From: Clostridia bacterium | GTDB taxonomy: Bacteria; Bacillota; Clostridia; Oscillospirales; CAG-272 | Length of the DNA stretch: 64,000 bases | Direction: 5' to 3' | Assembly (NCBI GenBank): GCA_017462485.1 | Contig: JAFTRA010000035.1 | Span: 64,168-128,167 of the forward strand | Notes under the pieces: generated by a model | Databases searched by the model: none | Seen by the model: the letters and a program-made list of their open reading frames with translations, nothing else | Told to the model about the DNA's origin: nothing | Shown: one piece after another, positions 1 to 64,000 of the stretch | How positions within the stretch are numbered: the stretch's first letter is position 1 | Layout: every line of letters begins with the position of its first letter | Position numbers and translations under genes: made by a program

Positions 1-133
1 CGTTCTCTCCGAGAACGAAGTTGCCATTTTCGTCATAAAAGCTATCCATTCTCGCCCAGCTATTCATCGGGTTTCTCGCGCCTCTTATGGCGTTTTCCAT
101 ATTCATTACCGAAATTCTTTCAACCTTTAACAT
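1..133 (-). CDS. Partial hypothetical protein, cut by the left edge
   Basis: Only the first 44 codons lie inside the window; the frame is open to base 1. The ATG at 131-133 has a GGAG ribosome site about 8 nt upstream and a near-consensus promoter at 169-197. The N-terminus contains ENAIRGARNPMNSW followed by a charged stretch. From memory this resembles a conserved hypothetical family seen in Clostridia and their phages, but I cannot name a function. It is too short for domain assignment; the open frame plus promoter and ribosome site make it credible as a gene. Confidence 0.6.
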   Translation of the reverse strand, partial: MLKVERISVMNMENAIRGARNPMNSWARMDSFYDENGNFVLGEN

Positions 134-168
134 ATCCGTCTCCGATTCATTTTATTTTACAGTTAATT

Positions 169-197
169 ATTTTAGCATATATTTAAAATAAAGTCAA
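169..197 (-). promoter_or_regulatory. Promoter for the left-edge gene
   Basis: Reading the minus strand: -35 TTGACT (192-197), 17-nt spacer, -10 TAAAAT (169-174). It points at the partial gene starting at 133. Confidence 0.65.
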
Positions 198-393
198 CAA
201 CAGAGTGATAAATAATGCCGAATGCTCTAAAAATACGTCTTACGCTTATGACGTGCGGACGAATGTAGTAAGAACGGCTACCGTATGAATGGCAGCCGTT
301 CTCAAAATATATTTTACGGATGTAAAAAGGTTTGTTTTCTCATAAAGATAATTAAAAATGCAATTGTGAAAAATAATCGGAACGTCACATAAA

Positions 394-1758
394 TCATACT
401 GCCACAGCTTCCCGCACTTTAGCAAAGTCAAGTCTATGCTGCTTCATAGTACGGAAGTAAACGGGGATATATATAATCGTACCGATGAGCGTACTTAACG
501 GCAAGCATACGAAGAGGAAGTAAAACTCAGAATAGAGGGGCCATATGAAGAGCGCCCAGACACTTCTCACAACGAAGCCACAGCTTATACCTACAACCAA
601 AAGCCAATTCGGATGCTTCATGGCTCTCAAGGCGTTTGAGAAAATTTCCATCTCGCAGGTTATAAAGTTTGTAAGGCACACAAAAACGCACCTTTCCATC
701 GCAAGCTTGATTACTTCCGGATTTTCGGTCATTATTCCAAAAATAACCTTGGAAAGCAGTATGCCTATAATTCCAACAGAAAGTGTTACCGAAATCAGAA
801 ATGCCGAGCCTACGTTTACAAGTTTTTTCACTCTGTCGAGATTCTTTGCTCCGAAGTTTTGGGAAATCATAACGCCTGTAGCCACGGCTATCGAGGAGCC
901 GATGTTATAAACAAGCACGTCAATCTGGCTTGCCAGGGTATTTGCCGTCATAGCATTTGTGCTGATAGAGTTAACCGCTGAAATAACGATAACCTCACCG
1001 ACGTAAAATGACAGGCCGCATATACAAATCGGAAATCCGATTTTTAACATTTCAAGAAATTCCTTCTTGCGCAGTACGAGATTCTTTCTCTCAATCTTGC
1101 AGTAATCCTTGTTTTTCGCAAGAGCTATAAGTCCGAGAACAAGGGCTATTACGTTTGAAAGAACGGTTGCCAAGGCGACTCCCGCAACGGCAAGACCTAA
1201 AAATCCTACAAACACTACGTTGAGTCCTACGTTTGCCACACCTGATATAATCATATAAATCATAGGTCTTACGCTATCGCCCGTCGCCCTCAAAAGAGCC
1301 GCTACGAAGTTATAAAGCATCGTCACAGGCATACCCGCAAAATAGATCTTCATATAGAGTGTCGCAAGGTCGAGCACTTCCGGCTGGCACTTTGTAAGAA
1401 TAAGAATATCTCTTGCGAAAATCATTGCGATAAGCATCAGAATAACGCCCGAAAGAAATCCCATAATAAGCGCAGTTCCGGCGGCTTTACGGGAGTTGCT
1501 TTCGTCTCCCGCTCCGACGTATCTTGCAACGACTACGTTTGCCGCCGAGGAATATCCCATAAAAATGCAAATCATCATTGAGATAATCGAGCCGCAAGCT
1601 CCGACAGCCGCAACGTCGGTGTCAGTAGCCATGATTCCGAGAACGGCTACGTCGGCAATGTGGAAAAGTCGTTGAACTAAATTTACCATTATAAACGGTA
1701 TCGCAAAGGCAACGAGCGTTTTTAATATCGGACCGTTTGTAATTTTTCTTTTATCCAT
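394..1758 (-). CDS. MATE family multidrug/cation efflux transporter
   Basis: Predicted inner-membrane antiporter of the MATE family (454 residues, the usual size), exchanging H+ or Na+ for organic cations or drugs. The protein shows about twelve hydrophobic segments arranged as two similar halves. The N-terminal half has the typical pattern with IPFIMVNLVQRLFHIADVAV in helix 1. Start ATG at 1758 follows an AGAAGAG-like ribosome site. It lies 45 nt downstream of the phosphatase-fold gene and on the same strand as the ROK regulator, so the three may be co-transcribed. Between it and that gene is a small AT-rich inverted repeat (1782-1803) that lacks a T-run. The substrate cannot be told from sequence. 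A second MATE paralogue lies at 57718-59088. Confidence 0.9.
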   Translation of the reverse strand: MDKRKITNGPILKTLVAFAIPFIMVNLVQRLFHIADVAVLGIMATDTDVAAVGACGSIISMMICIFMGYSSAANVVVARYVGAGDESNSRKAAGTALIMGFLSGVILMLIAMIFARDILILTKCQPEVLDLATLYMKIYFAGMPVTMLYNFVAALLRATGDSVRPMIYMIISGVANVGLNVVFVGFLGLAVAGVALATVLSNVIALVLGLIALAKNKDYCKIERKNLVLRKKEFLEMLKIGFPICICGLSFYVGEVIVISAVNSISTNAMTANTLASQIDVLVYNIGSSIAVATGVMISQNFGAKNLDRVKKLVNVGSAFLISVTLSVGIIGILLSKVIFGIMTENPEVIKLAMERCVFVCLTNFITCEMEIFSNALRAMKHPNWLLVVGISCGFVVRSVWALFIWPLYSEFYFLFVCLPLSTLIGTIIYIPVYFRTMKQHRLDFAKVREAVAV

Positions 1759-1803
1759 AACAAATATCTCTTCGGGAGTAGTTTTAAGAATGAACTCTTA
1801 AAA

Positions 1804-2652
1804 TCAAAGCTCTACGTCAATATATACGGGGAGATGGTCGGAAAGAGTCATATAATACTCTTCCTTAAAACGCTCAAAGCGTCGAACAAAGCCCTCGGGA
1901 GCATTTTTTACAAACACGCGGTCAATAGCTTTGATTGGGTCAAGGGGCTCGTAAGGACCGTAGCCGTCTTCACCGCACTTATGCATTCCGTGACCGCCGT
2001 CGGCATAATCGGTAGCAATATCGCGAGCGTCGTCATAGCCTCTTGCATACGCATTCTGAACGCAAGGAGAGCTGCCCTGGGCATTCATATCTCCAACGAG
2101 CACGATAGGACAGTTATTATATTTGCCCGAAAGCTCTTCTGCCTTATCCATCATAAGCCCGAGCTGATAAACTCTTGCCTCGTCAGAGCCCGGCTGATAA
2201 TACTTAGAATTCGGATTCGAACTCATATACCAAAGGTGTGTAGTTCCGAAAACGAGCAGCTTTCCGTCCTCCTTAGAACGAAGAACGGCTATGCAATAAG
2301 CTTTCGTGTTCAAATTATTGAACTCTCCCTCAAAACCCGGTACTTCCTTGGGATATACAAGATACGCAGAGTCAACAAGCTCAAACTTATCGGTTTTATA
2401 GAGTATGGGCGTGTCACGTCCCCAGAGGAACGCATAGCCCAAACCAAGCTCCGAAAAACCTCTCATTTCCAAATCAGCCATAATCATCGAGCATTCCTGA
2501 AGTCCGATAATATCGGGTTTCGTTTCCCCAAACATACGAAGGAAGCCCGGAACTCTTACCTTTGCCGAACAATCAAGACCCATTTCCTTCCATGCGGGCT
2601 TGTTACTGTCGCTCCACCACTGATTGTTACTCAAAATTCTTAAGTTGCTCAT
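1804..2652 (-). CDS. Endonuclease/exonuclease/phosphatase-fold enzyme
   Basis: Member of the metal-dependent EEP superfamily (DNase I / exonuclease III / sphingomyelinase fold), 282 residues. Visible family motifs in order: an N-terminal NNQWW strand, GLQE (metal-binding Glu), THL, GDMN (metal-binding Asp/Asn), IDRVFV and the C-terminal SDHLPV carrying the catalytic His. A longer frame starts at 2670, but the bases AGAGGAAA encoded there form the ribosome site for the ATG at 2650-2652, so the shorter start is preferred. No signal peptide, so probably cytoplasmic. It sits between a ROK-type regulator and a MATE exporter. Substrate (nucleic acid, phospholipid or sugar phosphate) is unknown. Confidence 0.85.
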   Translation of the reverse strand: MSNLRILSNNQWWSDSNKPAWKEMGLDCSAKVRVPGFLRMFGETKPDIIGLQECSMIMADLEMRGFSELGLGYAFLWGRDTPILYKTDKFELVDSAYLVYPKEVPGFEGEFNNLNTKAYCIAVLRSKEDGKLLVFGTTHLWYMSSNPNSKYYQPGSDEARVYQLGLMMDKAEELSGKYNNCPIVLVGDMNAQGSSPCVQNAYARGYDDARDIATDYADGGHGMHKCGEDGYGPYEPLDPIKAIDRVFVKNAPEGFVRRFERFKEEYYMTLSDHLPVYIDVEL

Positions 2653-2701
2653 AAGATTTCCTCTTTTCATTTTTATATTTATTGAATTTGTAAATAATTA
2701 T

Positions 2702-3697
2702 TTACTTTAATATAGGATATTTAGACATTGCAAGTCTTGCCGCGCCCTCGGATGCGTCCATAATTCTTCTGACCTCGTATGAAAAATCAGCTCCTACGCT
2801 TTTTAATGCCGTGTCAAAATCATTACTTATACCGTCAAACCAATCAACGATTTCACCAACGACAAACACCCTATACAAGCCTAACATACTCATAAGATTT
2901 CCGACCGAGCATCCCAGCGCTTCGCCGAACTCCGCGCCATCACCCATCTTACCCTCGCCAAAATAGGCTTTAAACAAGTGTCTTAGCTTCTTTTTGCCGT
3001 ATCGCACCCTGCCAAGCTCAAGCGGAAAATCGAGGATTTCCCCGCGTTTCATTACGGCAGAACCTATCTCGTTATCAATTCTCAAAAGCATACAGTCGTC
3101 AAATGCCTCATCACCGAGGGCGTAAAGCATACACTCAGGGTCGTGCCTTGCGAATACCGGCAAATCAAAATGGCTCTTTATAACGGTATATGGATTATAT
3201 TCTACGTAATCGGAGCCGATAGGATAACACCATCCGTCGTCCGAATGAACGCCCTCCATAGCGACGCCTATACCGCAACAATCCTCTACCGATGTGAGCA
3301 TTTGCTGAATTTTATCAATTACCGATTTTGTGAGTGCGTCGGTCGTTTCAAAGACTTCAGGCTCCCATTTTTTCGAATTCAAAAGCCTTCCGCTCATTCC
3401 AAGCACGCTTACGGCAATACCCGAATCGTTTATATCTACTCCGAGAAAATACTTCTCATCGTTCAAGGCGAGATAAATGGGTGTTCTTCCTCTTGATTCG
3501 GTCTGTCCTGCTCCGCTTGCCGACTCAATAAGCACCCTATCCTCAATAAGACCTGCAACCAGGTCTGATACGCAAGCCCAACTCAGCGAGAGCGCTGACG
3601 ATATCTTCATACGTGTCGCTCTGCCAACCTGCCTTGTAAATGATATTATTGACGCAACGTTATCCCTGCGCTCTATAAATTGCTTTGCGCTAGCCAT
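2702..3697 (-). CDS. ROK-family transcriptional regulator (NagC/XylR-like)
   Basis: Cytoplasmic DNA-binding regulator, 331 residues. The N-terminal part looks like a winged helix-turn-helix (residues about 10-70, with MKISSALSLSWACVSDLVAG), followed by the ROK entry sequence RGRTPIYLALN and an actin-like domain starting FLGVDINDSG. The ROK domain appears degenerate: the expected GxGxG and Cys-rich zinc motif are not evident, which fits a sensor rather than a kinase. An upstream in-frame ATG at 3757 is rejected because AAGGAG sits 6 nt before the ATG at 3695-3697. A 15-bp palindrome at 3712-3726 just upstream is a plausible autoregulatory operator. It probably governs the downstream phosphatase-fold gene and MATE gene. 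Confidence 0.8.
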   Translation of the reverse strand: MASAKQFIERRDNVASIISFTRQVGRATRMKISSALSLSWACVSDLVAGLIEDRVLIESASGAGQTESRGRTPIYLALNDEKYFLGVDINDSGIAVSVLGMSGRLLNSKKWEPEVFETTDALTKSVIDKIQQMLTSVEDCCGIGVAMEGVHSDDGWCYPIGSDYVEYNPYTVIKSHFDLPVFARHDPECMLYALGDEAFDDCMLLRIDNEIGSAVMKRGEILDFPLELGRVRYGKKKLRHLFKAYFGEGKMGDGAEFGEALGCSVGNLMSMLGLYRVFVVGEIVDWFDGISNDFDTALKSVGADFSYEVRRIMDASEGAARLAMSKYPILK

Positions 3698-3711
3698 ATT
3701 TTCTCCTTTTT

Positions 3712-3726
3712 TATCGACGGTCGATA
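3712..3726. promoter_or_regulatory. Palindrome, possible ROK operator
   Basis: TATCGACGGTCGATA is a perfect dyad with one central base, placed 15-29 nt upstream of the regulator's start codon. Operator function is inferred from position only. Confidence 0.45.
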
Positions 3727-3805
3727 TAATTATAATCCCCGCTTTTCGATAAGTCAATAGAATTTTGGTTTTTTTTATAGAATTTTTGTTTTTTTTATAA
3801 ATTTA

Positions 3806-3834
3806 TTGACAACGGACATAAAAGGTGCTATAAT
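3806..3834 (+). promoter_or_regulatory. Promoter of the thrS T-box transcript
   Basis: Perfect -35 TTGACA (3806-3811), 17-nt spacer, perfect -10 TATAAT (3829-3834). Transcription should begin near 3841, giving a leader of about 270 nt before thrS. Confidence 0.9.
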
Positions 3835-3840
3835 CCTACT

Positions 3841-4084
3841 AGTTAAAGGCGTTGACGGAAAGAGTAGCTTTAATGAAAAGCAGACCAGAGAAGGAAGCAT
3901 TTTGCTGGAAGCTTCCCTGCCGAGTATTTTTTGCGAAGACCACTCCCGAGCCTCACGCGGTAAAAAGCGATGACGTGTGCCTCGCGTTAAGAGGTGGGAT
4001 TTTCCCATGAGTTAAAATCAAGGTGGAACCGTGTATATTTTTATGCACCCTTGGTAGTCTTAGGACTCCCATGGGTTTTTTATT
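3841..4084 (+). ncRNA. T-box riboswitch leader (threonine)
   Basis: tRNA-sensing leader that reads through into thrS when tRNA-Thr is uncharged. The diagnostic T-box AAGGTGGAACCGTG lies at 4020-4033. The specifier loop has AGTA on the 5' side (in AGAGTAGC) and GAAG-ACC-A on the 3' side; the specifier codon ACC at 3939-3941 is threonine and is followed by a purine, as in the family. The apical stem is GGAAGC/GCTTCC. The TGGA of the antiterminator bulge would pair with a tRNA ending UCCA. The competing terminator is at 4047-4084. The specifier assignment follows the canonical layout and fits the downstream gene. Confidence 0.93.
4047..4084 (+). terminator. T-box-controlled intrinsic terminator
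   Basis: Stem of ACCCTTGG with CCATGGGT, extended by AGTC/GACT, followed by a TTTTTTATTTT run. Its 5' part overlaps the region downstream of the T-box, giving the antiterminator/terminator switch. Confidence 0.85.
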
Positions 4085-4113
4085 TTGCAAAATAATTTTT
4101 AGGAGATAAAGAA

Positions 4114-5877
4114 ATGAAAGTAATTTACGCAAACGGCGCAGTTGGCGAGTGCGCTCCCGAGGAGGAGCTCCATATACTCCGTCACACTGCGGCTCACATT
4201 ATGGCTCAAGCCATAAAGAGACTTTGGCCCGAGGCTGACTTTGCTTACGGCCCCGCAAACGAAAAAGGCTTCTACTACGACGTTGACCTTGGAGACAAGA
4301 CGCTCGCAGAAGAGGACCTTCCGAAAATCGAAGCTGAAATGAAGAAAATCTGCAAGGAAAATCTTCCTATCAGACCCTCTATTCTTCCCAGAGAGGAAGC
4401 TATTGCTCTTATGCAGTCGCGCGGAGAGAAGTATAAGGTTGAGCATATCGGCGACCTTGCTCCCGACGCAGAGATAAGCTTCTTTACTCAGGGCGAGTAC
4501 GTTGATATGTGTACCGGTCCTCACCTTTGCTATACAAAGGCTCTTAAAGCGTTCAAGCTTACCGGTGTTTCCGGCGCTTACTGGAAGAACGATAAGAACA
4601 ATAAGATGCTTACCCGTGTTAAAGGTACCGCCTTCAAGACTCAGCAGGAGCTTGACGATTATCTCAAGCTTCTTGAAGAGGCTGAAAAGCGTGACCACAG
4701 AAGAATCGGTAAGGAAATGGGACTCTTTATGTTCCGTGACGAAGCTCCCGGCTTCCCCTTCTTCCTTCCCAAGGGTATGCTTCTTAAGAACGCTCTTATA
4801 GACTATTGGAGAGAGATTCATTACCGTGAAAACTACGTTGAGGTTTCAACTCCCCTTATTATGAACCGTCAGCTCTGGGAAACCAGCGGTCACTGGGATC
4901 ACTATAAGGACAATATGTATTCGACCGAAATTGACGGCGAGACCTTCTGCGTTAAGCCTATGAACTGCCCCGGCGGAGTTCTCGTATATAAAAACCAGCC
5001 CCACAGCTACCGCGAGCTTCCTATGAGAGTCGGTGAGCTTGGACTTGTTCACCGTCACGAGCTTAAGGGCGCTCTTCACGGCCTTTTCAGAGTTCGTTGC
5101 TTCACGCAGGACGATGCTCACGTATTTATGCGCCGCGAGCAGATTACAGATGAAATCATAGCAGTCGTTGACCTTATCAACGAGGTTTACACCAAGTTCG
5201 GCTTCAAGTACACGATTGAGCTTTCCACAAGACCTGAAAACAGCATGGGAAGCGACGAGGATTGGGAGGCCGCAACCGAGGGACTAAAGGCTGCGCTTGA
5301 CAAACTTGGACTTCCTTACGTTATCAACGAGGGTGACGGAGCGTTCTACGGTCCTAAAATCGACTTTCACCTCGAAGATACTCTCGGAAGAACCTGGCAG
5401 TGCGGTACTATACAGCTTGACTTCCAGCTCCCCTTGAACTTCGAGCTTGAATACACCGATGAGAATAACGAAAAGCAAAGACCCATAATGATACACAGAG
5501 TATGCTATGGCTCTATCGAGAGATTTATAGGTATTCTTACCGAGCACTTCGCAGGTAAATTCCCGCTCTGGCTTGCTCCCACGCAGGCAAAGGTTCTTCT
5601 CGTTTCGGAGAAGGCTTCCGAGCACGGACACAAGGTTTACGAGGCTCTTCGCAGCGCAGGTATCAGAGTCGAGCTTGACGAGAGAAACGAGAAGATTGGC
5701 TATATGATTCGTGAAGCTCAGGTCGTTGGCAGAGTTCCTTATATGGTTATTGTCGGTCAGCAGGAGGCTGAAAACGGCACCGTTTCCGTTCGTAACCGTG
5801 ACACCGCTGAGACAACCACTATGACTCTTGACGAGTTTATCGCTAAGATTACTAAGGAAAACAAAGAAAGAATTTAA
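4114..5877 (+). CDS. thrS: Threonyl-tRNA synthetase lacking the TGS domain
   Basis: Charges tRNA-Thr with threonine in the cytoplasm (587 residues). The editing domain starts almost at the N-terminus with HTAAH (residues 24-28) and its partner CTGPH (133-137), the zinc-type editing motifs. The class II catalytic core follows (about 190-475), including NCPGG, the motif 2 region RVRCFTQDDAH, and motif 3 near MIHRVCYGSIERFIG; a C-terminal anticodon-binding domain ends the protein. Typical bacterial enzymes are about 640 residues with an N-terminal TGS domain; here only about 20 residues precede the editing domain. The start is secured by AGGAGAT upstream. Regulated by the T-box leader. Codon choice is biased (AAG, CTT, GGT), as expected for a highly expressed gene. 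Confidence 0.97.
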   Translation: MKVIYANGAVGECAPEEELHILRHTAAHIMAQAIKRLWPEADFAYGPANEKGFYYDVDLGDKTLAEEDLPKIEAEMKKICKENLPIRPSILPREEAIALMQSRGEKYKVEHIGDLAPDAEISFFTQGEYVDMCTGPHLCYTKALKAFKLTGVSGAYWKNDKNNKMLTRVKGTAFKTQQELDDYLKLLEEAEKRDHRRIGKEMGLFMFRDEAPGFPFFLPKGMLLKNALIDYWREIHYRENYVEVSTPLIMNRQLWETSGHWDHYKDNMYSTEIDGETFCVKPMNCPGGVLVYKNQPHSYRELPMRVGELGLVHRHELKGALHGLFRVRCFTQDDAHVFMRREQITDEIIAVVDLINEVYTKFGFKYTIELSTRPENSMGSDEDWEAATEGLKAALDKLGLPYVINEGDGAFYGPKIDFHLEDTLGRTWQCGTIQLDFQLPLNFELEYTDENNEKQRPIMIHRVCYGSIERFIGILTEHFAGKFPLWLAPTQAKVLLVSEKASEHGHKVYEALRSAGIRVELDERNEKIGYMIREAQVVGRVPYMVIVGQQEAENGTVSVRNRDTAETTTMTLDEFIAKITKENKERI

Positions 5878-5894
5878 TTAAATCATAACAAAAA

Positions 5895-5942
5895 AACGCT
5901 CATCTCTCCCTTTATAAGTTAAGGAGTCCTGAGCGTTTTTAT
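5895..5942 (+). terminator. Intrinsic terminator of thrS
   Basis: AACGCTCA (5895-5902) pairs with TGAGCGTT (5930-5937), followed by a T-run. Confidence 0.85.
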
Positions 5943-5952
5943 TTTCAGAAAG

Positions 5953-5982
5953 TTGACAAGGCGCATACCCTTATGATAAAAT
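5953..5982 (+). promoter_or_regulatory. Promoter of the 6023-7324 lipoprotein gene
   Basis: -35 TTGACA (5953-5958), 18-nt spacer, -10 TAAAAT (5977-5982), about 40 nt before the chosen start. Confidence 0.7.
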
Positions 5983-6022
5983 ACGAATAAGGAAAGATTT
6001 TATGGAAAAGGAGCGGCGTAAA

Positions 6023-7324
6023 ATGAAAAAAGCCCTGCTAATTCTTTTAATATTTACGATGTCGCTATCCCTCATATCGTGCGTGGGAGAAGTTGAAAAA
6101 GAGGTGTTTTTCAGCGAAGAAGCGCTCTCTTCCCTTGATATTAAAAATCTCCCCTCGCCAAAACTGGAAAATTCAAGGCTTGACAGTGACGGTTTAACGC
6201 TTTATCTGAATCTTGATAAAAATGAGTACGCGGACTACGTTAAAAGCGTATGCGAATATTTGTCGGGGCGCGAGGACGTTTTCCATTTCGGTAATCTTTA
6301 TAGGAGCGGTTCATTTCCTATTTTTATGTTTTTACCGGTGCCGACTTATGAGTTCGGTTACGTAGAAGAAGATTACGACTACGGCAGTGACAGACACAAT
6401 CTCGTTTTTTCGTCAAATCCCGAGCTTGACTACAACCCGAATAACCATAAATACGGTTTTCTCTCACCGGTGAAGATAGAAATAGTTTACGCGGAGAACT
6501 CCTTCAAGGAAAAAGACGGACTTTTCTCTTCTGTTTTCGAATATAACACCGAAATAACTCTGAAAAGCAAAACGCAAGTATCATTCTACAAGGACTCTCT
6601 TTGCAAAGAGAAGGGTCACACATTCGGTGAGGGTAAAATCAATTATTCGAAGCCCGAAACCGTATATACCTGTGAGGTCTGCGGTGAAACCAAAAGCGAG
6701 CCGTTAAGTGATGAAAGCTACGTTTATCTTGACACGCTCCTGCCCGAACTCTCGAACGGAGCGAAGAATAGTACCAACGTACGCTATAAATGGACTCCGA
6801 TAGGAGTCAAGCCGGGAAGTCTTGCTCAAATCTATTATACGAGCGACAGTACGGATATCGAGGAATGCGTATCACTTCTTTCTTCACCTCTTCTTCGTAT
6901 AAATAAAGACGAAGCAATTACCGAGGGCGGCAGTATTAACGAATATACGTTCTTTTCCGAGGACGGTGAAAGCTATTCGCTGACGGTAAGAAACGGAATT
7001 ATTGAAATCGGTGATAACGCCTACAAGTACCTCGGTAAAATTTATGTTCCGAAAAATCACACGCTCCTAGCCTATTCCTTTGTAACGGTAAGTGACAGCT
7101 ATGAAATTTACGCTTCGGGCGAGAAGCTTGGAGCATTTGACGGACTCTCAAACTTGGAGTTCAAGGAATACACAGGACCCGTAGCTCTGATTATACCCAC
7201 AAAATACATAAAATGCGAATTTGGAATTCTGCGTATCTATAACGATAAGATTTTCTCGTGCGAAAAGGACGGAGAAGAAACTCGCTACTACGAGCTTTCG
7301 GACGGCTTTAATTTCCCGTCATAA
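6023..7324 (+). CDS. Lipoprotein of unknown function with a short Cys/His motif
   Basis: Secreted lipid-anchored protein, 433 residues. The N-terminus is a lipoprotein signal: MKKALLILLIFTM followed by the lipobox LISC, so Cys about 20 becomes the lipidated residue. An ATG seven codons upstream (6002) is rejected because AAAGGAG lies between the two. In the middle is a GHTFGEGKINYS segment followed by CEVCGE; this GHxxxE...CxxC arrangement also occurs near the N-terminus of the large lipoprotein at 35009-37891 and is common in clostridial surface proteins. The rest is low in recognisable motifs. Single gene between its own promoter and a convergent neighbour. No function can be named. Confidence 0.75.
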   Translation: MKKALLILLIFTMSLSLISCVGEVEKEVFFSEEALSSLDIKNLPSPKLENSRLDSDGLTLYLNLDKNEYADYVKSVCEYLSGREDVFHFGNLYRSGSFPIFMFLPVPTYEFGYVEEDYDYGSDRHNLVFSSNPELDYNPNNHKYGFLSPVKIEIVYAENSFKEKDGLFSSVFEYNTEITLKSKTQVSFYKDSLCKEKGHTFGEGKINYSKPETVYTCEVCGETKSEPLSDESYVYLDTLLPELSNGAKNSTNVRYKWTPIGVKPGSLAQIYYTSDSTDIEECVSLLSSPLLRINKDEAITEGGSINEYTFFSEDGESYSLTVRNGIIEIGDNAYKYLGKIYVPKNHTLLAYSFVTVSDSYEIYASGEKLGAFDGLSNLEFKEYTGPVALIIPTKYIKCEFGILRIYNDKIFSCEKDGEETRYYELSDGFNFPS

Positions 7325-7399
7325 GAGTCACAACAAAGCAAAAGCGACCGATATTGTCAATCTTTATTTAGATTTTGTTAAAACACAGTATGAGTAGAT

Positions 7400-7663
7400 T
7401 CAGGAATTCCACGTTTCAAAGAAAAGTGATGTAGTAAACTCGCACCCTTTAAAGAAAGCCTTTTTGGCAAAGAAGCACTGAATTTCACATAATATATCAA
7501 CGTATTCTTCAATAGCATCGCTTTGCTCCTTTGTCAGCAATTCATTTGCGGCTTTGTGCATCTCAACCGCCTTTTTTGCAAGCTCTCTTTCTTCGTCGCT
7601 ATCCATCACCGCACATTCACCCGCAAAATATTCATTCCATAATTTTTCAAGTGTTTTGTTCAT
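7400..7663 (-). CDS. Small hypothetical protein paired with an HTH regulator
   Basis: 87-residue mostly helical, acidic cytoplasmic protein starting MNKTLEKLWNEYFAGEC, with a long predicted helix around AKKAVEMHKAANELL. AAGGAG at 7671-7676 sits 7 nt from the ATG at 7661-7663; a tandem ATG at 7664-7666 and a much longer upstream frame are less likely. It diverges from the HTH gene at 7803, and its own promoter (7707-7735) carries a dyad in the spacer. From memory it resembles a small clostridial DUF family (DUF6809-like) often next to HTH genes. Function unknown. Confidence 0.65.
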   Translation of the reverse strand: MNKTLEKLWNEYFAGECAVMDSDEERELAKKAVEMHKAANELLTKEQSDAIEEYVDILCEIQCFFAKKAFFKGCEFTTSLFFETWNS

Positions 7664-7706
7664 CATATATCTCCTTATATTTGCATTCAAATAAACGCTT
7701 AAAATC

Positions 7707-7735
7707 ATTATAGCATTCGTTCGAATGCTTGTCAA
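7707..7735 (-). promoter_or_regulatory. Consensus promoter with an operator filling the spacer
   Basis: On the minus strand: -35 TTGACA (7730-7735), 17-nt spacer, -10 TATAAT (7707-7712). The spacer is almost exactly the dyad AGCATTCGTTCGAATGCT (7712-7729; 8-bp arms, 2-nt centre). A second dyad GCATT-N6-AATGC lies at 7736-7751, and another GCATTC half-site at 7683. A protein on this dyad would block RNA polymerase; the adjacent HTH protein is the obvious candidate. Confidence 0.75.
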
Positions 7736-7802
7736 GCATTTTTTTGAATGCAGTGCTATAATATATCCGTAAATACCATTTATAAGAAATTGGAGATATT
7801 AT

Positions 7803-8021
7803 ATGTACGTTTATCAAAGGTTGAAAGACACACGAGAGGACTCGGATAAAAAACAAGAGGATATAGCTCTTGTTTTGAATATTACCAGACAACAATATCA
7901 GCTTTATGAAAGCGGAAAACGAGAGATGCCAATGCATCATTTCGTAACCTTGGCAAAATATTACAACGTTTCTCTCGACTATCTTGCAGGACTTATCGAC
8001 GAGCCGAAGAAGCTTATGTAA
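7803..8021 (+). CDS. XRE-family HTH transcriptional regulator
   Basis: 72-residue single-domain DNA-binding protein. The HTH_3 fold is visible: RLKDTREDSDKKQEDIALVL (helices 1-2), NITRQQYQLYESGKREMP (recognition helix region) and LAKYYNVSLDYLAGL at the C-terminus, typical of SinR/Cro-like repressors. GGAGAT precedes the ATG. A TATAAT at 7757-7762 could be its -10, with a poor -35. It diverges from the small gene at 7400-7663 and probably binds the GCATTC dyads between them, repressing both. A toxin-antitoxin role is possible but not supported by any toxin motif. Confidence 0.85.
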   Translation: MYVYQRLKDTREDSDKKQEDIALVLNITRQQYQLYESGKREMPMHHFVTLAKYYNVSLDYLAGLIDEPKKLM

Positions 8022-8036
8022 ATTACATTTTAAATA

Positions 8037-8069
8037 AAAAAGCAGTCTGTTTTTTTCAGACTGCTTTTT
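8037..8069. terminator. Bidirectional intrinsic terminator
   Basis: AGCAGTCTG (8041-8049) and CAGACTGCT (8057-8065) with an A-run before and T-run after, placed between the convergent HTH gene and kinase gene. Confidence 0.85.
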
Positions 8070-8144
8070 CTATCGGCTTCTGCTCGTAGAAAATACGCAT
8101 ATTTTCTTTTTAGGAAAATCGGTAGGTTAAAAACAATTTCAGCT

Positions 8145-9764
8145 TCAGAAATTGCCTAGCTCTGCAAAATAATCGTGAAGCTTTTTATATTTTTCGTAGA
8201 GCTTTTTATATACCGCTACGTTTTCGGGTATCGGAGAATAGCGCTTAACGCTCTTCTTTGATAGCTTCTCCGCCGCAGTTACAACGTCGGAGTATTCACC
8301 TGCCGCAACCGAGGCGTAAATTGCCGAGCCGAGAGCCGCCGCTTGAGTAGATGCCGCAATATTGATTTCTCTGTCGAGAACGTCGGCATATATCTGCATC
8401 ATCATCTCGTCCTTCATAGCGATACCGCCTGCGGCACATATTTTGTCCACCGAAACACCGCTTTCCCCATATCTTTCGGTAATAACCTTAAGACCGAATG
8501 CGGTGGCTTCAATCAAGGCTCTGTAAATTTCCTCGGGTTTAGTCAACAACGTAAAGCCGTGTATCATACCCTTAAGCTCGGGATTTACGAGAACGCTTCT
8601 GTTTCCGTTCCACCAGTCAAGAGCAACGAGTCCGTTCTCACGGCAGCCAAGCAGCATAGCCTTCTCACGAAGCAGCTTATGGATTCCGATATTTTTCTCT
8701 GCCGCTTCCCTCTCGTATGATGCGGGAACGCAGTTTTTCGCAAACCAATCGAAAATATCGCCTACCGCAGCCTGCCCCGCTTCATAGGTATAAAGCTCGG
8801 GAACGACTCCGTCCTTCACATAGCCGCAGATACCCTTGACCTCTTTTTCCTCGGAGGAGTTAAGTATATGACAGCCCGACGTACCGAGTATTACCATAAG
8901 CTCGCCGCTTCCTGTTATATTAAGCGCCGGCATAGCAGCGTGAGCGTCTAACATAGGAATAGCTACAACGCATCCTACGGGAAGCCCCGAAAGGCGCGAG
9001 CCTCTTTCGTCAACGTATCCCGCTATTTTATCAATGCCGAGCACGTTTTCGGAAATTTTCGTTCCTACTATACCGTCAAGGCGGCTGTCAAGAGACTTCA
9101 AAAAGTCGTTTGAGGGATAGCCCGTTTTACTGTTCCAAAGCCATTTATATCCCGCAAAGGTTGCACTACGTGTCTGTTTTCCCGTAAGGAGAAGAGAGAG
9201 CCAATCGGCAGCCTCAACAAAGCTGTCCGCAGCATAATAAACCTCTTCGGCACATCGGAGAGTTTCATATATTTTCGGGAAAGCCCACTCGCACGAAACC
9301 GTTCCACCGTAGGTATCAAGCCAAGTCTCGCCACGCTCTATCGCAAGAGCGTTTATCTCATCAGCCTCCCTTGCGGCACCGTGATGCTTCCAAAGCTTGA
9401 CGTATGCGTGTGGCTCGTCGGAAAACTCACTTCTCATACAAAGTGCTTCGCCCACCTTATCTATAGGAAGAAGCGTACAAGCGGTAAAATCAATGCCTAA
9501 TCCTTTAACACGGGTGGGGTCTATTCCCGATTCGCTTATCACACCATCTATTACGGACTTTAAAGCTATAAGATAGTCATCGGGATGCTGAAGAGCATAA
9601 TTTTCACGAAGTCTCTTCCCCGACGGGAGAGAGGAGTACATAACGCCGTGCGGATATGCAAATACAGACGTCGATACCTCCTCACCCGTGGAAGTGTTTA
9701 CGAGAATCGCTCTTGCCGAAAGAGTTCCAAAATCAATGCCTATTACAAAGCTTTCGTTTTTCAT
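8145..9764 (-). CDS. FGGY-family sugar kinase, ribulokinase (AraB)-like
   Basis: ATP-dependent ketose kinase, 539 residues, cytoplasmic. N-terminal actin-like ATPase motif GIDFGTLSARAIL; then GLGIDFTACTLLPID, the PHAYVKLWKHHGA segment and GGTVSCEWAFPKIYET, all of which match ribulokinases better than fuculokinases. The C-terminal half contains AAGGIAMKDEMMMQIYADVL, the FGGY signature region. Its ATG overlaps the stop codon of the L-fucose isomerase gene by one base (TAATG), so the two are translationally coupled. Because AraB-type kinases accept both D- and L-ribulose, the pair could process D-arabinose to D-ribulose 5-phosphate, or L-fucose to a fuculose phosphate. Substrate is inference. 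Confidence 0.88.
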   Translation of the reverse strand: MKNESFVIGIDFGTLSARAILVNTSTGEEVSTSVFAYPHGVMYSSLPSGKRLRENYALQHPDDYLIALKSVIDGVISESGIDPTRVKGLGIDFTACTLLPIDKVGEALCMRSEFSDEPHAYVKLWKHHGAAREADEINALAIERGETWLDTYGGTVSCEWAFPKIYETLRCAEEVYYAADSFVEAADWLSLLLTGKQTRSATFAGYKWLWNSKTGYPSNDFLKSLDSRLDGIVGTKISENVLGIDKIAGYVDERGSRLSGLPVGCVVAIPMLDAHAAMPALNITGSGELMVILGTSGCHILNSSEEKEVKGICGYVKDGVVPELYTYEAGQAAVGDIFDWFAKNCVPASYEREAAEKNIGIHKLLREKAMLLGCRENGLVALDWWNGNRSVLVNPELKGMIHGFTLLTKPEEIYRALIEATAFGLKVITERYGESGVSVDKICAAGGIAMKDEMMMQIYADVLDREINIAASTQAAALGSAIYASVAAGEYSDVVTAAEKLSKKSVKRYSPIPENVAVYKKLYEKYKKLHDYFAELGNF

Positions 9765-11572
9765 TATTTGTTCTTACCGAAAAGGGGACCGTATGCCGCG
9801 CAGGCTCTGTAATCCTGACCCTCTTTATCCGCGCCGAAGGCATTCCATGCTGCAGGGCGGAAGATGTCCTTCTTAGGTACGTTGTGCATACATACGGGAA
9901 TACGGAGCATTGAGCAAAGAGTTATAAGGTCAGCTCCTATGTGACCGTAGCTTATCGCTCCGTGGTTTGCGCCCCAGTTGTTCATAACCGTATATGCGTT
10001 CTCGAAGGGAGAGCCCTCAACACCGTCGCATCTTGGAGCAAACCAAGTGCAAGGCCAGGTATAGTCGGTTCTCTTCCAAAGAGTATCGGTTACGTCGTCG
10101 GGAAGGTTTATCGTATATCCCTCCGCAATCTGAAGCACGGGACCGAGTCCCTTTACTATATTAAGTCTAATCATAGTGCAGGGTACTTCTGCTTTGGTGA
10201 GGAATCTTGATGAGAAGCCGCCGCCTCTGAAATATCCGAGGTCAGCAGGACACCACTCAACGTTCTTTATAATTTCGTCAGTATCCTTTTCTGTAACGTC
10301 AAACCACTTTTTGATTTCGGGTTCACCCTTATCGTTTACAGCGCGGCAGTTAGCGTCAATACAAGCAGCTCCCGAGTTGATAAGGTGAATAAAGCCGTCG
10401 GACTCCTTAGCCTTACCGGTAATTTCATAACCGGTTACTCTCTTAACGGCATCACCCGACCAATAGGTACGAACGTCGGCAAAAATCTGAGGACGGTTGG
10501 TAAGCAGCTTCATAAAGAGCATACCGAATCCGTTAAGCACGTCGTTCTCGGTAGCGAGAATATAAGGCTCTCTTATTCCGTTCCAGTCGAACGATGAGTT
10601 AAGTATAGCCTCTGCAAAGTCGCCGTTGGGATAGAAGTCCGTCCACTGACGCTGACCCTGGAAGCCCGCCGCAAGAGCATTATGGCCGACCATTTCCTCT
10701 TCGCAGCCCTCGGGAAGATTTGCGTTTCCGTTCATAAGGTCCTTTACGATAAGCGCGGTCTTTACGGCAAACTCAAGCTCTTCTCTCTTTTTCTCATCGG
10801 AGCGTCTGATGAATTCGGGGTTCTTATCAAAGCCGATAACGCACTTTTCGTCAACCCACTTCATAGCCCTCTCGAACTCGTTCTTATCGTAGATGCCCTC
10901 GGTCATACGGCGGATAATTTCAACCTCGTCAACCGACTCAACTCTCATTCCGAAGTAATCCTCAATTATATCGGAGTTTATCTGAGAGCCTGCAATACCC
11001 ATGCAGAGCGAGCCTATCTGGAGATAGGATTTTCCTCTCATAGTTGCTGCCGCAACCGCAGCTCTTCCGAATCTAAGAAGCTTTTCCTTGACGTCATCAG
11101 GGATAGTGGTATCGTCTGCGTCTTGAACCTCGTGACCGTAAATTCCGAATGCAGGAAGTCCCTTCTGAGCGTGACCTGCGAGAACTGCCGCAAGGTAAAC
11201 TGCGCCCGGACGCTCGGTTCCGTTAAAGCCCCATACACCCTTTATGGTAAGAGGGTCCATATCCATAGTTTCAGAGCCGTAGCACCAGCAAGGAGTTACG
11301 GTAAGAGTTATATCAACACCCTCTCGCTTGAATTTCTCTGCGCAAGCAGCCGCCTCCGCAACTCTTCCAATAGTGGTATCAGCAATAACTACTCTTACGG
11401 GCTCTCCGTTTGAATACTTAAGATTTTCACGGAAAAGCTTTGCGGCGCTCTTCGCCATATTCATAGTCTGCTCTTCAATGTTTTCACGAACCTTGAGAGG
11501 TCCGCGACGTCCGTCAATCGTCGGACGTATGCCTATCGTTGGGTATTCTCCTATAAGTCTTGATTTTGCCAT
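9764..11572 (-). CDS. fucI: L-fucose isomerase
   Basis: Interconverts L-fucose/L-fuculose (and D-arabinose/D-ribulose) using Mn2+; 602 residues, matching the family length. Motifs seen: [18 protein letters not shown] at the N-terminus, ATENDVLNG with the metal-binding Glu (about residue 340), FADVRTYWS with the metal-binding Asp about 25 residues later, and [18 protein letters not shown] carrying the C-terminal catalytic His. AAGGAGG precedes the ATG. First gene of a two-gene operon with the ribulokinase-like kinase. A divergent AraC regulator at 11719 probably controls it. No fuculose-phosphate aldolase is in the window. Confidence 0.95.
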
Positions 11573-11640
11573 AATATCCTCCTTTTTAAAGGTTATATAT
11601 TCTATTATCCGAATATATACCTCAAGTTTTAAATTTGTAC

Positions 11641-11669
11641 TTGATTTTATTATAAAATTATTCTATAAT
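11641..11669 (+). promoter_or_regulatory. Promoter of the divergent AraC gene
   Basis: -35 TTGATT (11641-11646), 17-nt spacer, -10 TATAAT (11664-11669). The opposite-strand fucI promoter is not clear by eye, which would fit an activator-dependent promoter. Confidence 0.6.
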
Positions 11670-11718
11670 AAATTCAATTAGTGAAGCACACAAATTCCTT
11701 AACAAAATTTAGGTGATT

Positions 11719-12534
11719 ATGAATAATACGGTTTTTGAAAACGACAGTTATTCGGTAGTTTTTGCCGAAAGACGAGATATCGGTGACGAGTGGAACCGAG
11801 TTAAGTGGGATAACACTCATAAACAGATTCAGTATCATAGGCTATACCTTTTGACAGAAGGCGAGGCAAAGCTTTACCTTTACGATAAGGAGCTTTTGCT
11901 TACTCCCGGAAAGGTTTATTTCGTTCCCGCATTCTCGGTGCGTGAGAGCAGAATAGACGGAATAATGAATAAGTACTACATTCATTTTCAGGCGTCGTCG
12001 CCCTTCTTCAGCCTTTATAGATACCTTTCGGGAAAGTATTCGGCAGAAGCGACAGAGGAGAGCGAATACCTCTTCAAAACGGTCGTTGAGAATTACTCGT
12101 CAAATTCTATGAGCGCACGCTTTAAGGTGCAGGGCGCTATGAATCTTATCCTCTCGGACTTTCTCGCTGAGGTCTCAGCGGACTCGGGCGACCTTATGAA
12201 ATTTGACAAGGTGTTAAAATACATTGACGAGCATTTCAGAGAAAATATCCCCCTCTCGAAGCTCGCTTCAATAATGAACATAAGCTCAATGTACTTCTCA
12301 AACTATTTCAAAAGCACATTTAATATCAGCCCGAAGCAGTATATACTCAACAAGAAGCTTATGGAAAGCCAACGTCTCTTGCTCGAAAACAATCTTTCCA
12401 TTAAGGAAATAGCCTACGCTCTTGGCTTCGAGAACGAGAATTATTTCTCGGAATTTTTCACCGCAAAGGCAGGCATATCCGCTCTTAAATTTAGAAAGCG
12501 TGAGCTTCCTACTACAAGAGAATCTATACTTTAA
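11719..12534 (+). CDS. AraC-family transcriptional regulator
   Basis: 271-residue regulator: N-terminal cupin-like sensing domain (about 1-150, including TEGEAKLYLYDKELLLTPGK) and C-terminal double HTH (about 165-265) with LSKLASIMNISSMYFSNYF and IKEIAYALGFENENYFSEFF. The ATG at 11719 has AGG five bases upstream; a GTG two codons earlier is possible. Divergent from fucI and the kinase, 146 nt apart, so it is likely their sugar-responsive activator. The inducer is not known; L-fucose or D-arabinose follows from the neighbours only. Confidence 0.9.
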   Translation: MNNTVFENDSYSVVFAERRDIGDEWNRVKWDNTHKQIQYHRLYLLTEGEAKLYLYDKELLLTPGKVYFVPAFSVRESRIDGIMNKYYIHFQASSPFFSLYRYLSGKYSAEATEESEYLFKTVVENYSSNSMSARFKVQGAMNLILSDFLAEVSADSGDLMKFDKVLKYIDEHFRENIPLSKLASIMNISSMYFSNYFKSTFNISPKQYILNKKLMESQRLLLENNLSIKEIAYALGFENENYFSEFFTAKAGISALKFRKRELPTTRESIL

Positions 12535-12571
12535 AAACTTAATATCTGCGTTTTTGACTATTTTTATTTAC

Positions 12572-12620
12572 AAAAAAGCCAATCTCTTTTTCAACTTCTG
12601 TTGACGAGATTGGCTTTTTT
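12572..12620. terminator. Bidirectional intrinsic terminator
   Basis: AAAAAAGCCAATCTC (12572-12586) is the exact complement of GAGATTGGCTTTTTT (12606-12620), between two convergent genes. Confidence 0.92.
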
Positions 12621-12623
12621 ATA

Positions 12624-13847
12624 TTAGTTAAGGTCAAGACCCGTATCAATAGGATAATACTTTGCAAGCCCTCCGACCGAGGTCTCTCTATAGCCTAGAG
12701 GCAGGTCGCAGCCGGTGTTATACATAGTTTTAACTATAAGGTCAAAGGTTATCTTTCTTGAATCCGAAAGAAAGTTCGCAAGTGAAAGAGCGTTTATAGC
12801 TCGCATAGCCGCAACGGCGTTTCTTTCAATGCAGGGTATCTGCACAAGTCCGCAGATAGGGTCGCAGGTAAGACCGAGGTGATGCTCCATAGCAACCTCG
12901 GCTGCATACTCTATCTGACCTATACCCATGCCGAAAAGCTCAGCAAGAGCCGCAGCCGCCATGGAGCAGGCTGAGCCTATTTCTGCCTGACAGCCGCACT
13001 CCGCTCCGCTTATAGAAGCGTTCGTTCTTATAAGGTTTCCTATAAGAGCCGCCGTTGCCAATGCGTTAAAAATCTGCCTATCGGTAAAGCCTCTTGAGTC
13101 CTGCATATATTTGAGAACAGAGGGTAAAACTCCACACGACCCACAGGTTGGAGCCGTAACGATGGTTCCGCCGCCTGCATTTTGCTCGCTCACAGCAAAG
13201 GCGTAAGCCGAAACCAGACGGTTCTCCCTCGTCTGCGCGGATTCGTCAATATGATTCTTCTCAAAGAGAGTGCGAGCCTTACGGTGAGTACCCAGACCGC
13301 CCGGGAGAATTCCAACGGTTGAAAGCCCCTCGTGAATAGAATTCTTCATAGCGTCCCAAACCGAGTCGAGATAATCGTATATATCCTCTCCCTCGCGCTC
13401 GATAACGTACTCATAAAGACGAATATTACGCTTCTTGCACTCCTCTGCGATTTCAGAGAACGTTGACAGCGGATAAACGTCCGGAGCTGCCGCGGCCTTT
13501 CCCTCGCCCTCTATCTCTATCGAGCCACCGCCTATACTAAATACCCTTACCGTTTTAAGTACGGCTCCGTTACGCTTTGCGGTTATTTCCATAGTATTCG
13601 GGTGAACCGGCGTATGAGCTTCCTTATCAATCGTAAGATTACACAATGCGGGAGCAAGGGTTTCACGAACTATTCTATCCGTTCCGTGACCTATACCCGT
13701 CAAGGCGAGAGAACCAAAGAGGGTGACGTCAAATTCATCAGCCTCGGGATATCTCTCTTTCATTATCTTGCAGGCACGCTCAGGACCCATAGTATGCGAC
13801 GAGGACGGTCCTCTTCCTATTTTATATAGAGTTCTTATTGATTCCAT
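12624..13847 (-). CDS. sdaA: L-serine ammonia-lyase, iron-sulfur dependent, single chain
   Basis: Deaminates L-serine to pyruvate and ammonia using a [4Fe-4S] cluster; 407 residues with the beta-like and alpha-like domains fused. N-terminal SSSHTMGPERA (SDH beta motif), then PTCGSCGVLP, GAECGCQAEIGSACSMAAAA and CDPICGLVQIPCIERN in the alpha domain, which supply the cluster Cys residues. Shorter than the E. coli enzyme (about 454), but all key motifs are present. The start at 13847 follows AGAGG. Monocistronic, ending in the bidirectional terminator at 12572-12620. The oxygen-sensitive cluster fits an anaerobe. Confidence 0.93.
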   Translation of the reverse strand: MESIRTLYKIGRGPSSSHTMGPERACKIMKERYPEADEFDVTLFGSLALTGIGHGTDRIVRETLAPALCNLTIDKEAHTPVHPNTMEITAKRNGAVLKTVRVFSIGGGSIEIEGEGKAAAAPDVYPLSTFSEIAEECKKRNIRLYEYVIEREGEDIYDYLDSVWDAMKNSIHEGLSTVGILPGGLGTHRKARTLFEKNHIDESAQTRENRLVSAYAFAVSEQNAGGGTIVTAPTCGSCGVLPSVLKYMQDSRGFTDRQIFNALATAALIGNLIRTNASISGAECGCQAEIGSACSMAAAALAELFGMGIGQIEYAAEVAMEHHLGLTCDPICGLVQIPCIERNAVAAMRAINALSLANFLSDSRKITFDLIVKTMYNTGCDLPLGYRETSVGGLAKYYPIDTGLDLN

Positions 13848-13901
13848 TTTTACCTCTCCACGCAGCTGTAAAGCTCGTTATCTCGATTTTTTTCGCCATT
13901 C

Positions 13902-14522
13902 TTACAAATTTTCGTAATCTATTTTTCTATCCTTATAGTAATAAGCCTTGTCACGCTCGCCTATTTCTCGCAAAACTTTACACGGGTTGCCGACTGCGAC
14001 CACCCCCTCGGGAATATCCTTCGTTACGACACTGCCCGCGCCTATAACGCTGTTATCCCCAATGCTAACCCCGGGCATTATAAGAGCGCCTGCTCCTATC
14101 CAAACATTTTTGCCTATATGAACGTCAAGGTTATACTGATACGCCTTCGCGCGAAGCTCTGGGTCTATCGGGTGCGCTGCCGTCGCCACCACTACGTTCG
14201 GGGCAAACATAGTTCCGTCACCTACGTATATATGCGCATCATCAACCAGTGTGAGATTAAAGTTAGCGTAAACGTTTTTACCGAAATGAGTATGTCTGCC
14301 ACCCCAATTTGCGTGAAGAGGGGGCTCTATATAGCAGCCGTCACCGATTTCGGCAAACATTTGCGAAAGAAGCTCCTTTCGCTTCTCGCTTTCCTTTGGG
14401 CGCGTCATATTGTAGTCATACTGAAGCTCAAGAGCCTCTGCCTGCTCTCCCATAAGCTCATCGCCCGACGGGTAATAAATCTTACCCGAATACATTCGTT
14501 CTTTTATTTCTTCAAGCGTCAT
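13902..14522 (-). CDS. Sugar O-acetyltransferase (maltose/galactoside acetyltransferase family)
   Basis: 206-residue acetyl-CoA-dependent O-acetyltransferase with a left-handed beta-helix. The N-terminal Mac domain reads KERMYSGKIYYPSGDEL, then ANWGGRHTHFGKNVYANFN, TAAHPI with the catalytic His, and hexapeptide repeats ending VVAVGNPCKVLREI. This motif order matches LacA/Maa proteins. The gene has an AGGTG ribosome site. It is 54 nt upstream of the serine dehydratase gene on the same strand, though no functional link is obvious. Typical role: acetylating non-metabolised sugars for detoxification; acceptor unknown. Confidence 0.9.
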   Translation of the reverse strand: MTLEEIKERMYSGKIYYPSGDELMGEQAEALELQYDYNMTRPKESEKRKELLSQMFAEIGDGCYIEPPLHANWGGRHTHFGKNVYANFNLTLVDDAHIYVGDGTMFAPNVVVATAAHPIDPELRAKAYQYNLDVHIGKNVWIGAGALIMPGVSIGDNSVIGAGSVVTKDIPEGVVAVGNPCKVLREIGERDKAYYYKDRKIDYENL

Positions 14523-14620
14523 TTTATTTCACCTATTAAAATATTAACATATATAAACGTCTTTTTCAAGTCGAATTATATTTTAGTCTTTCTTTCCGTT
14601 AGCCGAAGCCTTATGCGAAA

Positions 14621-15478
14621 TTACGTTCTCATAATAGACTCCTTGCGTCTGTAAGCAAGCGGTCTTTCGCCGACTCTTTTTAAGAATAGCGATGAAAAAT
14701 AATGCTCGTCGTTTATCGCAAGCTTTGCCGATATTTCCTTTATCGTCATCTGCGTATCCCTTAACAAAATTTTTGCCGCCTCAAGCTTCATTTCGATAAG
14801 ATACTCGTACGGAGTCGTCGAAAACTGCTTTTTAAACTTGCGTATGAGATTCGATTTTGACATATGCATATTCTCAGCAAGCTCGTCAAGGTTGAGCTTC
14901 TTATATACGTATTCCGAGATGTGCCTTACCATTTCGTACTCGTCAACCTGCTCTTTTTTCTTCTCCTTTGCGGCAACCTTTACAATCTTATGAAGAAGGT
15001 CGGCAACTCTGAAGGGCGTGTCCTCTGTTTTGTTAGGCTCCTCTACAATATTCAAAAGCTCATCAAAATATATCTTAACGGAGCTTGAATGATAGATTCC
15101 CATTCTTACACCGTAGGACTTAAGAAATTCATACATATAGCCGCACACGTAGTTGACCCATATCTTCTTGCAAGGATTCTTCTGCGAGGAGCGATAACGG
15201 TGTTCTACTCTGGGAGAGAGTATATAAAAATCACCCGCCGAAGCGATTTTCCACTCTCCGTCAAGAAAAATCTCGACCTCTCCTTCAAGTACGTATTCGA
15301 ATACGCAGACCTCAAAGAGCGCGCTTCTTTTCATAGAGTATCTCGGACCGGGATTGGTTATACCAACCGTAGCGCTCTGAAACGGTATTTCGTCGTATGA
15401 GAAAAATGCGTACGCTTTTTCCGTTTTCGGATATTGCACCGATGCTTCTCTGAATTCGTAGTTGCTGTAATTGCCCAT
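14621..15478 (-). CDS. AraC-family transcriptional regulator
   Basis: 285 residues. N-terminal cupin-type domain (about 30-160, FEVCVFEYVLEGEVEIFLDG and FYILSPRVEHRYRS) and C-terminal AraC double HTH (about 185-280) with LDELAENMHMSKSNLIRKF and IKEISAKLAINDEHYFSSLF. Diverges from the GH2 glycosidase gene across 119 nt, so that gene is its most likely target. A TATAAT-like sequence lies in the AT-rich gap on both strands, but exact promoters are ambiguous. Ligand unknown, probably a sugar or glycoside. Confidence 0.9.
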   Translation of the reverse strand: MGNYSNYEFREASVQYPKTEKAYAFFSYDEIPFQSATVGITNPGPRYSMKRSALFEVCVFEYVLEGEVEIFLDGEWKIASAGDFYILSPRVEHRYRSSQKNPCKKIWVNYVCGYMYEFLKSYGVRMGIYHSSSVKIYFDELLNIVEEPNKTEDTPFRVADLLHKIVKVAAKEKKKEQVDEYEMVRHISEYVYKKLNLDELAENMHMSKSNLIRKFKKQFSTTPYEYLIEMKLEAAKILLRDTQMTIKEISAKLAINDEHYFSSLFLKRVGERPLAYRRKESIMRT

Positions 15479-15597
15479 ATTTCACACTTTACCTTTGCAA
15501 ATTGCGAATTTATTATATTGTTTTTGCGACTTTTTTATATTATACTATAAACAAATCAGAATATCAATACTATTTTTTATTTTTAAGGAGACACTAT

Positions 15598-17334
15598 ATG
15601 AATTACACTATTCCACGTCCTGAGCATCCTAATCCTCAATGGAAAAGAAAATCCTTCGTTAACCTCAACGGTGAGTGGATGTTTGAAATTGATAAAACCG
15701 CAAGCGGTTTTGACCGTGGTCTGCATACCGCAGAGACGCTAAGCGGAAAAATCACGCTTCCCTTCTGCCCCGAAAGCCCTCTTTCAGGTGTTGGCGAAAA
15801 GGACTTTATGCTCCAGGTATGGTACAAAAGGGTGCTTCACTTCGAAGAAAGCGACCTTAAGGGAAGAAGAATAATTTTCCATATAGGCGCGGCTGATTTC
15901 AAAACTACCGTTTACGTAAACGGTAAGCGTGCGGGACTCCCACACGTTGGCGGATACGTTTCATTTGAATACGATATAACGAAGCTTCTTGTTCCCGGTG
16001 ATAACGTTGTCACAATTCAGTGCTATGATAATACGAGAGCTGCCGAGCAGCCCGTCGGCAAGCAGTCGGTTAAGTACCACTCCTACGGCTGTCATTACAC
16101 AAGAACTACAGGTATCTGGCAGACCGTATGGTACGAGTCTGTTCCGGAGAGCTACGTAAAATACGCCCGCATAACTCCCGACGCTAAGAATTCGTCCGTT
16201 TCGATTTTTGCTGAGCTTGTCGGCGAGGGCGACTTCTCTGCTGAAGTATATTTCGATGGTAAAAAGGTGGGAGAGGCTTCCAAAAAGAACGCTTCCGTAA
16301 CCTCAAGCCTTGAAATAGCTCTCTGTGAAACTCACCTTTGGGACGTTGGCGAGGGTAATCTTTACGACGTGAAGTTCACCTTTGGTGAGGACGAGGTTGA
16401 TAGCTATTTCGGTCTGCGCCACATAGAGATGAAGGACGGCAAGTTCTATATCAACGGAAGAAGCGTATTCCAAAGACTTGTTCTTGACCAGGGATATTAT
16501 ATTGACGGTATTATAACTGCCCCAACCGAACAGGCGCTTATTAAGGATATTGAATGCTCTCTTTCCGCAGGCTTCAACGGCGCAAGGCTTCACCAAAAGG
16601 TGTTTGAGCCGCTCTTCCTTTATCACGCTGACAGACTCGGTTATATGGTTTGGGGAGAATACGGAAACTGGGGTATCGACCACTCGAATATTGCGAGCAT
16701 CGCAACCTTCCTTCCCGACTGGCTTTCCTCAGTAAAGAGAGATTACAACCACCCCTCAGTTATCGGATGGTGCCCCTTCAACGAAACCTGGGACTACGAG
16801 AACAGAAGACAGAACGATAACGTTCTTCGCATAGTCTATGAAGAGACGAAGCTCCTTGACCCGACACGCCCCTGCATTGACACGAGCGGAAACTTCCACG
16901 TAATAAGCGATATCTTCGACGTTCACGACTACGAGCAAAACCCCGAGATATTCAAAGCGAACTACGATAAGCTTTACACCGAGGGTAAGCTTACCGACCG
17001 TTTCTCCAACCGTCAGACCTGGCGCGGAGAGCCCGTATTCGTTTCGGAGTACGGCGGAATCGGCTTCAAGCTCGAAACTAACGACAAGGGTGAAAGAAAG
17101 AGCGCCTGGAGCTACGGTGAATCCACTAAGAGCTACGAGGAATTTTACGCAAGATACAAGGGTCTTACCCATGCGATTCTTGACAACCCGAAAATGTTCG
17201 GACTTTGCTACACCCAGCTCACCGACGTTGAGCAGGAAGTGAACGGACTCTTCACATTCGCTGACAGAGCGCCTAAATTCGATATGAATATAATCAGCGA
17301 AATCAACAAGAAAAAGGCAGCGGTTGAGGATTAA
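15598..17334 (+). CDS. Glycoside hydrolase family 2 (beta-galactosidase/beta-glucuronidase type)
   Basis: 578 residues, cytoplasmic (no signal peptide). Retaining glycosidase with an N-terminal jelly-roll (starting around NLNGEWMFEID), an immunoglobulin-like middle domain and a TIM barrel. Acid/base Glu396 is in CPFNETWD and nucleophile Glu484 in FVSEYGG. It lacks the long C-terminal domains of LacZ, so it is a short GH2. A frame extends upstream to 15502 but AAGGAGA at about 15584 fixes the ATG at 15598. Controlled probably by the divergent AraC protein. Exact substrate (beta-galactoside, glucuronide or mannoside) cannot be decided from these motifs. Confidence 0.92.
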   Translation: MNYTIPRPEHPNPQWKRKSFVNLNGEWMFEIDKTASGFDRGLHTAETLSGKITLPFCPESPLSGVGEKDFMLQVWYKRVLHFEESDLKGRRIIFHIGAADFKTTVYVNGKRAGLPHVGGYVSFEYDITKLLVPGDNVVTIQCYDNTRAAEQPVGKQSVKYHSYGCHYTRTTGIWQTVWYESVPESYVKYARITPDAKNSSVSIFAELVGEGDFSAEVYFDGKKVGEASKKNASVTSSLEIALCETHLWDVGEGNLYDVKFTFGEDEVDSYFGLRHIEMKDGKFYINGRSVFQRLVLDQGYYIDGIITAPTEQALIKDIECSLSAGFNGARLHQKVFEPLFLYHADRLGYMVWGEYGNWGIDHSNIASIATFLPDWLSSVKRDYNHPSVIGWCPFNETWDYENRRQNDNVLRIVYEETKLLDPTRPCIDTSGNFHVISDIFDVHDYEQNPEIFKANYDKLYTEGKLTDRFSNRQTWRGEPVFVSEYGGIGFKLETNDKGERKSAWSYGESTKSYEEFYARYKGLTHAILDNPKMFGLCYTQLTDVEQEVNGLFTFADRAPKFDMNIISEINKKKAAVED

Positions 17335-17375
17335 AGCAAACAGTTATTTACATTTCGAATAAATTGAGATAAAAG

Positions 17376-17425
17376 CAACCCGACAGCTTTGCGCCGAAAT
17401 GACGCTGAGCTATCGGGTTGTTTTT
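17376..17425 (+). terminator. Intrinsic terminator after the GH2 gene
   Basis: CAACCCGACAGCT (17376-17388) pairs with AGCTATCGGGTTG (17408-17420) with one mismatch, followed by TTTTT. Confidence 0.85.
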
Positions 17426-17448
17426 AGTTTAGTTAGCTGTGGACTTTA

Positions 17449-18804
17449 TTAAATAAGAGTCAAAAGAACGAAGTTGAGAACGAAGAGTCCAGTGCAAACC
17501 CAAAGAATAGGATTGATTTCCTTTATCTTGCCCTTGCAAATCTTAACGAGTATGTAGAAGATAAAGCCTGCCGCAATACCGTAAGAAATACTGTAACAAA
17601 GAGCCATAAAGATACCTGCGAAGAATGCAGGAACAGCTTCGTCGAAGTCACCCCAATCAATATCCTTGAACGAGGACATCATCATAATACCAACAACCAC
17701 AAGAGCGGGCGCTGTTGCAGCTGAGGGAACTGCGCTGATGAAGGTCGAAAGGAATGCGGAGAGAGCGAAGCATATGGAAACTACAACAGAGGTAAGACCC
17801 GTGCGTCCGCCTGCTCCAATACCCGCTGCGCTTTCAACGAAGGTCGTGGTGTTAGAGGTACCGAAGAGCGCTCCAACTGAGGTAGCGGTTGCGTCAGCAA
17901 AGAGAGCCTTGTCCATCTTGGACTTAAAGCCTGTACTGGATTCCATAGCCTTTTCGTCTTCCTCGGAGAAGATGCCGCTACGGCGTCCTGTACCGATGAA
18001 GGTACCGATGGTGTCAAAGGTGTCCGAAATGCTGAACGAGAAGATGGTGATAAGCACAAGGGGAAGCTTCTTGATATCGGTAAAGAGGCTTACGATTCCG
18101 CCCTCCTTGAATATAGCGAGGAAGGTGGTGGGAAGCTGAGAGCAAGCTTCAGTGAAGCTTATAGTATCTCCGAGCTTCGTTACGCCGAAGGGAATACCGA
18201 TAATTGTCGTAGCTGCGATTGCGATAAGGATTGCGCCCTTGACCTTGAGAACAAGGAGAGCGATAATGAGCACAAGTCCTATAATGAATACCCAGAAAGC
18301 AGGCTGATTCAAGGTAGGAAGCGCGGGAACGCCTGCGCTGAAATCAACCATACCTACATTAAGGAATCCTATGTATGCAACGAAGATACCTATACCGCCG
18401 CCGATAGCGTGCTGAAGGCTGATGGGAATTGCTTTGATGATATACTTACGAACCTTTGTTACGGTGATGATAATGTTAAGAAGACCGCAAATAAATACCA
18501 TCGAAAGCGCTTGCTTCCAGGTGAAGCCGAGCGTGAAGCATACGGTGTAAACGAAGAAGGCGTTAAGTCCCATTCCGGGAGCCTGCGCGTAAGGAACGTT
18601 TGCTACAAGACCCATTACGAGAGTTCCGACGATTGCGGAAATAATTGTAGCGAGGAATACAGCTCCCCATTCCATTCCCGCTTGAGAAAGGATGCTGGGG
18701 TTAACTATGATAATGTAGGACATTGCGAAGAAGGTAGTAAGTCCCGCCATAATCTCGGTGGACACTGTCGTACCGTTTTCTTTCAAATGAAACAGCTTTT
18801 CCAT
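17449..18804 (-). CDS. NCS2-family purine (adenine/guanine/hypoxanthine) permease
   Basis: 451-residue membrane transporter of the AzgA/PbuG-PbuO branch of the NCS2 family. N-terminal MAGLTTFFAMSYIIIVNPSI and QAPGMGLNAFFVYTVC are characteristic of the hypoxanthine/guanine or adenine permeases, as is the SSTTTF-like segment GTSNTTTFVESAAGIG with a Glu. About 12-14 hydrophobic helices. AAGGAG ribosome site; promoter at 18836-18863. I looked for a purine riboswitch upstream and did not see its conserved core. Purine specificity within the family is uncertain. Confidence 0.92.
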   Translation of the reverse strand: MEKLFHLKENGTTVSTEIMAGLTTFFAMSYIIIVNPSILSQAGMEWGAVFLATIISAIVGTLVMGLVANVPYAQAPGMGLNAFFVYTVCFTLGFTWKQALSMVFICGLLNIIITVTKVRKYIIKAIPISLQHAIGGGIGIFVAYIGFLNVGMVDFSAGVPALPTLNQPAFWVFIIGLVLIIALLVLKVKGAILIAIAATTIIGIPFGVTKLGDTISFTEACSQLPTTFLAIFKEGGIVSLFTDIKKLPLVLITIFSFSISDTFDTIGTFIGTGRRSGIFSEEDEKAMESSTGFKSKMDKALFADATATSVGALFGTSNTTTFVESAAGIGAGGRTGLTSVVVSICFALSAFLSTFISAVPSAATAPALVVVGIMMMSSFKDIDWGDFDEAVPAFFAGIFMALCYSISYGIAAGFIFYILVKICKGKIKEINPILWVCTGLFVLNFVLLTLI

Positions 18805-18835
18805 AAAAATTCTCCTTTATAATGTTGATAGATAT

Positions 18836-18863
18836 ATTTTAACACAATTTTAATTATTTTCAA
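18836..18863 (-). promoter_or_regulatory. Promoter of the purine permease gene
   Basis: Minus strand: -35 TTGAAA (18858-18863), 16-nt spacer, -10 TAAAAT (18836-18841). The leader is only about 25 nt, too short for a riboswitch. Confidence 0.65.
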
Positions 18864-19022
18864 GATATTTTTACATAATTGTTAAAAAAAACAAAATCGG
18901 TCGTTTAAACCGCAATTCAAAACGGCAAATAATATTATGTCGAAAGCAAGCAAAAAAAGGAAATCATTTTTCCGAAAACTAATTTACGGTATCTAAAAGA
19001 TAAAATATTTTTTGAAAAAGGC

Positions 19023-19051
19023 TTGACAAACAACCGAGCCTTTGATATAAT
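19023..19051 (+). promoter_or_regulatory. Consensus promoter of tRNA-Cys
   Basis: -35 TTGACA (19023-19028), 17-nt spacer, -10 TATAAT (19046-19051). Confidence 0.92.
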
Positions 19052-19070
19052 AGATGAGCATTGAATATTT

Positions 19071-19144
19071 GGTGCCATAGCCAAGTGGTAAGGCAAAGGT
19101 CTGCAACACCTCTATCCCCAGTTCAAATCTGGGTGGCACCTCCA
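19071..19144 (+). tRNA. tRNA-Cys (anticodon GCA)
   Basis: Cloverleaf seen directly: acceptor stem GGTGCCA / TGGCACC, anticodon loop CTGCAAC (GCA), T-loop TTCAAAT with CCCAG/CTGGG stem, discriminator U and an encoded CCA (TCCA at 19141-19144). A monocistronic tRNA gene with its own consensus promoter and terminator. Its 3' half is repeated in inverted orientation just downstream (see repeat at 19119-19210). Confidence 0.97.
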
Positions 19145-19210
19145 AAGAAAACGGTATCCCGCTGGGGATACCGTTTTTCTTTTCTTTGGGGTGCCATCCG
19201 ATTTGAACTG
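19119..19210. repeat. Inverted repeat made of the tRNA-Cys 3' half and a mirror copy
   Basis: Bases 19119-19160 (T arm, acceptor 3' strand, CCA, AAAG tract, ACGGTATCCC) recur inverted at 19165-19210. The copy differs by single-base losses in TGGGTGG and in CCTCC and by an extra AAAAG block. Only its inner part is the transcription terminator; the outer part duplicates tRNA sequence that a terminator does not need. Confidence 0.85.
19151..19181 (+). terminator. Intrinsic terminator of tRNA-Cys
   Basis: ACGGTATCCC (19151-19160), loop GCTG, GGGATACCGT (19165-19174), then TTTTCTTTT. Confidence 0.92.
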
Positions 19211-19425
19211 CGTTCCGCAGCGCACATATCTATCGCTATCGGCAACGCAAAAAGAGTAATAGACGTCTTTGGCAACGAATATTCCATAATAATTATTGAG
19301 CCCGAAAGAGAGTGGAAGGTCATTCTATCATTTGATTTTTATGTAGCTTTTTTGCCAAAACAAGCAAGGATATCACTGAATAGCCTCGCTCTATTTTTTT
19401 TGAAATTTAAAAACGGCAAAACCGA
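19182..19425. other. Intergenic stretch with no supported gene
   Basis: Starts with the outer part of the inverted tRNA fragment, then about 215 nt of unassigned sequence. An open frame running through the tRNA and this stretch has no ribosome site and is not accepted. No promoter is seen before 19426. Confidence 0.5.
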
Positions 19426-19454
19426 TTGACATTTCCCTCTGTTTGATATATACT
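19426..19454 (+). promoter_or_regulatory. Promoter of the beta-helix gene pair
   Basis: -35 TTGACA (19426-19431), 17-nt spacer, -10 TATACT (19449-19454), about 38 nt before the start codon at 19492. Confidence 0.75.
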
Positions 19455-19491
19455 CATAGCAAAGCTATATTTTATCAAAGGAAGCTACGTC

Positions 19492-21024
19492 ATGAATACA
19501 GCGACGAAAGAATTTTTGAAGGAAATAGACGCGCTTTCGGAAAGGCGCCGCGAAGAAATAAGAAATACAAAGGATAACGTTACCGTCAGCGGAACGACCT
19601 ACTACGTGAGTGGCAGCGGTGACGATAACAACGACGGTCTGACACCCGAAACCGCATGGAAAACGCTTGCTAAAGTTTCCTCAGCGCCACTCAATTTCGG
19701 AGACGCGGTTCGCCTTAAGAGAGGCGACATATTCAGAGGCACAATTCTCGCAAAAGAGGGCGTTACCTACTGCGCTTTCGGTGAGGGAGCAAAGCCCGAA
19801 ATACGCTCGTGGGACAAAAACCTTGCAGACCCTGATATGTGGGAGCTATACGACACCGAAAACAACATCTGGAAGCTCAAGGAAAAGATTATAGACTGCG
19901 GTACTATCGTTTTCAACGAAGGGGAGCTTAATTCTGTTCGCCATATTCCGACCTACAAGGACGGAAAGCTGGTTTGCCGCGACGATGAGAGCCGCGAATT
20001 CATAGTATCCGAGCAGCTTAAGGGCGATCTCGAATTCTTCAGCTACTGCATAGACCCTGCAAGAATGAGCACGTATCCCACAACCCGTGACGGTGTTGTT
20101 ATAGACAACTACCCCGTACCTTCGCTTGACAATGGCGAGGTTTTCGGCGACCTTTACTTAAGATGCAACAAGGGAAATCCCGGCGAAATTTTCCATAGCA
20201 TAGAGGCTCTCGTCAGGCGCATCGGCATAAACTTCACCGACAAAAATTACGTTAGGGTTGATAATATCTGCCTAAAATATATCGGCTGGCACGGCATAAA
20301 GGGCGGTGCTTGCAAGCATATCAAGGGACTGCACGTTTCAAACTGCGAAATCGGCTGGATAGGCGGCGTTATACATAACTACTACGGAAATGACCCAAAT
20401 TTCCCCGAAGGAATGAGAGGTACGGTTGCAAGGCTCGGAAACGGAGTTGAGATATACGGCGGCTGTGACGATTTTGTCGTCGAAAACTGCTATATGTATC
20501 AGATATACGATTGCGCCATAACCCATCAGGTAACCACTCAGGGCAAGCACTACGAAATGAAAAACGTTCTTTATAAAGACAATCTTATAGAGCATTGCGT
20601 TTACGGAATTGAATATTTCCTTGATATGAACTGCGGAGATAACGAGAGCTTTATGGAAAACGTGGAAATGTGCGGCAACATTATCCGTCACGGCGGCTAC
20701 GGTTGGGGGCAGCAAAGACATAACAAGCACACGCCTGCGCTCATAAAGGGATGGAGCTTCTATAACCGAGGCTTCAATCAAACTATACACGATAACATCT
20801 TCGACCGCTCTCAATACAGAATGCTGCATCTTGTTGCCAAAAAAGAAGAATACTGCCCGACTCTTAATAACAACACCTATATTCAGCACCATGGCGGAAT
20901 GATAGGTCAATGGGGCGGAAACGAAACGAAAGAGCCTGAAATTGAATTTTTTGACGATGCTGCAGAAGAGAAAATCACCAACATCTTTGGTGATAAAAAT
21001 GCTAAAATTTACATCATAAAGTAA
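19492..21024 (+). CDS. Right-handed parallel beta-helix protein (putative polysaccharide-active enzyme)
   Basis: 510 residues, no signal peptide. The entry motif YYVSGSGDDNNDGLTPETAW near residue 40 is typical of parallel beta-helix glycan-active proteins (DUF1565/pectate-lyase-like). The later part shows coil repeats such as VRVDNICLKYIGWHGIKGG, KHIKGLHVSNCEIGWI and FVVENCYMYQIYDCAITHQ, rich in buried Asn/Cys ladders. AAGGA ribosome site. Followed after 86 nt by a second beta-helix gene, likely co-transcribed. Enzymatic class (lyase versus hydrolase) is not decidable by eye; the cytoplasmic location suggests oligosaccharide processing. Confidence 0.75.
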   Translation: MNTATKEFLKEIDALSERRREEIRNTKDNVTVSGTTYYVSGSGDDNNDGLTPETAWKTLAKVSSAPLNFGDAVRLKRGDIFRGTILAKEGVTYCAFGEGAKPEIRSWDKNLADPDMWELYDTENNIWKLKEKIIDCGTIVFNEGELNSVRHIPTYKDGKLVCRDDESREFIVSEQLKGDLEFFSYCIDPARMSTYPTTRDGVVIDNYPVPSLDNGEVFGDLYLRCNKGNPGEIFHSIEALVRRIGINFTDKNYVRVDNICLKYIGWHGIKGGACKHIKGLHVSNCEIGWIGGVIHNYYGNDPNFPEGMRGTVARLGNGVEIYGGCDDFVVENCYMYQIYDCAITHQVTTQGKHYEMKNVLYKDNLIEHCVYGIEYFLDMNCGDNESFMENVEMCGNIIRHGGYGWGQQRHNKHTPALIKGWSFYNRGFNQTIHDNIFDRSQYRMLHLVAKKEEYCPTLNNNTYIQHHGGMIGQWGGNETKEPEIEFFDDAAEEKITNIFGDKNAKIYIIK

Positions 21025-21110
21025 ACTTTGGTTAGCAATATCAACAATTTATTAAAAAACAAAACCGGCTTTTAGCAAAAATCAAACACAAAAAGAGGGC
21101 GCTACAGTTT

Positions 21111-22256
21111 ATGAATAATTTTAATGAATATACAAAGAATCGCCGTGGTGACGGTAGTGAGGAAAGACCTTTCATTTCTCCGGACGGAACAGCAGGTATT
21201 CAATCGGAGCTTGACGCTCACGCAGCTCGCGGAGGACTTATACAGCTTGATAGCGGACGTTATGACGTAGAAAAATCCATCATCCTTGACACGTCCTCTC
21301 TCTCTCTTTCGGGTGGAGTCTGGGCATGCAACGTAGATCCGAACGGAGTTTTTGAATCGAAGTTCGGAACGAAGCTTCGCCTGCACGGAAACGATTACCC
21401 TGCCTTACTTATAGGCAAGAGCCGTGACGTAAGCGGCACTATTGTACGTGACCTTGGCGTGCAGGGCGATATTGCCGGAATGGATACCCGTCCGCTCGTT
21501 GATTTTGATGCGCCCGAAAAGGCGGCGGGAATTTGCCTTGACAGCGTGAGGACAGACCAGTGCGCATTCTCTAAGCTCTCGTTCTGCGGTCTTGCGAACG
21601 CTGTAACCGCAACGGGCAACTCAGAGATAGACGCCTGCATTTTTGAAAATATAAACACCGACGGATGCGGAAACGGCTTCTGGTTTTCTCCAAGAGCCTC
21701 TTATTATGCTCGCGTGCGCTCCTGTATTATGGGGGATAACCCATACTATGCTTTCTACCTGGGCGGTGAAGGAAAATTCATTCACAACCTCGAAATCCTT
21801 GACTCTCACTTTGTGAGAAACGGCGGCGCTTTTACAGACGCTGACGGTCGTTTGCCTGCAGCGGTATTCTTCGACCACGTATCAAAATGCGCTATTACGC
21901 ACTGTATCTTTGACGCGCCCGGCGTATTATGGTATTACGACGATGACGCAAAGAAAAACGACGAGCGGCAAATTTCAAAGAGAAAAACGCCCGCTCTCCG
22001 TATCATAGGTAACGAAAACCGCATTCGTGACAACACCTTCTTAAACAGCTCGGACGATTCGATTCGAATTGAGGGAAACAAGAATGTACTTATAGGAAAC
22101 ATAGCCGACGGAAACGTGCGCATTTCGGGCGAGGGTAACACCGTGGCGACTCTTGTGTTCACAAAGCCTGATGCAAGACTTATTCTTGAAGGCAAGGCAA
22201 AGGACACTACCGTTCTGCTAGGTGTCGAAGAGTGGCGAGTTGTCAGAGCTGACTAA
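21111..22256 (+). CDS. Second parallel beta-helix protein
   Basis: 381 residues, no signal peptide. Opens with RRGDGSEERPFISPDGTAGI and a GGLIQLDSGRYDVEKSI stretch, the usual start of pectin-lyase-like helices (a 'substrate list' of paired strands), followed by repeats such as GNSEIDACIFENINTDG, NLEILDSHFVRNGGAF, KCAITHCIFDAPG and NENRIRDNTFLNSSDDSIRI. The ribosome site is weak (AGAGGG 12 nt upstream). Probably works on the same imported glycan as its upstream neighbour. No catalytic residues can be assigned. Confidence 0.72.
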   Translation: MNNFNEYTKNRRGDGSEERPFISPDGTAGIQSELDAHAARGGLIQLDSGRYDVEKSIILDTSSLSLSGGVWACNVDPNGVFESKFGTKLRLHGNDYPALLIGKSRDVSGTIVRDLGVQGDIAGMDTRPLVDFDAPEKAAGICLDSVRTDQCAFSKLSFCGLANAVTATGNSEIDACIFENINTDGCGNGFWFSPRASYYARVRSCIMGDNPYYAFYLGGEGKFIHNLEILDSHFVRNGGAFTDADGRLPAAVFFDHVSKCAITHCIFDAPGVLWYYDDDAKKNDERQISKRKTPALRIIGNENRIRDNTFLNSSDDSIRIEGNKNVLIGNIADGNVRISGEGNTVATLVFTKPDARLILEGKAKDTTVLLGVEEWRVVRAD

Positions 22257-22384
22257 CCGTTTTGACAGAACACACAAATTGATACAAAAAGCAACGTTAT
22301 TGCGGCACATCTTGTCATATACGCTATAAAATACAAAAAGCATAAATTCGTCATTAAAAACATGCCGACAAATATTACGGAAAA

Positions 22385-22417
22385 GAGCGAAGCTTCCACA
22401 AACGGTAAGCTTCGCTC
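22385..22417 (-). terminator. Hairpin between convergent beta-helix and GH28 genes
   Basis: GAGCGAAGCTT (22385-22395) and AAGCTTCGCTC (22407-22417), a perfect 11-bp stem. On the minus strand it is followed by TTTTCC, so it may terminate the GH28 transcript; the T-run is short. The surrounding 22257-22488 holds nothing else I can support. Confidence 0.5.
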
Positions 22418-22488
22418 GAAAATTATGCAATTTATTCAGTTTATGCGAGAGTATCTTATTTTGCTGAAATAATTAGCCTTACGGATAT

Positions 22489-23733
22489 TTATTTAAACTG
22501 AACGTTGTTAAACGTCAAGCTCTTGCAGTGGAGTATCTTAGGGAAGCTGCCGTGATTTTTCTCCTTGCTCTGACCGCCGTGAACGTCTCTGTCGCAAAAG
22601 GCGGAGTAATCAATAGTCTCAAACTCACATTCGGAGAGCTTTATATTTTCAAGCTTGGCGCTTTCTCTGCCCTGGAAGACGAGTCCGGCGGGACTGTCCG
22701 CCCTTATATTTGAGAAGAAGATATTTCTTATAGCGCGAATCTTCGTTTCGGGGTTTGATGCAACCTCAATCTTGATGGGCGGTCCGTATGATTTGTCCAT
22801 TATGATGTTGTTAAAGGAGATATTTTCGATAAGAGTCTCTTCCCTGCCTATATCAGAAGTATAGGGTAAGGCGGGGTTATACTTCATATGAGGAAGAACT
22901 ATCGCTATGCATACCGAGGTGTCCGTCATAACGAGATTCGAGAATACGCAGTTTCTTATAACTCCGTCGTTCATCCAGCCCACTCTTATACCGCTTGCGT
23001 AGCTCGTGAGATTACAGTTGGTTACGGCAACCCTTTCGCAAACCTTATTTTCCTCTAAAGAAACGTTGTTCGCACGGACAACTATGCAGTCGTCACCGCA
23101 GGTGATATCACAGTTTGATATAGTTACGTTTCGCGAGCTGTTAACGTGAATACCGTCGTTATTGGGGTACTCAACCTCGGCAAAAATTTTCACCTTATCA
23201 AAGGTAACGTAGTCGCAGTCGTGAATCCAATAGGACCAGCCCGCAGGCTGATTCACCATAGTTATATCCTCAACCTTAACGTTCTTGCAGCCTGCAAAAA
23301 ATACCGCCCTCGGAGGAGTCGGCGCGTCTATTCTCTTGTAATGCCAATTCTTCGTATTCTCGGCAGGGATAACGAAGCTCTTACCGTTGCAGTCGATAGT
23401 TCCCATACCCGTAATGGAAATATTCTCGCTTTCCTCGGCGTATATGTAGCACGCGTTTCTCCATCTCGGGAGAAGCTCGCTTTTAACGTGCTTAACGTTT
23501 TCCCTCTCGGGATAATCCTCGCATCTCGGTGAGCCGAGAAGAGTCGTTCCCGCGGTTATATGGAAATCTATGTTTGAGCGAAGAATTACGGTGCCGAACA
23601 TATAAGTGCCGCCGTCTATCAGAACTCTTCCGCCGCCGTTTTCGTAGCAAGCGTCAATCGCCCTCTGAATTGGCTCGGTGTTTAAGGTGCTTCCGTCGCC
23701 TATCGCACCGAAATCTCTTATATCAAAAGTCAT
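22489..23733 (-). CDS. Glycoside hydrolase family 28 (polygalacturonase/rhamnogalacturonase-like)
   Basis: 414-residue parallel beta-helix hydrolase acting on galacturonic acid-containing polysaccharides. GH28 hallmarks: DFGAIGDGSTLNTEPIQRAI at the N-terminus, the catalytic-site series NNDGIHV, GDDCIVV (two catalytic Asp) and SGIRVG in place of the classical GHG/RIK region. No signal peptide, so the substrate is probably an imported oligosaccharide. AAGGAG precedes the ATG. Convergent with the two beta-helix genes. Whether it cleaves polygalacturonan, rhamnogalacturonan or unsaturated dimers is unknown. Confidence 0.9.
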   Translation of the reverse strand: MTFDIRDFGAIGDGSTLNTEPIQRAIDACYENGGGRVLIDGGTYMFGTVILRSNIDFHITAGTTLLGSPRCEDYPERENVKHVKSELLPRWRNACYIYAEESENISITGMGTIDCNGKSFVIPAENTKNWHYKRIDAPTPPRAVFFAGCKNVKVEDITMVNQPAGWSYWIHDCDYVTFDKVKIFAEVEYPNNDGIHVNSSRNVTISNCDITCGDDCIVVRANNVSLEENKVCERVAVTNCNLTSYASGIRVGWMNDGVIRNCVFSNLVMTDTSVCIAIVLPHMKYNPALPYTSDIGREETLIENISFNNIIMDKSYGPPIKIEVASNPETKIRAIRNIFFSNIRADSPAGLVFQGRESAKLENIKLSECEFETIDYSAFCDRDVHGGQSKEKNHGSFPKILHCKSLTFNNVQFK

Positions 23734-23888
23734 AGTAAAGCTCCTTTCACGTTCTTATCCCGCTTTGGCATAAGATGCCCTGATAACATTATTTTATATC
23801 ATTTTCTATCGAAAAAATATAGAATTCTTACTGCATTTGTTAGAAATATTACTGCTGACGTTTGCCGTAAGCATTACGGAAAGTAAAA

Positions 23889-23927
23889 ATGAGAAAATCA
23901 GGGATTTTTTCACCGTGATTTTCTCAT
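23889..23927 (-). terminator. Terminator-like hairpin after the HTH gene
   Basis: ATGAGAAAATCA (23889-23900) and TGATTTTCTCAT (23916-23927): a perfect 12-bp stem; on the minus strand it is followed by TTTTAC. Confidence 0.6.
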
Positions 23928-24001
23928 AGGCTTGTTTTTGACAAGGGAGTCGTTATAAACGTCTGCGACCGTTTCGAAGCGCTTCGATTAAATAAGCGGA
24001 C

Positions 24002-24217
24002 TCATTTTTGTATTTTAGGATTGTCACTGATACCCAGAATATAGTCCACCGAGACGTTATAAAAACAAGAGAGCTTAATCAAAATGTCCGTAGGAATGTC
24101 TCGCTGCCCCAACTCATAGTTACTGTACACCTGCTGGGAACAGTTCAACTGCTTCGCTACGATTTTTTGCGACAAATCCTTGTCTTCCCTCAAGTCTCTT
24201 ATTCTTTTATATACCAT
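24002..24217 (-). CDS. XRE-family HTH regulator, SinR-like, divergent from the SipW/TasA cluster
   Basis: 71-residue single-domain repressor-type protein: RIRDLREDKDLSQKIVAKQL, NCSQQVYSNYELGQRDIP, LSCFYNVSVDYILGI, i.e. the same HTH_3 architecture as the regulator at 7803 and as SinR. GGAGTT precedes the ATG. Its promoter overlaps back to back with a forward promoter (24272-24300) whose spacer contains a dyad. The next forward gene is the SipW-like peptidase at 24619. In Bacillus subtilis SinR represses tapA-sipW-tasA; the same regulatory logic is suggested here by position only. Confidence 0.85.
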   Translation of the reverse strand: MVYKRIRDLREDKDLSQKIVAKQLNCSQQVYSNYELGQRDIPTDILIKLSCFYNVSVDYILGISDNPKIQK

Positions 24218-24246
24218 AATAACTCCAAACTGTATCAGTATATAAA

Positions 24247-24300
24247 ATTATACCAAACTGCACATAAGGTGTTGACTTTTACTGCAAATTGCGGTATAGT
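24247..24300. promoter_or_regulatory. Overlapping divergent promoters with an operator-like dyad
   Basis: Forward: -35 TTGACT (24272-24277), 17-nt spacer, -10 TATAGT (24295-24300). Reverse (HTH gene): -10 TATAAT (24247-24252, with upstream TG), 17-nt spacer, -35 TCAACA (24270-24275). The two -35 boxes overlap. The forward spacer carries ACTGCAAATTGCGGT (24281-24295), a dyad with one mismatch; CCAAACTG is directly repeated at 24225 and 24253. The layout suits autoregulation coupled to control of the forward transcript. Confidence 0.7.
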
Positions 24301-24445
24301 ATATTTGTGGTAATTTTTAGTTTTTTATTCCCTCGATATGTTTTTTGACTGATATAGATACGCGAAAAAACTCACTTGCCACCGCATCCAGCTAAAAGCA
24401 AACTCGAGCGTTAATTAAGCGTAAAAGGATTTTTTTAACAAAATA

Positions 24446-24474
24446 TTGACTTTTAAAATAATTTGTGCTATAAT
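24446..24474 (+). promoter_or_regulatory. Proximal promoter of the SipW/TasA-like cluster
   Basis: -35 TTGACT (24446-24451), 17-nt spacer, -10 TATAAT (24469-24474). Between 24301 and 24445 no gene is seen, so the cluster has two tandem promoters about 174 nt apart. Confidence 0.75.
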
Positions 24475-24618
24475 CTTTTATCTTATATTTACTAAAGTAG
24501 TATATGCACAAAAAACATATCCAAACCATCGCCTATCCACTAAGTAATTTTATGCATTTTAGACAAAAAAGTGTTTTTAGCGATTTATTTAACTAAAGTC
24601 AAACAAAAGGAATTTTTT

Positions 24619-25299
24619 ATGAAAAATCAAGAAAAAGCATCAGACAAGCTTGGGAAAGCACTCACGATAGTAGGCTGGGTGCTCTGCGTAATACTCGTAC
24701 CGATTTTAATTATAAACTGCACGTTGATTATAAAAAGCTACACGGACAAGGAAAGCGTTCCGGACTTTGCGGGAACCGTGCCGTTTATCGTGCTTACCGA
24801 CTCAATGTATCCCGACATTAAGAGCGGAGACCTGATTCTTTGCAAGAAGGTAAACCCGAAAGACGTTGAGGTTGACGACGTTATTTCGTTCTTCGACCCC
24901 GAGGGAAACGGCTCGTCGGTAACGACGCACAAGGTAGTCGAAATTATCGACAAGGCTGACGGAAAATACTTCCGCACAAGAGGTATAAACAACAATACCG
25001 ACGATATGACACCCGTCCACGAGAGTGACGTTATAGCAAGATATACGGGGACAAGACTCCGCGGTATCGGCAATGTTGCGATATTTATGCAAAGCACGGC
25101 GGGACTTATAATATGCGTTGTTCTTCCCATTCTCCTCTTCGTCGGATACGACCTTCTGCGCCGTAGACGCTACGAGAATACAAAAAGTGAGGATATTGAA
25201 GCTCTTAAGAGCGAGCTTGAAGCTCTTCGAGCTATGAAAAACGCTGAATCCGAGGCGAGCTTAACTGAAGCTCCCAAGGAAAATAGCGACACAGAATAA
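24619..25299 (+). CDS. Signal peptidase I, ER/SipW type (first copy)
   Basis: 226-residue membrane protease that removes signal peptides from exported proteins. A first membrane helix (about 14-38) is followed by the catalytic region: Ser62 in LTDSMYP, His104 in TTHKVV (His rather than the Lys of ordinary bacterial enzymes, hence ER/SipW type) and the Asp-containing RGINNNTDD (121-129). A second helix (about 168-190) leads to a charged cytoplasmic coil. The frame extends upstream to 24571, but AAAGGAA fixes ATG 24619. Placed immediately before a TasA-like gene, as sipW precedes tasA in Bacillus. A second, shorter copy lies at 27185. Confidence 0.92.
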   Translation: MKNQEKASDKLGKALTIVGWVLCVILVPILIINCTLIIKSYTDKESVPDFAGTVPFIVLTDSMYPDIKSGDLILCKKVNPKDVEVDDVISFFDPEGNGSSVTTHKVVEIIDKADGKYFRTRGINNNTDDMTPVHESDVIARYTGTRLRGIGNVAIFMQSTAGLIICVVLPILLFVGYDLLRRRRYENTKSEDIEALKSELEALRAMKNAESEASLTEAPKENSDTE

Positions 25300-25320
25300 C
25301 CGTCAAAAAAATTTAATTTG

Positions 25321-25460
25321 TTATTCTTCCCTCGGAAGCCACGTTATCCGGGGGTGAATATAAATTGCCGCGGCGCTTGCCGCAAAAGACCGGCAAAGCC
25401 GGGCAAATATTCTATCCCCGAGTAAGCTGGGATTTCAATCACGAGCTAAGGGAAGAATAA
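25321..25460 (+). ncRNA. Candidate structured cis-regulatory RNA before the major TasA-like gene
   Basis: A perfect 12-bp closing helix pairs TTATTCTTCCCT (25321-25332) with AGGGAAGAATAA (25449-25460). Inside: CGGA/UCCG hairpin; CGGGG+GAAUAT (25349-25361) with ATATTC+CCCCG (25407-25420); within that a three-way junction closed by TTGC/GCAA and holding GCGGC-GCTT-GCCGC (25370-25383) and CCGGC-AAA-GCCGG (25390-25402); then GATT/AATC. A GNRA-capped GCC-GCAA-GGC mini-hairpin (25464-25473) sits before the ribosome site. Not recognised as a known class. GGGGTGAAT and GAGCTAA recall parts of the c-di-AMP (ydaO) riboswitch, but other conserved blocks are missing. Confidence 0.65.
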
Positions 25461-25498
25461 AACGCCGCAAGGCAAATAAACGAAAGGAAAAATTTCTT

Positions 25499-26173
25499 AT
25501 GAAGAAAAACAAGATGATGAGAATTGCTTCCGTTCTCCTGATAGCAGTTCTCCTTTCAACCTGTGCCATCTCAGGCACCTTCGCAAAGTACACTACGTTT
25601 GATGAAAGCTCCGACAAGGCTACCGTAGCTAAGTTCGGTGTTAGCATTGAGGCGCCCAGCACTATGTTCTCTAATTCCTACAAGGATGTAGCTACCACCT
25701 ACACTGCGGGTGAGAACGGTGACACAATTACAGTTCAGTCCTCTACCGAAGGTAAGAACGTTCTCGCTCCCGGTACTAACGGCACTCTTGCCGCCCTTAC
25801 CGTTACGGGTACTCCCGAGGTTGACGTTAAGGTTACTTACTCGGCAAATCTCGAGCTTACCGGTTGGGAAGTTGCCGGCACTCCTTACTGCCCTATCGTT
25901 TTCACAGTTAACGGCACCGAGTATAAGATTGACATCATAGACGGTGAAAACGCTATCACTAATTTTGAAGCAGCCGTAGAGGAGGCTATCAATGATGTAA
26001 CGAATACATACGACACCAATACCGACCTTTCCGCAGTAGTTAGCGACGACCTCACTGTTTCTTGGAAGTGGGATTACGAGGGCAACGATGACGCAAAGGA
26101 CACCGCGCTTGGCGATGCCGCAGCAGCTATCATTGAGCTTACCATTAAGACCACCATCACTCAGGTAAACTAA
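25499..26173 (+). CDS. TasA/camelysin-like secreted protein, probable major fibre subunit
   Basis: 224 residues. Signal sequence (1-29) with a hydrophobic core and the end CAISGTFAKYTTF, similar to SipW-processed substrates. The mature part is Thr/Val/Gly-rich, beta-stranded, and ends with SWKWDYEGNDDAKDTALGDA, a motif shared with the next gene (EWRWDYEGDDAYDTLLGNA). Lysine codons are almost all AAG, unlike neighbouring cluster genes, and resemble thrS; this suggests high expression. A strong ribosome site (AAAGGAA) follows the structured RNA, and a GC-rich hairpin follows the stop. Role as matrix fibre or surface-layer component is inferred from SipW context and family resemblance. Confidence 0.82.
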   Translation: MKKNKMMRIASVLLIAVLLSTCAISGTFAKYTTFDESSDKATVAKFGVSIEAPSTMFSNSYKDVATTYTAGENGDTITVQSSTEGKNVLAPGTNGTLAALTVTGTPEVDVKVTYSANLELTGWEVAGTPYCPIVFTVNGTEYKIDIIDGENAITNFEAAVEEAINDVTNTYDTNTDLSAVVSDDLTVSWKWDYEGNDDAKDTALGDAAAAIIELTIKTTITQVN

Positions 26174-26184
26174 TTTAAGACTTA

Positions 26185-26341
26185 CGAAAGTCAACGTCTT
26201 ATCTCCGCCCCGCCCTTCGTGGCAGGGCGGGCGGGGGTAAAATATTTTTCACCCTTCAAAGCTCTTGAAGTCGAAGAAAAGAAAAAACGTTTCCCACCGT
26301 CTTTTATTCGGTGCTCGGGGGCTTTGAAGGATGAAAAATAT
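26185..26341 (+). other. Hairpin pair between the major subunit gene and the next cluster gene
   Basis: Three elements in order: GACTT-ACG-AAGTC-type small stem at 26188-26202; a very stable GC hairpin CCCGCCC (26209-26215) / GGGCGGG (26225-26231); and a 21-bp stem with one mismatch between 26242-26262 and 26321-26341, whose loop contains CACCG/CGGTG. No T-run follows the GC hairpin, so it is not a simple terminator. It may stabilise the upstream mRNA and limit read-through, or affect translation of the gene starting at 26360. Confidence 0.7.
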
Positions 26342-26359
26342 CCACTCACGGAGAAAAGT

Positions 26360-27148
26360 ATGTCATTTATTTTTGAAAAAATAAGAGACGCTCTCGTTCT
26401 TCTGATTAACTGTATATTACGCTTCTTTATAAGCCCTCTCGGACTTCTCTTGACCGCTCTGTGCATACTCACGGTAATGAGCGGCTCGATTCTCACGTCA
26501 GAGCTTGACGAATACGTAAAATACGATGATCGCGAGGTGTCTCTGAGCGCAAACCTTGAAAAAGAGCTGACTTTGTTTTCGGCTGAATATAAAAGTGAAT
26601 CCGGGGACGTGAAGATTTCGGGACTTGACGGAGAAAAGACTCTCGCCCCCGGTGCTAGCTCAAGCTATCCGCTCCGTTTACGTAACACGGGCGGAATCGC
26701 TCTCGACTGCAGATTTACCTCGTCGGTAGAATTCTCGTCAGAGAAAAAGATTCCTATTGAGGTTCGTCTTACAGCGCCTGACGGAGAATATCTCTGGGGC
26801 AGCGAAACCGAATGGGAAAAAATATCCGACGTCGGTACTATAACCGTAGAAAATCCGATGCCCGTAAACGCGACCGAGGAGTATATTTTCGAGTGGCGAT
26901 GGGATTACGAGGGTGACGATGCCTACGATACCCTGCTCGGAAACGCTGCGGTAAACGAGGAGCTCGGCGTTGAGATTACGGTAGGTATTGCCGCAACGGC
27001 AAACACCGACTTCTTCTTAAACGGCGGACTCTTTAACTCCGCTCTCGGAGAAATAATTATAGTAGGAGCCATCACGGTAATTCTCGGTCTTTGCGCCGCG
27101 ATACTCGTGATTCCCGCAATCCGCGCATACATAAACAAGGATGATTAA
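26360..27148 (+). CDS. Membrane-anchored TasA/camelysin-like protein
   Basis: 262 residues. N-terminal hydrophobic segment (about 10-44), then SELDEYVKYDD, an ectodomain with LAPGASSSYPLRLRNTGG and the EWRWDYEGDDAYDTLLGNA motif shared with the preceding protein, and a C-terminal membrane helix (about 225-252) with a short cytoplasmic tail. The frame continues upstream to 26219 through the hairpins, but GGAG at 26350 fixes the ATG at 26360. The second anchor suggests a cell-bound counterpart to the soluble subunit: an anchor or nucleator for the fibre. This role is inference. Confidence 0.72.
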   Translation: MSFIFEKIRDALVLLINCILRFFISPLGLLLTALCILTVMSGSILTSELDEYVKYDDREVSLSANLEKELTLFSAEYKSESGDVKISGLDGEKTLAPGASSSYPLRLRNTGGIALDCRFTSSVEFSSEKKIPIEVRLTAPDGEYLWGSETEWEKISDVGTITVENPMPVNATEEYIFEWRWDYEGDDAYDTLLGNAAVNEELGVEITVGIAATANTDFFLNGGLFNSALGEIIIVGAITVILGLCAAILVIPAIRAYINKDD

Positions 27149-27184
27149 GTTATCGAATTTTACACGATAAGGTTTTCTTAGAAA

Positions 27185-27769
27185 ATGAACCAAACAAAAA
27201 AAAGCAGCACCAAAACAAAAACTATAATCAGAATAATCCTCACGATTCTTGCGGCGGCTGTTATCGGCTTAAATATTTATACGCTGAATGCGTCTTTTCT
27301 GACGGGTGACGGAATACCAATGCCCCTCGGAGTCGGCGCAGCAGTCGTAGTGTCCGGCAGTATGGAGCCTGAGCTATCCGTTGGCGACCTTATCATAATC
27401 AAAGAGAGGGATGCTTACGAGGTAAATGACGTCATAGTATATCAGGACAACAGAGCCTCGGTTACTCACCGAATAATAGGAATGGATGAAAAAACCGTTA
27501 CCACCAAGGGCGATGCGAACAACACGGAGGACAGCCCCGTAAGATACTCTCAAATAAAAGGAGAGGTCGTATTTGTCATTCCTCTTGTCGGATACCTTGT
27601 AAGCTTCATCAAAACTCCGATAGGAACTCTGTTTATTATAGCTCTCGCTATACTGCTCCTCGAACGCTCCTTTAAGTCGGAAAAGCAAAGCGAGAATAAG
27701 GAAATTGACAAAATACGAGAAGAAATCGAAAAGCTGAAAGCAGAGCAAGGCTCGCAAAACCAGTCGTAA
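27185..27769 (+). CDS. Signal peptidase I, ER/SipW type (second copy)
   Basis: 194 residues. Membrane helix (about 14-34), catalytic Ser59 in VVSGSMEPEL, His95 in SVTHRIIG, Asp region KGDANNTED (108-116), second helix (about 138-160) and a C-terminal Lys/Glu-rich coil. It differs considerably from the copy at 24619 in length and surrounding sequence, so it is not a recent duplicate. The ribosome site is weak (AAGG about 11 nt upstream), and a TTATCG/CGATAA hairpin (27150-27170) sits there. Probably processes some of the TasA-like proteins next to it. Confidence 0.9.
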   Translation: MNQTKKSSTKTKTIIRIILTILAAAVIGLNIYTLNASFLTGDGIPMPLGVGAAVVVSGSMEPELSVGDLIIIKERDAYEVNDVIVYQDNRASVTHRIIGMDEKTVTTKGDANNTEDSPVRYSQIKGEVVFVIPLVGYLVSFIKTPIGTLFIIALAILLLERSFKSEKQSENKEIDKIREEIEKLKAEQGSQNQS

Positions 27770-27797
27770 AAATCACAATGAAAAGGAAGGTGTTTTT

Positions 27798-28256
27798 ATG
27801 ATAAAACCGAATATGAAAACACCTGCTATTTTCAGGGTTGGATTGGCGCTTCTATGCCTTATGCTCTTTTCCTTTGCGCTTATGGGAAATCTATACGCAA
27901 GATACACAGTCTCAGACGCAAGCAGCGACGGCGCTACGGTTGCGACCTTCTCATTCTCCGACGACCTCTCGGAGCAGTCGCTCACTATGGATTTATCTCT
28001 TGCACCGGGAGAATCTGAAGAAACTCCAATAAAAGTAGTAAATAACGGCGAGGTTGCGTTAAAGTGCGTCGTTAAGCTGGATAATCTTACGAACAATCTC
28101 CCTGTTGAAGACAAAGAGGTTACCGTAGATATCCCTATGGGAGAGGAAAAAACCGTGACACTTGAGTTGGAGTGGCCATCTATGAAAAACGACGTTTCAT
28201 TTATGGGAAAAACAGATATTATACGCATCAGTGTTAGAGTCGAGCAAATTGATTAA
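27798..28256 (+). CDS. Small TasA/camelysin-like secreted protein
   Basis: 152 residues. Signal sequence with core GLALLCLMLFSFALMG and exit LYARYTVSD (ARY at 34-36), the same A-(K/R)-Y feature as its neighbours. Mature part about 115 residues: DGATVATFSFSDD, LAPGESEETPIKVVNNGEVA, then beta strands; reminiscent of the camelysin/M73-like fold with a single domain. GGAAGG ribosome site. Directly follows the second SipW-like gene (28 nt), suggesting an enzyme-substrate pair. Possible minor fibre component. Confidence 0.75.
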   Translation: MIKPNMKTPAIFRVGLALLCLMLFSFALMGNLYARYTVSDASSDGATVATFSFSDDLSEQSLTMDLSLAPGESEETPIKVVNNGEVALKCVVKLDNLTNNLPVEDKEVTVDIPMGEEKTVTLELEWPSMKNDVSFMGKTDIIRISVRVEQID

Positions 28257-28285
28257 AGCAAAACAAACCGAGAAAGGACGGCAAA

Positions 28286-29074
28286 ATGAAGAAAACGAAA
28301 ATTTCAAAAAGAACCATAATAATACTCATAGCCGTTCTTGCGGCGCTTATCTTGGCGTCGGTCGGAGCGGTAGTGGCGAAATACGTAAACGAACGAAAAG
28401 GAGATAGATTTATTTTCTCAAAGTCTTTCTATTTCGAAAGCAATTACCTTACTGCGAACAACAAGACTTATTCACTGAATTCAACTCAGAATAGCGTTGA
28501 AATAGAGCTTTACAACTTCGAAAACGAGTGGCGTGTATCCGAGGTTGACACCTCTTATACGGTAACGGTAAGCTCCACTGATACGGAATTTCTTCTTGAC
28601 GGAGAAAAGCTGACAAGCAAGACATACTCCGCAGAAAAAGACACCGCTGTGACAACAAATATTTACTTATCGAACCTTAAACCCGGCGCAAGCTATGAAA
28701 TAGTTGCGATAGCTAGTGGCGGATACACGAAGACACTAAAGGCTACGTTCACCGTCAAGGAGACCTCGGACAAAGCTTATATGAACGTCACGGAAAATAC
28801 AAATCACGTGCTTCTTACGGTGTTTACGGAAAACGTATCGGGAGAGGTAAGCGTTTCCTTCCCCGCAGGTCTTATTCCCGACAACACAGACTCGATTCTT
28901 AAGGATATCGAAAAAAATTATATCGACGGTGAGTACAAGTCCGGAAGCTTCACCTTTAATATCGGCAGCTATTCATCGCGCTCATTCAGATTTTTCAAGG
29001 CAGGAAATTACGCTGGCAGTAATTTCAGCGTTACTCTTGACGGCGAAGCCGTGACGGAAAGCGCTATTTCATAA
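28286..29074 (+). CDS. Secreted protein of unknown function in the TasA-like cluster
   Basis: 262 residues. Hydrophobic N-terminus IIILIAVLAALILASVGAVV followed by AKYVNE (AKY at 31-33), again the SipW-substrate-like signature. The mature part has YTVTVSSTDTEFLLDG and YEIVAIASGGYTKTL, suggesting two immunoglobulin/fibronectin-like beta domains, and no C-terminal anchor. AAAGGA ribosome site; 30 nt after the previous gene, 22 nt before the giant beta-helix gene. No specific family recognised. Confidence 0.65.
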   Translation: MKKTKISKRTIIILIAVLAALILASVGAVVAKYVNERKGDRFIFSKSFYFESNYLTANNKTYSLNSTQNSVEIELYNFENEWRVSEVDTSYTVTVSSTDTEFLLDGEKLTSKTYSAEKDTAVTTNIYLSNLKPGASYEIVAIASGGYTKTLKATFTVKETSDKAYMNVTENTNHVLLTVFTENVSGEVSVSFPAGLIPDNTDSILKDIEKNYIDGEYKSGSFTFNIGSYSSRSFRFFKAGNYAGSNFSVTLDGEAVTESAIS

Positions 29075-29096
29075 TTTCAAGGAAAGGAACTGTATA

Positions 29097-32000
29097 ATGA
29101 GAGGAAATTCTCTTTTGCGTAACAAGCGAATTCTATTATTTGCTCGCGTTTTCATTTTAGTGACGTTTATACTTCTCGGGTTAGTTCTTCTCGTTAATAC
29201 AGCGGGAGCGGCAGACGTCGAATATATTTATTTCGACCTTTCCGCAGGTAACGTTTCGATAAGCGGAAATTCATACACGGGATATGCTTATCAGAAAAAC
29301 GACGATAACAGCTTTACAACGGTAACTCTAAGCGGAACTCTTGGCGAAAATCAAGCCTACTACGTCTATCAGTCAAAAGGCATTGAAACCTCTTCTCCCG
29401 ACGGATATTTTGTTCTTGGAACGGACGGCGAAAAGAATTACACACTTCCCACAAGAGCTAAGGTTACTCACAACGGTAAGACCTGGCAGGAATACATAAC
29501 TAACAATACTGACGTTGAAGGCGTTATAGCAGCCTGGATAGCTTTCTCGGGACGCACGGCAACGAGTAACCGCATAGCCGTCAGCGGCACGCTTGACGCA
29601 ACGCTCGTTATTGATAACCTCTATTCAAAGTATATCTCTGCCGCTGCTACGGGCAGAACCGACGGTGGCTTATCCTTCGTTCCTCAAGGAAAGTCACAGC
29701 TCCGAGTCGAGCTTGTTGGAGACAATCGCTTCGGAAACGTGTTTTACGGAACCAATTCGGACAATCAGCAGATTGTATTTGACGAGAAAGAAAAAAATGC
29801 GACGCTGACGGTTGCTAACATAGCTTCTAAGTCAAAGCAAAACTACTGGTGCTCCGCGATAGGCGCCTCTGATAACACTCGAGAGAACGCAAAGGGCATC
29901 GTAATAGAGGGCGGAACCATTTATGCCGGAACTAACGCAGGTGACGACTGCACGGCAATCGGTGCCGGCGGAAACGGATACGGACTTGTAACCATTAAGG
30001 GTGGAACTGTAACCGCCGTTACATCGTCAAGCGGTGCCGCAATAGGCGGAGGTATAGGCAAGACCTCTAAAGGAGGCTCCGCAAGCGTTACCATTAGCGG
30101 CGGAACCGTTTACGCATATAATTTCTCGTGTTCATCGGGTAGTTACTCCAAGCTTGGAGTTGCCTATATTCCGTCGGCAGCTATCGGTGGCGGTAGCTCG
30201 GCAAGAGAAACCTGCAATTCATCTACAATTACCATTACCGGAGGAAAAGTTTTCGCGCAGAGCGTTGGCGGAACTGCTATCGGCGGCGGTAGCTCTTCCG
30301 ATAACACAGGCGGCTCTTCAACCGTCGTTATAGGCGGAAACGCTTACGTTGAAGCGAAGAGTATCGCCGGAACTATATCGGGCAACGCCGTTTCTGCCGG
30401 TGTTTCTATCGGCGGAGGAACAGGCGGTAAAGGAGCTAACAAAAACGGCGGCGACGTTACGCTTACGATAAAGGAAAACGCAACCGTTGTCGCAGGCTCT
30501 ATCGGCGGTGGAAAGACTATTTCGTCCTCCGGAGGAAAAATAGGCGCCGCAACGGTTACAGTAACCGGCGGAAGTATAAAGGGACAGATAGTTATGGCGC
30601 AAGGTTCTTCGACTCAATGCACGTTTACTATGTCCGGCGGTACTATCGACAATTCGGGACGTGACGCCTCCTTCGTATTTCTTGAGGAAAACGGCGGAGC
30701 TATTTATATGGACGACCAGAGAGGTCAGGCTACTGTTTCCGGTGGAAAAATCACGAACTGCTCCTCGAAAAACGGCGGAGCTATCTATATGTCGGCGGGA
30801 ATCTTTACTCTTTCCGGTGAAGGATCTATCAGCAATTGCTCGGCTACCGAAAACGGCGGAGCTATTTGCCTTGACGGTGATTCGGGAGAAGCTAACATTC
30901 TGGGCGGAAGCGTTTCCGGTTGCTCCGCGGTTCAAGGCGGCGCCATTTATATGGGCGGCGGTACTCTCTCTATGAGCGGAGGAGAAGCAACCTACAATAA
31001 CGCCGATAATGGCGGCGCTATATACCTTTACGACGGTAACGCAACGATATCGGGAGGCTCGATAACCGATTGCCATGCTACAGAAAACGGCGGAGCTATC
31101 TACATGGGAGGCGGTACTCTCTCTATGAGTGACGGAGAGGTTTCATCCTGTGATGCCGTCAACGGCGGCGCGGCTTATCTTAAGCTCGGCAATATGAGCG
31201 TTTCGGGAGGCTCTATAAACAATAACGAAGCGTCGGATGACGGAGGCGCTCTCTACCTCGGCGGCGGTGAGCTTACCGTTTCCAAAGGAGAAATTTCTTA
31301 TAACAGCGCAATAAATGGCGGCGGAGCGTTCGTTGCAAACGGTGACGCAACCGTTACGGGCGGCGTTATATATAAAAATACTGCCTCGGGCAACGGCGGC
31401 GGTATTGATATAAGCAACGGTAACTTTATTATGTCCGGCGGAAGCATTGACGGAAACGTGGCGACTAACGGTGACGGCGGCGCTATTTACGTCTCCTCCT
31501 CGCAAAACAACTCGGTGATCACGGTTAGCTCCGGCTCGATTATAAACAATTACGCAGGAGGCAACGGCGGCGCGCTCGGAGTTCACGGTCAGGACGGAAT
31601 AACATTCACTATAACCATAGGCAAAAACACCAATCACGAAGGGTTTGAAAACGCGCACGAATGCGAAAATTCAGATGCAACCGAGCACTGCCCTATTATT
31701 AAAAATAATGAAGCCGTGACAAGCGGCGGCGGCATATATCTTTCTGGCTCTTACGAAGCGAAAATGAACATCTACTGCCTCATAGAAGACGGAAACGAAG
31801 CCGAGGGCGGCGTTTCACGAAGCAACTTTATGGAGGTTCAGGGCGGAACGCTTACAATTTCAACCCTCAGCGACGACGGCACGGGTGACTACGGAAACGT
31901 AGTTATCAACTCCACCGTTCACGTAAACGGAGGTAAGGTAACGCTCGAGGGTACGGGCGATTCTCCTCATTTCAACGGCTCGGTTTACGTTGACGTTAAC

Positions 32001-34784
32001 GAGGCGGAGGGATCTACCTTCTTAGACGGCAGAACCGAACGTTCATCCTACACGGTTCAGTACTTTGAAAACTTCGGTGAGGGTGCTGACAGGTCGGGTG
32101 AGTATATTCTGGTCGATGTACCTGCCGGAACGACGCACTTCGTTCAGGCGAACTCTTACTCCAACGTCGGTTTTGAATTCAAGCACTGGGTTCTTATGGA
32201 AAGAGATGAGAACAACAAGCTTCAGGAAACGTCGGAAACCTACGCCCCCGGAAAAGATGTAACGGTTAATAAGAATCTTATCTTCCACGCAAAATGGTTT
32301 GCGGTGGGATATACCGTTATATTCAAGCCCGGCACCGAAGAATTTGAGAACACTATGGAGCCTCAAACCTTTTTATACACCGATACCACTAAGGCGCTGA
32401 CGTTAAACAATTTCGTTTATCCGGGCTTCTCATTCGTTAAATGGATAGACGAGGATACCGGCGACGTATACACTAACGGTCAGATTCTGGCAACTCCCAT
32501 AAGAACGGAAGACGGAGCGGTAGTAAATCTCGTTGCGGAGTGGACTACCTGCTATCACACCGATATGGGCAGTTACCATATTTCCAATCCGTCGGATAAT
32601 ATTATGCTTCGTGAATGCCCCTGCGGCGGATATAACGAAACGGCTACTCTGCTTGGCGGAATAAACACCGTATATGACGAAAGCAAGGTTCATACCGCAA
32701 GCGTCAGCTATTATACGTACAGCGTCAACAGCCACTATCCGTCGGATACATGGAGCTTCGAGATAAAATACTCGGGAAACAACTGGGAAAACGTTCCGTT
32801 TGACGAAGAAAATCTCGTTCCCCAAAACGCCGGAAAATACAAAGCTTCTATCGAATTTAACGGATATACGGCATTCGTTGAAATAGTCATAGAAAAGGCC
32901 GAACAAGCCGCGCCCGGCATACCTCAATACGAGGCGCAGACGCTGGACGGAAAAACCACTCTCATAATTACCGAAACAACCTTTATCCCCGGTCTTGAAT
33001 ATCTTTTCACCTGGTACGACGATATTGAGGGCGTGTATATGTACGACGGCTGGAACAAGTGGACCGACGAGGCAAATCCTCCCAGCTGTCCTCTTGACAG
33101 AATTTACACTAACTACTACGTGGACGTTCGCTATGCGGAAACCGAAAACTATAAGGCTTCACCTGCGGTACGCGGAGAAACGGTAATTATGCACACGGGC
33201 GGTGTCATATTCCGAATCACTTGCGCCGCCGCTTCGGGCATAACGCAAATGACAGACGAAGACTCCTCCGCTGAGTCCGGAGTTACGGTCAATCTCATTC
33301 CGCTTGACATAAACCTCTACTACATCTACAACGTTACTTACGAAATGTATTCGGATTATACCGGTTACGTTTTGCCAGAAATAAGCTACGATGACATCTC
33401 GGGCGAGCATTGGATAGCCAGAATAACCAAAATCCAGAACGCCCCCGACGACGTTGAAAGCGTTACGATATATATTACATTCTCGGGAGCCGAGCTTATT
33501 CCTACGGTCGAGGCCTCAACCGATAAGGGTGAAAACTTTGACGGCGCCCTCGGCGGCTTGGGCGATGACGTTTACGTCAGCCGCGATTCAGCTTACACCG
33601 CAGAGTTCAAGATTGGAAACTACAAGCATTACGGTGCAGCCTCTCTCGTTTTCTCGCACAGTCTTCCAATAGGAACGACGGTTATTATGATTGACGAGAA
33701 CGACGGCTCGTACTACTCTTACGTGATAAGCAGCGAGGCAGCCTCAATTCCCATATCGAGCAATTTCGTTCGTATGGGCTCGAATGAAGCGTATCCGTCA
33801 TTCCCTCCGGAGAGCGAACGCCTTAACTTCAGGTTTATAATAGATTTCTCGCGATGCGAGAGCTATATTGCAGCCTCCGAGCTAACCGCAAGCTTCTACG
33901 CTGTGCCTATTTATCCCTCTGATGACGTAAAAACCGTTCCCAATCTTCCTACCGGGGTGGGAGCTATAGCCACGGTTAAGCTGGTTAACGTACCGACGTT
34001 TGATTTGTACGTTTCACTCGATTCGACGGATTCTCTCACCAAAAACCTGACTTGCAAATACGCCGAGTCGCAGAACACCGCGGCAGGTATTTCGAGATGG
34101 GAAGCAAGACGCGGCATTCTGGTAATAACACCAAGCGACTTATCGGCTCTGCCGCCCGACACGAGACTTCGGGTCAAAATAACCAACAAAACGAATACCT
34201 ATTACCTTAGTGATGGAAAGTATATAATTCCTCTTACCTCGGTGGGTACTGATGACGTTTCCATAACTCTCGTTTCGGATATGATTCCCAACGAGAACGC
34301 AGATTTCGTATTTTCCGTAAAAATGTTCTCGTCATACACGAGGGCGACGACCTCACCCGACGAGGAAATAGCAAATCTTTTGCCTATAACTCTCACCTAC
34401 AAGGTGAGCGAGGTGCCCGAGCCCGAGCTTCACGCAGAGCTTGACGGCGCTCTCCCCGAATACAAGGATGGAGCTATAAGCAAAGCGGAGCTTAAGGTTC
34501 TCTTAAAGGGCTTGCCCGAGGGCTACAGCGTAAAGGCAGTCGTTTACGTAAAGGATAAGGCAAGCGGACGGTATATTGCCGCGCAAACGACAGACCTCAC
34601 GAGCTATTTCGAAAACAGTGAGACCGAAATATCTGCTACTCTTGAGTTCAATTCTCTTCTCGACCGTATGAGCGCGGAGATAGGAAGCCTCAGCATTATG
34701 GCGCGCGTCGAGATAATCGACCAAAACGAAAAAACGCTTACTTACGTACCGGTTTACTTTATCCTTAAGGATACGAGACAGTAA
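29097..34784 (+). CDS. Giant secreted beta-helix adhesin-like protein
   Basis: 1895 residues. Signal peptide (1-38, ending NTAGAADV). Residues about 250-510: Gly-rich coils of the type AIGGG...TVTISGGTVYA. Residues about 530-900: 13 units built on NGGAIYM...SGG. Then two InlB/Listeria-Bacteroides-type repeats (about 983-1066 and 1066-1150; FKHWVL...NLIFHAKW, FVKWIDEDTG...LVAEW), an MBG-like region (about 1194-1270; NAGKYKASIEFNGYTAFV) and a long C-terminal beta-rich part. No LPXTG, SLH or membrane anchor at the C-terminus, so it is released or held by the TasA-like proteins. AAAGGAA ribosome site. Probable function: adhesion or matrix scaffold. Confidence 0.82.
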   Translation: MRGNSLLRNKRILLFARVFILVTFILLGLVLLVNTAGAADVEYIYFDLSAGNVSISGNSYTGYAYQKNDDNSFTTVTLSGTLGENQAYYVYQSKGIETSSPDGYFVLGTDGEKNYTLPTRAKVTHNGKTWQEYITNNTDVEGVIAAWIAFSGRTATSNRIAVSGTLDATLVIDNLYSKYISAAATGRTDGGLSFVPQGKSQLRVELVGDNRFGNVFYGTNSDNQQIVFDEKEKNATLTVANIASKSKQNYWCSAIGASDNTRENAKGIVIEGGTIYAGTNAGDDCTAIGAGGNGYGLVTIKGGTVTAVTSSSGAAIGGGIGKTSKGGSASVTISGGTVYAYNFSCSSGSYSKLGVAYIPSAAIGGGSSARETCNSSTITITGGKVFAQSVGGTAIGGGSSSDNTGGSSTVVIGGNAYVEAKSIAGTISGNAVSAGVSIGGGTGGKGANKNGGDVTLTIKENATVVAGSIGGGKTISSSGGKIGAATVTVTGGSIKGQIVMAQGSSTQCTFTMSGGTIDNSGRDASFVFLEENGGAIYMDDQRGQATVSGGKITNCSSKNGGAIYMSAGIFTLSGEGSISNCSATENGGAICLDGDSGEANILGGSVSGCSAVQGGAIYMGGGTLSMSGGEATYNNADNGGAIYLYDGNATISGGSITDCHATENGGAIYMGGGTLSMSDGEVSSCDAVNGGAAYLKLGNMSVSGGSINNNEASDDGGALYLGGGELTVSKGEISYNSAINGGGAFVANGDATVTGGVIYKNTASGNGGGIDISNGNFIMSGGSIDGNVATNGDGGAIYVSSSQNNSVITVSSGSIINNYAGGNGGALGVHGQDGITFTITIGKNTNHEGFENAHECENSDATEHCPIIKNNEAVTSGGGIYLSGSYEAKMNIYCLIEDGNEAEGGVSRSNFMEVQGGTLTISTLSDDGTGDYGNVVINSTVHVNGGKVTLEGTGDSPHFNGSVYVDVNEAEGSTFLDGRTERSSYTVQYFENFGEGADRSGEYILVDVPAGTTHFVQANSYSNVGFEFKHWVLMERDENNKLQETSETYAPGKDVTVNKNLIFHAKWFAVGYTVIFKPGTEEFENTMEPQTFLYTDTTKALTLNNFVYPGFSFVKWIDEDTGDVYTNGQILATPIRTEDGAVVNLVAEWTTCYHTDMGSYHISNPSDNIMLRECPCGGYNETATLLGGINTVYDESKVHTASVSYYTYSVNSHYPSDTWSFEIKYSGNNWENVPFDEENLVPQNAGKYKASIEFNGYTAFVEIVIEKAEQAAPGIPQYEAQTLDGKTTLIITETTFIPGLEYLFTWYDDIEGVYMYDGWNKWTDEANPPSCPLDRIYTNYYVDVRYAETENYKASPAVRGETVIMHTGGVIFRITCAAASGITQMTDEDSSAESGVTVNLIPLDINLYYIYNVTYEMYSDYTGYVLPEISYDDISGEHWIARITKIQNAPDDVESVTIYITFSGAELIPTVEASTDKGENFDGALGGLGDDVYVSRDSAYTAEFKIGNYKHYGAASLVFSHSLPIGTTVIMIDENDGSYYSYVISSEAASIPISSNFVRMGSNEAYPSFPPESERLNFRFIIDFSRCESYIAASELTASFYAVPIYPSDDVKTVPNLPTGVGAIATVKLVNVPTFDLYVSLDSTDSLTKNLTCKYAESQNTAAGISRWEARRGILVITPSDLSALPPDTRLRVKITNKTNTYYLSDGKYIIPLTSVGTDDVSITLVSDMIPNENADFVFSVKMFSSYTRATTSPDEEIANLLPITLTYKVSEVPEPELHAELDGALPEYKDGAISKAELKVLLKGLPEGYSVKAVVYVKDKASGRYIAAQTTDLTSYFENSETEISATLEFNSLLDRMSAEIGSLSIMARVEIIDQNEKTLTYVPVYFILKDTRQ
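30688..31755 (+). repeat. Imperfect coding repeats of 78-90 bp within the giant adhesin gene
   Basis: About 13 tandem units, each containing GGCGGAGCTAT or a variant encoding GGAIY. The stretch GGCGGTACTCTCTCTATGAG occurs twice (near 30956 and 31109), so part of the array has duplicated fairly recently. The units code for beta-helix turns. Confidence 0.8.
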
Positions 34785-35008
34785 GCTTTACCGTAATACT
34801 CCAAGCAGAGTATTCACGCTAAGTTATGATTTCCCTCTCGGGCAATCTATGAGCGATGAGATGCTTCGCATCGCTATGATAGAAGTTTCTCTCCGGAATT
34901 ATTATTTTTATCGTCTTATACTGAATAGAAAAAGCAGGGGCGCTGAATTTCAGCGCCCCTGCCGTGTTACTTGAGTCTAAAGTAAATCCAAAAGACTCGT
35001 TTTATATT
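34785..35008. other. Intergenic stretch between convergent cluster end and lipoprotein gene
   Basis: Holds a 7-bp hairpin AGCGATG (34852-34858)/CATCGCT (34869-34875) with no clear T-run, and the terminator at 34934-34962. No gene seen. Confidence 0.5.
34934..34962 (-). terminator. Strong palindromic terminator of the 960-residue lipoprotein gene
   Basis: GCAGGGGCGCTGAA (34934-34947) pairs with 34949-34962 (14 bp). On the minus strand it is followed by TTTTT, so it mainly ends the lipoprotein transcript. Confidence 0.8.
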
Positions 35009-37891
35009 TTATTTGCCTTCGTTCTGAACGGGTTGATCATCGGACAAACCTACGTTAACGGTTGCGTCGATATCGCCCTTAACAGACTCAAGGCAAATTA
35101 CGATGTAGCACGTTTCTACGTTATTGCCAACGGTGAATGAAGTAGCTTTATCTTCGTAAACATATCTGCTACTATATTCTTCAACGTTATTATTTCCTTC
35201 GTACTTAACGAATACTACGTAGTAAATCTCATAAAGGTTTCCTTTCTCGTCGGTATAGGAAACATCAATAGACTGGCTTCCGTCAGGAGCGTATTCGATA
35301 ACAAGCACGTTGTTGCCGAAATCTTTATCAACGTCAGCGTTCTCAACGGAATTGGTAGCGCCGGTCAAGTCGCAGTTTACGGAAACGGTACCGATGCTCT
35401 TCGAGTAGGTGCATCCTTCTCTCTCGCAAGACTCGGTTACAACGTAAACGCCGTCAACGAGCTCGGACTTCATTGTTTCATTGTGACCCTTAGTCCAGTA
35501 ATATTTAAATTCAGCCTGGCAGATAGAGCACTTATAGTGGTCATAGTAAACTGCGGTGCAGTTATCGCCTGTAGTAGAGGTTGCTTCCTGATATACGTAG
35601 TTATGACCTTTATTGTAGTTTTCTGCGGAAGCAACGCCGGTCTTTGTGTTAAGAAGGAATTCAGCGTTTTCGGTAGTGTTCTCAACGTTAGCTTCCTCGG
35701 GCTCGGGAATAGTATCCGCAGTTATCTGCGCGAGAATCAATGTACTTGTGTTGAGAGCAGTGTCAAGAATCTCTACAGTTGCCGTACCTCTCTTAGCGTT
35801 GAATACAGGGCTAACCTCAACGGTATCGGTGCAGCCGCCCAAAAGAGCTAAGCCGAATACGTCGGTGTACGTTACGTAGGTAATCTCAAGGTTAGCATAA
35901 CGCTGTTCATTCACAGTACTTGTGCCATTGTAGTCAACGATTATCAAGCGGTCGCCGTCGTCAATAACCTTAACGTCGCTCCAACCGTCGTAGTAGTCAT
36001 TGAAAGCAGCAAGAATATTTTCCTTGGTCAATGCGTCAGAGCCAACCTTAACCTCTGCCTTAAGAGCGGTAAGATTTGCAGCGTCGTAGTTGATAGTGTA
36101 ATCGGGGATAAGCTCCATAGTCATATCGAACTCTGCGCCCTCTGCCGCGATAACTTCCTTCATAGTAAGAACGGTCTTACCAAGAACGTTAGTTACGGTG
36201 AGGTTAAGAGTTAACTCGGAGCTGGTGAGAACGAAGGTGGAAAGGTTCTTAGAAAGAACGATTACGATGCCCTCACCGGTCTTACCGGGGATAGCAATGT
36301 TAACGTTGATAGCGGAAACTACGTTGCCCTCGCCAATAGCAAGCGTAAATGTGAATATCTTTGCAGCCTGGTCTACCATAGCGTTGAAGCTTTCGATCAT
36401 AGCAGCAGTGGGATCTTCCTCTTCAGTTTCGGAGAGAGGAACAGGAGTGTTGTCGTTGCCGTCAGCTCCGTCTTTGCCATCAGTGCCGCCGTTGAGATTG
36501 TTATCTACTTGAGGACCGAAGCTCTGAACAAGCTCGAATACGGTCATAGTCTTAAGGTCTGCAAAGTACTTAACTATATCAGCCTTAAGAGCAGCAAAGG
36601 CAACATCTGCCTCGTTAACGTCGGGAGTATCGGGATTGTCAACCTCACCCTCTACCATAAGGAGAGCGTCCTTAACGGAAAGAGCAAGAACGGTTTCATC
36701 AGCAAGAACTGCGTTAAGGTCGAAGTTCTCGGGAAGCTCAACAGATGCGCCCATCATAGAGAGGAGCATAGGAAGAACGTTGGTTTCGAAGGTAGGAGCG
36801 GGAGCGCCATCCTCTGCAGGCATAAATACTGCAACGAGACCGTCGATAGCGTCAAGAAGAGCGCCAAGGTCAACGCCCTGCTCTGTCTTGAGATAGTTAA
36901 GAAGATCTGCTACAGAGTAGTTATAGAGCTTATCGTCAGCAACGAGAGCCTCAAGAGAAGCGTAAGTGCCTTCGCCTACAACTTTATCAACGAGAACGCT
37001 GATATCATCGGTAAGGATAGCTGCATACCAGGTCTTAACAGCCTCAAAGCTGAGAGCTGCGCCGGTCTCGGTCTTAACGAACAAGGAGTTAAGAAGAGCT
37101 GCGGTGTACTTATTAAAAGCTGCCTCTACGCCATCAAGCTTAACGTTAGCGAAGATAGGAGCAAGAGACTCTTCATACCAGGTCTCAACAGCAGGAAGGT
37201 ACTGATTTACCATAGCCATAGCCTGCTCAGCCTGAGCCTTAATTTCTACGAGCTCTGCAATCTTGGTAACGTCTATGTAGCCTACTACGTCATCGGGATT
37301 GGTGCTGTGAGTCATAGGAGTAACGCCGTAAGCGTCAAACCAGAGAACGTTATCCTCAATGTAGAACTTAGCGTCAACGGCGGATACACGGTTGTTATCA
37401 TAACCGTAAGCCATAGTGAGCTTACCTGTTCCGTAGCCCTGGAGCATACCGTCTTCATCAACGGTAACGAAGAGCTCTGCGTTCTCCATACCCATAACGC
37501 CGGTATTAAGAGCGCTGCCCTCGGTGAACTTAGCGCTGTAGTTGGAAATCTTAACGCCAAAAGAGCTCATCTCGGGAACAGTAACTGCGTCAAAGGTGAT
37601 AAGGGGCGCATAGCAGGTTTCACATACGATAACGCCGTTGTGAGGAACTGTGATATCGCGAACTTCCTTTTCGGTACAGCCGGAGCAAGCGCGCTCCTCC
37701 TGTCCCTTTGCGGTACAAGTTGCGGGTGTTTTTACAGTCCATTCACCCCAACTGTGAGTGTGAGTGGTTTCGTTGTTCTCGTTGTTTTCATTGTTTTCTT
37801 CGTTGTTTTCTTCATCGTCTTTATTACAAGAAGTAAGAACGAAGCTCATTGCCAAAACGAGACACAGCAAGAGTAAGAGTAATTTTTTCAT
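35009..37891 (-). CDS. Large lipoprotein (960 residues) of unknown function
   Basis: Lipoprotein signal MKKLLLLLLCLVLAMSF with lipobox VLTSC, then an Asn/Glu-rich linker (EENNEENNENNENN) and an HSWGEW...CTAKGQEERACSGC motif. Long alpha-helical middle with Val/Ala-rich segments, an acidic/Gly linker near NGGTDGKDGADGND, and a C-terminal region with paired Cys (CSIC, CEREGC). Start chosen at 37891 because GGAGGT lies 4 nt upstream; an upstream ATG at 37903 overlaps that site. Codon use is biased towards AAG like thrS, suggesting an abundant cell-surface protein. The GHN..CxxC motifs resemble those in the lipoprotein at 6023. No enzyme motif recognised. Confidence 0.78.
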   Translation of the reverse strand: MKKLLLLLLCLVLAMSFVLTSCNKDDEENNEENNENNENNETTHTHSWGEWTVKTPATCTAKGQEERACSGCTEKEVRDITVPHNGVIVCETCYAPLITFDAVTVPEMSSFGVKISNYSAKFTEGSALNTGVMGMENAELFVTVDEDGMLQGYGTGKLTMAYGYDNNRVSAVDAKFYIEDNVLWFDAYGVTPMTHSTNPDDVVGYIDVTKIAELVEIKAQAEQAMAMVNQYLPAVETWYEESLAPIFANVKLDGVEAAFNKYTAALLNSLFVKTETGAALSFEAVKTWYAAILTDDISVLVDKVVGEGTYASLEALVADDKLYNYSVADLLNYLKTEQGVDLGALLDAIDGLVAVFMPAEDGAPAPTFETNVLPMLLSMMGASVELPENFDLNAVLADETVLALSVKDALLMVEGEVDNPDTPDVNEADVAFAALKADIVKYFADLKTMTVFELVQSFGPQVDNNLNGGTDGKDGADGNDNTPVPLSETEEEDPTAAMIESFNAMVDQAAKIFTFTLAIGEGNVVSAINVNIAIPGKTGEGIVIVLSKNLSTFVLTSSELTLNLTVTNVLGKTVLTMKEVIAAEGAEFDMTMELIPDYTINYDAANLTALKAEVKVGSDALTKENILAAFNDYYDGWSDVKVIDDGDRLIIVDYNGTSTVNEQRYANLEITYVTYTDVFGLALLGGCTDTVEVSPVFNAKRGTATVEILDTALNTSTLILAQITADTIPEPEEANVENTTENAEFLLNTKTGVASAENYNKGHNYVYQEATSTTGDNCTAVYYDHYKCSICQAEFKYYWTKGHNETMKSELVDGVYVVTESCEREGCTYSKSIGTVSVNCDLTGATNSVENADVDKDFGNNVLVIEYAPDGSQSIDVSYTDEKGNLYEIYYVVFVKYEGNNNVEEYSSRYVYEDKATSFTVGNNVETCYIVICLESVKGDIDATVNVGLSDDQPVQNEGK

Positions 37892-37936
37892 GTTTACCTC
37901 CATTTTTTGTTTTTTAAAAGGTTTCCCTTTTACATC

Positions 37937-37987
37937 ATTATAACCTTTACTTCGTAAAAATGCTTATATTAGTAAATATGTTTACTA
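37937..37987 (-). promoter_or_regulatory. -10 box and upstream dyad of the large lipoprotein gene
   Basis: Minus strand TATAAT at 37937-37942 with no good -35; 28-45 nt further upstream is a dyad TAGTAAA-TATG-TTTACTA (37970-37987). A weak -35 plus upstream dyad suggests an activator site. Inference from layout. Confidence 0.45.
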
Positions 37988-38067
37988 GGATTTTTTTGTG
38001 CTAAAAAAATAACTGACAAAACGGCAATTTTGTTAAATTTATCTATTTAATTAGGCAAAGTTTTCTA

Positions 38068-38097
38068 TTGACATTCTAAATCAGCCTATGATATACT
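38068..38097 (+). promoter_or_regulatory. Promoter of the lipoprotein-ABC exporter operon
   Basis: -35 TTGACA (38068-38073), 18-nt spacer, -10 TATACT (38092-38097). Confidence 0.75.
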
Positions 38098-38186
38098 TTA
38101 TCTATCGCTGATTATTTATCATCGCACCGAATCCGCTCGCATAAAATGCGAAATTTTAAAAACGACGGCACAAAAGGAGGAACGCT

Positions 38187-39455
38187 ATGAAAAAATATGC
38201 CGAAGCAATAAATATAAAAGCTACGCTTGCGCTGTTTTTCATAATTCTGGCGCTCTCCTTTTCTCTTTTCGGTTGCGGTGGAGATAAGCCGATAGTAAAG
38301 GATAAAATCGAAGTCGAAAACAGCGAAATTCCGCCCCACTCGGAAGAGACGAAGCTTTACGCAAAAGAGGTTATCTTCTCACTTCTCTCGGGTATAGAGG
38401 AAGCGGAAAAGAAAAGCGCTCTTACAGAGAGCGAGAAGCAAAAGCTCCTAAAAGACACCGAAAGGCTCTTTACCGTAAGCCAGGAAATACTCATTCCCGA
38501 GAGGGACTATCTATCGTATTTCGAGCTAATTGAAAAAAATGAGAGTGAGCTTATTTCAGCGCTGACGAATCTGACGTCCGGCAGTCTTGACACACTCTTC
38601 GGCATATACCTCGAGCTTTCAGACAGCGCCGGCTCTGACTACGTAGGTCGGGTTTTCTACGGTGTTTGCCTTTACCTTTACGACTCAAAATACGAGAAGC
38701 AAATCACGTTATACGAAAGCTACGGAGATAACAAAGATAAGTACAAGTATCTCCTTATGACCGCCGAGGGAATCAAAGCTGACAAGACGGTTTTCGAGCG
38801 TGAGATAGGCGCAAAAAACTCCGTTGAATTCATCAAATTCTCGTTCTTTGCGAGAGAGCTTTTCCTTGGCGGAGCATTTACCGATGAGAGAATGAAGAGC
38901 TTCACCAACGAAGAAATTCTCGTATTCTTAAAGCACCTTGATTTTTCCGGAATAAGCATTGGAAAAGATGGCTATAAGCTTATATCTAAATACTACTCAA
39001 AGCTCCTCATAGCCAAAAAAGAAACGACCTATTTCGACGAGATTCTCTATAAGGCGTATTACAATAACGACATAGACAAATTCGCGGACTCTGCCGACGA
39101 GCTTATTTCTCTTTTAAGCTCGGTTAAGGATTCGCTCAAGGCTGACGATATCGGACTTTTACGAGAGGGCGAGACTGAAAAATTCATCTCGAATATCTTC
39201 TCTCGCTTTACCGAAAACGACCGGGCTCTCTTTGAGGAGATAAGCGCAGTCAGCGTATCACGGGACTACGACTCTATTGCTACCGAATTTTTCGGTGATG
39301 CGTACACCACCTACAAGACTTCCCTCGTGGGCGCGGATATAGATGCGCTTCGCGCGGCGGTCGGCAAGGATTACTTCTACACTACTCTTGAGGCTTATAT
39401 TTTCGGCATAAGCCCTGCGTTTGCATATCCCTTATTCCGAGGTGAAACTGTATGA
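38187..39455 (+). CDS. Lipoprotein, first gene of an ABC exporter operon
   Basis: 422 residues. Signal with core LALFFIILALSFSLFGC, lipobox LFGC (Cys 30). The mature protein is helical and highly charged (EEAEKKSALTESEKQKLLKD), without recognisable catalytic motifs. AAAGGAGG precedes the ATG. Its stop codon overlaps the ATPase start by 4 nt (ATGA), a tight translational coupling, so it is likely the extracellular partner of the ABC system (substrate capture or periplasm-side adaptor in a monoderm). Function otherwise unknown. Confidence 0.75.
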   Translation: MKKYAEAINIKATLALFFIILALSFSLFGCGGDKPIVKDKIEVENSEIPPHSEETKLYAKEVIFSLLSGIEEAEKKSALTESEKQKLLKDTERLFTVSQEILIPERDYLSYFELIEKNESELISALTNLTSGSLDTLFGIYLELSDSAGSDYVGRVFYGVCLYLYDSKYEKQITLYESYGDNKDKYKYLLMTAEGIKADKTVFEREIGAKNSVEFIKFSFFARELFLGGAFTDERMKSFTNEEILVFLKHLDFSGISIGKDGYKLISKYYSKLLIAKKETTYFDEILYKAYYNNDIDKFADSADELISLLSSVKDSLKADDIGLLREGETEKFISNIFSRFTENDRALFEEISAVSVSRDYDSIATEFFGDAYTTYKTSLVGADIDALRAAVGKDYFYTTLEAYIFGISPAFAYPLFRGETV

Positions 39456-40117
39456 TTGAAGTTTTAAATATTGAAAAAAGCTACGGAAACGAAAAAGTAT
39501 TAAAGGGCGTATCCTTAAAAATTCTTGACGGTGAGTTCGTTTCCATTATGGGTAAGAGCGGAAGCGGAAAAAGCACTCTCCTTAATATCCTTGCGGGATT
39601 CCTCACGGCTGACTCAGGCGAGGTGCTTTGGGACGGAGAGGAGATAAGCTCTTTTTCGGGCGATAAAATGGCAAGCCTGCGCTCATCTAAAATGGGCTTT
39701 GTTTTCCAATCTTTCAAATTGATACCCACCCTAAATGTAAAGGATAATTTACTTTTGACGGCAACTCTCGGAAAAAAAGCAAATGCAAAAACCCTCGCTT
39801 ACGTCGAAGAGCTTGCCGAAAGACTCGGCATATCCGATATGCTGAAAAAGTTTCCCGACGAGCTTTCGGGCGGTCAGTGCCAGAGATGCGCTATAATACG
39901 CGCTCTTGCATATAAGCCCTCGGTGATAATTCTAGACGAGCCTACCGGCGCGCTTGACAGCGTTATGGAGAGCACCGTTATGGACCTGCTTACAGAAATA
40001 AATAAGGCTCTTGAAACTACCGTAATTCAGGTAACGCACAGCAAGAGGGTTGCCGAATACGGAAGCCGAATAATAACGCTTAAGGACGGAGAAATTCAAG
40101 ATGAAGCTGTTCTTTAA
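39452..40117 (+). CDS. ABC transporter ATP-binding protein, MacB/LolD type
   Basis: 221 residues, cytoplasmic ATPase. Walker A GKSGSGKST (about 36-44), Q-loop FVFQSF, signature LSGGQCQR, Walker B VIILDEPTGALD and H-loop VTHSKRVAEYG. The 'SGGQxQR ... DEPTGALD' pattern is characteristic of the ATPases that power FtsX-type permeases. It overlaps the permease start by 17 nt. Energises transport or mechanotransmission by the permease at 40101. Confidence 0.95.
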   Translation: MIEVLNIEKSYGNEKVLKGVSLKILDGEFVSIMGKSGSGKSTLLNILAGFLTADSGEVLWDGEEISSFSGDKMASLRSSKMGFVFQSFKLIPTLNVKDNLLLTATLGKKANAKTLAYVEELAERLGISDMLKKFPDELSGGQCQRCAIIRALAYKPSVIILDEPTGALDSVMESTVMDLLTEINKALETTVIQVTHSKRVAEYGSRIITLKDGEIQDEAVL

Positions 40118-42404
40118 GCACCTTTTCAGGAGCATAAAGAGGCGACCGACGCAGCCGTTTATACTGATTTTCACGCTTGCGCTTGCCGTGGCTATATCGG
40201 TTTCGGCTATAAATCTCAAGAGCACTCTCATTGACGAGGAAAGACTTGCCGATGAAGAGGAGAACGGCTCTGCCGATTTGGTTATTTCTCTAAACAGCTC
40301 CTCAGCCTCGCGCTTTATGTTTACGAGCGAGGTAAAGGAAATTCTCGGCACTGACACAAGGTGCGCAGGGTATTACGAGGTAATCGCAAAGACCGAAGAG
40401 GGCGGCGGCGCTATTTTCGGCGCAGCGGTTGATTTCTCGGAAATAAACGATATTTTTACCTTTGAATTTACTGAATATTCAGGGGTAAGTACGGATACCG
40501 TGTCAAGTTCCGCCTTTATAACCGAGGATTTTGCAAATGAAAATTCGCTCTCGCTCGGAGATAACGTTTCCCTCTCTATTTTTGGCGAGGAAAAAGCTTA
40601 TACCGTTGCGGGAATTTCAAGAAAGCCGTTTATAAAATCATACGAATTTATGGTGGACGTAGGCGGCGTTATGCGTCTTATAGCCAAGGATTCTATTTTC
40701 GCCTCGGTGCTCGGGAGTGATTTCAAGCCTTCGAGCAAAATTCTCGTTGACCTTGCCGAAGGGGAAAGTCCCCGCGAAGCCATGGCAAATCTTAGCAAAA
40801 GCGAGTCCTTTGCGGACAAAACCGTATCTGCGGTTACAACACGAAGCGAGGAAAGCGTTAATTTTCTTAAAAACTTAGTCGATTCCGCAATAATTCTCGC
40901 CTGCATTCTTGCGGCAGCGGTAGCGTTCAGCTGCCTTTTCATTCTCGCTTCCGAGAGAAGTGAGGAAAACGAGTCCTTTGTCATAGCGGGAGCGAGGTCT
41001 GTCACGCTTAATATTATGCAGTACGCGGAAATTACGTTATACTGGCTTTTCGGCTCGTCGCTCAGCGTGTTCCTGCTCTTCCCTCTTAACATTTTTCTCA
41101 ATTCGTATATCGGCTTTAAGTTTACAAGCATAAAATTCGACGTAGCGACCTTTTCGCTCGGCTCGCTTATAATTCTTTCGGTTTCGCTCTTCACGGCAAC
41201 CGTTTTTATACTGACAAGGGGAAGAAAAAGCAAACACGGTATAGGGGTTATACCGATTATAACCGTAATCTCGGCAGCCACTGTTCTTTACGTTTTGCTC
41301 TTCCTTTTACCCGGCGGCTCTCGTCTTATTCCGGGTGTTTTACTTATGGTACTGATTCTCCTTTCGGCATTTCTTGTAACTAAGCCGATTTTGAGATATA
41401 CAGTCTCACTTTTATCAAAGCTTAGTGAGAAGCGCCTTGACTGTGGTAAGCAAAACCCTTCACTTCATTACGCTTTGAAAAACACGTATTCGGTAAGCGC
41501 GCTTCACAACGTCTCAAGACTTATTACCCTTTCTGTCGCCGTAGTTCTTTCGGTTTTCACCTTCGTCGTAAGCGCTCATGGCAATATCGCCGTCTCGAAG
41601 CGCATATTCGATAACGATTATATCGTTATGGGCGGTACGTCACGCTGCTACGTCAAGCTTCTCGAAACCGAAGAGGTCGAAAGCGTAAGCCGCGCTTATA
41701 TATCCTTCGCGGACCACGAAAACGGATTATATACGAATATGATATCGGTTGACGATATATCCGTATTCTCCGAGTATATAAACGTAACGAAGGCTCCTAC
41801 GGGTAACGGGGCTATAATATCAAAGGGGCAGGCTATAATGCTCTCGCTTGAGATTGGAGACACGTTTAAAATCAATGAAAACGAATTCGTCGTCGAGAAT
41901 ATTATCGACTCGGGACTCATATTGGTTATTTTCGACTGCGAGAGCTTAGGTATGGATTATAACACCTTTATCCCCTCGGCAAAGGCGGGAATTTCGGATA
42001 CAGACTTTATAGGCGGGATTACCTCAGCCCTTTCCGAAGAGGTAGCAACGTTCGTTTCAACCTCGGATATACTTGATTCCAGAGTTAGCCTTATGAGTCT
42101 TTTTATAAAATGCGGTAACGTTCTTTTGCCGTCGGTCATTCTCTTGGCGTTCATAGGTATTCTCGATACCCTCGCTGAAAGCTACCGAACCAGAAAAAAA
42201 GAGTTCTCTCTTTACAGCGCCGCAGGTATGAGTGAGCGCTCTATTCGCAAAATGAAGCTTTCGGAAATTTTACTTTCGGTAATTTTCGGCTTTACGTTCG
42301 GCCTTCTCGTATATATTTTACTTATACCCGTCTTAAAAGCTATTATGTTTTCTATGGGATTTGATGCAATAGAAAACTTATTAAATTACTTCCGAATAAA
42401 TTAA
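40101..42404 (+). CDS. ABC transporter permease, FtsX/MacB family
   Basis: 767 residues. N-terminal helix (about 14-32), large extracellular domain (about 35-255), a group of membrane helices (about 258-445), second extracellular domain (about 495-665) and C-terminal helices (about 670-760). This duplicated layout is typical of the long FtsX-type permeases used for lantibiotic or peptide resistance, lipoprotein release or signalling. Starts inside the ATPase gene with GGAG upstream. Together with the lipoprotein and ATPase it makes a complete exporter or sensor complex; substrate unknown. No two-component system is adjacent. Confidence 0.9.
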   Translation: MKLFFKHLFRSIKRRPTQPFILIFTLALAVAISVSAINLKSTLIDEERLADEEENGSADLVISLNSSSASRFMFTSEVKEILGTDTRCAGYYEVIAKTEEGGGAIFGAAVDFSEINDIFTFEFTEYSGVSTDTVSSSAFITEDFANENSLSLGDNVSLSIFGEEKAYTVAGISRKPFIKSYEFMVDVGGVMRLIAKDSIFASVLGSDFKPSSKILVDLAEGESPREAMANLSKSESFADKTVSAVTTRSEESVNFLKNLVDSAIILACILAAAVAFSCLFILASERSEENESFVIAGARSVTLNIMQYAEITLYWLFGSSLSVFLLFPLNIFLNSYIGFKFTSIKFDVATFSLGSLIILSVSLFTATVFILTRGRKSKHGIGVIPIITVISAATVLYVLLFLLPGGSRLIPGVLLMVLILLSAFLVTKPILRYTVSLLSKLSEKRLDCGKQNPSLHYALKNTYSVSALHNVSRLITLSVAVVLSVFTFVVSAHGNIAVSKRIFDNDYIVMGGTSRCYVKLLETEEVESVSRAYISFADHENGLYTNMISVDDISVFSEYINVTKAPTGNGAIISKGQAIMLSLEIGDTFKINENEFVVENIIDSGLILVIFDCESLGMDYNTFIPSAKAGISDTDFIGGITSALSEEVATFVSTSDILDSRVSLMSLFIKCGNVLLPSVILLAFIGILDTLAESYRTRKKEFSLYSAAGMSERSIRKMKLSEILLSVIFGFTFGLLVYILLIPVLKAIMFSMGFDAIENLLNYFRIN

Positions 42405-42410
42405 ATACGC

Positions 42411-42469
42411 AAAAAATCCCCGGTATGAGCGCAGAGTTATTAACGAAAACGCACATACCGGGGATTTTT
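42411..42469. terminator. Bidirectional intrinsic terminator
   Basis: AAAAAATCCCCGGTATG (42411-42427) and CATACCGGGGATTTTT (42454-42469), between convergent genes. Confidence 0.9.
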
Positions 42470-42570
42470 AAATTGTTGAAAATCAATATTTTTCTCTATA
42501 ATTCTTTTGATATTATAAATACCAATTAGTTATATAGCATTGAATTGAATTTAATTGTGATTGAATTTAT

Positions 42571-43233
42571 TTATAAAAACAGTTTAAAATAATTTTTGCG
42601 GCTCTCTAATATTCCCTCTTTTCTCATTTTTCCTATTTCGGCGGAAAGTCCGCTTCTGTCAACCTCAAGATAATCGGCAAGCTCCTGCCTGTCATACGGA
42701 ATATAGAACTCGTCTTTCCCTGCCCTCTTCGACTCAAAGCTTAAATATTCAAGCAGCTTATCTCTCGTGGTGCGCTTTGAGGTTATCTCTATTCTTCTGT
42801 GGAACATTATAATTTTTTTCGCGAGGTCCTTCATAAGATTATAGATAAGCTGATTATGGAATCCGCAGTTATTGTTGCAGGTATGCAAAATGTGACTCGC
42901 CTCGATAAGCATTACCTCGCTCGGCTCGTTCGCTACGACGCTCACGGGCAATAAGGCGGTTTCAGCGCAAGCAAACGCCTCGCCGAACATTTCCGACGGC
43001 TTAACGCTCGTGAGAATATTTTTATTTCCATTGTAATCAAACTGAATAACCTGCACCGAGCCCGAAAGAAGAATAGCGATATATTTTGCGGGATATCCCT
43101 CCGCAAATACCGTATATTTTTTGTCAAAAAACTCCACTCTCGCGCCAAAGCATACGAGCATTTTAAGTATATTTTCTTCACCGAGACCGCAAAACAGGTC
43201 GCACTTTTTTAAAATTTCCAAATATTTTTTCAA
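42571..43233 (-). CDS. Crp/Fnr-family transcriptional regulator
   Basis: 220 residues: N-terminal cyclic-nucleotide-binding-like domain (about 10-115, EGYPAKYIAILLSGSVQVI), linker helix, and winged HTH (about 150-215, DRQELADYLEVDRSGLSAEIGKM). Cys residues are few and do not form the FNR N-terminal cluster motif, so it more likely senses a ligand or haem than a [4Fe-4S] cluster; GLGEEN near the N-terminus resembles many clostridial Crp/Fnr proteins. Starts with TTG at 43231-43233 (AAGGAG 7 nt upstream). Divergent from the oxygen-defence genes; a dyad between them fits its activator site. Confidence 0.88.
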   Translation of the reverse strand: MKKYLEILKKCDLFCGLGEENILKMLVCFGARVEFFDKKYTVFAEGYPAKYIAILLSGSVQVIQFDYNGNKNILTSVKPSEMFGEAFACAETALLPVSVVANEPSEVMLIEASHILHTCNNNCGFHNQLIYNLMKDLAKKIIMFHRRIEITSKRTTRDKLLEYLSFESKRAGKDEFYIPYDRQELADYLEVDRSGLSAEIGKMRKEGILESRKNYFKLFL

Positions 43234-43247
43234 AAAAATTCTCCTTT

Positions 43248-43290
43248 TGTTGAAAATTCAACATACTATTCAACGTAATTATACTATAAT
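43248..43290 (+). promoter_or_regulatory. Crp/Fnr-type site and promoter of the oxygen-defence operon
   Basis: Dyad TGTTGAAAATTCAACA at 43248-43263 and -10 TATAAT at 43285-43290, with no good -35. If +1 is 43297, the dyad centre (43255.5) is exactly at -41.5, the classical class II activator position. A TTCAAC half-site repeats at 43269. Confidence 0.7.
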
Positions 43291-43317
43291 TTAATCAGAA
43301 AATCAAGGAGTTACACA

Positions 43318-44352
43318 ATGAAATTCGCATTTTTTGACGCGAAGCCCTATGACAAGCCGTCCTTTGACAAGTTCGGTGGTGAAATGGGGGTTAAATTTAA
43401 ATACTTCGAAACAAAGCTTAACGAGGACACGGTTGACCTTGCGCAAGGCTACGACGGAGTTTCGGTTTTTGTGAACGACACCGTAAACGCGGCGGTTATA
43501 GACCGTCTTTACGAGCTTGGAGTTAAGGTCGTCGCGCTTCGCTGCGCCGGCTTCAACAACGTTGATATGAAGCACGCTTACGGAAAGATACACGTCTTAC
43601 GTGTTCCAGCATACTCACCCTACGCGGTAGCCGAGCATACCATGGCGCTTCTTCTTACCTCGATACGCAGAATTCACAAGGCCTATATACGCACCAGAGA
43701 TTTCAATTTCAGCCTTGCCGGAATGACGGGCTTCGACCTTCACGGAAAAACCGTCGGCGTTATCGGTACGGGACGAATAGGAAGAGTTTTTATAGATATA
43801 TGCCGCGGCTTCGGTATGAAGGTTCTTGCCTACGACAAATACGATGCGCCCGGGCTTGACAACGGAGATACGGTAAGATACGTTACGCTCGACGAGCTGT
43901 TCGCGGGCAGCGACATTATCTCACTTCACTGCCCTCTGACCGAGGACACCTATCACGTTATCGACGAGGTCGCTCTTGAAAAATGCAAGCGCGGCGTAGT
44001 TATTCTCAACACCTCAAGAGGCGCTCTGGTTGATGCCGAGGCTCTTCTTATGGGAATAAAATCACGAAAGGTAGGCGCTGCTTGCCTTGACGTTTACGAG
44101 GAGGAGTCAGACCTCTTCTTCGAGGACTTCTCGGGACACATTCTTGAAGACGATACACTGGCAAGACTGATATCAATGCCGAACGTTATCGTTACCTCTC
44201 ACCAGGCGTTTCTTACCGAGGAGGCGCTTTCAAATATTGCGGAAACGACGGTAAATAATATAGTGACGTTCTTTAACACGAATCAGTGCGAAAACGAGCT
44301 TTGCTACCGCATGGGAGGCGCTGAGGACTGCAAGAACGGAAAATGCTTTTAA
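43318..44352 (+). CDS. D-lactate dehydrogenase / 2-hydroxyacid dehydrogenase
   Basis: 344-residue NAD-dependent enzyme reducing pyruvate to D-lactate. Motifs: RCAGFNNVD (substrate region), GVIGTGRIGRVFIDI (Rossmann loop), NTSRGALVD (catalytic Arg), CLDVYEEE (catalytic Glu) and TSHQAFLTEEA (catalytic His). This set matches LdhA-type D-LDHs. The C-terminus carries an extra Cys-rich tail, CYRMGGAEDCKNGKCF, not needed for the fold. First gene of the operon behind the Crp/Fnr-type site; ferredoxin-like gene follows after 12 nt. AAGGAG ribosome site. Confidence 0.9.
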   Translation: MKFAFFDAKPYDKPSFDKFGGEMGVKFKYFETKLNEDTVDLAQGYDGVSVFVNDTVNAAVIDRLYELGVKVVALRCAGFNNVDMKHAYGKIHVLRVPAYSPYAVAEHTMALLLTSIRRIHKAYIRTRDFNFSLAGMTGFDLHGKTVGVIGTGRIGRVFIDICRGFGMKVLAYDKYDAPGLDNGDTVRYVTLDELFAGSDIISLHCPLTEDTYHVIDEVALEKCKRGVVILNTSRGALVDAEALLMGIKSRKVGAACLDVYEEESDLFFEDFSGHILEDDTLARLISMPNVIVTSHQAFLTEEALSNIAETTVNNIVTFFNTNQCENELCYRMGGAEDCKNGKCF

Positions 44353-44364
44353 TAAGGAGGTTAA

Positions 44365-45066
44365 ATGAAAAGAAAAATAATACGAATAGATGAAGAAAAA
44401 TGCAACGGCTGCGGTGCTTGCGCCACAGCCTGCCACGAGGGAGCTATCGAAATGATTGACGGCAAGGCAAGGCTTACCCAAGAGAGCTACTGCGACGGCC
44501 TTGGAGATTGCCTCCCCTCCTGCCCTACGGGAGCAATTACGTTCGAGGTGCGTGAGGCTGCCGCTTACGATGAGGCGGCAGTAGCAAAGGCGAAAGAGGA
44601 AAAGAAGCCGAAAAAGCTTCCCTGCGGCTGCCCCGGAATGAACGTGAAGAGCTTAAGTCGCGAGGAAAACGAAGATTTCCAAAAGCATAGCTTCGTACAA
44701 AGCAGACTTATGCAATGGCCCTGCCAGATAAAGCTCGTTCCGACGAACGCCCCATATTTCAACAACGCTAACCTGCTTATTTCGGCAGACTGCGCGGCTT
44801 ACGCTTACGGAAGCTTCCACTCGGATTTTATGAAAAATTATATAACTCTCATAGGCTGCCCGAAGCTTGACGAGGGTGACTATACCGAAAAGCTCACAGC
44901 CATAATATCGAACAATAACATAAAAAGCGTTAAGGTCGTACGTATGGAGGTTCCTTGCTGCTCGGGAATCGAAAACGCAGTAAAGCGAGCGCTGAAGGCA
45001 AGCGGAAAATTCATTCCGTGGCAGATAGTAACGATATCCACGGACGGAAAAATTCTCGAAAATTAA
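44365..45066 (+). CDS. 4Fe-4S ferredoxin-domain iron-sulfur protein
   Basis: 233 residues. N-terminal dicluster ferredoxin domain: CNGCGACATACHEGAIEM and CDGLGDCLPSCPTGAI. After a Lys/Glu linker there is a CGCPGMNVK motif and a C-terminal domain with NLLISADCAAYAYGSFH, IGCPKLDEGDY and RMEVPCCSGIENAV, which adds several Cys. This layout occurs in a clostridial family next to hybrid-cluster/oxidative-stress genes. Likely an electron carrier or redox sensor serving the neighbouring flavodiiron or dehydrogenase proteins. GGAGG ribosome site. Exact role unknown. Confidence 0.8.
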   Translation: MKRKIIRIDEEKCNGCGACATACHEGAIEMIDGKARLTQESYCDGLGDCLPSCPTGAITFEVREAAAYDEAAVAKAKEEKKPKKLPCGCPGMNVKSLSREENEDFQKHSFVQSRLMQWPCQIKLVPTNAPYFNNANLLISADCAAYAYGSFHSDFMKNYITLIGCPKLDEGDYTEKLTAIISNNNIKSVKVVRMEVPCCSGIENAVKRALKASGKFIPWQIVTISTDGKILEN

Positions 45067-45083
45067 TAACGGAGCACCTGAAA

Positions 45084-46238
45084 ATGAATATTACAAACGA
45101 TATAAAATACATAGGTGTTGACGACAAAAAGATAGATTTATTCGAGGGGCAGTATAAGGTCCCCTCGGGAATGTCGTACAACTCCTACGTTATAATCGAC
45201 GAAAAGGTTGCCGTTATGGACACGGTTGACGCCGCTTTTGGCGAAGAGTGGCTGACAAAGCTTAAGGCGGCGCTTGAAGAAAGAGTTCCCGACTACCTAG
45301 TAGTTCATCATATGGAGCCAGACCACTCTGCGAATATCGAGAATTTTGTTAAAGCTTACCCGAGCGCAAAAATAGTTGCTTCAAGCAAAGCTTTCGCTAT
45401 GATGAAAGGCTTTTTCGGAACAGACTTCGCGGATAGGCAAATTGTAGCAAAAGACAACGATGTTCTCGATTTAGGTAAACATAAGCTTACATTTATAGCT
45501 GCTCCGATGATTCATTGGCCCGAGGTTATGGTAAGCTACGACTCGTATGACAAGGTGCTCTTCTCCGCAGACGGATTTGGAAAATTCGGTGCATCAGATT
45601 CAAATGAGCCATGGGATAACGAGGCAAGAAGATACTACATCGGCATCGTTGGAAAGTACGGAGCGCAGGTGCAAAATCTTCTTAAGAAGGCGGCGGCGCT
45701 CAATATAGAAATCATCTGCTCCTTACACGGTCCCGTGCTTCGTGAGAATATAGAACGTTACGTATCGCTTTACGACACGTGGTCAAGCTATTCTCCCGAA
45801 GAAAGCGGCGTAGTTATAGCTTATGCCTCTATATACGGAAACACAAAAGCGGCGGCAATAAAGCTTTCGGAAAAGCTTCGCAGCCTTGGTGAAGACAACG
45901 TTGTTCTTTACGACCTTTCAAGATGCGATATATCTGAGGCAGTCAGCGACAGCTTCAGGTACGACAGACTAGTGCTTGCGAGCGCAACCTACAACGCTGA
46001 CGTTTTTCCGCCTATGAAGGAGTTTATAAACCATCTTACCGAGAGAGGCTTTAAAAGACGCAAGGTAGGACTCATAGAAAACGGAAGCTGGGCTCCTATG
46101 GCGGCGAAGGTTATGCGCGAAATGCTCGAGGTAAGCCGTGACCTTTCCTTTACGGAGACAACCGTAAAAATCACCTCAGCGCTCTCGAATGAGAGCCTTT
46201 CACAGCTCGACGCTCTTGCATGCGAGCTTTCAAAATGA
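45084..46238 (+). CDS. Flavodiiron protein (A-type flavoprotein, O2/NO reductase)
   Basis: 384 residues. N-terminal metallo-beta-lactamase domain (about 1-245) with the di-iron ligands HHMEPDHSAN (HxExD) and later SLHGPV, followed by a flavodoxin domain (about 250-384; VIAYASIYGNTKAAA binds FMN). Reduces O2 to water or NO to N2O using electrons from rubredoxin. The frame extends upstream to 44955 but GGAG at 45071 gives ATG at 45084, 17 nt after the ferredoxin gene. Rubredoxin, the natural donor, is encoded at 47325. Confidence 0.95.
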   Translation: MNITNDIKYIGVDDKKIDLFEGQYKVPSGMSYNSYVIIDEKVAVMDTVDAAFGEEWLTKLKAALEERVPDYLVVHHMEPDHSANIENFVKAYPSAKIVASSKAFAMMKGFFGTDFADRQIVAKDNDVLDLGKHKLTFIAAPMIHWPEVMVSYDSYDKVLFSADGFGKFGASDSNEPWDNEARRYYIGIVGKYGAQVQNLLKKAAALNIEIICSLHGPVLRENIERYVSLYDTWSSYSPEESGVVIAYASIYGNTKAAAIKLSEKLRSLGEDNVVLYDLSRCDISEAVSDSFRYDRLVLASATYNADVFPPMKEFINHLTERGFKRRKVGLIENGSWAPMAAKVMREMLEVSRDLSFTETTVKITSALSNESLSQLDALACELSK

Positions 46239-46287
46239 AATATTTTTTAAAAGATAAATAAAACTTTTTTAAGAGAGGATAATAATT

Positions 46288-46668
46288 ATGAAAAACGTTA
46301 AATTCTACATTTGTGAGCACTGCGGCAACATCGTTTATATGGTTGAGGATTCTGGCGTTAACCCCGTTTGCTGCGGAAAGAAAATGACAAAGCTTGAGGC
46401 GGGCGTTGTTGAGGCAAGCCGCGAGAAGCACATACCCGTGGTAACTCTTAACGGAAATGAGGTTACCGTTTCGGTCGGCTCTGTAACTCACCCTATGACA
46501 GAGGAGCACAATATTGCCTGGGTATATCTCGCAACCGACAAGGGCGGAGCAATCAAATATCTTAACGCAAACGAAGAGCCTACGGTTAAATTCACCGTAA
46601 CCGACGAGAAGCCTCTTGCGGCTTACGCTTACTGCAATCTTCACGGCTTATGGAAGGCTGAGATATAA
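46288..46668 (+). CDS. Desulfoferrodoxin (superoxide reductase)
   Basis: 126 residues. Reduces superoxide to hydrogen peroxide without releasing O2. N-terminal desulforedoxin-like centre: CEHCG and CCGK (four Cys). C-terminal superoxide reductase centre: REKHIPV, VTHPM and CNLHGLW provide His4Cys iron coordination. Both centres are complete, so it is a 2Fe type. AGAGG ribosome site. Confidence 0.96.
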   Translation: MKNVKFYICEHCGNIVYMVEDSGVNPVCCGKKMTKLEAGVVEASREKHIPVVTLNGNEVTVSVGSVTHPMTEEHNIAWVYLATDKGGAIKYLNANEEPTVKFTVTDEKPLAAYAYCNLHGLWKAEI

Positions 46669-46748
46669 GAATACCCAAAACGAAAAAGCGTAAAAAATAA
46701 TAACAGTAAAATCAAACCGACAATTATTATGACGAAAGGAAAAATATT

Positions 46749-47261
46749 ATGTTAAACTCTAAAGTACACGAGCTTCTTAATCAGCAAATCAACAAGGAAT
46801 TTTATTCCGCATATCTCTATCTCGATTTCTCAAATTACTTCAAGGCGGCAGGGCTTGACGGATTTGCCAACTGGTATATGATTCAGGCTCAAGAGGAGCG
46901 CGACCACGCTATGCTCTTCTATCAGTATCTGCAAAACGAGAATATGCCCGTTACTCTTGAAGCTATTGCAAAGCCCGACAAGGTATTCTCTTCTCATATG
47001 TCTGTGCTTGAGGCGGGTCTTGAGCATGAGCGCTACGTAACGTCGCTTATTAACGATATATACGGCGCGGCATACGACGTAAGAGACTTCCGTACTATGC
47101 AGTTCCTCGACTGGTTCGTTAAGGAGCAGGGTGAAGAGGAAACGAACGCAACCGACTTGATTTCCAAGATGGAGCTTTTCGGCTCCGACCCAAAGAGCCT
47201 TTATATGCTTAACCAGGAGCTTGGCGCAAGAGTTTACACGGCTCCCTCTCTCACATTATGA
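46749..47261 (+). CDS. Ferritin (iron storage, ferroxidase)
   Basis: 170 residues, four-helix bundle. Ferroxidase ligands: NKEFYSAYLYLDF, QAQEERDHAMLFYQYL and a C-terminal QFLDWFVKEQGEEETNA with conserved Glu residues, as in bacterial FtnA. Stores iron safely and limits Fenton chemistry after superoxide reduction. AAAGGA ribosome site; 80 nt after superoxide reductase gene. Confidence 0.95.
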   Translation: MLNSKVHELLNQQINKEFYSAYLYLDFSNYFKAAGLDGFANWYMIQAQEERDHAMLFYQYLQNENMPVTLEAIAKPDKVFSSHMSVLEAGLEHERYVTSLINDIYGAAYDVRDFRTMQFLDWFVKEQGEEETNATDLISKMELFGSDPKSLYMLNQELGARVYTAPSLTL

Positions 47262-47324
47262 TTTCCTAAAAAACAACGTTTAAAGCAACCCAATAAACAT
47301 TTAAAATAAGCGAGGTACAGAACA

Positions 47325-47483
47325 ATGAAAAAATACGTATGCGACGTATGCGGCTGGGTTTATGACGAGGCGGTAGGAGATACCGAGCTCGGTATTGCCC
47401 CGGGCACGAAGTTTGAGGATTTACCCGAAGATTTCGTATGCCCTCTTTGCGGAGTGGGCAAGGATAACTTCAGCGAGGAATAA
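47325..47483 (+). CDS. Rubredoxin
   Basis: 52-residue single-iron electron carrier: Cys6/Cys9 (CDVCG) and Cys39/Cys42 (CPLCG), with the usual [15 protein letters not shown] loop and [11 protein letters not shown]. All ligands present. GAGGT ribosome site. Too short for the usual ORF length cut-off. Last gene of the oxygen-defence cluster; natural electron donor to the flavodiiron protein and superoxide reductase. Confidence 0.97.
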
Positions 47484-47557
47484 CCCCGGGTGAAATAAAT
47501 CGCTGATACTGATTTGTGCAAGACTCATTTGTAACAAAATTATATTTTCTAAAAGCA

Positions 47558-47603
47558 AGAGCAGACGCGCAAGATTTCACTTGTGTGTTTGCTCTTTAAT
47601 TTT
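47558..47603 (+). terminator. Intrinsic terminator after rubredoxin
   Basis: AGAGCAGACGCGCAAG (47558-47573) pairs fully with 47580-47595 when G-U pairs are allowed, loop ATTTCA, followed by TTAATTTT. Confidence 0.75.
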
Positions 47604-47638
47604 GCGTAAGTTTATGCTTATGTTTTTATATATTTATA

Positions 47639-47667
47639 TTGACTCTCGAAATTTCGTGTGCTATAAT
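47639..47667 (+). promoter_or_regulatory. Promoter of the ThrE-like pair, with palindrome in the spacer
   Basis: -35 TTGACT (47639-47644), 17-nt spacer, -10 TATAAT (47662-47667). The spacer holds the palindrome CGAAATTTCG (47648-47657). From here to the start codon (47668-47814) I see no gene or further structure. Confidence 0.75.
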
Positions 47668-47814
47668 AACTCGGGAGTCGAATTTACACTATTTGCGCAA
47701 GTAGAATTAAATTCTTATACTCCCTGCGCATTTTTTGTCGTGCAGTAAGAAATCTGATTAACAAGCCTACGACTGCGTAATTTTGTCGAATACTTAATTC
47801 GGGAGAATAAAAAA

Positions 47815-48603
47815 TTGGAAAACCAACCCAAACACGTAAATAAAAACAATTATGCGGAGTATCTTCTCTGCCTTGCGCTCGACGTCGGCGAGGGAATGCT
47901 CAAAAACGGTGCCGAGATAAGCAGAGTCGAGGATACTATCGAAAGAATATGCCGCGCGTACGGAGCAATTCACGTTGAGGTATTTTCTATAATATCCTTC
48001 ATCAGCGCTGCTATAAGACTCCCTGACGGAAGCTATTCGTCGCAGCAAAGACGCGTAAGAAGCACGAGCACAAACCTTAATACTCTTGAGCGCTTAAACT
48101 CTCTATCCCGTGAAATATGTAAGGAGACGCCCGAGCTCGACATCTTTGACGAAAAGATACACGAAATCAAGAAAACCTCTCACTATCCCATATGGGTAAA
48201 GGTAATCGCATCAGCTTTTGCGGTAGGCGGATTCGCTATTTTCTTCGGCGGAGAGCTTATTGACGGAATAGTTGCAGCGCTTATCGGAATTACTATTTCC
48301 GTGGTCGAAAACTACTCCCCGAAAAGAATCAATTCAATGGCGAAAACCGTCGTTTCATCATTCTTCGCCTCGCTTATTGCGGGACTTTCGGTTATGCTTG
48401 GTCTGGGAACGAACGCTGACGCCGTAATAATCGGAACCATTATGATTCTCGTTCCCGGGCTTGCCTTCGGAACGGCCCTACGCGATTTGCTTTGCGGAGA
48501 CCTTCTCGCAGGCTCGCTTAAAACTCTCAACGCTTGCCTTGGCGCTCTTATGATAGCCTTTGGCTATATGCTGGCGGCGTCTCTTCTCGGAGGTGCGATA
48601 TGA
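47815..48603 (+). CDS. Threonine/serine exporter family protein, large part (YjjP-like)
   Basis: 262 residues. N-terminal cytoplasmic domain (about 1-120, LDVGEGMLKNGAEISRVEDTIERI is the ThrE entry motif) and about five membrane helices from residue 125. In the ThrE family this half pairs with a small membrane protein encoded next to it (YjjB). Translation starts with TTG behind GGGAG. The downstream gene overlaps by 4 nt. Expected role: export of threonine/serine or, as in E. coli YjjPB, succinate. Confidence 0.9.
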   Translation: MENQPKHVNKNNYAEYLLCLALDVGEGMLKNGAEISRVEDTIERICRAYGAIHVEVFSIISFISAAIRLPDGSYSSQQRRVRSTSTNLNTLERLNSLSREICKETPELDIFDEKIHEIKKTSHYPIWVKVIASAFAVGGFAIFFGGELIDGIVAALIGITISVVENYSPKRINSMAKTVVSSFFASLIAGLSVMLGLGTNADAVIIGTIMILVPGLAFGTALRDLLCGDLLAGSLKTLNACLGALMIAFGYMLAASLLGGAI

Positions 48604-49079
48604 GCTTCTTTACCTTACGCTTTTTACTTCAGCTTATCGCATCGTTCGTTACGTCGATAGCGTTTGCGATAATGTTTAACACAAACAAGCGCCATCTTAT
48701 CTATATCGGCATTTGCGGTCTCGGAACTTATGCGATTTACTACACCGTGATATTCTTCTTGAAATCGGCATTCTGGGCGGCGTTTATTTCATCTGTTTTT
48801 ACGGCGCTGTTTTCAGAAATAATCGCAAGAATACGCAGAGCTCCGACTGTTATATTCCTCTTGACCGGTATCATACCCACCGTTCCCGGCGGCTCTCTTT
48901 ACTATACCATGAGATATCTTATTTTAAGTGACTTCGATATAGCTCTCAAAAAGCTTATTGAAACGCTGGAGGTCGGTCTCGGAATCGCAGGCGGTATAGT
49001 TACTGTCTCAATCATTTTCGGTAGCATTATGGACTACATTCACAAAAGAAAAAAGAAAACACAAGCCATCAACACCTGA
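48600..49079 (+). CDS. Threonine/serine exporter family protein, small part (YjjB/DUF3815-like)
   Basis: 159 residues, about four membrane helices; FLLTGIIPTVPGGSLYYTMRY is the DUF3815 signature. Starts at the ATG overlapping the previous stop codon (ATGA), with GGAGGT upstream; a longer frame from 48534 is rejected. Forms the exporter with the protein before it. Followed by a terminator (49086-49132). Confidence 0.9.
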   Translation: MSFFTLRFLLQLIASFVTSIAFAIMFNTNKRHLIYIGICGLGTYAIYYTVIFFLKSAFWAAFISSVFTALFSEIIARIRRAPTVIFLLTGIIPTVPGGSLYYTMRYLILSDFDIALKKLIETLEVGLGIAGGIVTVSIIFGSIMDYIHKRKKKTQAINT

Positions 49080-49085
49080 ATATGC

Positions 49086-49132
49086 AAAAGCAGAGGACAA
49101 GCGTTACGCTAAATCTTCTGCTTTTATGTTTT
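49086..49132 (+). terminator. Intrinsic terminator of the exporter pair
   Basis: AAAAGCAGA (49086-49094) and TCTGCTTTT (49117-49125), with AGCG/CGCT inside, followed by ATGTTTTTT. Confidence 0.75.
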
Positions 49133-49174
49133 TTAACAATAAATTACAAAAAAATGACAAAAAATGAACAATCA

Positions 49175-49203
49175 TTGATTTTTGACTCATTGTGTGGTAC
49201 AAT
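49175..49203 (+). promoter_or_regulatory. Promoter of the acyltransferase gene at 49332
   Basis: -35 TTGATT (49175-49180), 17-nt spacer, -10 TACAAT (49198-49203). A 128-nt leader follows without obvious structure. Confidence 0.55.
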
Positions 49204-49331
49204 AGTAAAGGATAACTGCTTTCGGTGGAGAAATTATCATAGAAATTCCCATTTCAGCTATCACAAATCTTCTTTCCAAATGACACTGAAACAATTCTTT
49301 TTAAGTTCCAATTCTCCAGGGAGGAGACGCT

Positions 49332-50606
49332 ATGAGAAAAAACACAGAAAAAGAAAAGAGAGCGCAGAGCTCCCGAAGAAATATTAAAGTAAAGCACAAC
49401 ATATTCTTGTATTCCATTTTCCGCTTTTTATCGAATGTATTCGCGAAAGTTAAATTCAAGCGCGAATTTCTCCGTAATGAGATAAAGGATAAAAAGGGAC
49501 CGTTCGTCATTATTTCCAATCACGCGGCAGCTCTCGATTTTGTCAACCTTATAGGTGCGACAAAGCGCCCGATGAATTTCGTTATCAGCTCATCGTTCTA
49601 TAATACTATACCCTTAAAGTCGGTAATGCCTAAACTCGGACTTATTCCGAAGCAGCAGTTCCAGACTAATCTTTCGGATATACACAAAATGAAGTCGGTT
49701 ATTGATAACGGCAATATTCTCGTTATCTACCCCGCAGGTCTTATGTCCGAGGACGGTACTCCGACACCCGTTCCCGTTGCTACGTATAACTTCTTAAAAT
49801 GGCTTAAAGCTGACGTTTACGTTGCTAAAAACATAGGCACCTATTTTTCAATGCCGAAGTGGCGTCAGGGCGGTATCAGAGGCGGAAAAACGTACATTGA
49901 TATTTACAAGCTTTTCGACAAAGAGGAGCTTATATCAGAGGATATTGAGGTTATCCGCAAAAAGACAGACGAGGCTCTTTACTTCGACGCTTATGACGAG
50001 CAGGAAAAGTATCTTATCAAATATCGTAATAACAGCGATATAAGAGGTCTTGAAAATATTCTCTATATCTGCCCGAACTGCAAGCGTGAATTCACTATGA
50101 AGGTAAGAAAGTCGAACACGATTTTCTGCGAGGCGTGCAGATATGAGGAGTACGCCGACTCATACCAGTTCTTGCACAAGGTAGGAGACGTCGGAGAAGA
50201 GATACGCCATCCGTCGAAGTGGAACAATCTTATTCACAAGATTTTGCGTGAAAGATTCGACAACGGCGAGCTTGAAGAACTATCATCAAACGTTCAGATT
50301 CAGATGATTACCGAGGGCGAGGGCAAGTTCGAGAGAGTCGGCTCGGGAGAAATGAAGCTCTGCCGAGACCACTTTACTCTGACCGGTATTATAGGGCTTG
50401 AAAAGGTTGATATATCTATTCCTACGGCAACCTTTGCCGCCTTACCCTTTAAGCCCGGCAAGTTCATAGAAATACAGCATGGTGATAAGATATACCGTTG
50501 CTTCCCATCTGACGGAAAAACGGTTATCAAATTCATAGATATGGTTAAAATATTCTATGAGGTGCATACCGCCGAATGCGAGAATGAACATAGAATACAT
50601 AATTAA
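49332..50606 (+). CDS. PlsC-like acyltransferase with C-terminal zinc ribbon and beta domain
   Basis: 424 residues. Acyltransferase domain (about 35-240) with NHAAALDF (HX4D), a later FIPAGL-like YPAGLMSEDG stretch and no clear membrane helices. Then a four-Cys zinc ribbon (CPNCKRE ... CEACRYE, about residues 236-260) and a C-terminal domain (about 320-410) with beta strands GEMKLCRDHFTLTG and GDKIYRCFPSDGKTV, reminiscent of a PH/GRAM-like fold. This fusion is unusual among 1-acylglycerol-3-phosphate acyltransferases. A paralogue of the same architecture is at 62515-63807. Acceptor lipid unknown. Confidence 0.78.
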   Translation: MRKNTEKEKRAQSSRRNIKVKHNIFLYSIFRFLSNVFAKVKFKREFLRNEIKDKKGPFVIISNHAAALDFVNLIGATKRPMNFVISSSFYNTIPLKSVMPKLGLIPKQQFQTNLSDIHKMKSVIDNGNILVIYPAGLMSEDGTPTPVPVATYNFLKWLKADVYVAKNIGTYFSMPKWRQGGIRGGKTYIDIYKLFDKEELISEDIEVIRKKTDEALYFDAYDEQEKYLIKYRNNSDIRGLENILYICPNCKREFTMKVRKSNTIFCEACRYEEYADSYQFLHKVGDVGEEIRHPSKWNNLIHKILRERFDNGELEELSSNVQIQMITEGEGKFERVGSGEMKLCRDHFTLTGIIGLEKVDISIPTATFAALPFKPGKFIEIQHGDKIYRCFPSDGKTVIKFIDMVKIFYEVHTAECENEHRIHN

Positions 50607-50612
50607 AAATTC

Positions 50613-50668
50613 AAGGCTGCCGCCAAGGTCCGAGTGCATAATCGGTATCTTTGGCCGACAGCCTTTTT
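50613..50668 (+). terminator. Intrinsic terminator of the acyltransferase gene
   Basis: AAGGCTG (50613-50619) and CAGCCTT with a T-run (to 50668); an inner stem GCCAAGG/CTTTGGC strengthens it. Confidence 0.8.
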
Positions 50669-50703
50669 ATTAAATCAAAAACGTTATTACAGATGATATT
50701 TCA

Positions 50704-51690
50704 TCAGAAAATTCCAATAACTCGCAAAAGGTAAATGAACACAAAGAGGGTAAATGCGGAGATAACGGTAGTCCACACCACAAGCTGACCTGCAAGAGTT
50801 GCGTCTGAATCCATTTCCTGCGCCATAGGCGCGCTGGAAACCGCAACTGACGTTCCGAATACGGATACAAAAACGGCAAATTCCGCTCCCGAGAAGCCAC
50901 CGAGAAGATATGCTATCGAAAGTCCGACAATCGGGGCTACGACGCAACGCATAATAACGCCAACGGCTATCTCACGCTTCATTCCCGGTATTGCCGAGAA
51001 CTCAAAGTTTGCTCCAAGCACAATAAGCGCAAGAGGAGTGGCAACGGCAGAAACCTGCGAGAGCACCTTATAAAGAGGGGTTATATCCAAGAGCCTGAAC
51101 GAAACTCCGTATTTCACGAATGCCCCTCTTACAAGAAGAGCTACAACTCCCAGGGCTATTGCGTCGATAAGAGGATTTTTTACTATCCCGAGAATTATCT
51201 TTTTGACGTTAACCTTACGCTTTTCTCCACCACCGAAAACACTGAGTATTATAACCGCAAGCACGTTGAATAGCGGAATGCTGAAGGCGGAGAGCAGAGT
51301 TGCGTAGGCGCTTCCTTCGTCTCCAAAAACCGACGTCGCGAGTGGGATACCTATAAGCGCGTAATTAGAGCGAAAGGCTGCTTGCGCAATAGCTCCGCGG
51401 CGCTTTTTGTTATCCGTCGTTAAAACAGCGGCAACAATTCCCAAGCCGAAAATCAAAAGAACTATAACGCAAACGAAAAGGATATATCTGAAATTAACAC
51501 TTTCAAAGCTTTTTATATTGTAAACGTTGAAGAAGAGCAGCGCTGGAAGGAAAAGCTTAAACACAAGCTTATTCATCTCCTTTGCGCCAAAGGGAGTTAT
51601 GAATTTAAGTCTTTTTAAAACGTAGCCGATAAGCACCATAGCTATAATCGGAGCAACGGCATTCAGCGTAAAGAGTAAATCATCAAGCAT
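50704..51690 (-). CDS. AEC (auxin efflux carrier)-family transporter
   Basis: 328 residues with about ten hydrophobic helices in two halves. N-terminal AVAPIIAMVLIGYVLKRLKF and FKLFLPALLFFNVY match the family pattern; the middle contains GIVKNPLIDAIALG. In bacteria, members export or import small organic acids and malate. Weak ribosome site (AAGGT). Monocistronic between two convergent or divergent genes; substrate unknown. Confidence 0.9.
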   Translation of the reverse strand: MLDDLLFTLNAVAPIIAMVLIGYVLKRLKFITPFGAKEMNKLVFKLFLPALLFFNVYNIKSFESVNFRYILFVCVIVLLIFGLGIVAAVLTTDNKKRRGAIAQAAFRSNYALIGIPLATSVFGDEGSAYATLLSAFSIPLFNVLAVIILSVFGGGEKRKVNVKKIILGIVKNPLIDAIALGVVALLVRGAFVKYGVSFRLLDITPLYKVLSQVSAVATPLALIVLGANFEFSAIPGMKREIAVGVIMRCVVAPIVGLSIAYLLGGFSGAEFAVFVSVFGTSVAVSSAPMAQEMDSDATLAGQLVVWTTVISAFTLFVFIYLLRVIGIF

Positions 51691-51799
51691 AAAAGTACGA
51701 CCTTAAATCACTTTTGGTATATGTCTGTTTTTGCCGAATTCGGCAAGCATCATTATTTAAGATAATATCACAAAAAGCCTTAAAGGTCAAGTATTTTTA

Positions 51800-51828
51800 T
51801 TGACTTACGAAAAGCTTTGTGGTAAAAT
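51800..51828 (+). promoter_or_regulatory. Promoter of the SGNH hydrolase gene
   Basis: -35 TTGACT (51800-51805), 17-nt spacer, -10 TAAAAT (51823-51828). Confidence 0.7.
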
Positions 51829-51892
51829 TATTTTGCAATAATCAAAGTAAGCCTTATAACACTGCAAGCTTGCGGCTCTGAAGGAGGATATT

Positions 51893-52975
51893 ATGGATAT
51901 AGCAAAAATTGACAAAAACTTTGCCGTTGAAAGCTCATTTACCGAAGTGGTGAAGTTTTACGATGCAGAGAGCGAACCGTTTAAAATCTACGGTATCTAC
52001 CGCGAAGGTGAAAGATTTACGAGAATGCCCTCAGATGTTGCAAAAACGGTAAACAACGGAGTAAAACGCCTTATCTACAATACAGCGGGCGGTCGAGTTC
52101 GCTTCGTAACCGACAGCGCAAACGTTGCAATAAAGGCAAAGATGAACAATGCGGTAATTATGACGCATATGTCTCTTGCCGGAAGCGCCGGCTTTGACCT
52201 TTATGAATACGACAGTGAGCTGGGTGAAACCTACGTTGCGACATACAGACCACCTATTGAGGTTACCAAAACGAACTCTTTTGACGGTATTGCAAGACTC
52301 GGCTCGAAAAAGATGCGAGAGCTTACTATCCACTTCCCTACATATTCCGGCGTTGACAAGCTTTATATAGGACTTGACCCCGATGCTACGGTGGAAGAGC
52401 CTAAGCCTTACAAAAACGAAAAGCCCGTTGTTTATTACGGCTCTTCAATCACACAAGGCGGTTGCGTATCAAAGCCCGGCGATACTTATCAGGAAATAAT
52501 ATCCCGACGCTTCGGACTCGATTATATAAACCTCGGTTTTTCCGGCTCGGCAAAGGGCGAGGATACCATCGCGGAATACATAAGTGGTCTTGATATGTCA
52601 ATATTTGTTTACGATTATGACCATAATGCCCCTAATCCCGAGCATCTTGCGGCAACGCACGAAAAGATGTTTCTTGCTATTCGAGAAAAGAATCCAAAGC
52701 TTCCGATAATCATGATGTCTCGCCCTAGATACGTACAAACCACTGACACTAAAAAGCGTCTTGAGGTAATTACCAAAACCTACGAAAACGCAAAAGCGCA
52801 CGGTGACGGTAACGTTTATCTTATTTCCGGACGCGAGCTTATGGCGATATGTAAAAACGAAGGTTCGGTTGACGGTACTCACCCAACATCTCTCGGCTTC
52901 TTCTCGATGGCGAAGGCAGTAGGCGACGTTATTGAAAAAATTCTTGAAAAGAACCCCGAAATAATAAGAAAATAA
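51893..52975 (+). CDS. SGNH/GDSL-family esterase (carbohydrate acetylesterase type)
   Basis: 360 residues, no signal peptide. N-terminal beta domain (about 1-165) then the SGNH fold: block I YYGSSITQGG (catalytic Ser), block II NLGFSGSA (Gly), block III YDYDHNAP (Asn), block V DGTHPT (Asp-His). The two-domain layout resembles SGNH carbohydrate esterases (deacetylation of sugars or xylans). AAGGAGG ribosome site. Possibly part of the same glycan programme as the GH127 gene 144 nt downstream, which has its own promoter. Confidence 0.88.
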   Translation: MDIAKIDKNFAVESSFTEVVKFYDAESEPFKIYGIYREGERFTRMPSDVAKTVNNGVKRLIYNTAGGRVRFVTDSANVAIKAKMNNAVIMTHMSLAGSAGFDLYEYDSELGETYVATYRPPIEVTKTNSFDGIARLGSKKMRELTIHFPTYSGVDKLYIGLDPDATVEEPKPYKNEKPVVYYGSSITQGGCVSKPGDTYQEIISRRFGLDYINLGFSGSAKGEDTIAEYISGLDMSIFVYDYDHNAPNPEHLAATHEKMFLAIREKNPKLPIIMMSRPRYVQTTDTKKRLEVITKTYENAKAHGDGNVYLISGRELMAICKNEGSVDGTHPTSLGFFSMAKAVGDVIEKILEKNPEIIRK

Positions 52976-53039
52976 CAGACTTTACGCTGTTCACACAATT
53001 TGACTTTATTCGCATTTTTTTATTTTATAAGCACAATCG

Positions 53040-53068
53040 TTGAAAAAGTCTTTATTTTATGATAAAAT
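53040..53068 (+). promoter_or_regulatory. Promoter of the GH127 gene
   Basis: -35 TTGAAA (53040-53045), 17-nt spacer, -10 TAAAAT (53063-53068). Confidence 0.65.
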
Positions 53069-53119
53069 TGGTAAGGTTAACAATTTTAAATAAATCATAC
53101 CGTACTTGGAGGAAAAAAT

Positions 53120-55078
53120 ATGCTCTATGAAAACAATCCTATGAATGCGCCAAGACTTAACACGGATACCTTCTTCGTAGATGAAGGCGCAAGCTTTGAA
53201 TACCGTGGATTTATAGACGACACATTCAAATTTATAGAAGATTTCCAGCTTCTCAACCCTACTATGTGGGAAAGATTCGTTCGTCAGTTCCGCGAGGAAG
53301 ACGCCGATTACGAGGGCGGCTGGAGAGGCGAATATTGGGGCAAGTGCATGAGAGGCGCCGCATTCGTTTACTCATATACCAGAAATCCCGAGCTTTACGC
53401 AGTTCTTGAAAAGACCGTACGTGATATGATGGCAAGCGGAAGAGAGAACGAGGGCGGTCGAATCAGCAGCTACGGCTTATCTCACGAGTTCTGCCACTGG
53501 GATATCTGGTCAAGAAAGTACGTGCTTCTCGGTATGCAGTACTTCTATGAAATATGCCAAGACGAGTCCTTACGCTCAGAAATCGTTGAATCTATGAAAA
53601 TCCAGGCAAACTGCATTATGTCCAAAATAGGTCCGAGAGCAGAAGGCAAGAAGCAGATAACCAAAGCATCTCACCACTGGAGAGGGCTTAACTCCTCTTC
53701 TCTTCTTGAGCCGATAGTAAGACTTTACACGCTCACAGATGATAGTAAATATTTCGACTTTGCAAAGTACATAGTGAGCGAGGGCGGAACAGACGTTGTC
53801 AACATTTTTGAGTTAGCCTATAAGAATGAATTCTCCCCCTATCAATACCCTGTTACCAAGGCTTACGAGATGACCTCCTGTTTTGAGGGACTTCTTGAGT
53901 TTTACAGAATTACGGGAATAGAAAAATACAAAGATGCCGCAATCAATTTCGCAAATAAGATTCTCGAAACCGACTTTACCGTTATTGGCTGCTGCGGTTG
54001 CACGCACGAGCTGTTTGACCACTCAACCGTTCGCCAGGCAAATACGACCAACGGCAACGTTATGCAGGAGACCTGCGTTACCGTTACTCTTATGAAGTTC
54101 TTCTATCAGCTTCATATACTCACCGGTGACTCGAAGTACGTCGATGCATTCGAGACCTCTCTTTATAACGCTTACCTTGGCTCTATCAATACCGAAAAGG
54201 TTATAGAGCCCACGCTACCGAAGGAGCATCCCGATTGGATACTCGAGCCCTTGCCATTTGACAGCTACAGTCCCCTCACCGCCGGCACGAGGGGAACGAA
54301 AATCGGCGGACTTAAGGTTATGTCGGATAATCACTATTACGGCTGCTGCGCTTGTATCGGCGCCGCAGGCATCGGTCTCGTTACCAAGATGCAGACTCTT
54401 TCGGCAAAGGATGGCGTGGTTATAAACCTGTTTATCAACGGTACAGCTACGACAAGCTTGCCGAACGGTGAAAAGATAACTCTTACAACCGAAACCGACT
54501 ATCCTAAGTCGGGTAACGTAAAAATAACGCTTGGACTTGACAAGGACTTTAGCGGCTCTCTTTACATAAGAAATCCCGAATGGAGCAAGAAAACTGCTAT
54601 AAAGCACAACGGTGCTAAGGTGAAAGCAACCGTAGGGTACACCGTTATTGAAGGCACGTTCAACGACGGTGACGTCATCGAAACATCCTTCGATATGAGA
54701 ACTCAGGCAATCTTACCTATTCCCTACGGCGAGCAGATACTTATGAATGAGGTTATCTGGGGAGCTAACTATATGATACCGACGTTTGACAAAGAGGACC
54801 CGATTGCTCACAAGCATATAGCTCTTCGCCGCGGCCCAATTATGCTCGCGCAGGAAAACAGACTCGGATACAGCGTTGACGAGCCTATAGAAATTCTTGT
54901 AAATCCCGACGGATACGTTGACGTTTCTCTTGCGGACGGAGTAGCTCCTTATACCACCGTGGTAGAGGTAAAGGTTCCTCTCACTGACGGAAGCTTTATG
55001 GCAGTTACCGATTACGCTTCCGCAGGAAAGCTTTGGACAGAAGAGAGCAAAATGGCTGTCTGGATGCTTACAAAGTAA
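53120..55078 (+). CDS. Glycoside hydrolase family 127 (beta-L-arabinofuranosidase type)
   Basis: 652 residues, no signal peptide. Alpha/alpha-barrel N-terminal part followed by beta domains. The zinc/thiolate active site typical of GH127 is visible: QETC (Glu-x-Cys) and YYGCCACIG (the Cys-Cys pair; the first Cys acts as nucleophile in characterised members). The acid/base Glu region lies around CTHELFDHSTVRQ. GGAGGA ribosome site. Cytoplasmic trimming of arabinose from imported oligosaccharides is the likely role; exact linkage unknown. Confidence 0.9.
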   Translation: MLYENNPMNAPRLNTDTFFVDEGASFEYRGFIDDTFKFIEDFQLLNPTMWERFVRQFREEDADYEGGWRGEYWGKCMRGAAFVYSYTRNPELYAVLEKTVRDMMASGRENEGGRISSYGLSHEFCHWDIWSRKYVLLGMQYFYEICQDESLRSEIVESMKIQANCIMSKIGPRAEGKKQITKASHHWRGLNSSSLLEPIVRLYTLTDDSKYFDFAKYIVSEGGTDVVNIFELAYKNEFSPYQYPVTKAYEMTSCFEGLLEFYRITGIEKYKDAAINFANKILETDFTVIGCCGCTHELFDHSTVRQANTTNGNVMQETCVTVTLMKFFYQLHILTGDSKYVDAFETSLYNAYLGSINTEKVIEPTLPKEHPDWILEPLPFDSYSPLTAGTRGTKIGGLKVMSDNHYYGCCACIGAAGIGLVTKMQTLSAKDGVVINLFINGTATTSLPNGEKITLTTETDYPKSGNVKITLGLDKDFSGSLYIRNPEWSKKTAIKHNGAKVKATVGYTVIEGTFNDGDVIETSFDMRTQAILPIPYGEQILMNEVIWGANYMIPTFDKEDPIAHKHIALRRGPIMLAQENRLGYSVDEPIEILVNPDGYVDVSLADGVAPYTTVVEVKVPLTDGSFMAVTDYASAGKLWTEESKMAVWMLTK

Positions 55079-55110
55079 TTAAATAATAACTTTTATTTAC
55101 AAAACATAAT

Positions 55111-55156
55111 AAAAACCACCAAAAGACCGAAGAACTCAAGTCTTTTGGTGGTTTTT
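55111..55156. terminator. Bidirectional intrinsic terminator
   Basis: AAAAACCACCAAAAGAC (55111-55127) and GTCTTTTGGTGGTTTTT (55140-55156), between convergent genes. Confidence 0.93.
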
Positions 55157-55187
55157 ATTTCTTTATTTCTTGCGTATCACATTCCCG

Positions 55188-56006
55188 TCATTCAATATTG
55201 AATTTTTTCTCAAGAATAAACAGTGACAAAAAATACATACCTACCGATATTCCCGCAGAAAGTATCAAGGCGAAGAGTGACGACATAAACGCGCTTATAT
55301 CAAGATTGTTTGGCAAAACGGATTCGAAAACAAGGGTAGCAACGCCGGAGAATATTTCCTCTGCAAGCGTTATCACGAAATAAAATATGATACTGCCAAA
55401 TACCTTATGGCGATTTATAAGCGTTGCGCCGACGGTCACAGCGGTTATGATGATTATTATGCTTTCAACCGAGGAAACAAGGCTCTCTGCCAGCTTAACG
55501 ATACCGATAGTTATAACGAGTGCAGTCTTATCCTCACCAAGTCCCAAAAGCACCTTTGCGGTATCAATAAGTCCTGCGACCATAGAGCTATCGTAAAGAA
55601 GCGTCGGCAATACCACCGAAATGAGAGTTCCCAGCACGGCAACTCCTGAAGCAAAAGCTATCCATATGAAAGTAGAAAGCAGCTTTGCGCTGAAGAGCGT
55701 TACCGATTTTATCGGCAATACCATATTGAGATATCCCTCGTCGGTGAAGAGCGATTTATAATATCTCGCAATAGCCAAGAAGGATACTATCGCCCACATA
55801 ACGAATATAGCGCCAAGACCGATAAGATAAAAGCTTCCCGTGAGCATAATCGCCCCAAAAACCGTGTGTATATCCTCTTCGAAAAATCCGAATGTGAAAT
55901 ACAGCATAGCGCAGCAAATAACGCTCACAATTCCCGAAGCTATAAACATAGGCGCAGCGACCTTTGACATCGAGCGCATATCGTGCTTCAATAGCTTTCC
56001 TAGCAT
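55188..56006 (-). CDS. ABC-2-type transporter permease
   Basis: 272 residues with about six membrane helices (for example FGAIMLTGSFYLIGLGAIFV and ISVVLPTLL). Its start overlaps the ATPase gene's stop by 7 nt, so the two form one exporter. N-terminal MLGKLLKHDMRSMSKV is typical of small ABC-2 permeases of the BcrB/EcsB-like kind. Substrate unknown. Confidence 0.85.
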   Translation of the reverse strand: MLGKLLKHDMRSMSKVAAPMFIASGIVSVICCAMLYFTFGFFEEDIHTVFGAIMLTGSFYLIGLGAIFVMWAIVSFLAIARYYKSLFTDEGYLNMVLPIKSVTLFSAKLLSTFIWIAFASGVAVLGTLISVVLPTLLYDSSMVAGLIDTAKVLLGLGEDKTALVITIGIVKLAESLVSSVESIIIIITAVTVGATLINRHKVFGSIIFYFVITLAEEIFSGVATLVFESVLPNNLDISAFMSSLFALILSAGISVGMYFLSLFILEKKFNIE

Positions 56007-56809
56007 CTGAACACCTCCCTGAAATACTCGTCAACGGTTTTACCAAGGCTCTTCATAAGTCCCTCAGGCGTACCGATGCTCGCTATTTTTCCGTATTTTA
56101 AGAAGATAAATCCATCCATTATCTTCTCTATATCGGAAATGAGGTGAGTAGATATTATAACCGATGAATCGGGAGAAAAATTGCGTATTATCGTACTTAT
56201 TATATAATCGCGCGCAGCGGGGTCAACGCCGCTTATAGGCTCGTCGAGAATATAAAGCTTCGCCCGTCTTGCCATTACCATAACGAGCTGCACCTTTTCT
56301 TTAGTTCCCTTTGACAAGCTCTTTATTTTATACTTTTTCTCAACCCTCAATGCAGAAAGCATTTCCTCTGCTCTTTCACGGTCAAAGTCAAGGAAGAAAT
56401 CCGCAAAGAAATCCACCGCCTCGCCTACTGTGAAATGCTCGGGAATACTGTTTCTCTCGGGAAGATAAGCAACGAGCGATTTAGTTTTTACGCCTATCTC
56501 GTTACCCATAACGGTAACGCTACCCGAATCCCCCTTAAGAAGTCCCGCAACTATTTTTATAAACGTGGTCTTTCCCGAGCCGTTAGGACCGAGAAGTCCT
56601 ATAATCTTTCCTTTTGGAATTTCAAAGGAAATACCGTCAAGCGCGCGAACGTCACCGTATGACTTTTTAAGATTGACGCAGCGAATTACAGCTTCGCCGC
56701 CTCTTTGAGCACTATTTGCTTTCTCATTCTGCGCCAATCTATCATCTGACGAAGCGGCTTCGACGTCGAGATTTATATCTCCTATTCTTTCGTATTCTTT
56801 ATTTTCCAT
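56000..56809 (-). CDS. ABC transporter ATP-binding protein
   Basis: 269 residues; an N-terminal acidic extension of about 40 residues precedes the ATPase core. Walker A GLLGPNGSGKTTFIK, signature SLSKGTKEKVQL (variant of LSGGQ), Walker B LYILDEPISGVD, H-loop STHLI. Promoter at 56911-56939. Powers the permease encoded immediately after it. The variant signature is common in small ABC-2 systems of Firmicutes; no GntR regulator is adjacent. Confidence 0.93.
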   Translation of the reverse strand: MENKEYERIGDINLDVEAASSDDRLAQNEKANSAQRGGEAVIRCVNLKKSYGDVRALDGISFEIPKGKIIGLLGPNGSGKTTFIKIVAGLLKGDSGSVTVMGNEIGVKTKSLVAYLPERNSIPEHFTVGEAVDFFADFFLDFDRERAEEMLSALRVEKKYKIKSLSKGTKEKVQLVMVMARRAKLYILDEPISGVDPAARDYIISTIIRNFSPDSSVIISTHLISDIEKIMDGFIFLKYGKIASIGTPEGLMKSLGKTVDEYFREVFRC

Positions 56810-56910
56810 AAAATCCTCTCCGGCTTTGAACTTTAAGCTTTATGCTGTTAAAAGGTTAGACCAAAAGCGCAAAAAGCATTTCTTTTAACTATCTTATTTT
56901 TCTTGATTTA

Positions 56911-56939
56911 AGGATATCAAAAGAACTCACGCTTGTCAA
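56911..56939 (-). promoter_or_regulatory. Promoter of the ABC-2 exporter operon
   Basis: Minus strand: -35 TTGACA (56934-56939), 17-nt spacer, -10 TATCCT (56911-56916). Confidence 0.6.
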
Positions 56940-57043
56940 GGGCTTTGGATTTTTGTTTACAAATCGTTATCACTAAGTAAATGACGTCTAAAAGAAAATC
57001 CAAAAAGAGAAATCAATCTCAGTGCAACCTACCTTACACCCAC

Positions 57044-57529
57044 TCAAACGCTCTTTTTCAGCTCAAGCGTGAGCGGCTTTATAAAGCCCTCGGGGTCTGC
57101 GCTTGATATATCGCAGGCTATGACTCTGTTTCTGTAAACGAGCAGGTTTACGAGAACCTCTCCGTCGTAGCCCTCATAACCGTCGAGCTCGTACGTATAT
57201 CTCGTTACCTTCTTTTTCGCATACTTTGAAATATCAAGACCCTGCGCCTTTTGAATCTCGTTATAGCCCTGCATCACACGGTCAAAATTCTCGGGCATAA
57301 CGAAGCTTTCGGATTCGGTAGCCGCACCCTTTACTCTTATTCCAAACTGCTCTATAAAGGCAACTCTGTCATCCTCGGTTTTTACTCCCGAGAAATTCAC
57401 ATCGCCCGAAGCGTCAGATGAGGCAAACACGGTATTCCCGGACAAAATCAGACCGAGAAGTACCGCAAAGGTTATCGCCAGCACAGCAAAAAATCTTACG
57501 GTTGATGCTCTTATCGAAAAAATAAACAT
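57044..57529 (-). CDS. Secreted/membrane-anchored DUF4830-type protein
   Basis: 161 residues. N-terminal hydrophobic segment (VRFFAVLAITFAVLLGLILSG, one helix or uncleaved signal) then a domain with FIEQFG, FDRVMQGYNEIQKAQGLD and YDGEVLVNLLVYRNRVIACD, recalling the DUF4830 family from memory. Single gene, AAAGGA ribosome site. Family function unknown. Confidence 0.72.
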   Translation of the reverse strand: MFIFSIRASTVRFFAVLAITFAVLLGLILSGNTVFASSDASGDVNFSGVKTEDDRVAFIEQFGIRVKGAATESESFVMPENFDRVMQGYNEIQKAQGLDISKYAKKKVTRYTYELDGYEGYDGEVLVNLLVYRNRVIACDISSADPEGFIKPLTLELKKSV

Positions 57530-57633
57530 AAAAGAATTCCTTTCTCTGCCGAGCTGTTACCCTTTCGGCTTTCAGCTTTACGGCTTTTTAGTAAAAGTAT
57601 ATTTGCGGAATACCGATTATATGCAAAAAAAGA

Positions 57634-57660
57634 CCGAGCCTGATTTGATATCAGACTCGG
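57634..57660 (-). terminator. Intrinsic terminator of the second MATE gene
   Basis: CCGAGCCTGAT (57634-57644) with ATCAGACTCGG (57650-57660), one mismatch; on the minus strand followed by TCTTTTTTT. Confidence 0.75.
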
Positions 57661-57717
57661 CAAAATTAATATTATGTATATTTGTTTTGTTGCATCGTAT
57701 GCGATGGTCTCTATATT

Positions 57718-59088
57718 TTACATATTTTCGTTTTTCGCTTCATTTTCAGAAGGTAGCTTTTTCAAGAACAGAAGCATCATAGGAAGAGATGCGAGAGCCG
57801 AAACGAAATAGGCAATCGGTTGCGAAATCTCGATTCCCAAAACTCCGATGAACCTCGGAAGCACCGTACAGAGCGGAATGAAAACAAGGCCGCTTTGCAG
57901 GCAGGAAAGAATGAGCGCAGGAGCACTTTTTCCAATACTCTGGAAGAGCATCGTCGCAACGACGGAAATCGGAAAAACGAGTAGCGCCGCACACTGAACA
58001 CGAAGCGCCGTAGCGCCTATCTCAATAACCTCGGCTTCGTTTCTGAATATGCCGATTATGTTAGGGGCAAGGCAGAAGCAAACGATGGCTATAAGACCTA
58101 TAAAAGCAGTACCGAAGCCAAGCGTGAAAACAGTTCCCTTCTTCACTCTTGAATATTTTTTCGCGCCATAGTTGAATGCCGAGACAGGCTGGAAGCCTTG
58201 GCCTATTCCAAGTCCCACGCTGAAAATAAGGCTCGACGTCCTGCCAACGTATCCCATAGCGGCTATCGCTGCATCACCAAAGGGCTTTGCCGAGGTGTTA
58301 AGGACCATCGTGGAAACGCTGTTAAGTCCCTGTCTTGCAAGGCTCGGCAGACCGGTTACTATAATATCAAGAAGAATTTTAAAATCAGCCGATAAGTACC
58401 TAAGAGATATTTTGCTCTCGGTTTTACCTAAAAGAAACACCGAGCCAAGAATACCGAATGAGATGAACTGCGAAAGCGCTGTCGCAAGTCCCGCACCGGC
58501 AATTCCCATATTGAAAGTGAATATAAAAATCGGGTCGAGAATGATATTCAGAATTCCTCCCGTTGTAAGACCTATCATCGCAAGCGACGCCTTACCCTCG
58601 TAACGAAGTATGTTGTTAAGCACGCAGCTTGACGTCATAACGGGAGCAGCTATAAGTATCCATCGACCGTAATCCATAGCGTAGGGCAAAATCGTGTCCG
58701 TGCTTCCGAGAAGTCGCATCAAGGGGCGAAGAAACATAAGTCCGAAGCACATAATAAGCGTACCCGAAAGAAGAGCGGCGAAAAACGAAAAGGAAGCGTA
58801 TTTATTAGCCCTATCCGAGTTTCTGCTGCCAAGAAGACGGCTGATATTGCTTCCGCCGCCGTGACCGAACATAAAGCCGAACGCCTGGAGTATTGACATA
58901 ATGCCGAAAACGATACTCGTCGCTCCGCCCGCACTGAGAGAGACCTGACTCACGAAATAGGAATCCGCCATATTGTATATGTTGGTTATAAGCATACTTA
59001 TAGTTGTCGGTATTCCAAGAGAAATTATAAGCTTTGAGACGGGAGTCTCGGTCATTTTTATATATTTTTGCTCTGAATTTTCTGCCAT
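57718..59088 (-). CDS. MATE family efflux transporter (second copy)
   Basis: 456 residues with about twelve helices in two halves; ISLGIPTTISMLITNIYNMA at the N-terminus is the MepA/NorM-like entry. Belongs to a different subgroup from the copy at 394-1758 (FGHGGGSNISRLLGSR motif near residue 80). Ends with an acidic tail. Ribosome site AAAGGA is rather far upstream. Substrate unknown. Confidence 0.9.
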   Translation of the reverse strand: MAENSEQKYIKMTETPVSKLIISLGIPTTISMLITNIYNMADSYFVSQVSLSAGGATSIVFGIMSILQAFGFMFGHGGGSNISRLLGSRNSDRANKYASFSFFAALLSGTLIMCFGLMFLRPLMRLLGSTDTILPYAMDYGRWILIAAPVMTSSCVLNNILRYEGKASLAMIGLTTGGILNIILDPIFIFTFNMGIAGAGLATALSQFISFGILGSVFLLGKTESKISLRYLSADFKILLDIIVTGLPSLARQGLNSVSTMVLNTSAKPFGDAAIAAMGYVGRTSSLIFSVGLGIGQGFQPVSAFNYGAKKYSRVKKGTVFTLGFGTAFIGLIAIVCFCLAPNIIGIFRNEAEVIEIGATALRVQCAALLVFPISVVATMLFQSIGKSAPALILSCLQSGLVFIPLCTVLPRFIGVLGIEISQPIAYFVSALASLPMMLLFLKKLPSENEAKNENM

Positions 59089-59204
59089 TTTTCTATTTTT
59101 GCTATCCTTTGTTTACATTTAAACGTCTTATATACTTTTACCCAAGGGCATGATAGTGAAAAAACTCTACTACGCCTTGGGTAAAAAATCAGTATTTTTT
59201 AAAG

Positions 59205-60716
59205 CTATACAACGAAGAATGCGCAGCTTCCGGGAGCAAGCTTAAAGCTTCCCTTCTCTGCCTTTACAGAGGTAAGCGCGGGAATTTCATTACCCTCGCC
59301 AAGCTTAAGCTCCTTGCCGTTAAGACGCATAAATGAGCTTCTGAGATTCTCTGCGTCAAGAACGTACGCCTCCGCATCTGACTCAAGATTGATTTCGGTT
59401 TCGTTTTCAAGAGAGTTGTTAATAACGAGATACGCAGCGCCCGCCTTACCGTCCTTACGTGAGTGGCAATAAACGTGCGCTCCCTCTACTCCGGGGTTGC
59501 CGCAATCGTACACGGTAGTACCCATAAGAGTATTCCAGAGTAAAACAGCGAAGTAGTTCGGACGGGGCTCGAAGCTTCCGTGCTTCAAGAATCCGTAGTC
59601 GGAGGAAGCGAGAGTGTTATGGAATATAACGCCGTCGGTGAGAGTAGCGAAGCTGCCAAGCTCATTGAGCGTTCTGAAGACGTCAAGGTAGGTCGAAGCC
59701 CAAGTATCTCCGCCTCCGCCTGCGTCACCCGATTCGGTTACCCATATCTGACCGCCCGGTACGTACTTATCTCTTATCGGAAGATATGCTCTCGCATTGT
59801 CGGGAGCGACTGCAAGGTATCTGTCTGTATGCGCCATCTCTGCGGGCCAGTGACCTGCAGGCATAATAGAAGCAAGACGCTCGGAAATTCCGTTATAGTA
59901 GTGATAGCTGAAGACGTCAAGCTTAACCTCTGTACCGCGGAGTAAGTCGTGAGTCGTGCATATCTGCGTCATATTTCCGATTCCGGCGCCCTTGTTTTTC
60001 TCCTCTGCCTCTTTGTCACCCATAGTACCGTCACCAAGCGAGCAAGGACCTACGAGCAAGCAGTTAGGATAATTTTCCTTTACCCACGCATTAAAGATAT
60101 CCTGGTCTCTTGCGTAATCTGCGGGAGTGTATCCTCTCGGAGCGCCCGACATTTCAAGCATACTAGGCTCGTTCATAAATTCAGCAGCGTCAATATCAAC
60201 GCCGTACTCGTGGCTTAAATTGAAGATTTTTTTCGTTTGAGTAAGGTCAAGAGGACCGCCGTCCTTATGGTCGCCCGCGCAGTTGCTTACGGATATAAGA
60301 AGCTTTGCGCCGATAGCCTTGACAAAATCAAGAACACCTATCCACTCTTCACGCGTAAGAACGCTCTGATATCCCTCGGGAGCCTTGCCGCCCGTAGTAC
60401 CGTCGAAATCATAATAGGTCTTCGTTGCCCAGGAGCCCGAAACTCTTACCCAAACAGGTCCGAATGCCTTGGCAAGCTTACGAAGCTTTTCGTCATAAAG
60501 ATTTATCGGAGGATAATACTGCATAAGGTCGGCCATTGCGGTGAAATTACCGAGACCGCCTGAAACCTTAAATTCCTCTGTTCCCGCAATTTGACCGGGG
60601 GTATATGCCTTCCAGAAGGTTCCACCCGTTATTTCCGTCATCTCAACGTTGTAAGACATAAGTCTTGCGTCAACCTGACGGATTTTTTTAAGATTTTTCA
60701 AATCAAGACTAATCAT
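59205..60716 (-). CDS. GH79-like glycoside hydrolase (heparanase/beta-glucuronidase type)
   Basis: 503 residues, no signal peptide. TIM barrel with the acid/base region AAEFMNEPS and the nucleophile region IWVTESGDAGGGG, followed by ASTYLDVFRTLNELG and FEPRPNYFAVLLWNTLMGT, which align in pattern with heparanase-like GH79 enzymes (final beta-sandwich domain, AFFVV end). Likely cleaves beta-glucuronides from plant or host glycans. AAAGGA ribosome site. A 46-nt gap separates it from the thioredoxin gene upstream, so they might be co-transcribed. GH79 assignment is moderate; GH39/GH30-type folds are alternatives. Confidence 0.72.
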   Translation of the reverse strand: MISLDLKNLKKIRQVDARLMSYNVEMTEITGGTFWKAYTPGQIAGTEEFKVSGGLGNFTAMADLMQYYPPINLYDEKLRKLAKAFGPVWVRVSGSWATKTYYDFDGTTGGKAPEGYQSVLTREEWIGVLDFVKAIGAKLLISVSNCAGDHKDGGPLDLTQTKKIFNLSHEYGVDIDAAEFMNEPSMLEMSGAPRGYTPADYARDQDIFNAWVKENYPNCLLVGPCSLGDGTMGDKEAEEKNKGAGIGNMTQICTTHDLLRGTEVKLDVFSYHYYNGISERLASIMPAGHWPAEMAHTDRYLAVAPDNARAYLPIRDKYVPGGQIWVTESGDAGGGGDTWASTYLDVFRTLNELGSFATLTDGVIFHNTLASSDYGFLKHGSFEPRPNYFAVLLWNTLMGTTVYDCGNPGVEGAHVYCHSRKDGKAGAAYLVINNSLENETEINLESDAEAYVLDAENLRSSFMRLNGKELKLGEGNEIPALTSVKAEKGSFKLAPGSCAFFVV

Positions 60717-60763
60717 TTTTCATAATCCTTTCATATCTTCGTTTTAAGTTTTTTTAATCAAAA

Positions 60764-61258
60764 TCACTTTATAAGCTTTATTCCCTCTTCAAGAGCCTCG
60801 GCGCTTATCATACCAACCTTACTCGCTACAACGTCACCGTTTTTATCAATAAAGAACGTTGAGGGAAATCCCGTTATATCGTAAGCGTTGACAGCCTCTA
60901 ATGCGGTATCGTAATACACGGGGAAGCCGTATCCCATCTCATCAATATAAGCCTTAGCCTTTGCGACCGTTTCGTTCCTTCCGTCCGTGGCATTAACCAT
61001 AAGAAACACAACGTCATCTCCGTGGGCCTCGTACGCCGCCTCAAAATCAGGCATCTCAAGAGTGCAGTAATAGCACCAGGTAGCCCAGAAATTAAGGACT
61101 ATCGGCTTGCCTATAAAGTCCTCAAGCTCAACCTCTTTGAGCTTATCATTCAAAACGGTAAAATTCGGAGCCGTATATTCCTTTTTGCAGCCTGAAAAAG
61201 AGGCAAGAAGAAGAGAAAGCAAAACCGTTATCCAAGCGCCTATAAGCCTTCTTTTCAT
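60764..61258 (-). CDS. TlpA/ResA-like thioredoxin-fold lipoprotein
   Basis: 164 residues. Lipoprotein signal (LLSLLLASFSGC), then a thioredoxin fold with WCYYC active site (in FWATWCYYCTLEMP) and cis-Pro region GFPSTFFIDKNG. Extracytoplasmic disulfide reductant/peroxiredoxin-like thiol exchanger. AGGAGA ribosome site. Partner redox proteins are not in the window. Confidence 0.92.
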   Translation of the reverse strand: MKRRLIGAWITVLLSLLLASFSGCKKEYTAPNFTVLNDKLKEVELEDFIGKPIVLNFWATWCYYCTLEMPDFEAAYEAHGDDVVFLMVNATDGRNETVAKAKAYIDEMGYGFPVYYDTALEAVNAYDITGFPSTFFIDKNGDVVASKVGMISAEALEEGIKLIK

Positions 61259-61386
61259 AAAAAATCTCCTAACACCAAGTATTGAAATATCGCAAAATAA
61301 TACAAATATTTACGCTAATATGATAACATAAAAATCACAAGAAAGCAACGGATTTTTTGAACTCATTGTAAAAATTAACGTCTTTA

Positions 61387-61415
61387 TTGACAATATTTTT
61401 TAAAAATCGTATAAT
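61387..61415 (+). promoter_or_regulatory. Consensus promoter of the alpha/beta hydrolase gene
   Basis: -35 TTGACA (61387-61392), 17-nt spacer, -10 TATAAT (61410-61415). Confidence 0.85.
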
Positions 61416-61455
61416 AATTCTTAGCAATTCAGATGTTTTTTGAGGAGAGCAATAA

Positions 61456-62418
61456 ATGATAATAAATATTTTACTCTGGCTCTTATTTGCCATCTTAACG
61501 CTTATAGTTTTAACAACGGTAACGGCTTTTATCTGCTTTATGAAGGTTTTTTACATACCGCCAAGAAAAGCGCCGAATCCCGACGAATATCCTATGCCTC
61601 CCGGTGAAATTTACGAGCCGTACCGTGAAATGATGACCGATTGGGTAAAAAGCATACGGAGTATGCCAAGAGAATTTATGGAAATAATCTCGCACGACGG
61701 TCTTAAGCTTACAGGAACCTACTACGAATGTAAAAGCGGAGCGCCGCTTGAAATTCTTTTCCACGGATACAAGGGTAATGCCGAAAGAGACCTCTCCGGC
61801 GCGGTTGAAAGGTGCTTTGCTATAGGAAGAAACGCTCTTATCGTAAATCAGCGTGCCTCGGCTAATAGCGAGGGAAACGTCGTTACGTTTGGAATCCTCG
61901 AAAAAAACGACTGCCTGCTCTGGATTGACTACGCTATACAGCGCTTCGGTAAGGACACCAAAATTATTCTCACAGGCGTGTCAATGGGCGCGGCTACCGT
62001 TATGATGGCGGCAGGCGAGGCGCTTCCCGAAAACGTCGTCTGCGTGCTTGCCGACTGCGGATACAGCTCCGCCAAGGAAATCATCAAAAAGGTTATACGC
62101 GATATGCGCCTGCCCGCCAAGCTTCTCTATCCCTTCGTTAAGCTCGGAGCTAAGCTTTTCGGCGGCTTTGACCTTGAAGAGACCTCACCCGCCGAGGCTA
62201 TGAAAAGATGTAAGGTTCCGATTATTTTCATACACGGGGATACAGATGACTTTGTTCCGCACTATATGAGCGCCGAGCTTTACGAGGCATGCTCCTCGGA
62301 GCACAAGAGCTTCGTTACTATAGAGGGCGCAGGCCACGGAATAGCCTATCCTGTTAACAAGGGAGCCTATCTTGACGCTCTTCGCAAATTCGAATATGAT
62401 GCAGGCTTCTTAGCTTGA
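61456..62418 (+). CDS. Membrane-anchored alpha/beta hydrolase
   Basis: 320 residues. N-terminal membrane helix (about 3-30) then an alpha/beta-hydrolase domain: LFHGYKGN oxyanion region, GVSMGAATV (nucleophile Ser), HGDTDDFVP (Asp) and GAGHGIAY (His). Similar to the YkxP/BAAT-like serine esterases found in Firmicutes. Orientation suggests the catalytic part lies outside or at the membrane. AGGAGA ribosome site. Substrate unknown. Confidence 0.87.
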   Translation: MIINILLWLLFAILTLIVLTTVTAFICFMKVFYIPPRKAPNPDEYPMPPGEIYEPYREMMTDWVKSIRSMPREFMEIISHDGLKLTGTYYECKSGAPLEILFHGYKGNAERDLSGAVERCFAIGRNALIVNQRASANSEGNVVTFGILEKNDCLLWIDYAIQRFGKDTKIILTGVSMGAATVMMAAGEALPENVVCVLADCGYSSAKEIIKKVIRDMRLPAKLLYPFVKLGAKLFGGFDLEETSPAEAMKRCKVPIIFIHGDTDDFVPHYMSAELYEACSSEHKSFVTIEGAGHGIAYPVNKGAYLDALRKFEYDAGFLA

Positions 62419-62430
62419 TTTTAACAATCT

Positions 62431-62476
62431 AAAAATGCCAAAGCGGGACGCTGAAAGCGCCGTTTTGGCATTTTTT
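62431..62476. terminator. Bidirectional intrinsic terminator
   Basis: AAAAATGCCAAA (62431-62442) and TTTGGCATTTTTT (62464-62476), with CGG/CCG inside, between convergent genes. Confidence 0.85.
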
Positions 62477-62514
62477 CTAACATTTATTTACTTTTTGCGT
62501 ATTCTTTTTAAAAA

Positions 62515-63807
62515 TCAGTCTTTTCTCATACATTTTTCGCGAGCAGCCTTGAGCTTGATTTTATATATCTCCTCGGTTGCAAGCGCGAGCTTGGTTACCA
62601 CGTTTTCCTTTGTGGGATAGCAGTAGAAGGAGTCGTTTTCGGTAGAAATATCTACGCAGTCAAACGGCTTTATATGGGGAAAATTATACTCTACGTGAAG
62701 ACTGTTCGTCTGTAAGGGTGCTCTTGCTATAAGGTAGTCCTTGCCGTTATAATGGCCGCGAAGAACGAAGCCCTCATTGGCATTATGCGTAAGCGTTGCC
62801 TCGCCAAGCGCCTCGAAATTCCAGCATCTCGGCATTGAGTGAACGTCCACCTTATCAACGAAGGAATATTCACCTCTCTCTACTTCTGCTCTTACCTCAT
62901 ACCTCTCCCACTCAAACCAGTCGGGAACTCGGCAGAACTCGGTCACGCCTTCGTTTGCCTTAAGGTCACCGTTTTCAAGAAGAGTCCACCTTTTTCCGCA
63001 CTCACGGCAGAAAATTTCTGCGCCCTCGGACGCCATTTTTGACTCCGTCTTGCAGCAGGGACATTTATACAGTATCTTGTGTAAACCCTCCGCGCGATAG
63101 GGCTCGGTTATGAGTATTCCGTTATCCTTCTGATATTTATACTCATCGTACGAAAGCTCCTCTTTTATACGGCGGTTAATATCATCGGCAGAAAGCGTTT
63201 TAGTTTCTTCGGCTGTTATTATCTGCGTCATAGTGGTATGAAGCGGCACCTTGCGCTTGTTATTGAAATTCCAAGCCGGCGTATGAAGATGATTTCCCCT
63301 ATGAACAACGGCAACGACGGGTACCTTATTCATCTTCACGAGCATTCCAAGCGAGTCCGGCAAATAAGATGTGATACCCGCGGGAGAATATCTTGCCTCG
63401 GGGTACATACAAAGTATATCTCCGCGCTGAAGCACCTTGCGTATAGACTTAACGAGGTGCATATCCGTGGTAAATTTTCTCGTGCAGATAGCGCCTATCC
63501 ACGTAAGAAGCCAGGGGCGTCTGTAATACCCGTCTATATTTACGACGTTGTTGACTCTCTTCATATTCGTACCGAGTGCCGTAAGCTCAAAATCTATAAA
63601 CGACATATGGTTGGAAAGAATCATATACGGGGGCTTAAGTCCCTCCATATTTATCTTCTCGACCTTTTTCTTTTTATTCATAAGAAGAATACCCGAAAGG
63701 AGTCTTATAAGCCCTGCAAGATAAAGGGGTTGCCTTATCGGGTATTTCGCTGTTTTATAGCGCTTATTATTTTTGTAGTTAACGTCTATATTTTTAATAT
63801 GCTCCAT
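62515..63807 (-). CDS. PlsC-like acyltransferase with zinc ribbon (paralogue of 49332-50606)
   Basis: 430 residues, same architecture as its paralogue: acyltransferase domain with SNHMSFIDFEL (HX4D), MYPEARYSPAG, then a four-Cys ribbon (CPCCKTE ... CRECGKR) and a C-terminal beta domain (EATLTHNANEGFVLRGH, IDVSTENDSFYCYPT-like ending). Sequence identity to the paralogue is low by eye, so the duplication is old. Promoter at 63953-63981. Possibly makes or remodels a membrane lipid; acceptor unknown. Confidence 0.8.
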   Translation of the reverse strand: MEHIKNIDVNYKNNKRYKTAKYPIRQPLYLAGLIRLLSGILLMNKKKKVEKINMEGLKPPYMILSNHMSFIDFELTALGTNMKRVNNVVNIDGYYRRPWLLTWIGAICTRKFTTDMHLVKSIRKVLQRGDILCMYPEARYSPAGITSYLPDSLGMLVKMNKVPVVAVVHRGNHLHTPAWNFNNKRKVPLHTTMTQIITAEETKTLSADDINRRIKEELSYDEYKYQKDNGILITEPYRAEGLHKILYKCPCCKTESKMASEGAEIFCRECGKRWTLLENGDLKANEGVTEFCRVPDWFEWERYEVRAEVERGEYSFVDKVDVHSMPRCWNFEALGEATLTHNANEGFVLRGHYNGKDYLIARAPLQTNSLHVEYNFPHIKPFDCVDISTENDSFYCYPTKENVVTKLALATEEIYKIKLKAAREKCMRKD

Positions 63808-63934
63808 AAAAATTCCTATTCCTTGAGGTTTGCAAGAATGATAAGTGCCAAAAGCACTGAAAATTCGAGTCTATGACGGCTTTGTATTATCCCCTCTTGC
63901 TAAAATATTGTCTCAATCTCGAAAAGACGAAATC

Positions 63935-63981
63935 GGCACTTGTGCCATATGTATTATACACATTTAATGAACAAAAAGCAA
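63935..63981 (-). promoter_or_regulatory. Promoter and leader dyad of the acyltransferase paralogue
   Basis: Minus strand: -35 TTGCTT (63976-63981), 17-nt spacer, -10 TATAAT (63953-63958). Just past the expected start is the dyad GGCAC-TT-GTGCC (63935-63946), a possible repressor site. Confidence 0.6.
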
Positions 63982-64000
63982 CACTTTGTCAGAAAAATAA

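Follow-up and report, generated by a model that had tools for sequence, protein, structure and literature searches.

A conserved seven-gene cluster in a Clostridia bacterium on balance probably encodes a surface fibre of the SipW/TasA kind. It would be a variant with two signal peptidases, a TasA-like protein (B) as its base, a giant protein attached through an adaptor (D), and polymerisation without a sortase. The cluster lies in a 64,000-nucleotide stretch of contig JAFTRA010000035.1, here called the window. Its genes run in the order sip1-A-B-sip2-C-D-giant on the forward strand from 24619 to 34784 with none intervening (Table 1). The open reading frames thus bear out the first-pass annotation, which had described an uninterrupted forward run with two ER-type peptidases. 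That annotation also drew the cluster from 24002; the run stands at 24619-34784, and 24002 belongs to a minus-strand helix-turn-helix (HTH) gene outside it.

Table 1. Features of the cluster and its upstream region (positions in the window).
Feature	Position	Strand	Description
XRE-type HTH regulator	24002-24217	-	71 aa; HTH_3 PF01381, E 6e-14; divergent from operon
Candidate invertible segment	24335-24521	.	13-nt perfect inverted repeats 24335-24347 / 24509-24521
Sigma-70-like promoter	24446-24474	+	TTGACT-17-TATAAT, extended -10, 11/12 consensus; consensus match only
sip1	24619-25299	+	ER-type (SipW-like) signal peptidase, 226 aa
sip1-A intergenic RNA	25300-25498	+	Structured (folding)
A	25499-26173	+	Secreted, 224 aa, TFA-KY signal end; presumed major fibre subunit
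A-B intergenic RNA	26174-26359	+	Structured, large hairpins (folding)
B	26360-27148	+	TasA-like, 262 aa, N- and C-terminal membrane segments; presumed fibre base/anchor
sip2	27185-27769	+	ER-type (SipW-like) signal peptidase, 194 aa
C	27798-28256	+	TasA-like, secreted, short (152 aa); signal ends in LYA-RY
D (long type)	28286-29074	+	Secreted, 262 aa, SipW-style signal; presumed adaptor for giant
Giant	29097-34784	+	Secreted, 1895 aa

The order sip1-A-B-sip2 recurs among relatives more than chance would give. Among loci fetched with sip2 alone and having enough upstream DNA, 46 of 56 show the exact order and 10 deviate from it; when loci of the six profile-building genomes are dropped, the order persists in 42 of 50. 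C comes next in 44 of the 56. A large secreted protein (600 aa or longer) is present in 38, and within five genes none was found in 18. Outside these counts are 24 of 80 loci with less than 4.5 kb of upstream DNA and another 24 of 80 with less than 8 kb downstream. The earlier reading had been made to depend on the genes staying together in related genomes, and as a set they do. Judged by record titles, the hosts are mostly Clostridia and largely uncultured gut and rumen bacteria, with Ruminococcus flavefaciens XPD3002 (L096) among the cultured commensals; Enterococcus, Erysipelotrichaceae and Adlercreutzia loci were also found, so the label of a "clostridial" equivalent was too narrow. Searches of plasmid and phage collections returned distant peptidases only.

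Rather than a local expansion, the two peptidases are a conserved pair drawn from two co-varying lineages. In a tree that left out peptidases shorter than 160 aa, sip1 and sip2 form separate lineages split without error, which rules out a recent duplication, and their distances correlate across 57 loci (r = 0.82; 0 of 1000 permutations). Both pass the cut-off of 51.85 bits for the NCBIfam model TIGR02228 (sip1, 90 bits; sip2, 91 bits), and they score 91 and 86 bits, below the cut-off of 190, against the SipW equivalog model NF046067. The Ser, His and Asp residues first noticed in the window's peptidases are conserved across both families. The catalytic Ser is present in 66 of 67 sip1 and 79 of 81 sip2 sequences (the remainder are gaps), His is invariant in both, and the second Asp is found in 66 of 67 and 81 of 81. 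In the GDxN motif, all 81 sip2 and 63 of 67 sip1 sequences keep the first Asp; the window's sip1 has Ile in its place.

By profile comparison, A, B and C are homologous to one another (hhalign; A-B, 99.3%; A-C, 99.5%). Their relation to camelysins was assessed with two sequence sets. The first, of 19 sequences, held no filter-passing ORF from L167-L169, L173, L186, L187 or L192 and excluded ORFs of at least 340 aa (L184, L185); the second, of 22, added L167-L169, of which L167 and L168 are Bacillus-like CalY/TasA loci. With these sets, C matched the camelysin profile at 97% and B at 90-91%, and reversed decoys reached at most 0.4%. The match of A was unstable, falling from 87% (19 sequences) to 47% (22 sequences) at full length and from 29% to 0.5% for the mature part, and the mature part of long-type D gave 0.7% and 4.8%. 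When the TasA/CalY ORFs of L167 and L168 were taken by themselves, none of the families was linked to them: the values were 3% for A, 5% for B, 33% for C and 6% for D. B and C thus appear remotely related to camelysins, A appears linked to them only via B and C, and D, by the same comparisons, is not TasA-like.

No family model sharpens these assignments. None of the Pfam or NCBIfam models for TasA, camelysin or BsaA matches window A, B or C at its cut-off, and PF12389 at its gathering score found nothing among window A, B and C, 34 A sequences or the whole genome. Window C scored 12.8 bits (E 0.07) against the BsaA model TIGR04090, which has a cut-off of 60 bits, and it alone was listed (E 0.07) when 28 C sequences were run. 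A search by sequence for solved structures of A and B gave no match. Of the three TasA/camelysin-like proteins proposed from the first reading, B and C therefore stand by remote profile similarity and A only through them. Window A, C and D all end their signals in Ala-[Lys/Arg]-Tyr, the last as anticipated for a further secreted protein of the same signal style, and across relatives this end occurs in 70 of 73 A and 0 of 57 B proteins.

B looks like a sortase-type wall anchor that has become a membrane anchor through loss of its sorting signal. An xPxTG-type tail is present on 54 of 75 B proteins, degenerate on 8 and absent from 13, including that of the window (proteins scoring below 60 bits or of at least 700 aa are excluded from this count). 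Because the tail is common among relatives and missing from the C-terminus of window B, and because searches of its genome yielded no sortase, the "double-anchored" TasA-like protein of the first-pass annotation is better read as a former wall protein; its two membrane segments stand. A sortase was detected in 22 of 22 genomes with an xPxTG-tailed B and in 2 of 10 whose anchored B has no such tail, an association confounded by ancestry, as the window's B clade counts as one event. Two PF04203 searches of the window's genome returned no sortase, at a sensitivity that was incomplete (one genome, G113, was positive in one of two runs), and one sortase-less genome, G360, is only 0.8 Mb. The sortase model TIGR01076 also had no match in the window's genome; it matched only 2 of 16 genomes and misses sortases found with PF04203, and so is unusable as a check on absence.

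Strong predicted RNA hairpins flank A alone, an arrangement fitting for a major subunit. The window's sip1-A RNA has a minimum free energy of -69.7 kcal/mol (z of -4.8 and -5.0 in two runs), and its A-B RNA has a z of -6.8. A z of -3 or lower was reached by 54 of 57 A-B and 31 of 46 sip1-A spacers of relatives, against 6 of 65 and 1 of 67 among the controls; folding was confined to gaps of 80-350 nt, which covers 57 of 64 A-B and 46 of 64 sip1-A gaps. An Rfam search with both RNAs gave no credible family. Each occurs once in the genome, which for the A-B hairpin rules out a repeated mobile element.

The giant closes the operon of a SipW-type surface system that is inherited as a gene set, in keeping with the place first given to it. 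Its signal looks ordinary and lacks the A[KR]Y end. Residues ~245-930 contain repeats that by eye have a beta-helix appearance, residues 1072-1127 resemble a List_Bact repeat below threshold, and the POMP repeat model TIGR01376 scores 20 bits (cut-off 15). The protein ends in VPVYFILKDTRQ, with neither xPxTG nor a C-terminal membrane segment, and none of the 57 giants checked has a sorting tail with such a segment. Wherever a complete giant stood next to a strong long-type D (11 cases), it carried a YYFIV-like terminal strand. This pattern was defined after viewing the protein ends, and giants truncated at the edge of a contig or locus were set apart. D and the giant are an exchangeable module.

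These observations can be assembled into a mechanism. SipW-like peptidases would cut exported A, C and D just before the conserved Lys/Arg-Tyr. The mature N-terminus of A (and probably that of C) would be a donor strand completing the next subunit, through which A would polymerise. TasA fibres are described as using the mature N-terminus in this way (PMC9674648), and BsaA of Clostridium perfringens is described as forming SipW-dependent polymers (PMC7395162). B, which lacks the cleavage signature, would remain in the membrane and hold the base of the fibre; in most relatives, a sortase would tie it to the wall instead. C may cap the fibre or link it to D, and D would hold the giant, probably by a conserved strand at the C-terminus of the giant, which could thereby be presented as an adhesin. 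The hairpins on either side of A may raise its level above that of the other subunits. More tentatively, and short of an even chance in our judgement, this may be one case of a general class of donor-strand pili that Gram-positive bacteria assemble with no pilin sortase. In such pili, two dedicated, long-diverged SipWs would mature the shaft and the tip, respectively, the TasA-like base would be fixed to the wall by a sortase or, after sortase loss, held in the membrane, giant adhesin modules would be swapped with matching adaptors at the far end, and an invertible promoter would in some lineages switch the entire fibre.

A rather unlikely alternative, although the best placed of those we considered, is that the TasA-like proteins form no fibre: as a scaffold or coat associated with the membrane or wall, they would display the giant directly on the cell, and SipW would do no more than release them. 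The membrane-bound state of window B, the unstable direct link of A to camelysins and the giant's different signal end all suit such a scaffold. However, the hairpins single out A, as expected for a polymer subunit, and the kind of mature N-terminus that serves TasA as donor strand is common to A, C and D. We think it improbable that two adjoining systems are present, with sip1-A(-B) making a matrix fibre and sip2-C-D-giant a separate unit exporting a giant adhesin. Such a division would place one peptidase in each half and would suit the spacing, in which median gaps are 1 nt for B-sip2, 22 for sip2-C and 13 for C-D vs 141 and 177 nt around A. Yet B and sip2 adjoin or overlap and so bridge the halves, C is TasA-like, and the halves co-occur in most loci with co-varying peptidases. 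It is very improbable that the enzymes process non-fibre envelope proteins in, for example, spore or surface-layer assembly, since their neighbours bear SipW-type signal ends, B and C are distantly related to TasA, and the loci include Enterococcus and Adlercreutzia, which are not known to form spores.

In the sortase-built pili of Gram-positive bacteria, a wall-sorted base occurs with a large surface protein. The fibre that we favour resembles these in that the tailed B of relatives would be a base and the operon encodes a large surface protein; it differs in that B alone, among the cluster proteins checked, regularly carries a sorting signal, and window A, C and D have none by eye. The C. 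perfringens sipW-bsaA operon would share with the favoured fibre SipW-dependent secretion of small beta-rich filament proteins, accessory extracellular proteins and polymerisation without a sortase, whereas the portions of its description on which we draw name one SipW and mention no giant and no sortase-type TasA-like anchor (PMC7395162). B. subtilis tapA-sipW-tasA and B. cereus sipW-tasA-calY with CapP place an ER-type peptidase beside jelly-roll subunits, with the mature N-terminus as donor strand and a minor partner starting the fibre, a layout that the window would resemble on the favoured reading; the parts of these accounts used here differ in presenting one peptidase, no giant and no wall-sorted TasA-like base (PMC9674648, PMC10151520, PMC4292775, PMC13082335). 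Against TasA/CalY alone, the similarity of the window's proteins is too remote to see in sequence. Archaeal TasA-related bundling pili, which we set beside the window by description only, are reported as donor-strand fibres of TasA-like subunits, as proposed for the window, in another domain of life (as cited in PMC9674648, PMC10151520).

In the accounts that we draw on, work on TasA-type fibres concerns Bacillus and a single Clostridium, the latter through BsaA. The conserved seven-gene version would likely let its hosts adhere to food particles, to mucus or to one another. As the same gene order occurs in many bacteria, fibre processing, anchoring and switching become open to testing, including why paired SipWs are kept, what fastens the fibre to the cell and how sortase-less lineages manage. 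Loss of the B tail in genomes without a detected sortase would amount to a natural experiment in how such fibres are anchored.

Expression of the operon may also be switchable. The divergent HTH gene is not a fixed part of the operon, as similar genes occur in only 2 of 80 loci (L078, divergent and 235 nt before sip1; L099, 2.9 kb before sip1). Some relatives probably have an invertible promoter ahead of the operon, and the window has a candidate one, weaker than theirs. A search of the window's genome at E 1e-20 for close relatives of the L055 recombinase found none. Shuffling the 401-nt intergenic region 2000 times gave an inverted repeat of equal or greater length in 21 cases. The 13-mer occurs in the genome as this pair only, and the predicted promoter at 24446-24474 sits between its two copies, reading into sip1.

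The cluster in the window is filed here as a SipW/TasA fibre-type system in a new form. As the first-pass annotation had described it, one uninterrupted run on a single strand encodes two SipW-like (ER-type) signal peptidases, sip1 and sip2, small secreted proteins A to D and a secreted giant, within a genome of 2.23 Mb that is 98% complete. Both peptidases lie above the TIGR02228 cut-off, and a third, weaker match lies on a different contig. In both, Ser, His and the second of the conserved Asp residues are retained. At the first Asp of GDxN the window's sip1 has Ile, a substitution shared by two others among 67 sip1 sequences; one has Thr. The beta-helix of the giant is a putative one, read from its repeats only. 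By title and abstract start, no description was found of an operon that combines two SipW peptidases with a giant and a TasA-like protein sorted to the wall, subscription literature lying mostly outside the search.

Coordinates of the cluster, its neighbours and corresponding features in relatives (L, loci from relatives; segments in L139, L143 and L148 relative to sip1)
Feature	Sequence	Position	Strand	Remark
Gene run	window	24619-34784		sip1, A, B, sip2, C, D, 1895-aa giant
Candidate invertible promoter	window	24335-24521		before sip1
sip1-A gap	window	25300-25498		folding z -5.0
A-B gap	window	26174-26359		folding z -6.8
Two-way terminator-like hairpin	window	34933-34963		between giant gene and convergent 964-aa gene
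964-aa secreted protein	window	35009-37903	-	lipoprotein-like signal; gene convergent with giant gene
Beta-helix-like proteins	window	19492-23733		three, just upstream
One of these three	window	22489-23733	-	
Inverted-repeat segment	L139	-344..-38		
Inverted-repeat segment	L143	-359..-61		
Inverted-repeat segment	L148	-363..-74		
B with uL15-like end	L055	5785-6927		PF00828; close relative of window
B with uL15-like end	L075	8613-9995		PF00828; close relative of window
B with uL15-like end	L061	7325-8515		PF00828; close relative of window

The gene set recurs in other genomes. Named genomes were scanned with a sip2-only alignment and the best 80 loci taken. Among the 56 of these with more than 4.5 kb upstream, sip1, A, B and sip2 stand in exactly this order in 46, and sip1, A and B all lie upstream of sip2 in 49. 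Downstream sequence exceeds 8 kb in 56 loci; of these, 44 have C directly after sip2, 22 a D-type gene nearby and 38 a secreted protein of 829-2904 aa. Excluding the loci of the six profile-building genomes, the exact order is found in 42/50 and C comes next in 42/53. According to record titles, the best 80 include Ruminococcus flavefaciens, Blautia, [Clostridium] asparagiforme, Enterococcus, Erysipelotrichaceae and Adlercreutzia, a taxonomic spread that is a lower bound because only these loci were taken. Within the window's own family, 63 of 146 genomes have a sip2 match (E 1e-5), frequently as two matches separated by a few kb. Gene orders were assigned by reading in 20 stretches sampled from such genomes: nine have sip1-A-B-sip2 (A doubled in one), four have sip1-A-sip2 with B not called, three start within the cluster at a contig end, and four belong to another cluster type with signal ends AYF/AWL. 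Metagenome-assembly contigs may be incomplete, and every absence is weakened accordingly. A second kind of SipW cluster in this family, distinct from the window's type, is represented by L072, L073 and L074; its signal ends are of the AYF/AWL type, and it encodes several small secreted proteins.

The two peptidases form separate lineages. A tree of 143 peptidases splits 67 sip1 from 70 sip2, labelled from profile scores, without error (sip1 clade support 0.85), and six sequences from the other cluster type group on the sip1 side. Distances among sip1 and among sip2 are correlated (r 0.82, 57 loci, 0/1000 permutations). The clean split and this correlation point to an ancient, retained pair, and this in turn favours distinct substrates.

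Three TasA/camelysin-like proteins had been proposed at first pass; profile scores support B and C as remote camelysin relatives, and A is linked only through them. Against two sets of PF12389 members (19 and 22 sequences), C scores 97% (mature part 94%) and B 90-91% (mature 90-92%) in both. For A the two sets differ, with 87% and 47%, falling to 29% and 0.5% when mature; profile comparison relates A to B (99.3%) and to C (99.5%). Long-type D, the window's type, drops from 67% and 74% to 0.7% and 4.8%, so its likeness is confined to the signal region and D is, on these scores, something other than a camelysin relative. Reversed decoys reach at most 0.4%; against Bacillus-like TasA/CalY ORFs alone, the top score across families is 33%. 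None of the window's A, B and C or of 34 A sequences passes the TasA, camelysin or BsaA models, nor do 28 C sequences pass these NCBIfam models. Signal ends of the SipW-type form A[KR]Y occur in 70/73 A, 18/20 D and 0/57 B, and A[KR][YF] in 46/52 C. The donor strand of TasA is its mature N-terminus (PMC9674648), and by likeness the mature N-terminus could serve the same role here.

B is presumed to be the anchor protein. In 54/75 proteins its C-terminus carries xPxTG followed by a membrane segment, in most cases with a basic tail as well; this sorting tail is degenerate in 8/75 and absent in 13/75. The window's B clade (window, G068, G082, G128, G135 and L075) is monophyletic with support 1.00 and lacks the tail; three checked members end in a domain resembling ribosomal protein uL15 (PF00828, E 2e-10 to 4e-12), presumably cytoplasmic. 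We searched for sortases (PF04203) in 40 genomes chosen with motif state known and sortase state not. A sortase was present in all 22 genomes whose B bears the motif and in 2/10 with an anchored, motif-less B (G367 and G368); none was detected in G000 (the window's genome), G068, G031, G135, G128, G082, G357 or G360, the last only 0.8 Mb. With a degenerate tail the count was 3/4 (none in G369), with a B match lacking a C-terminal membrane segment 2/2, and with no B beside sip2 1/2. In a family sample of 14 genomes with B, sortase was found in 8/8 with the motif and 0/6 without, although G113 was positive in one search and missed in another, and G123 is matched by the tail of the B model alone. 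Fisher values for motif and sortase were 1.4e-6 (G369 counted without motif) and 3e-4, ignoring ancestry; the B tree requires just five changes overall, some of them single tips. Our reading is that wall anchoring of B was lost along with sortase and that a membrane anchor took its place.

The far end of the operon appears exchangeable. Twelve of 53 tabled giants, including the window's, adjoin a strong long-type D (>200 bits); 11 are complete, all with a YYFIV-like terminal strand (10 assigned by pattern; L152, with its extended end, by eye), and one is cut. A strong long D is missing beside all 18 giants whose end is WLxGN-like, L091 having a weak one (18.5 bits); 12 of the 18 adjoin a short-type D-like match, which may be C itself since short D and C are related. 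The remaining 23 fall in neither class, are truncated or end differently. The window's giant can be aligned over most of its length to those of L152, L089, L078 and L082. This pairing of D type with giant end suggests that D holds the giant.

The gaps flanking A fold much better than shuffles. Among relatives whose gaps measure 80-350 nt, 31/46 sip1-A and 54/57 A-B gaps reached z <= -3, against 6/65 for the 180 nt before sip1 and 1/67 within sip1. In the window the hairpins are large and single-copy, and its two gaps match no Rfam family. Median gaps between other operon genes are 1-22 nt. This fits A as a major subunit, which hairpins with a role in processing or stabilisation would set apart.

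Some of these operons probably have invertible promoters. Of 63 loci with DNA upstream of sip1, seven have a recombinase match shortly before it (weak and partial in L102) and five an inverted repeat of at least 13 nt. Both coincide in L139, L143 and L148, where perfect repeats of 20-23 nt, about 250-260 nt apart, enclose an 11- or 12-of-12 promoter match directed away from sip1. L138, L140 and L150 have a recombinase and no such repeat, L117 and L127 the reverse. Shuffles expect 0.36 loci with a repeat of at least 13 nt and none with 20; five and three were observed. Family stretches L055, L064 and L070 have repeats of 15, 24 and 28 nt enclosing no promoter match, one weaker match and two weak ones, respectively. 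These three and L139, L143 and L148 are the probable cases. The window's own candidate is weaker (13-nt repeats; 21/2000 shuffles), with an 11-of-12 promoter match directed into sip1; in its genome no close recombinase relative was found. The recombinase beside the L139, L143 and L148 segments is a tyrosine recombinase. Gut Clostridia have invertons linked to such enzymes (PMC11892184, in whose main text 'TasA' and 'signal peptidase' are absent).

Beyond the giant, the convergent 964-aa protein matches no family above cut-off. The three upstream proteins were judged by eye to be right-handed beta-helix-like, and the one at 22489-23733 resembles GH28 polygalacturonases.
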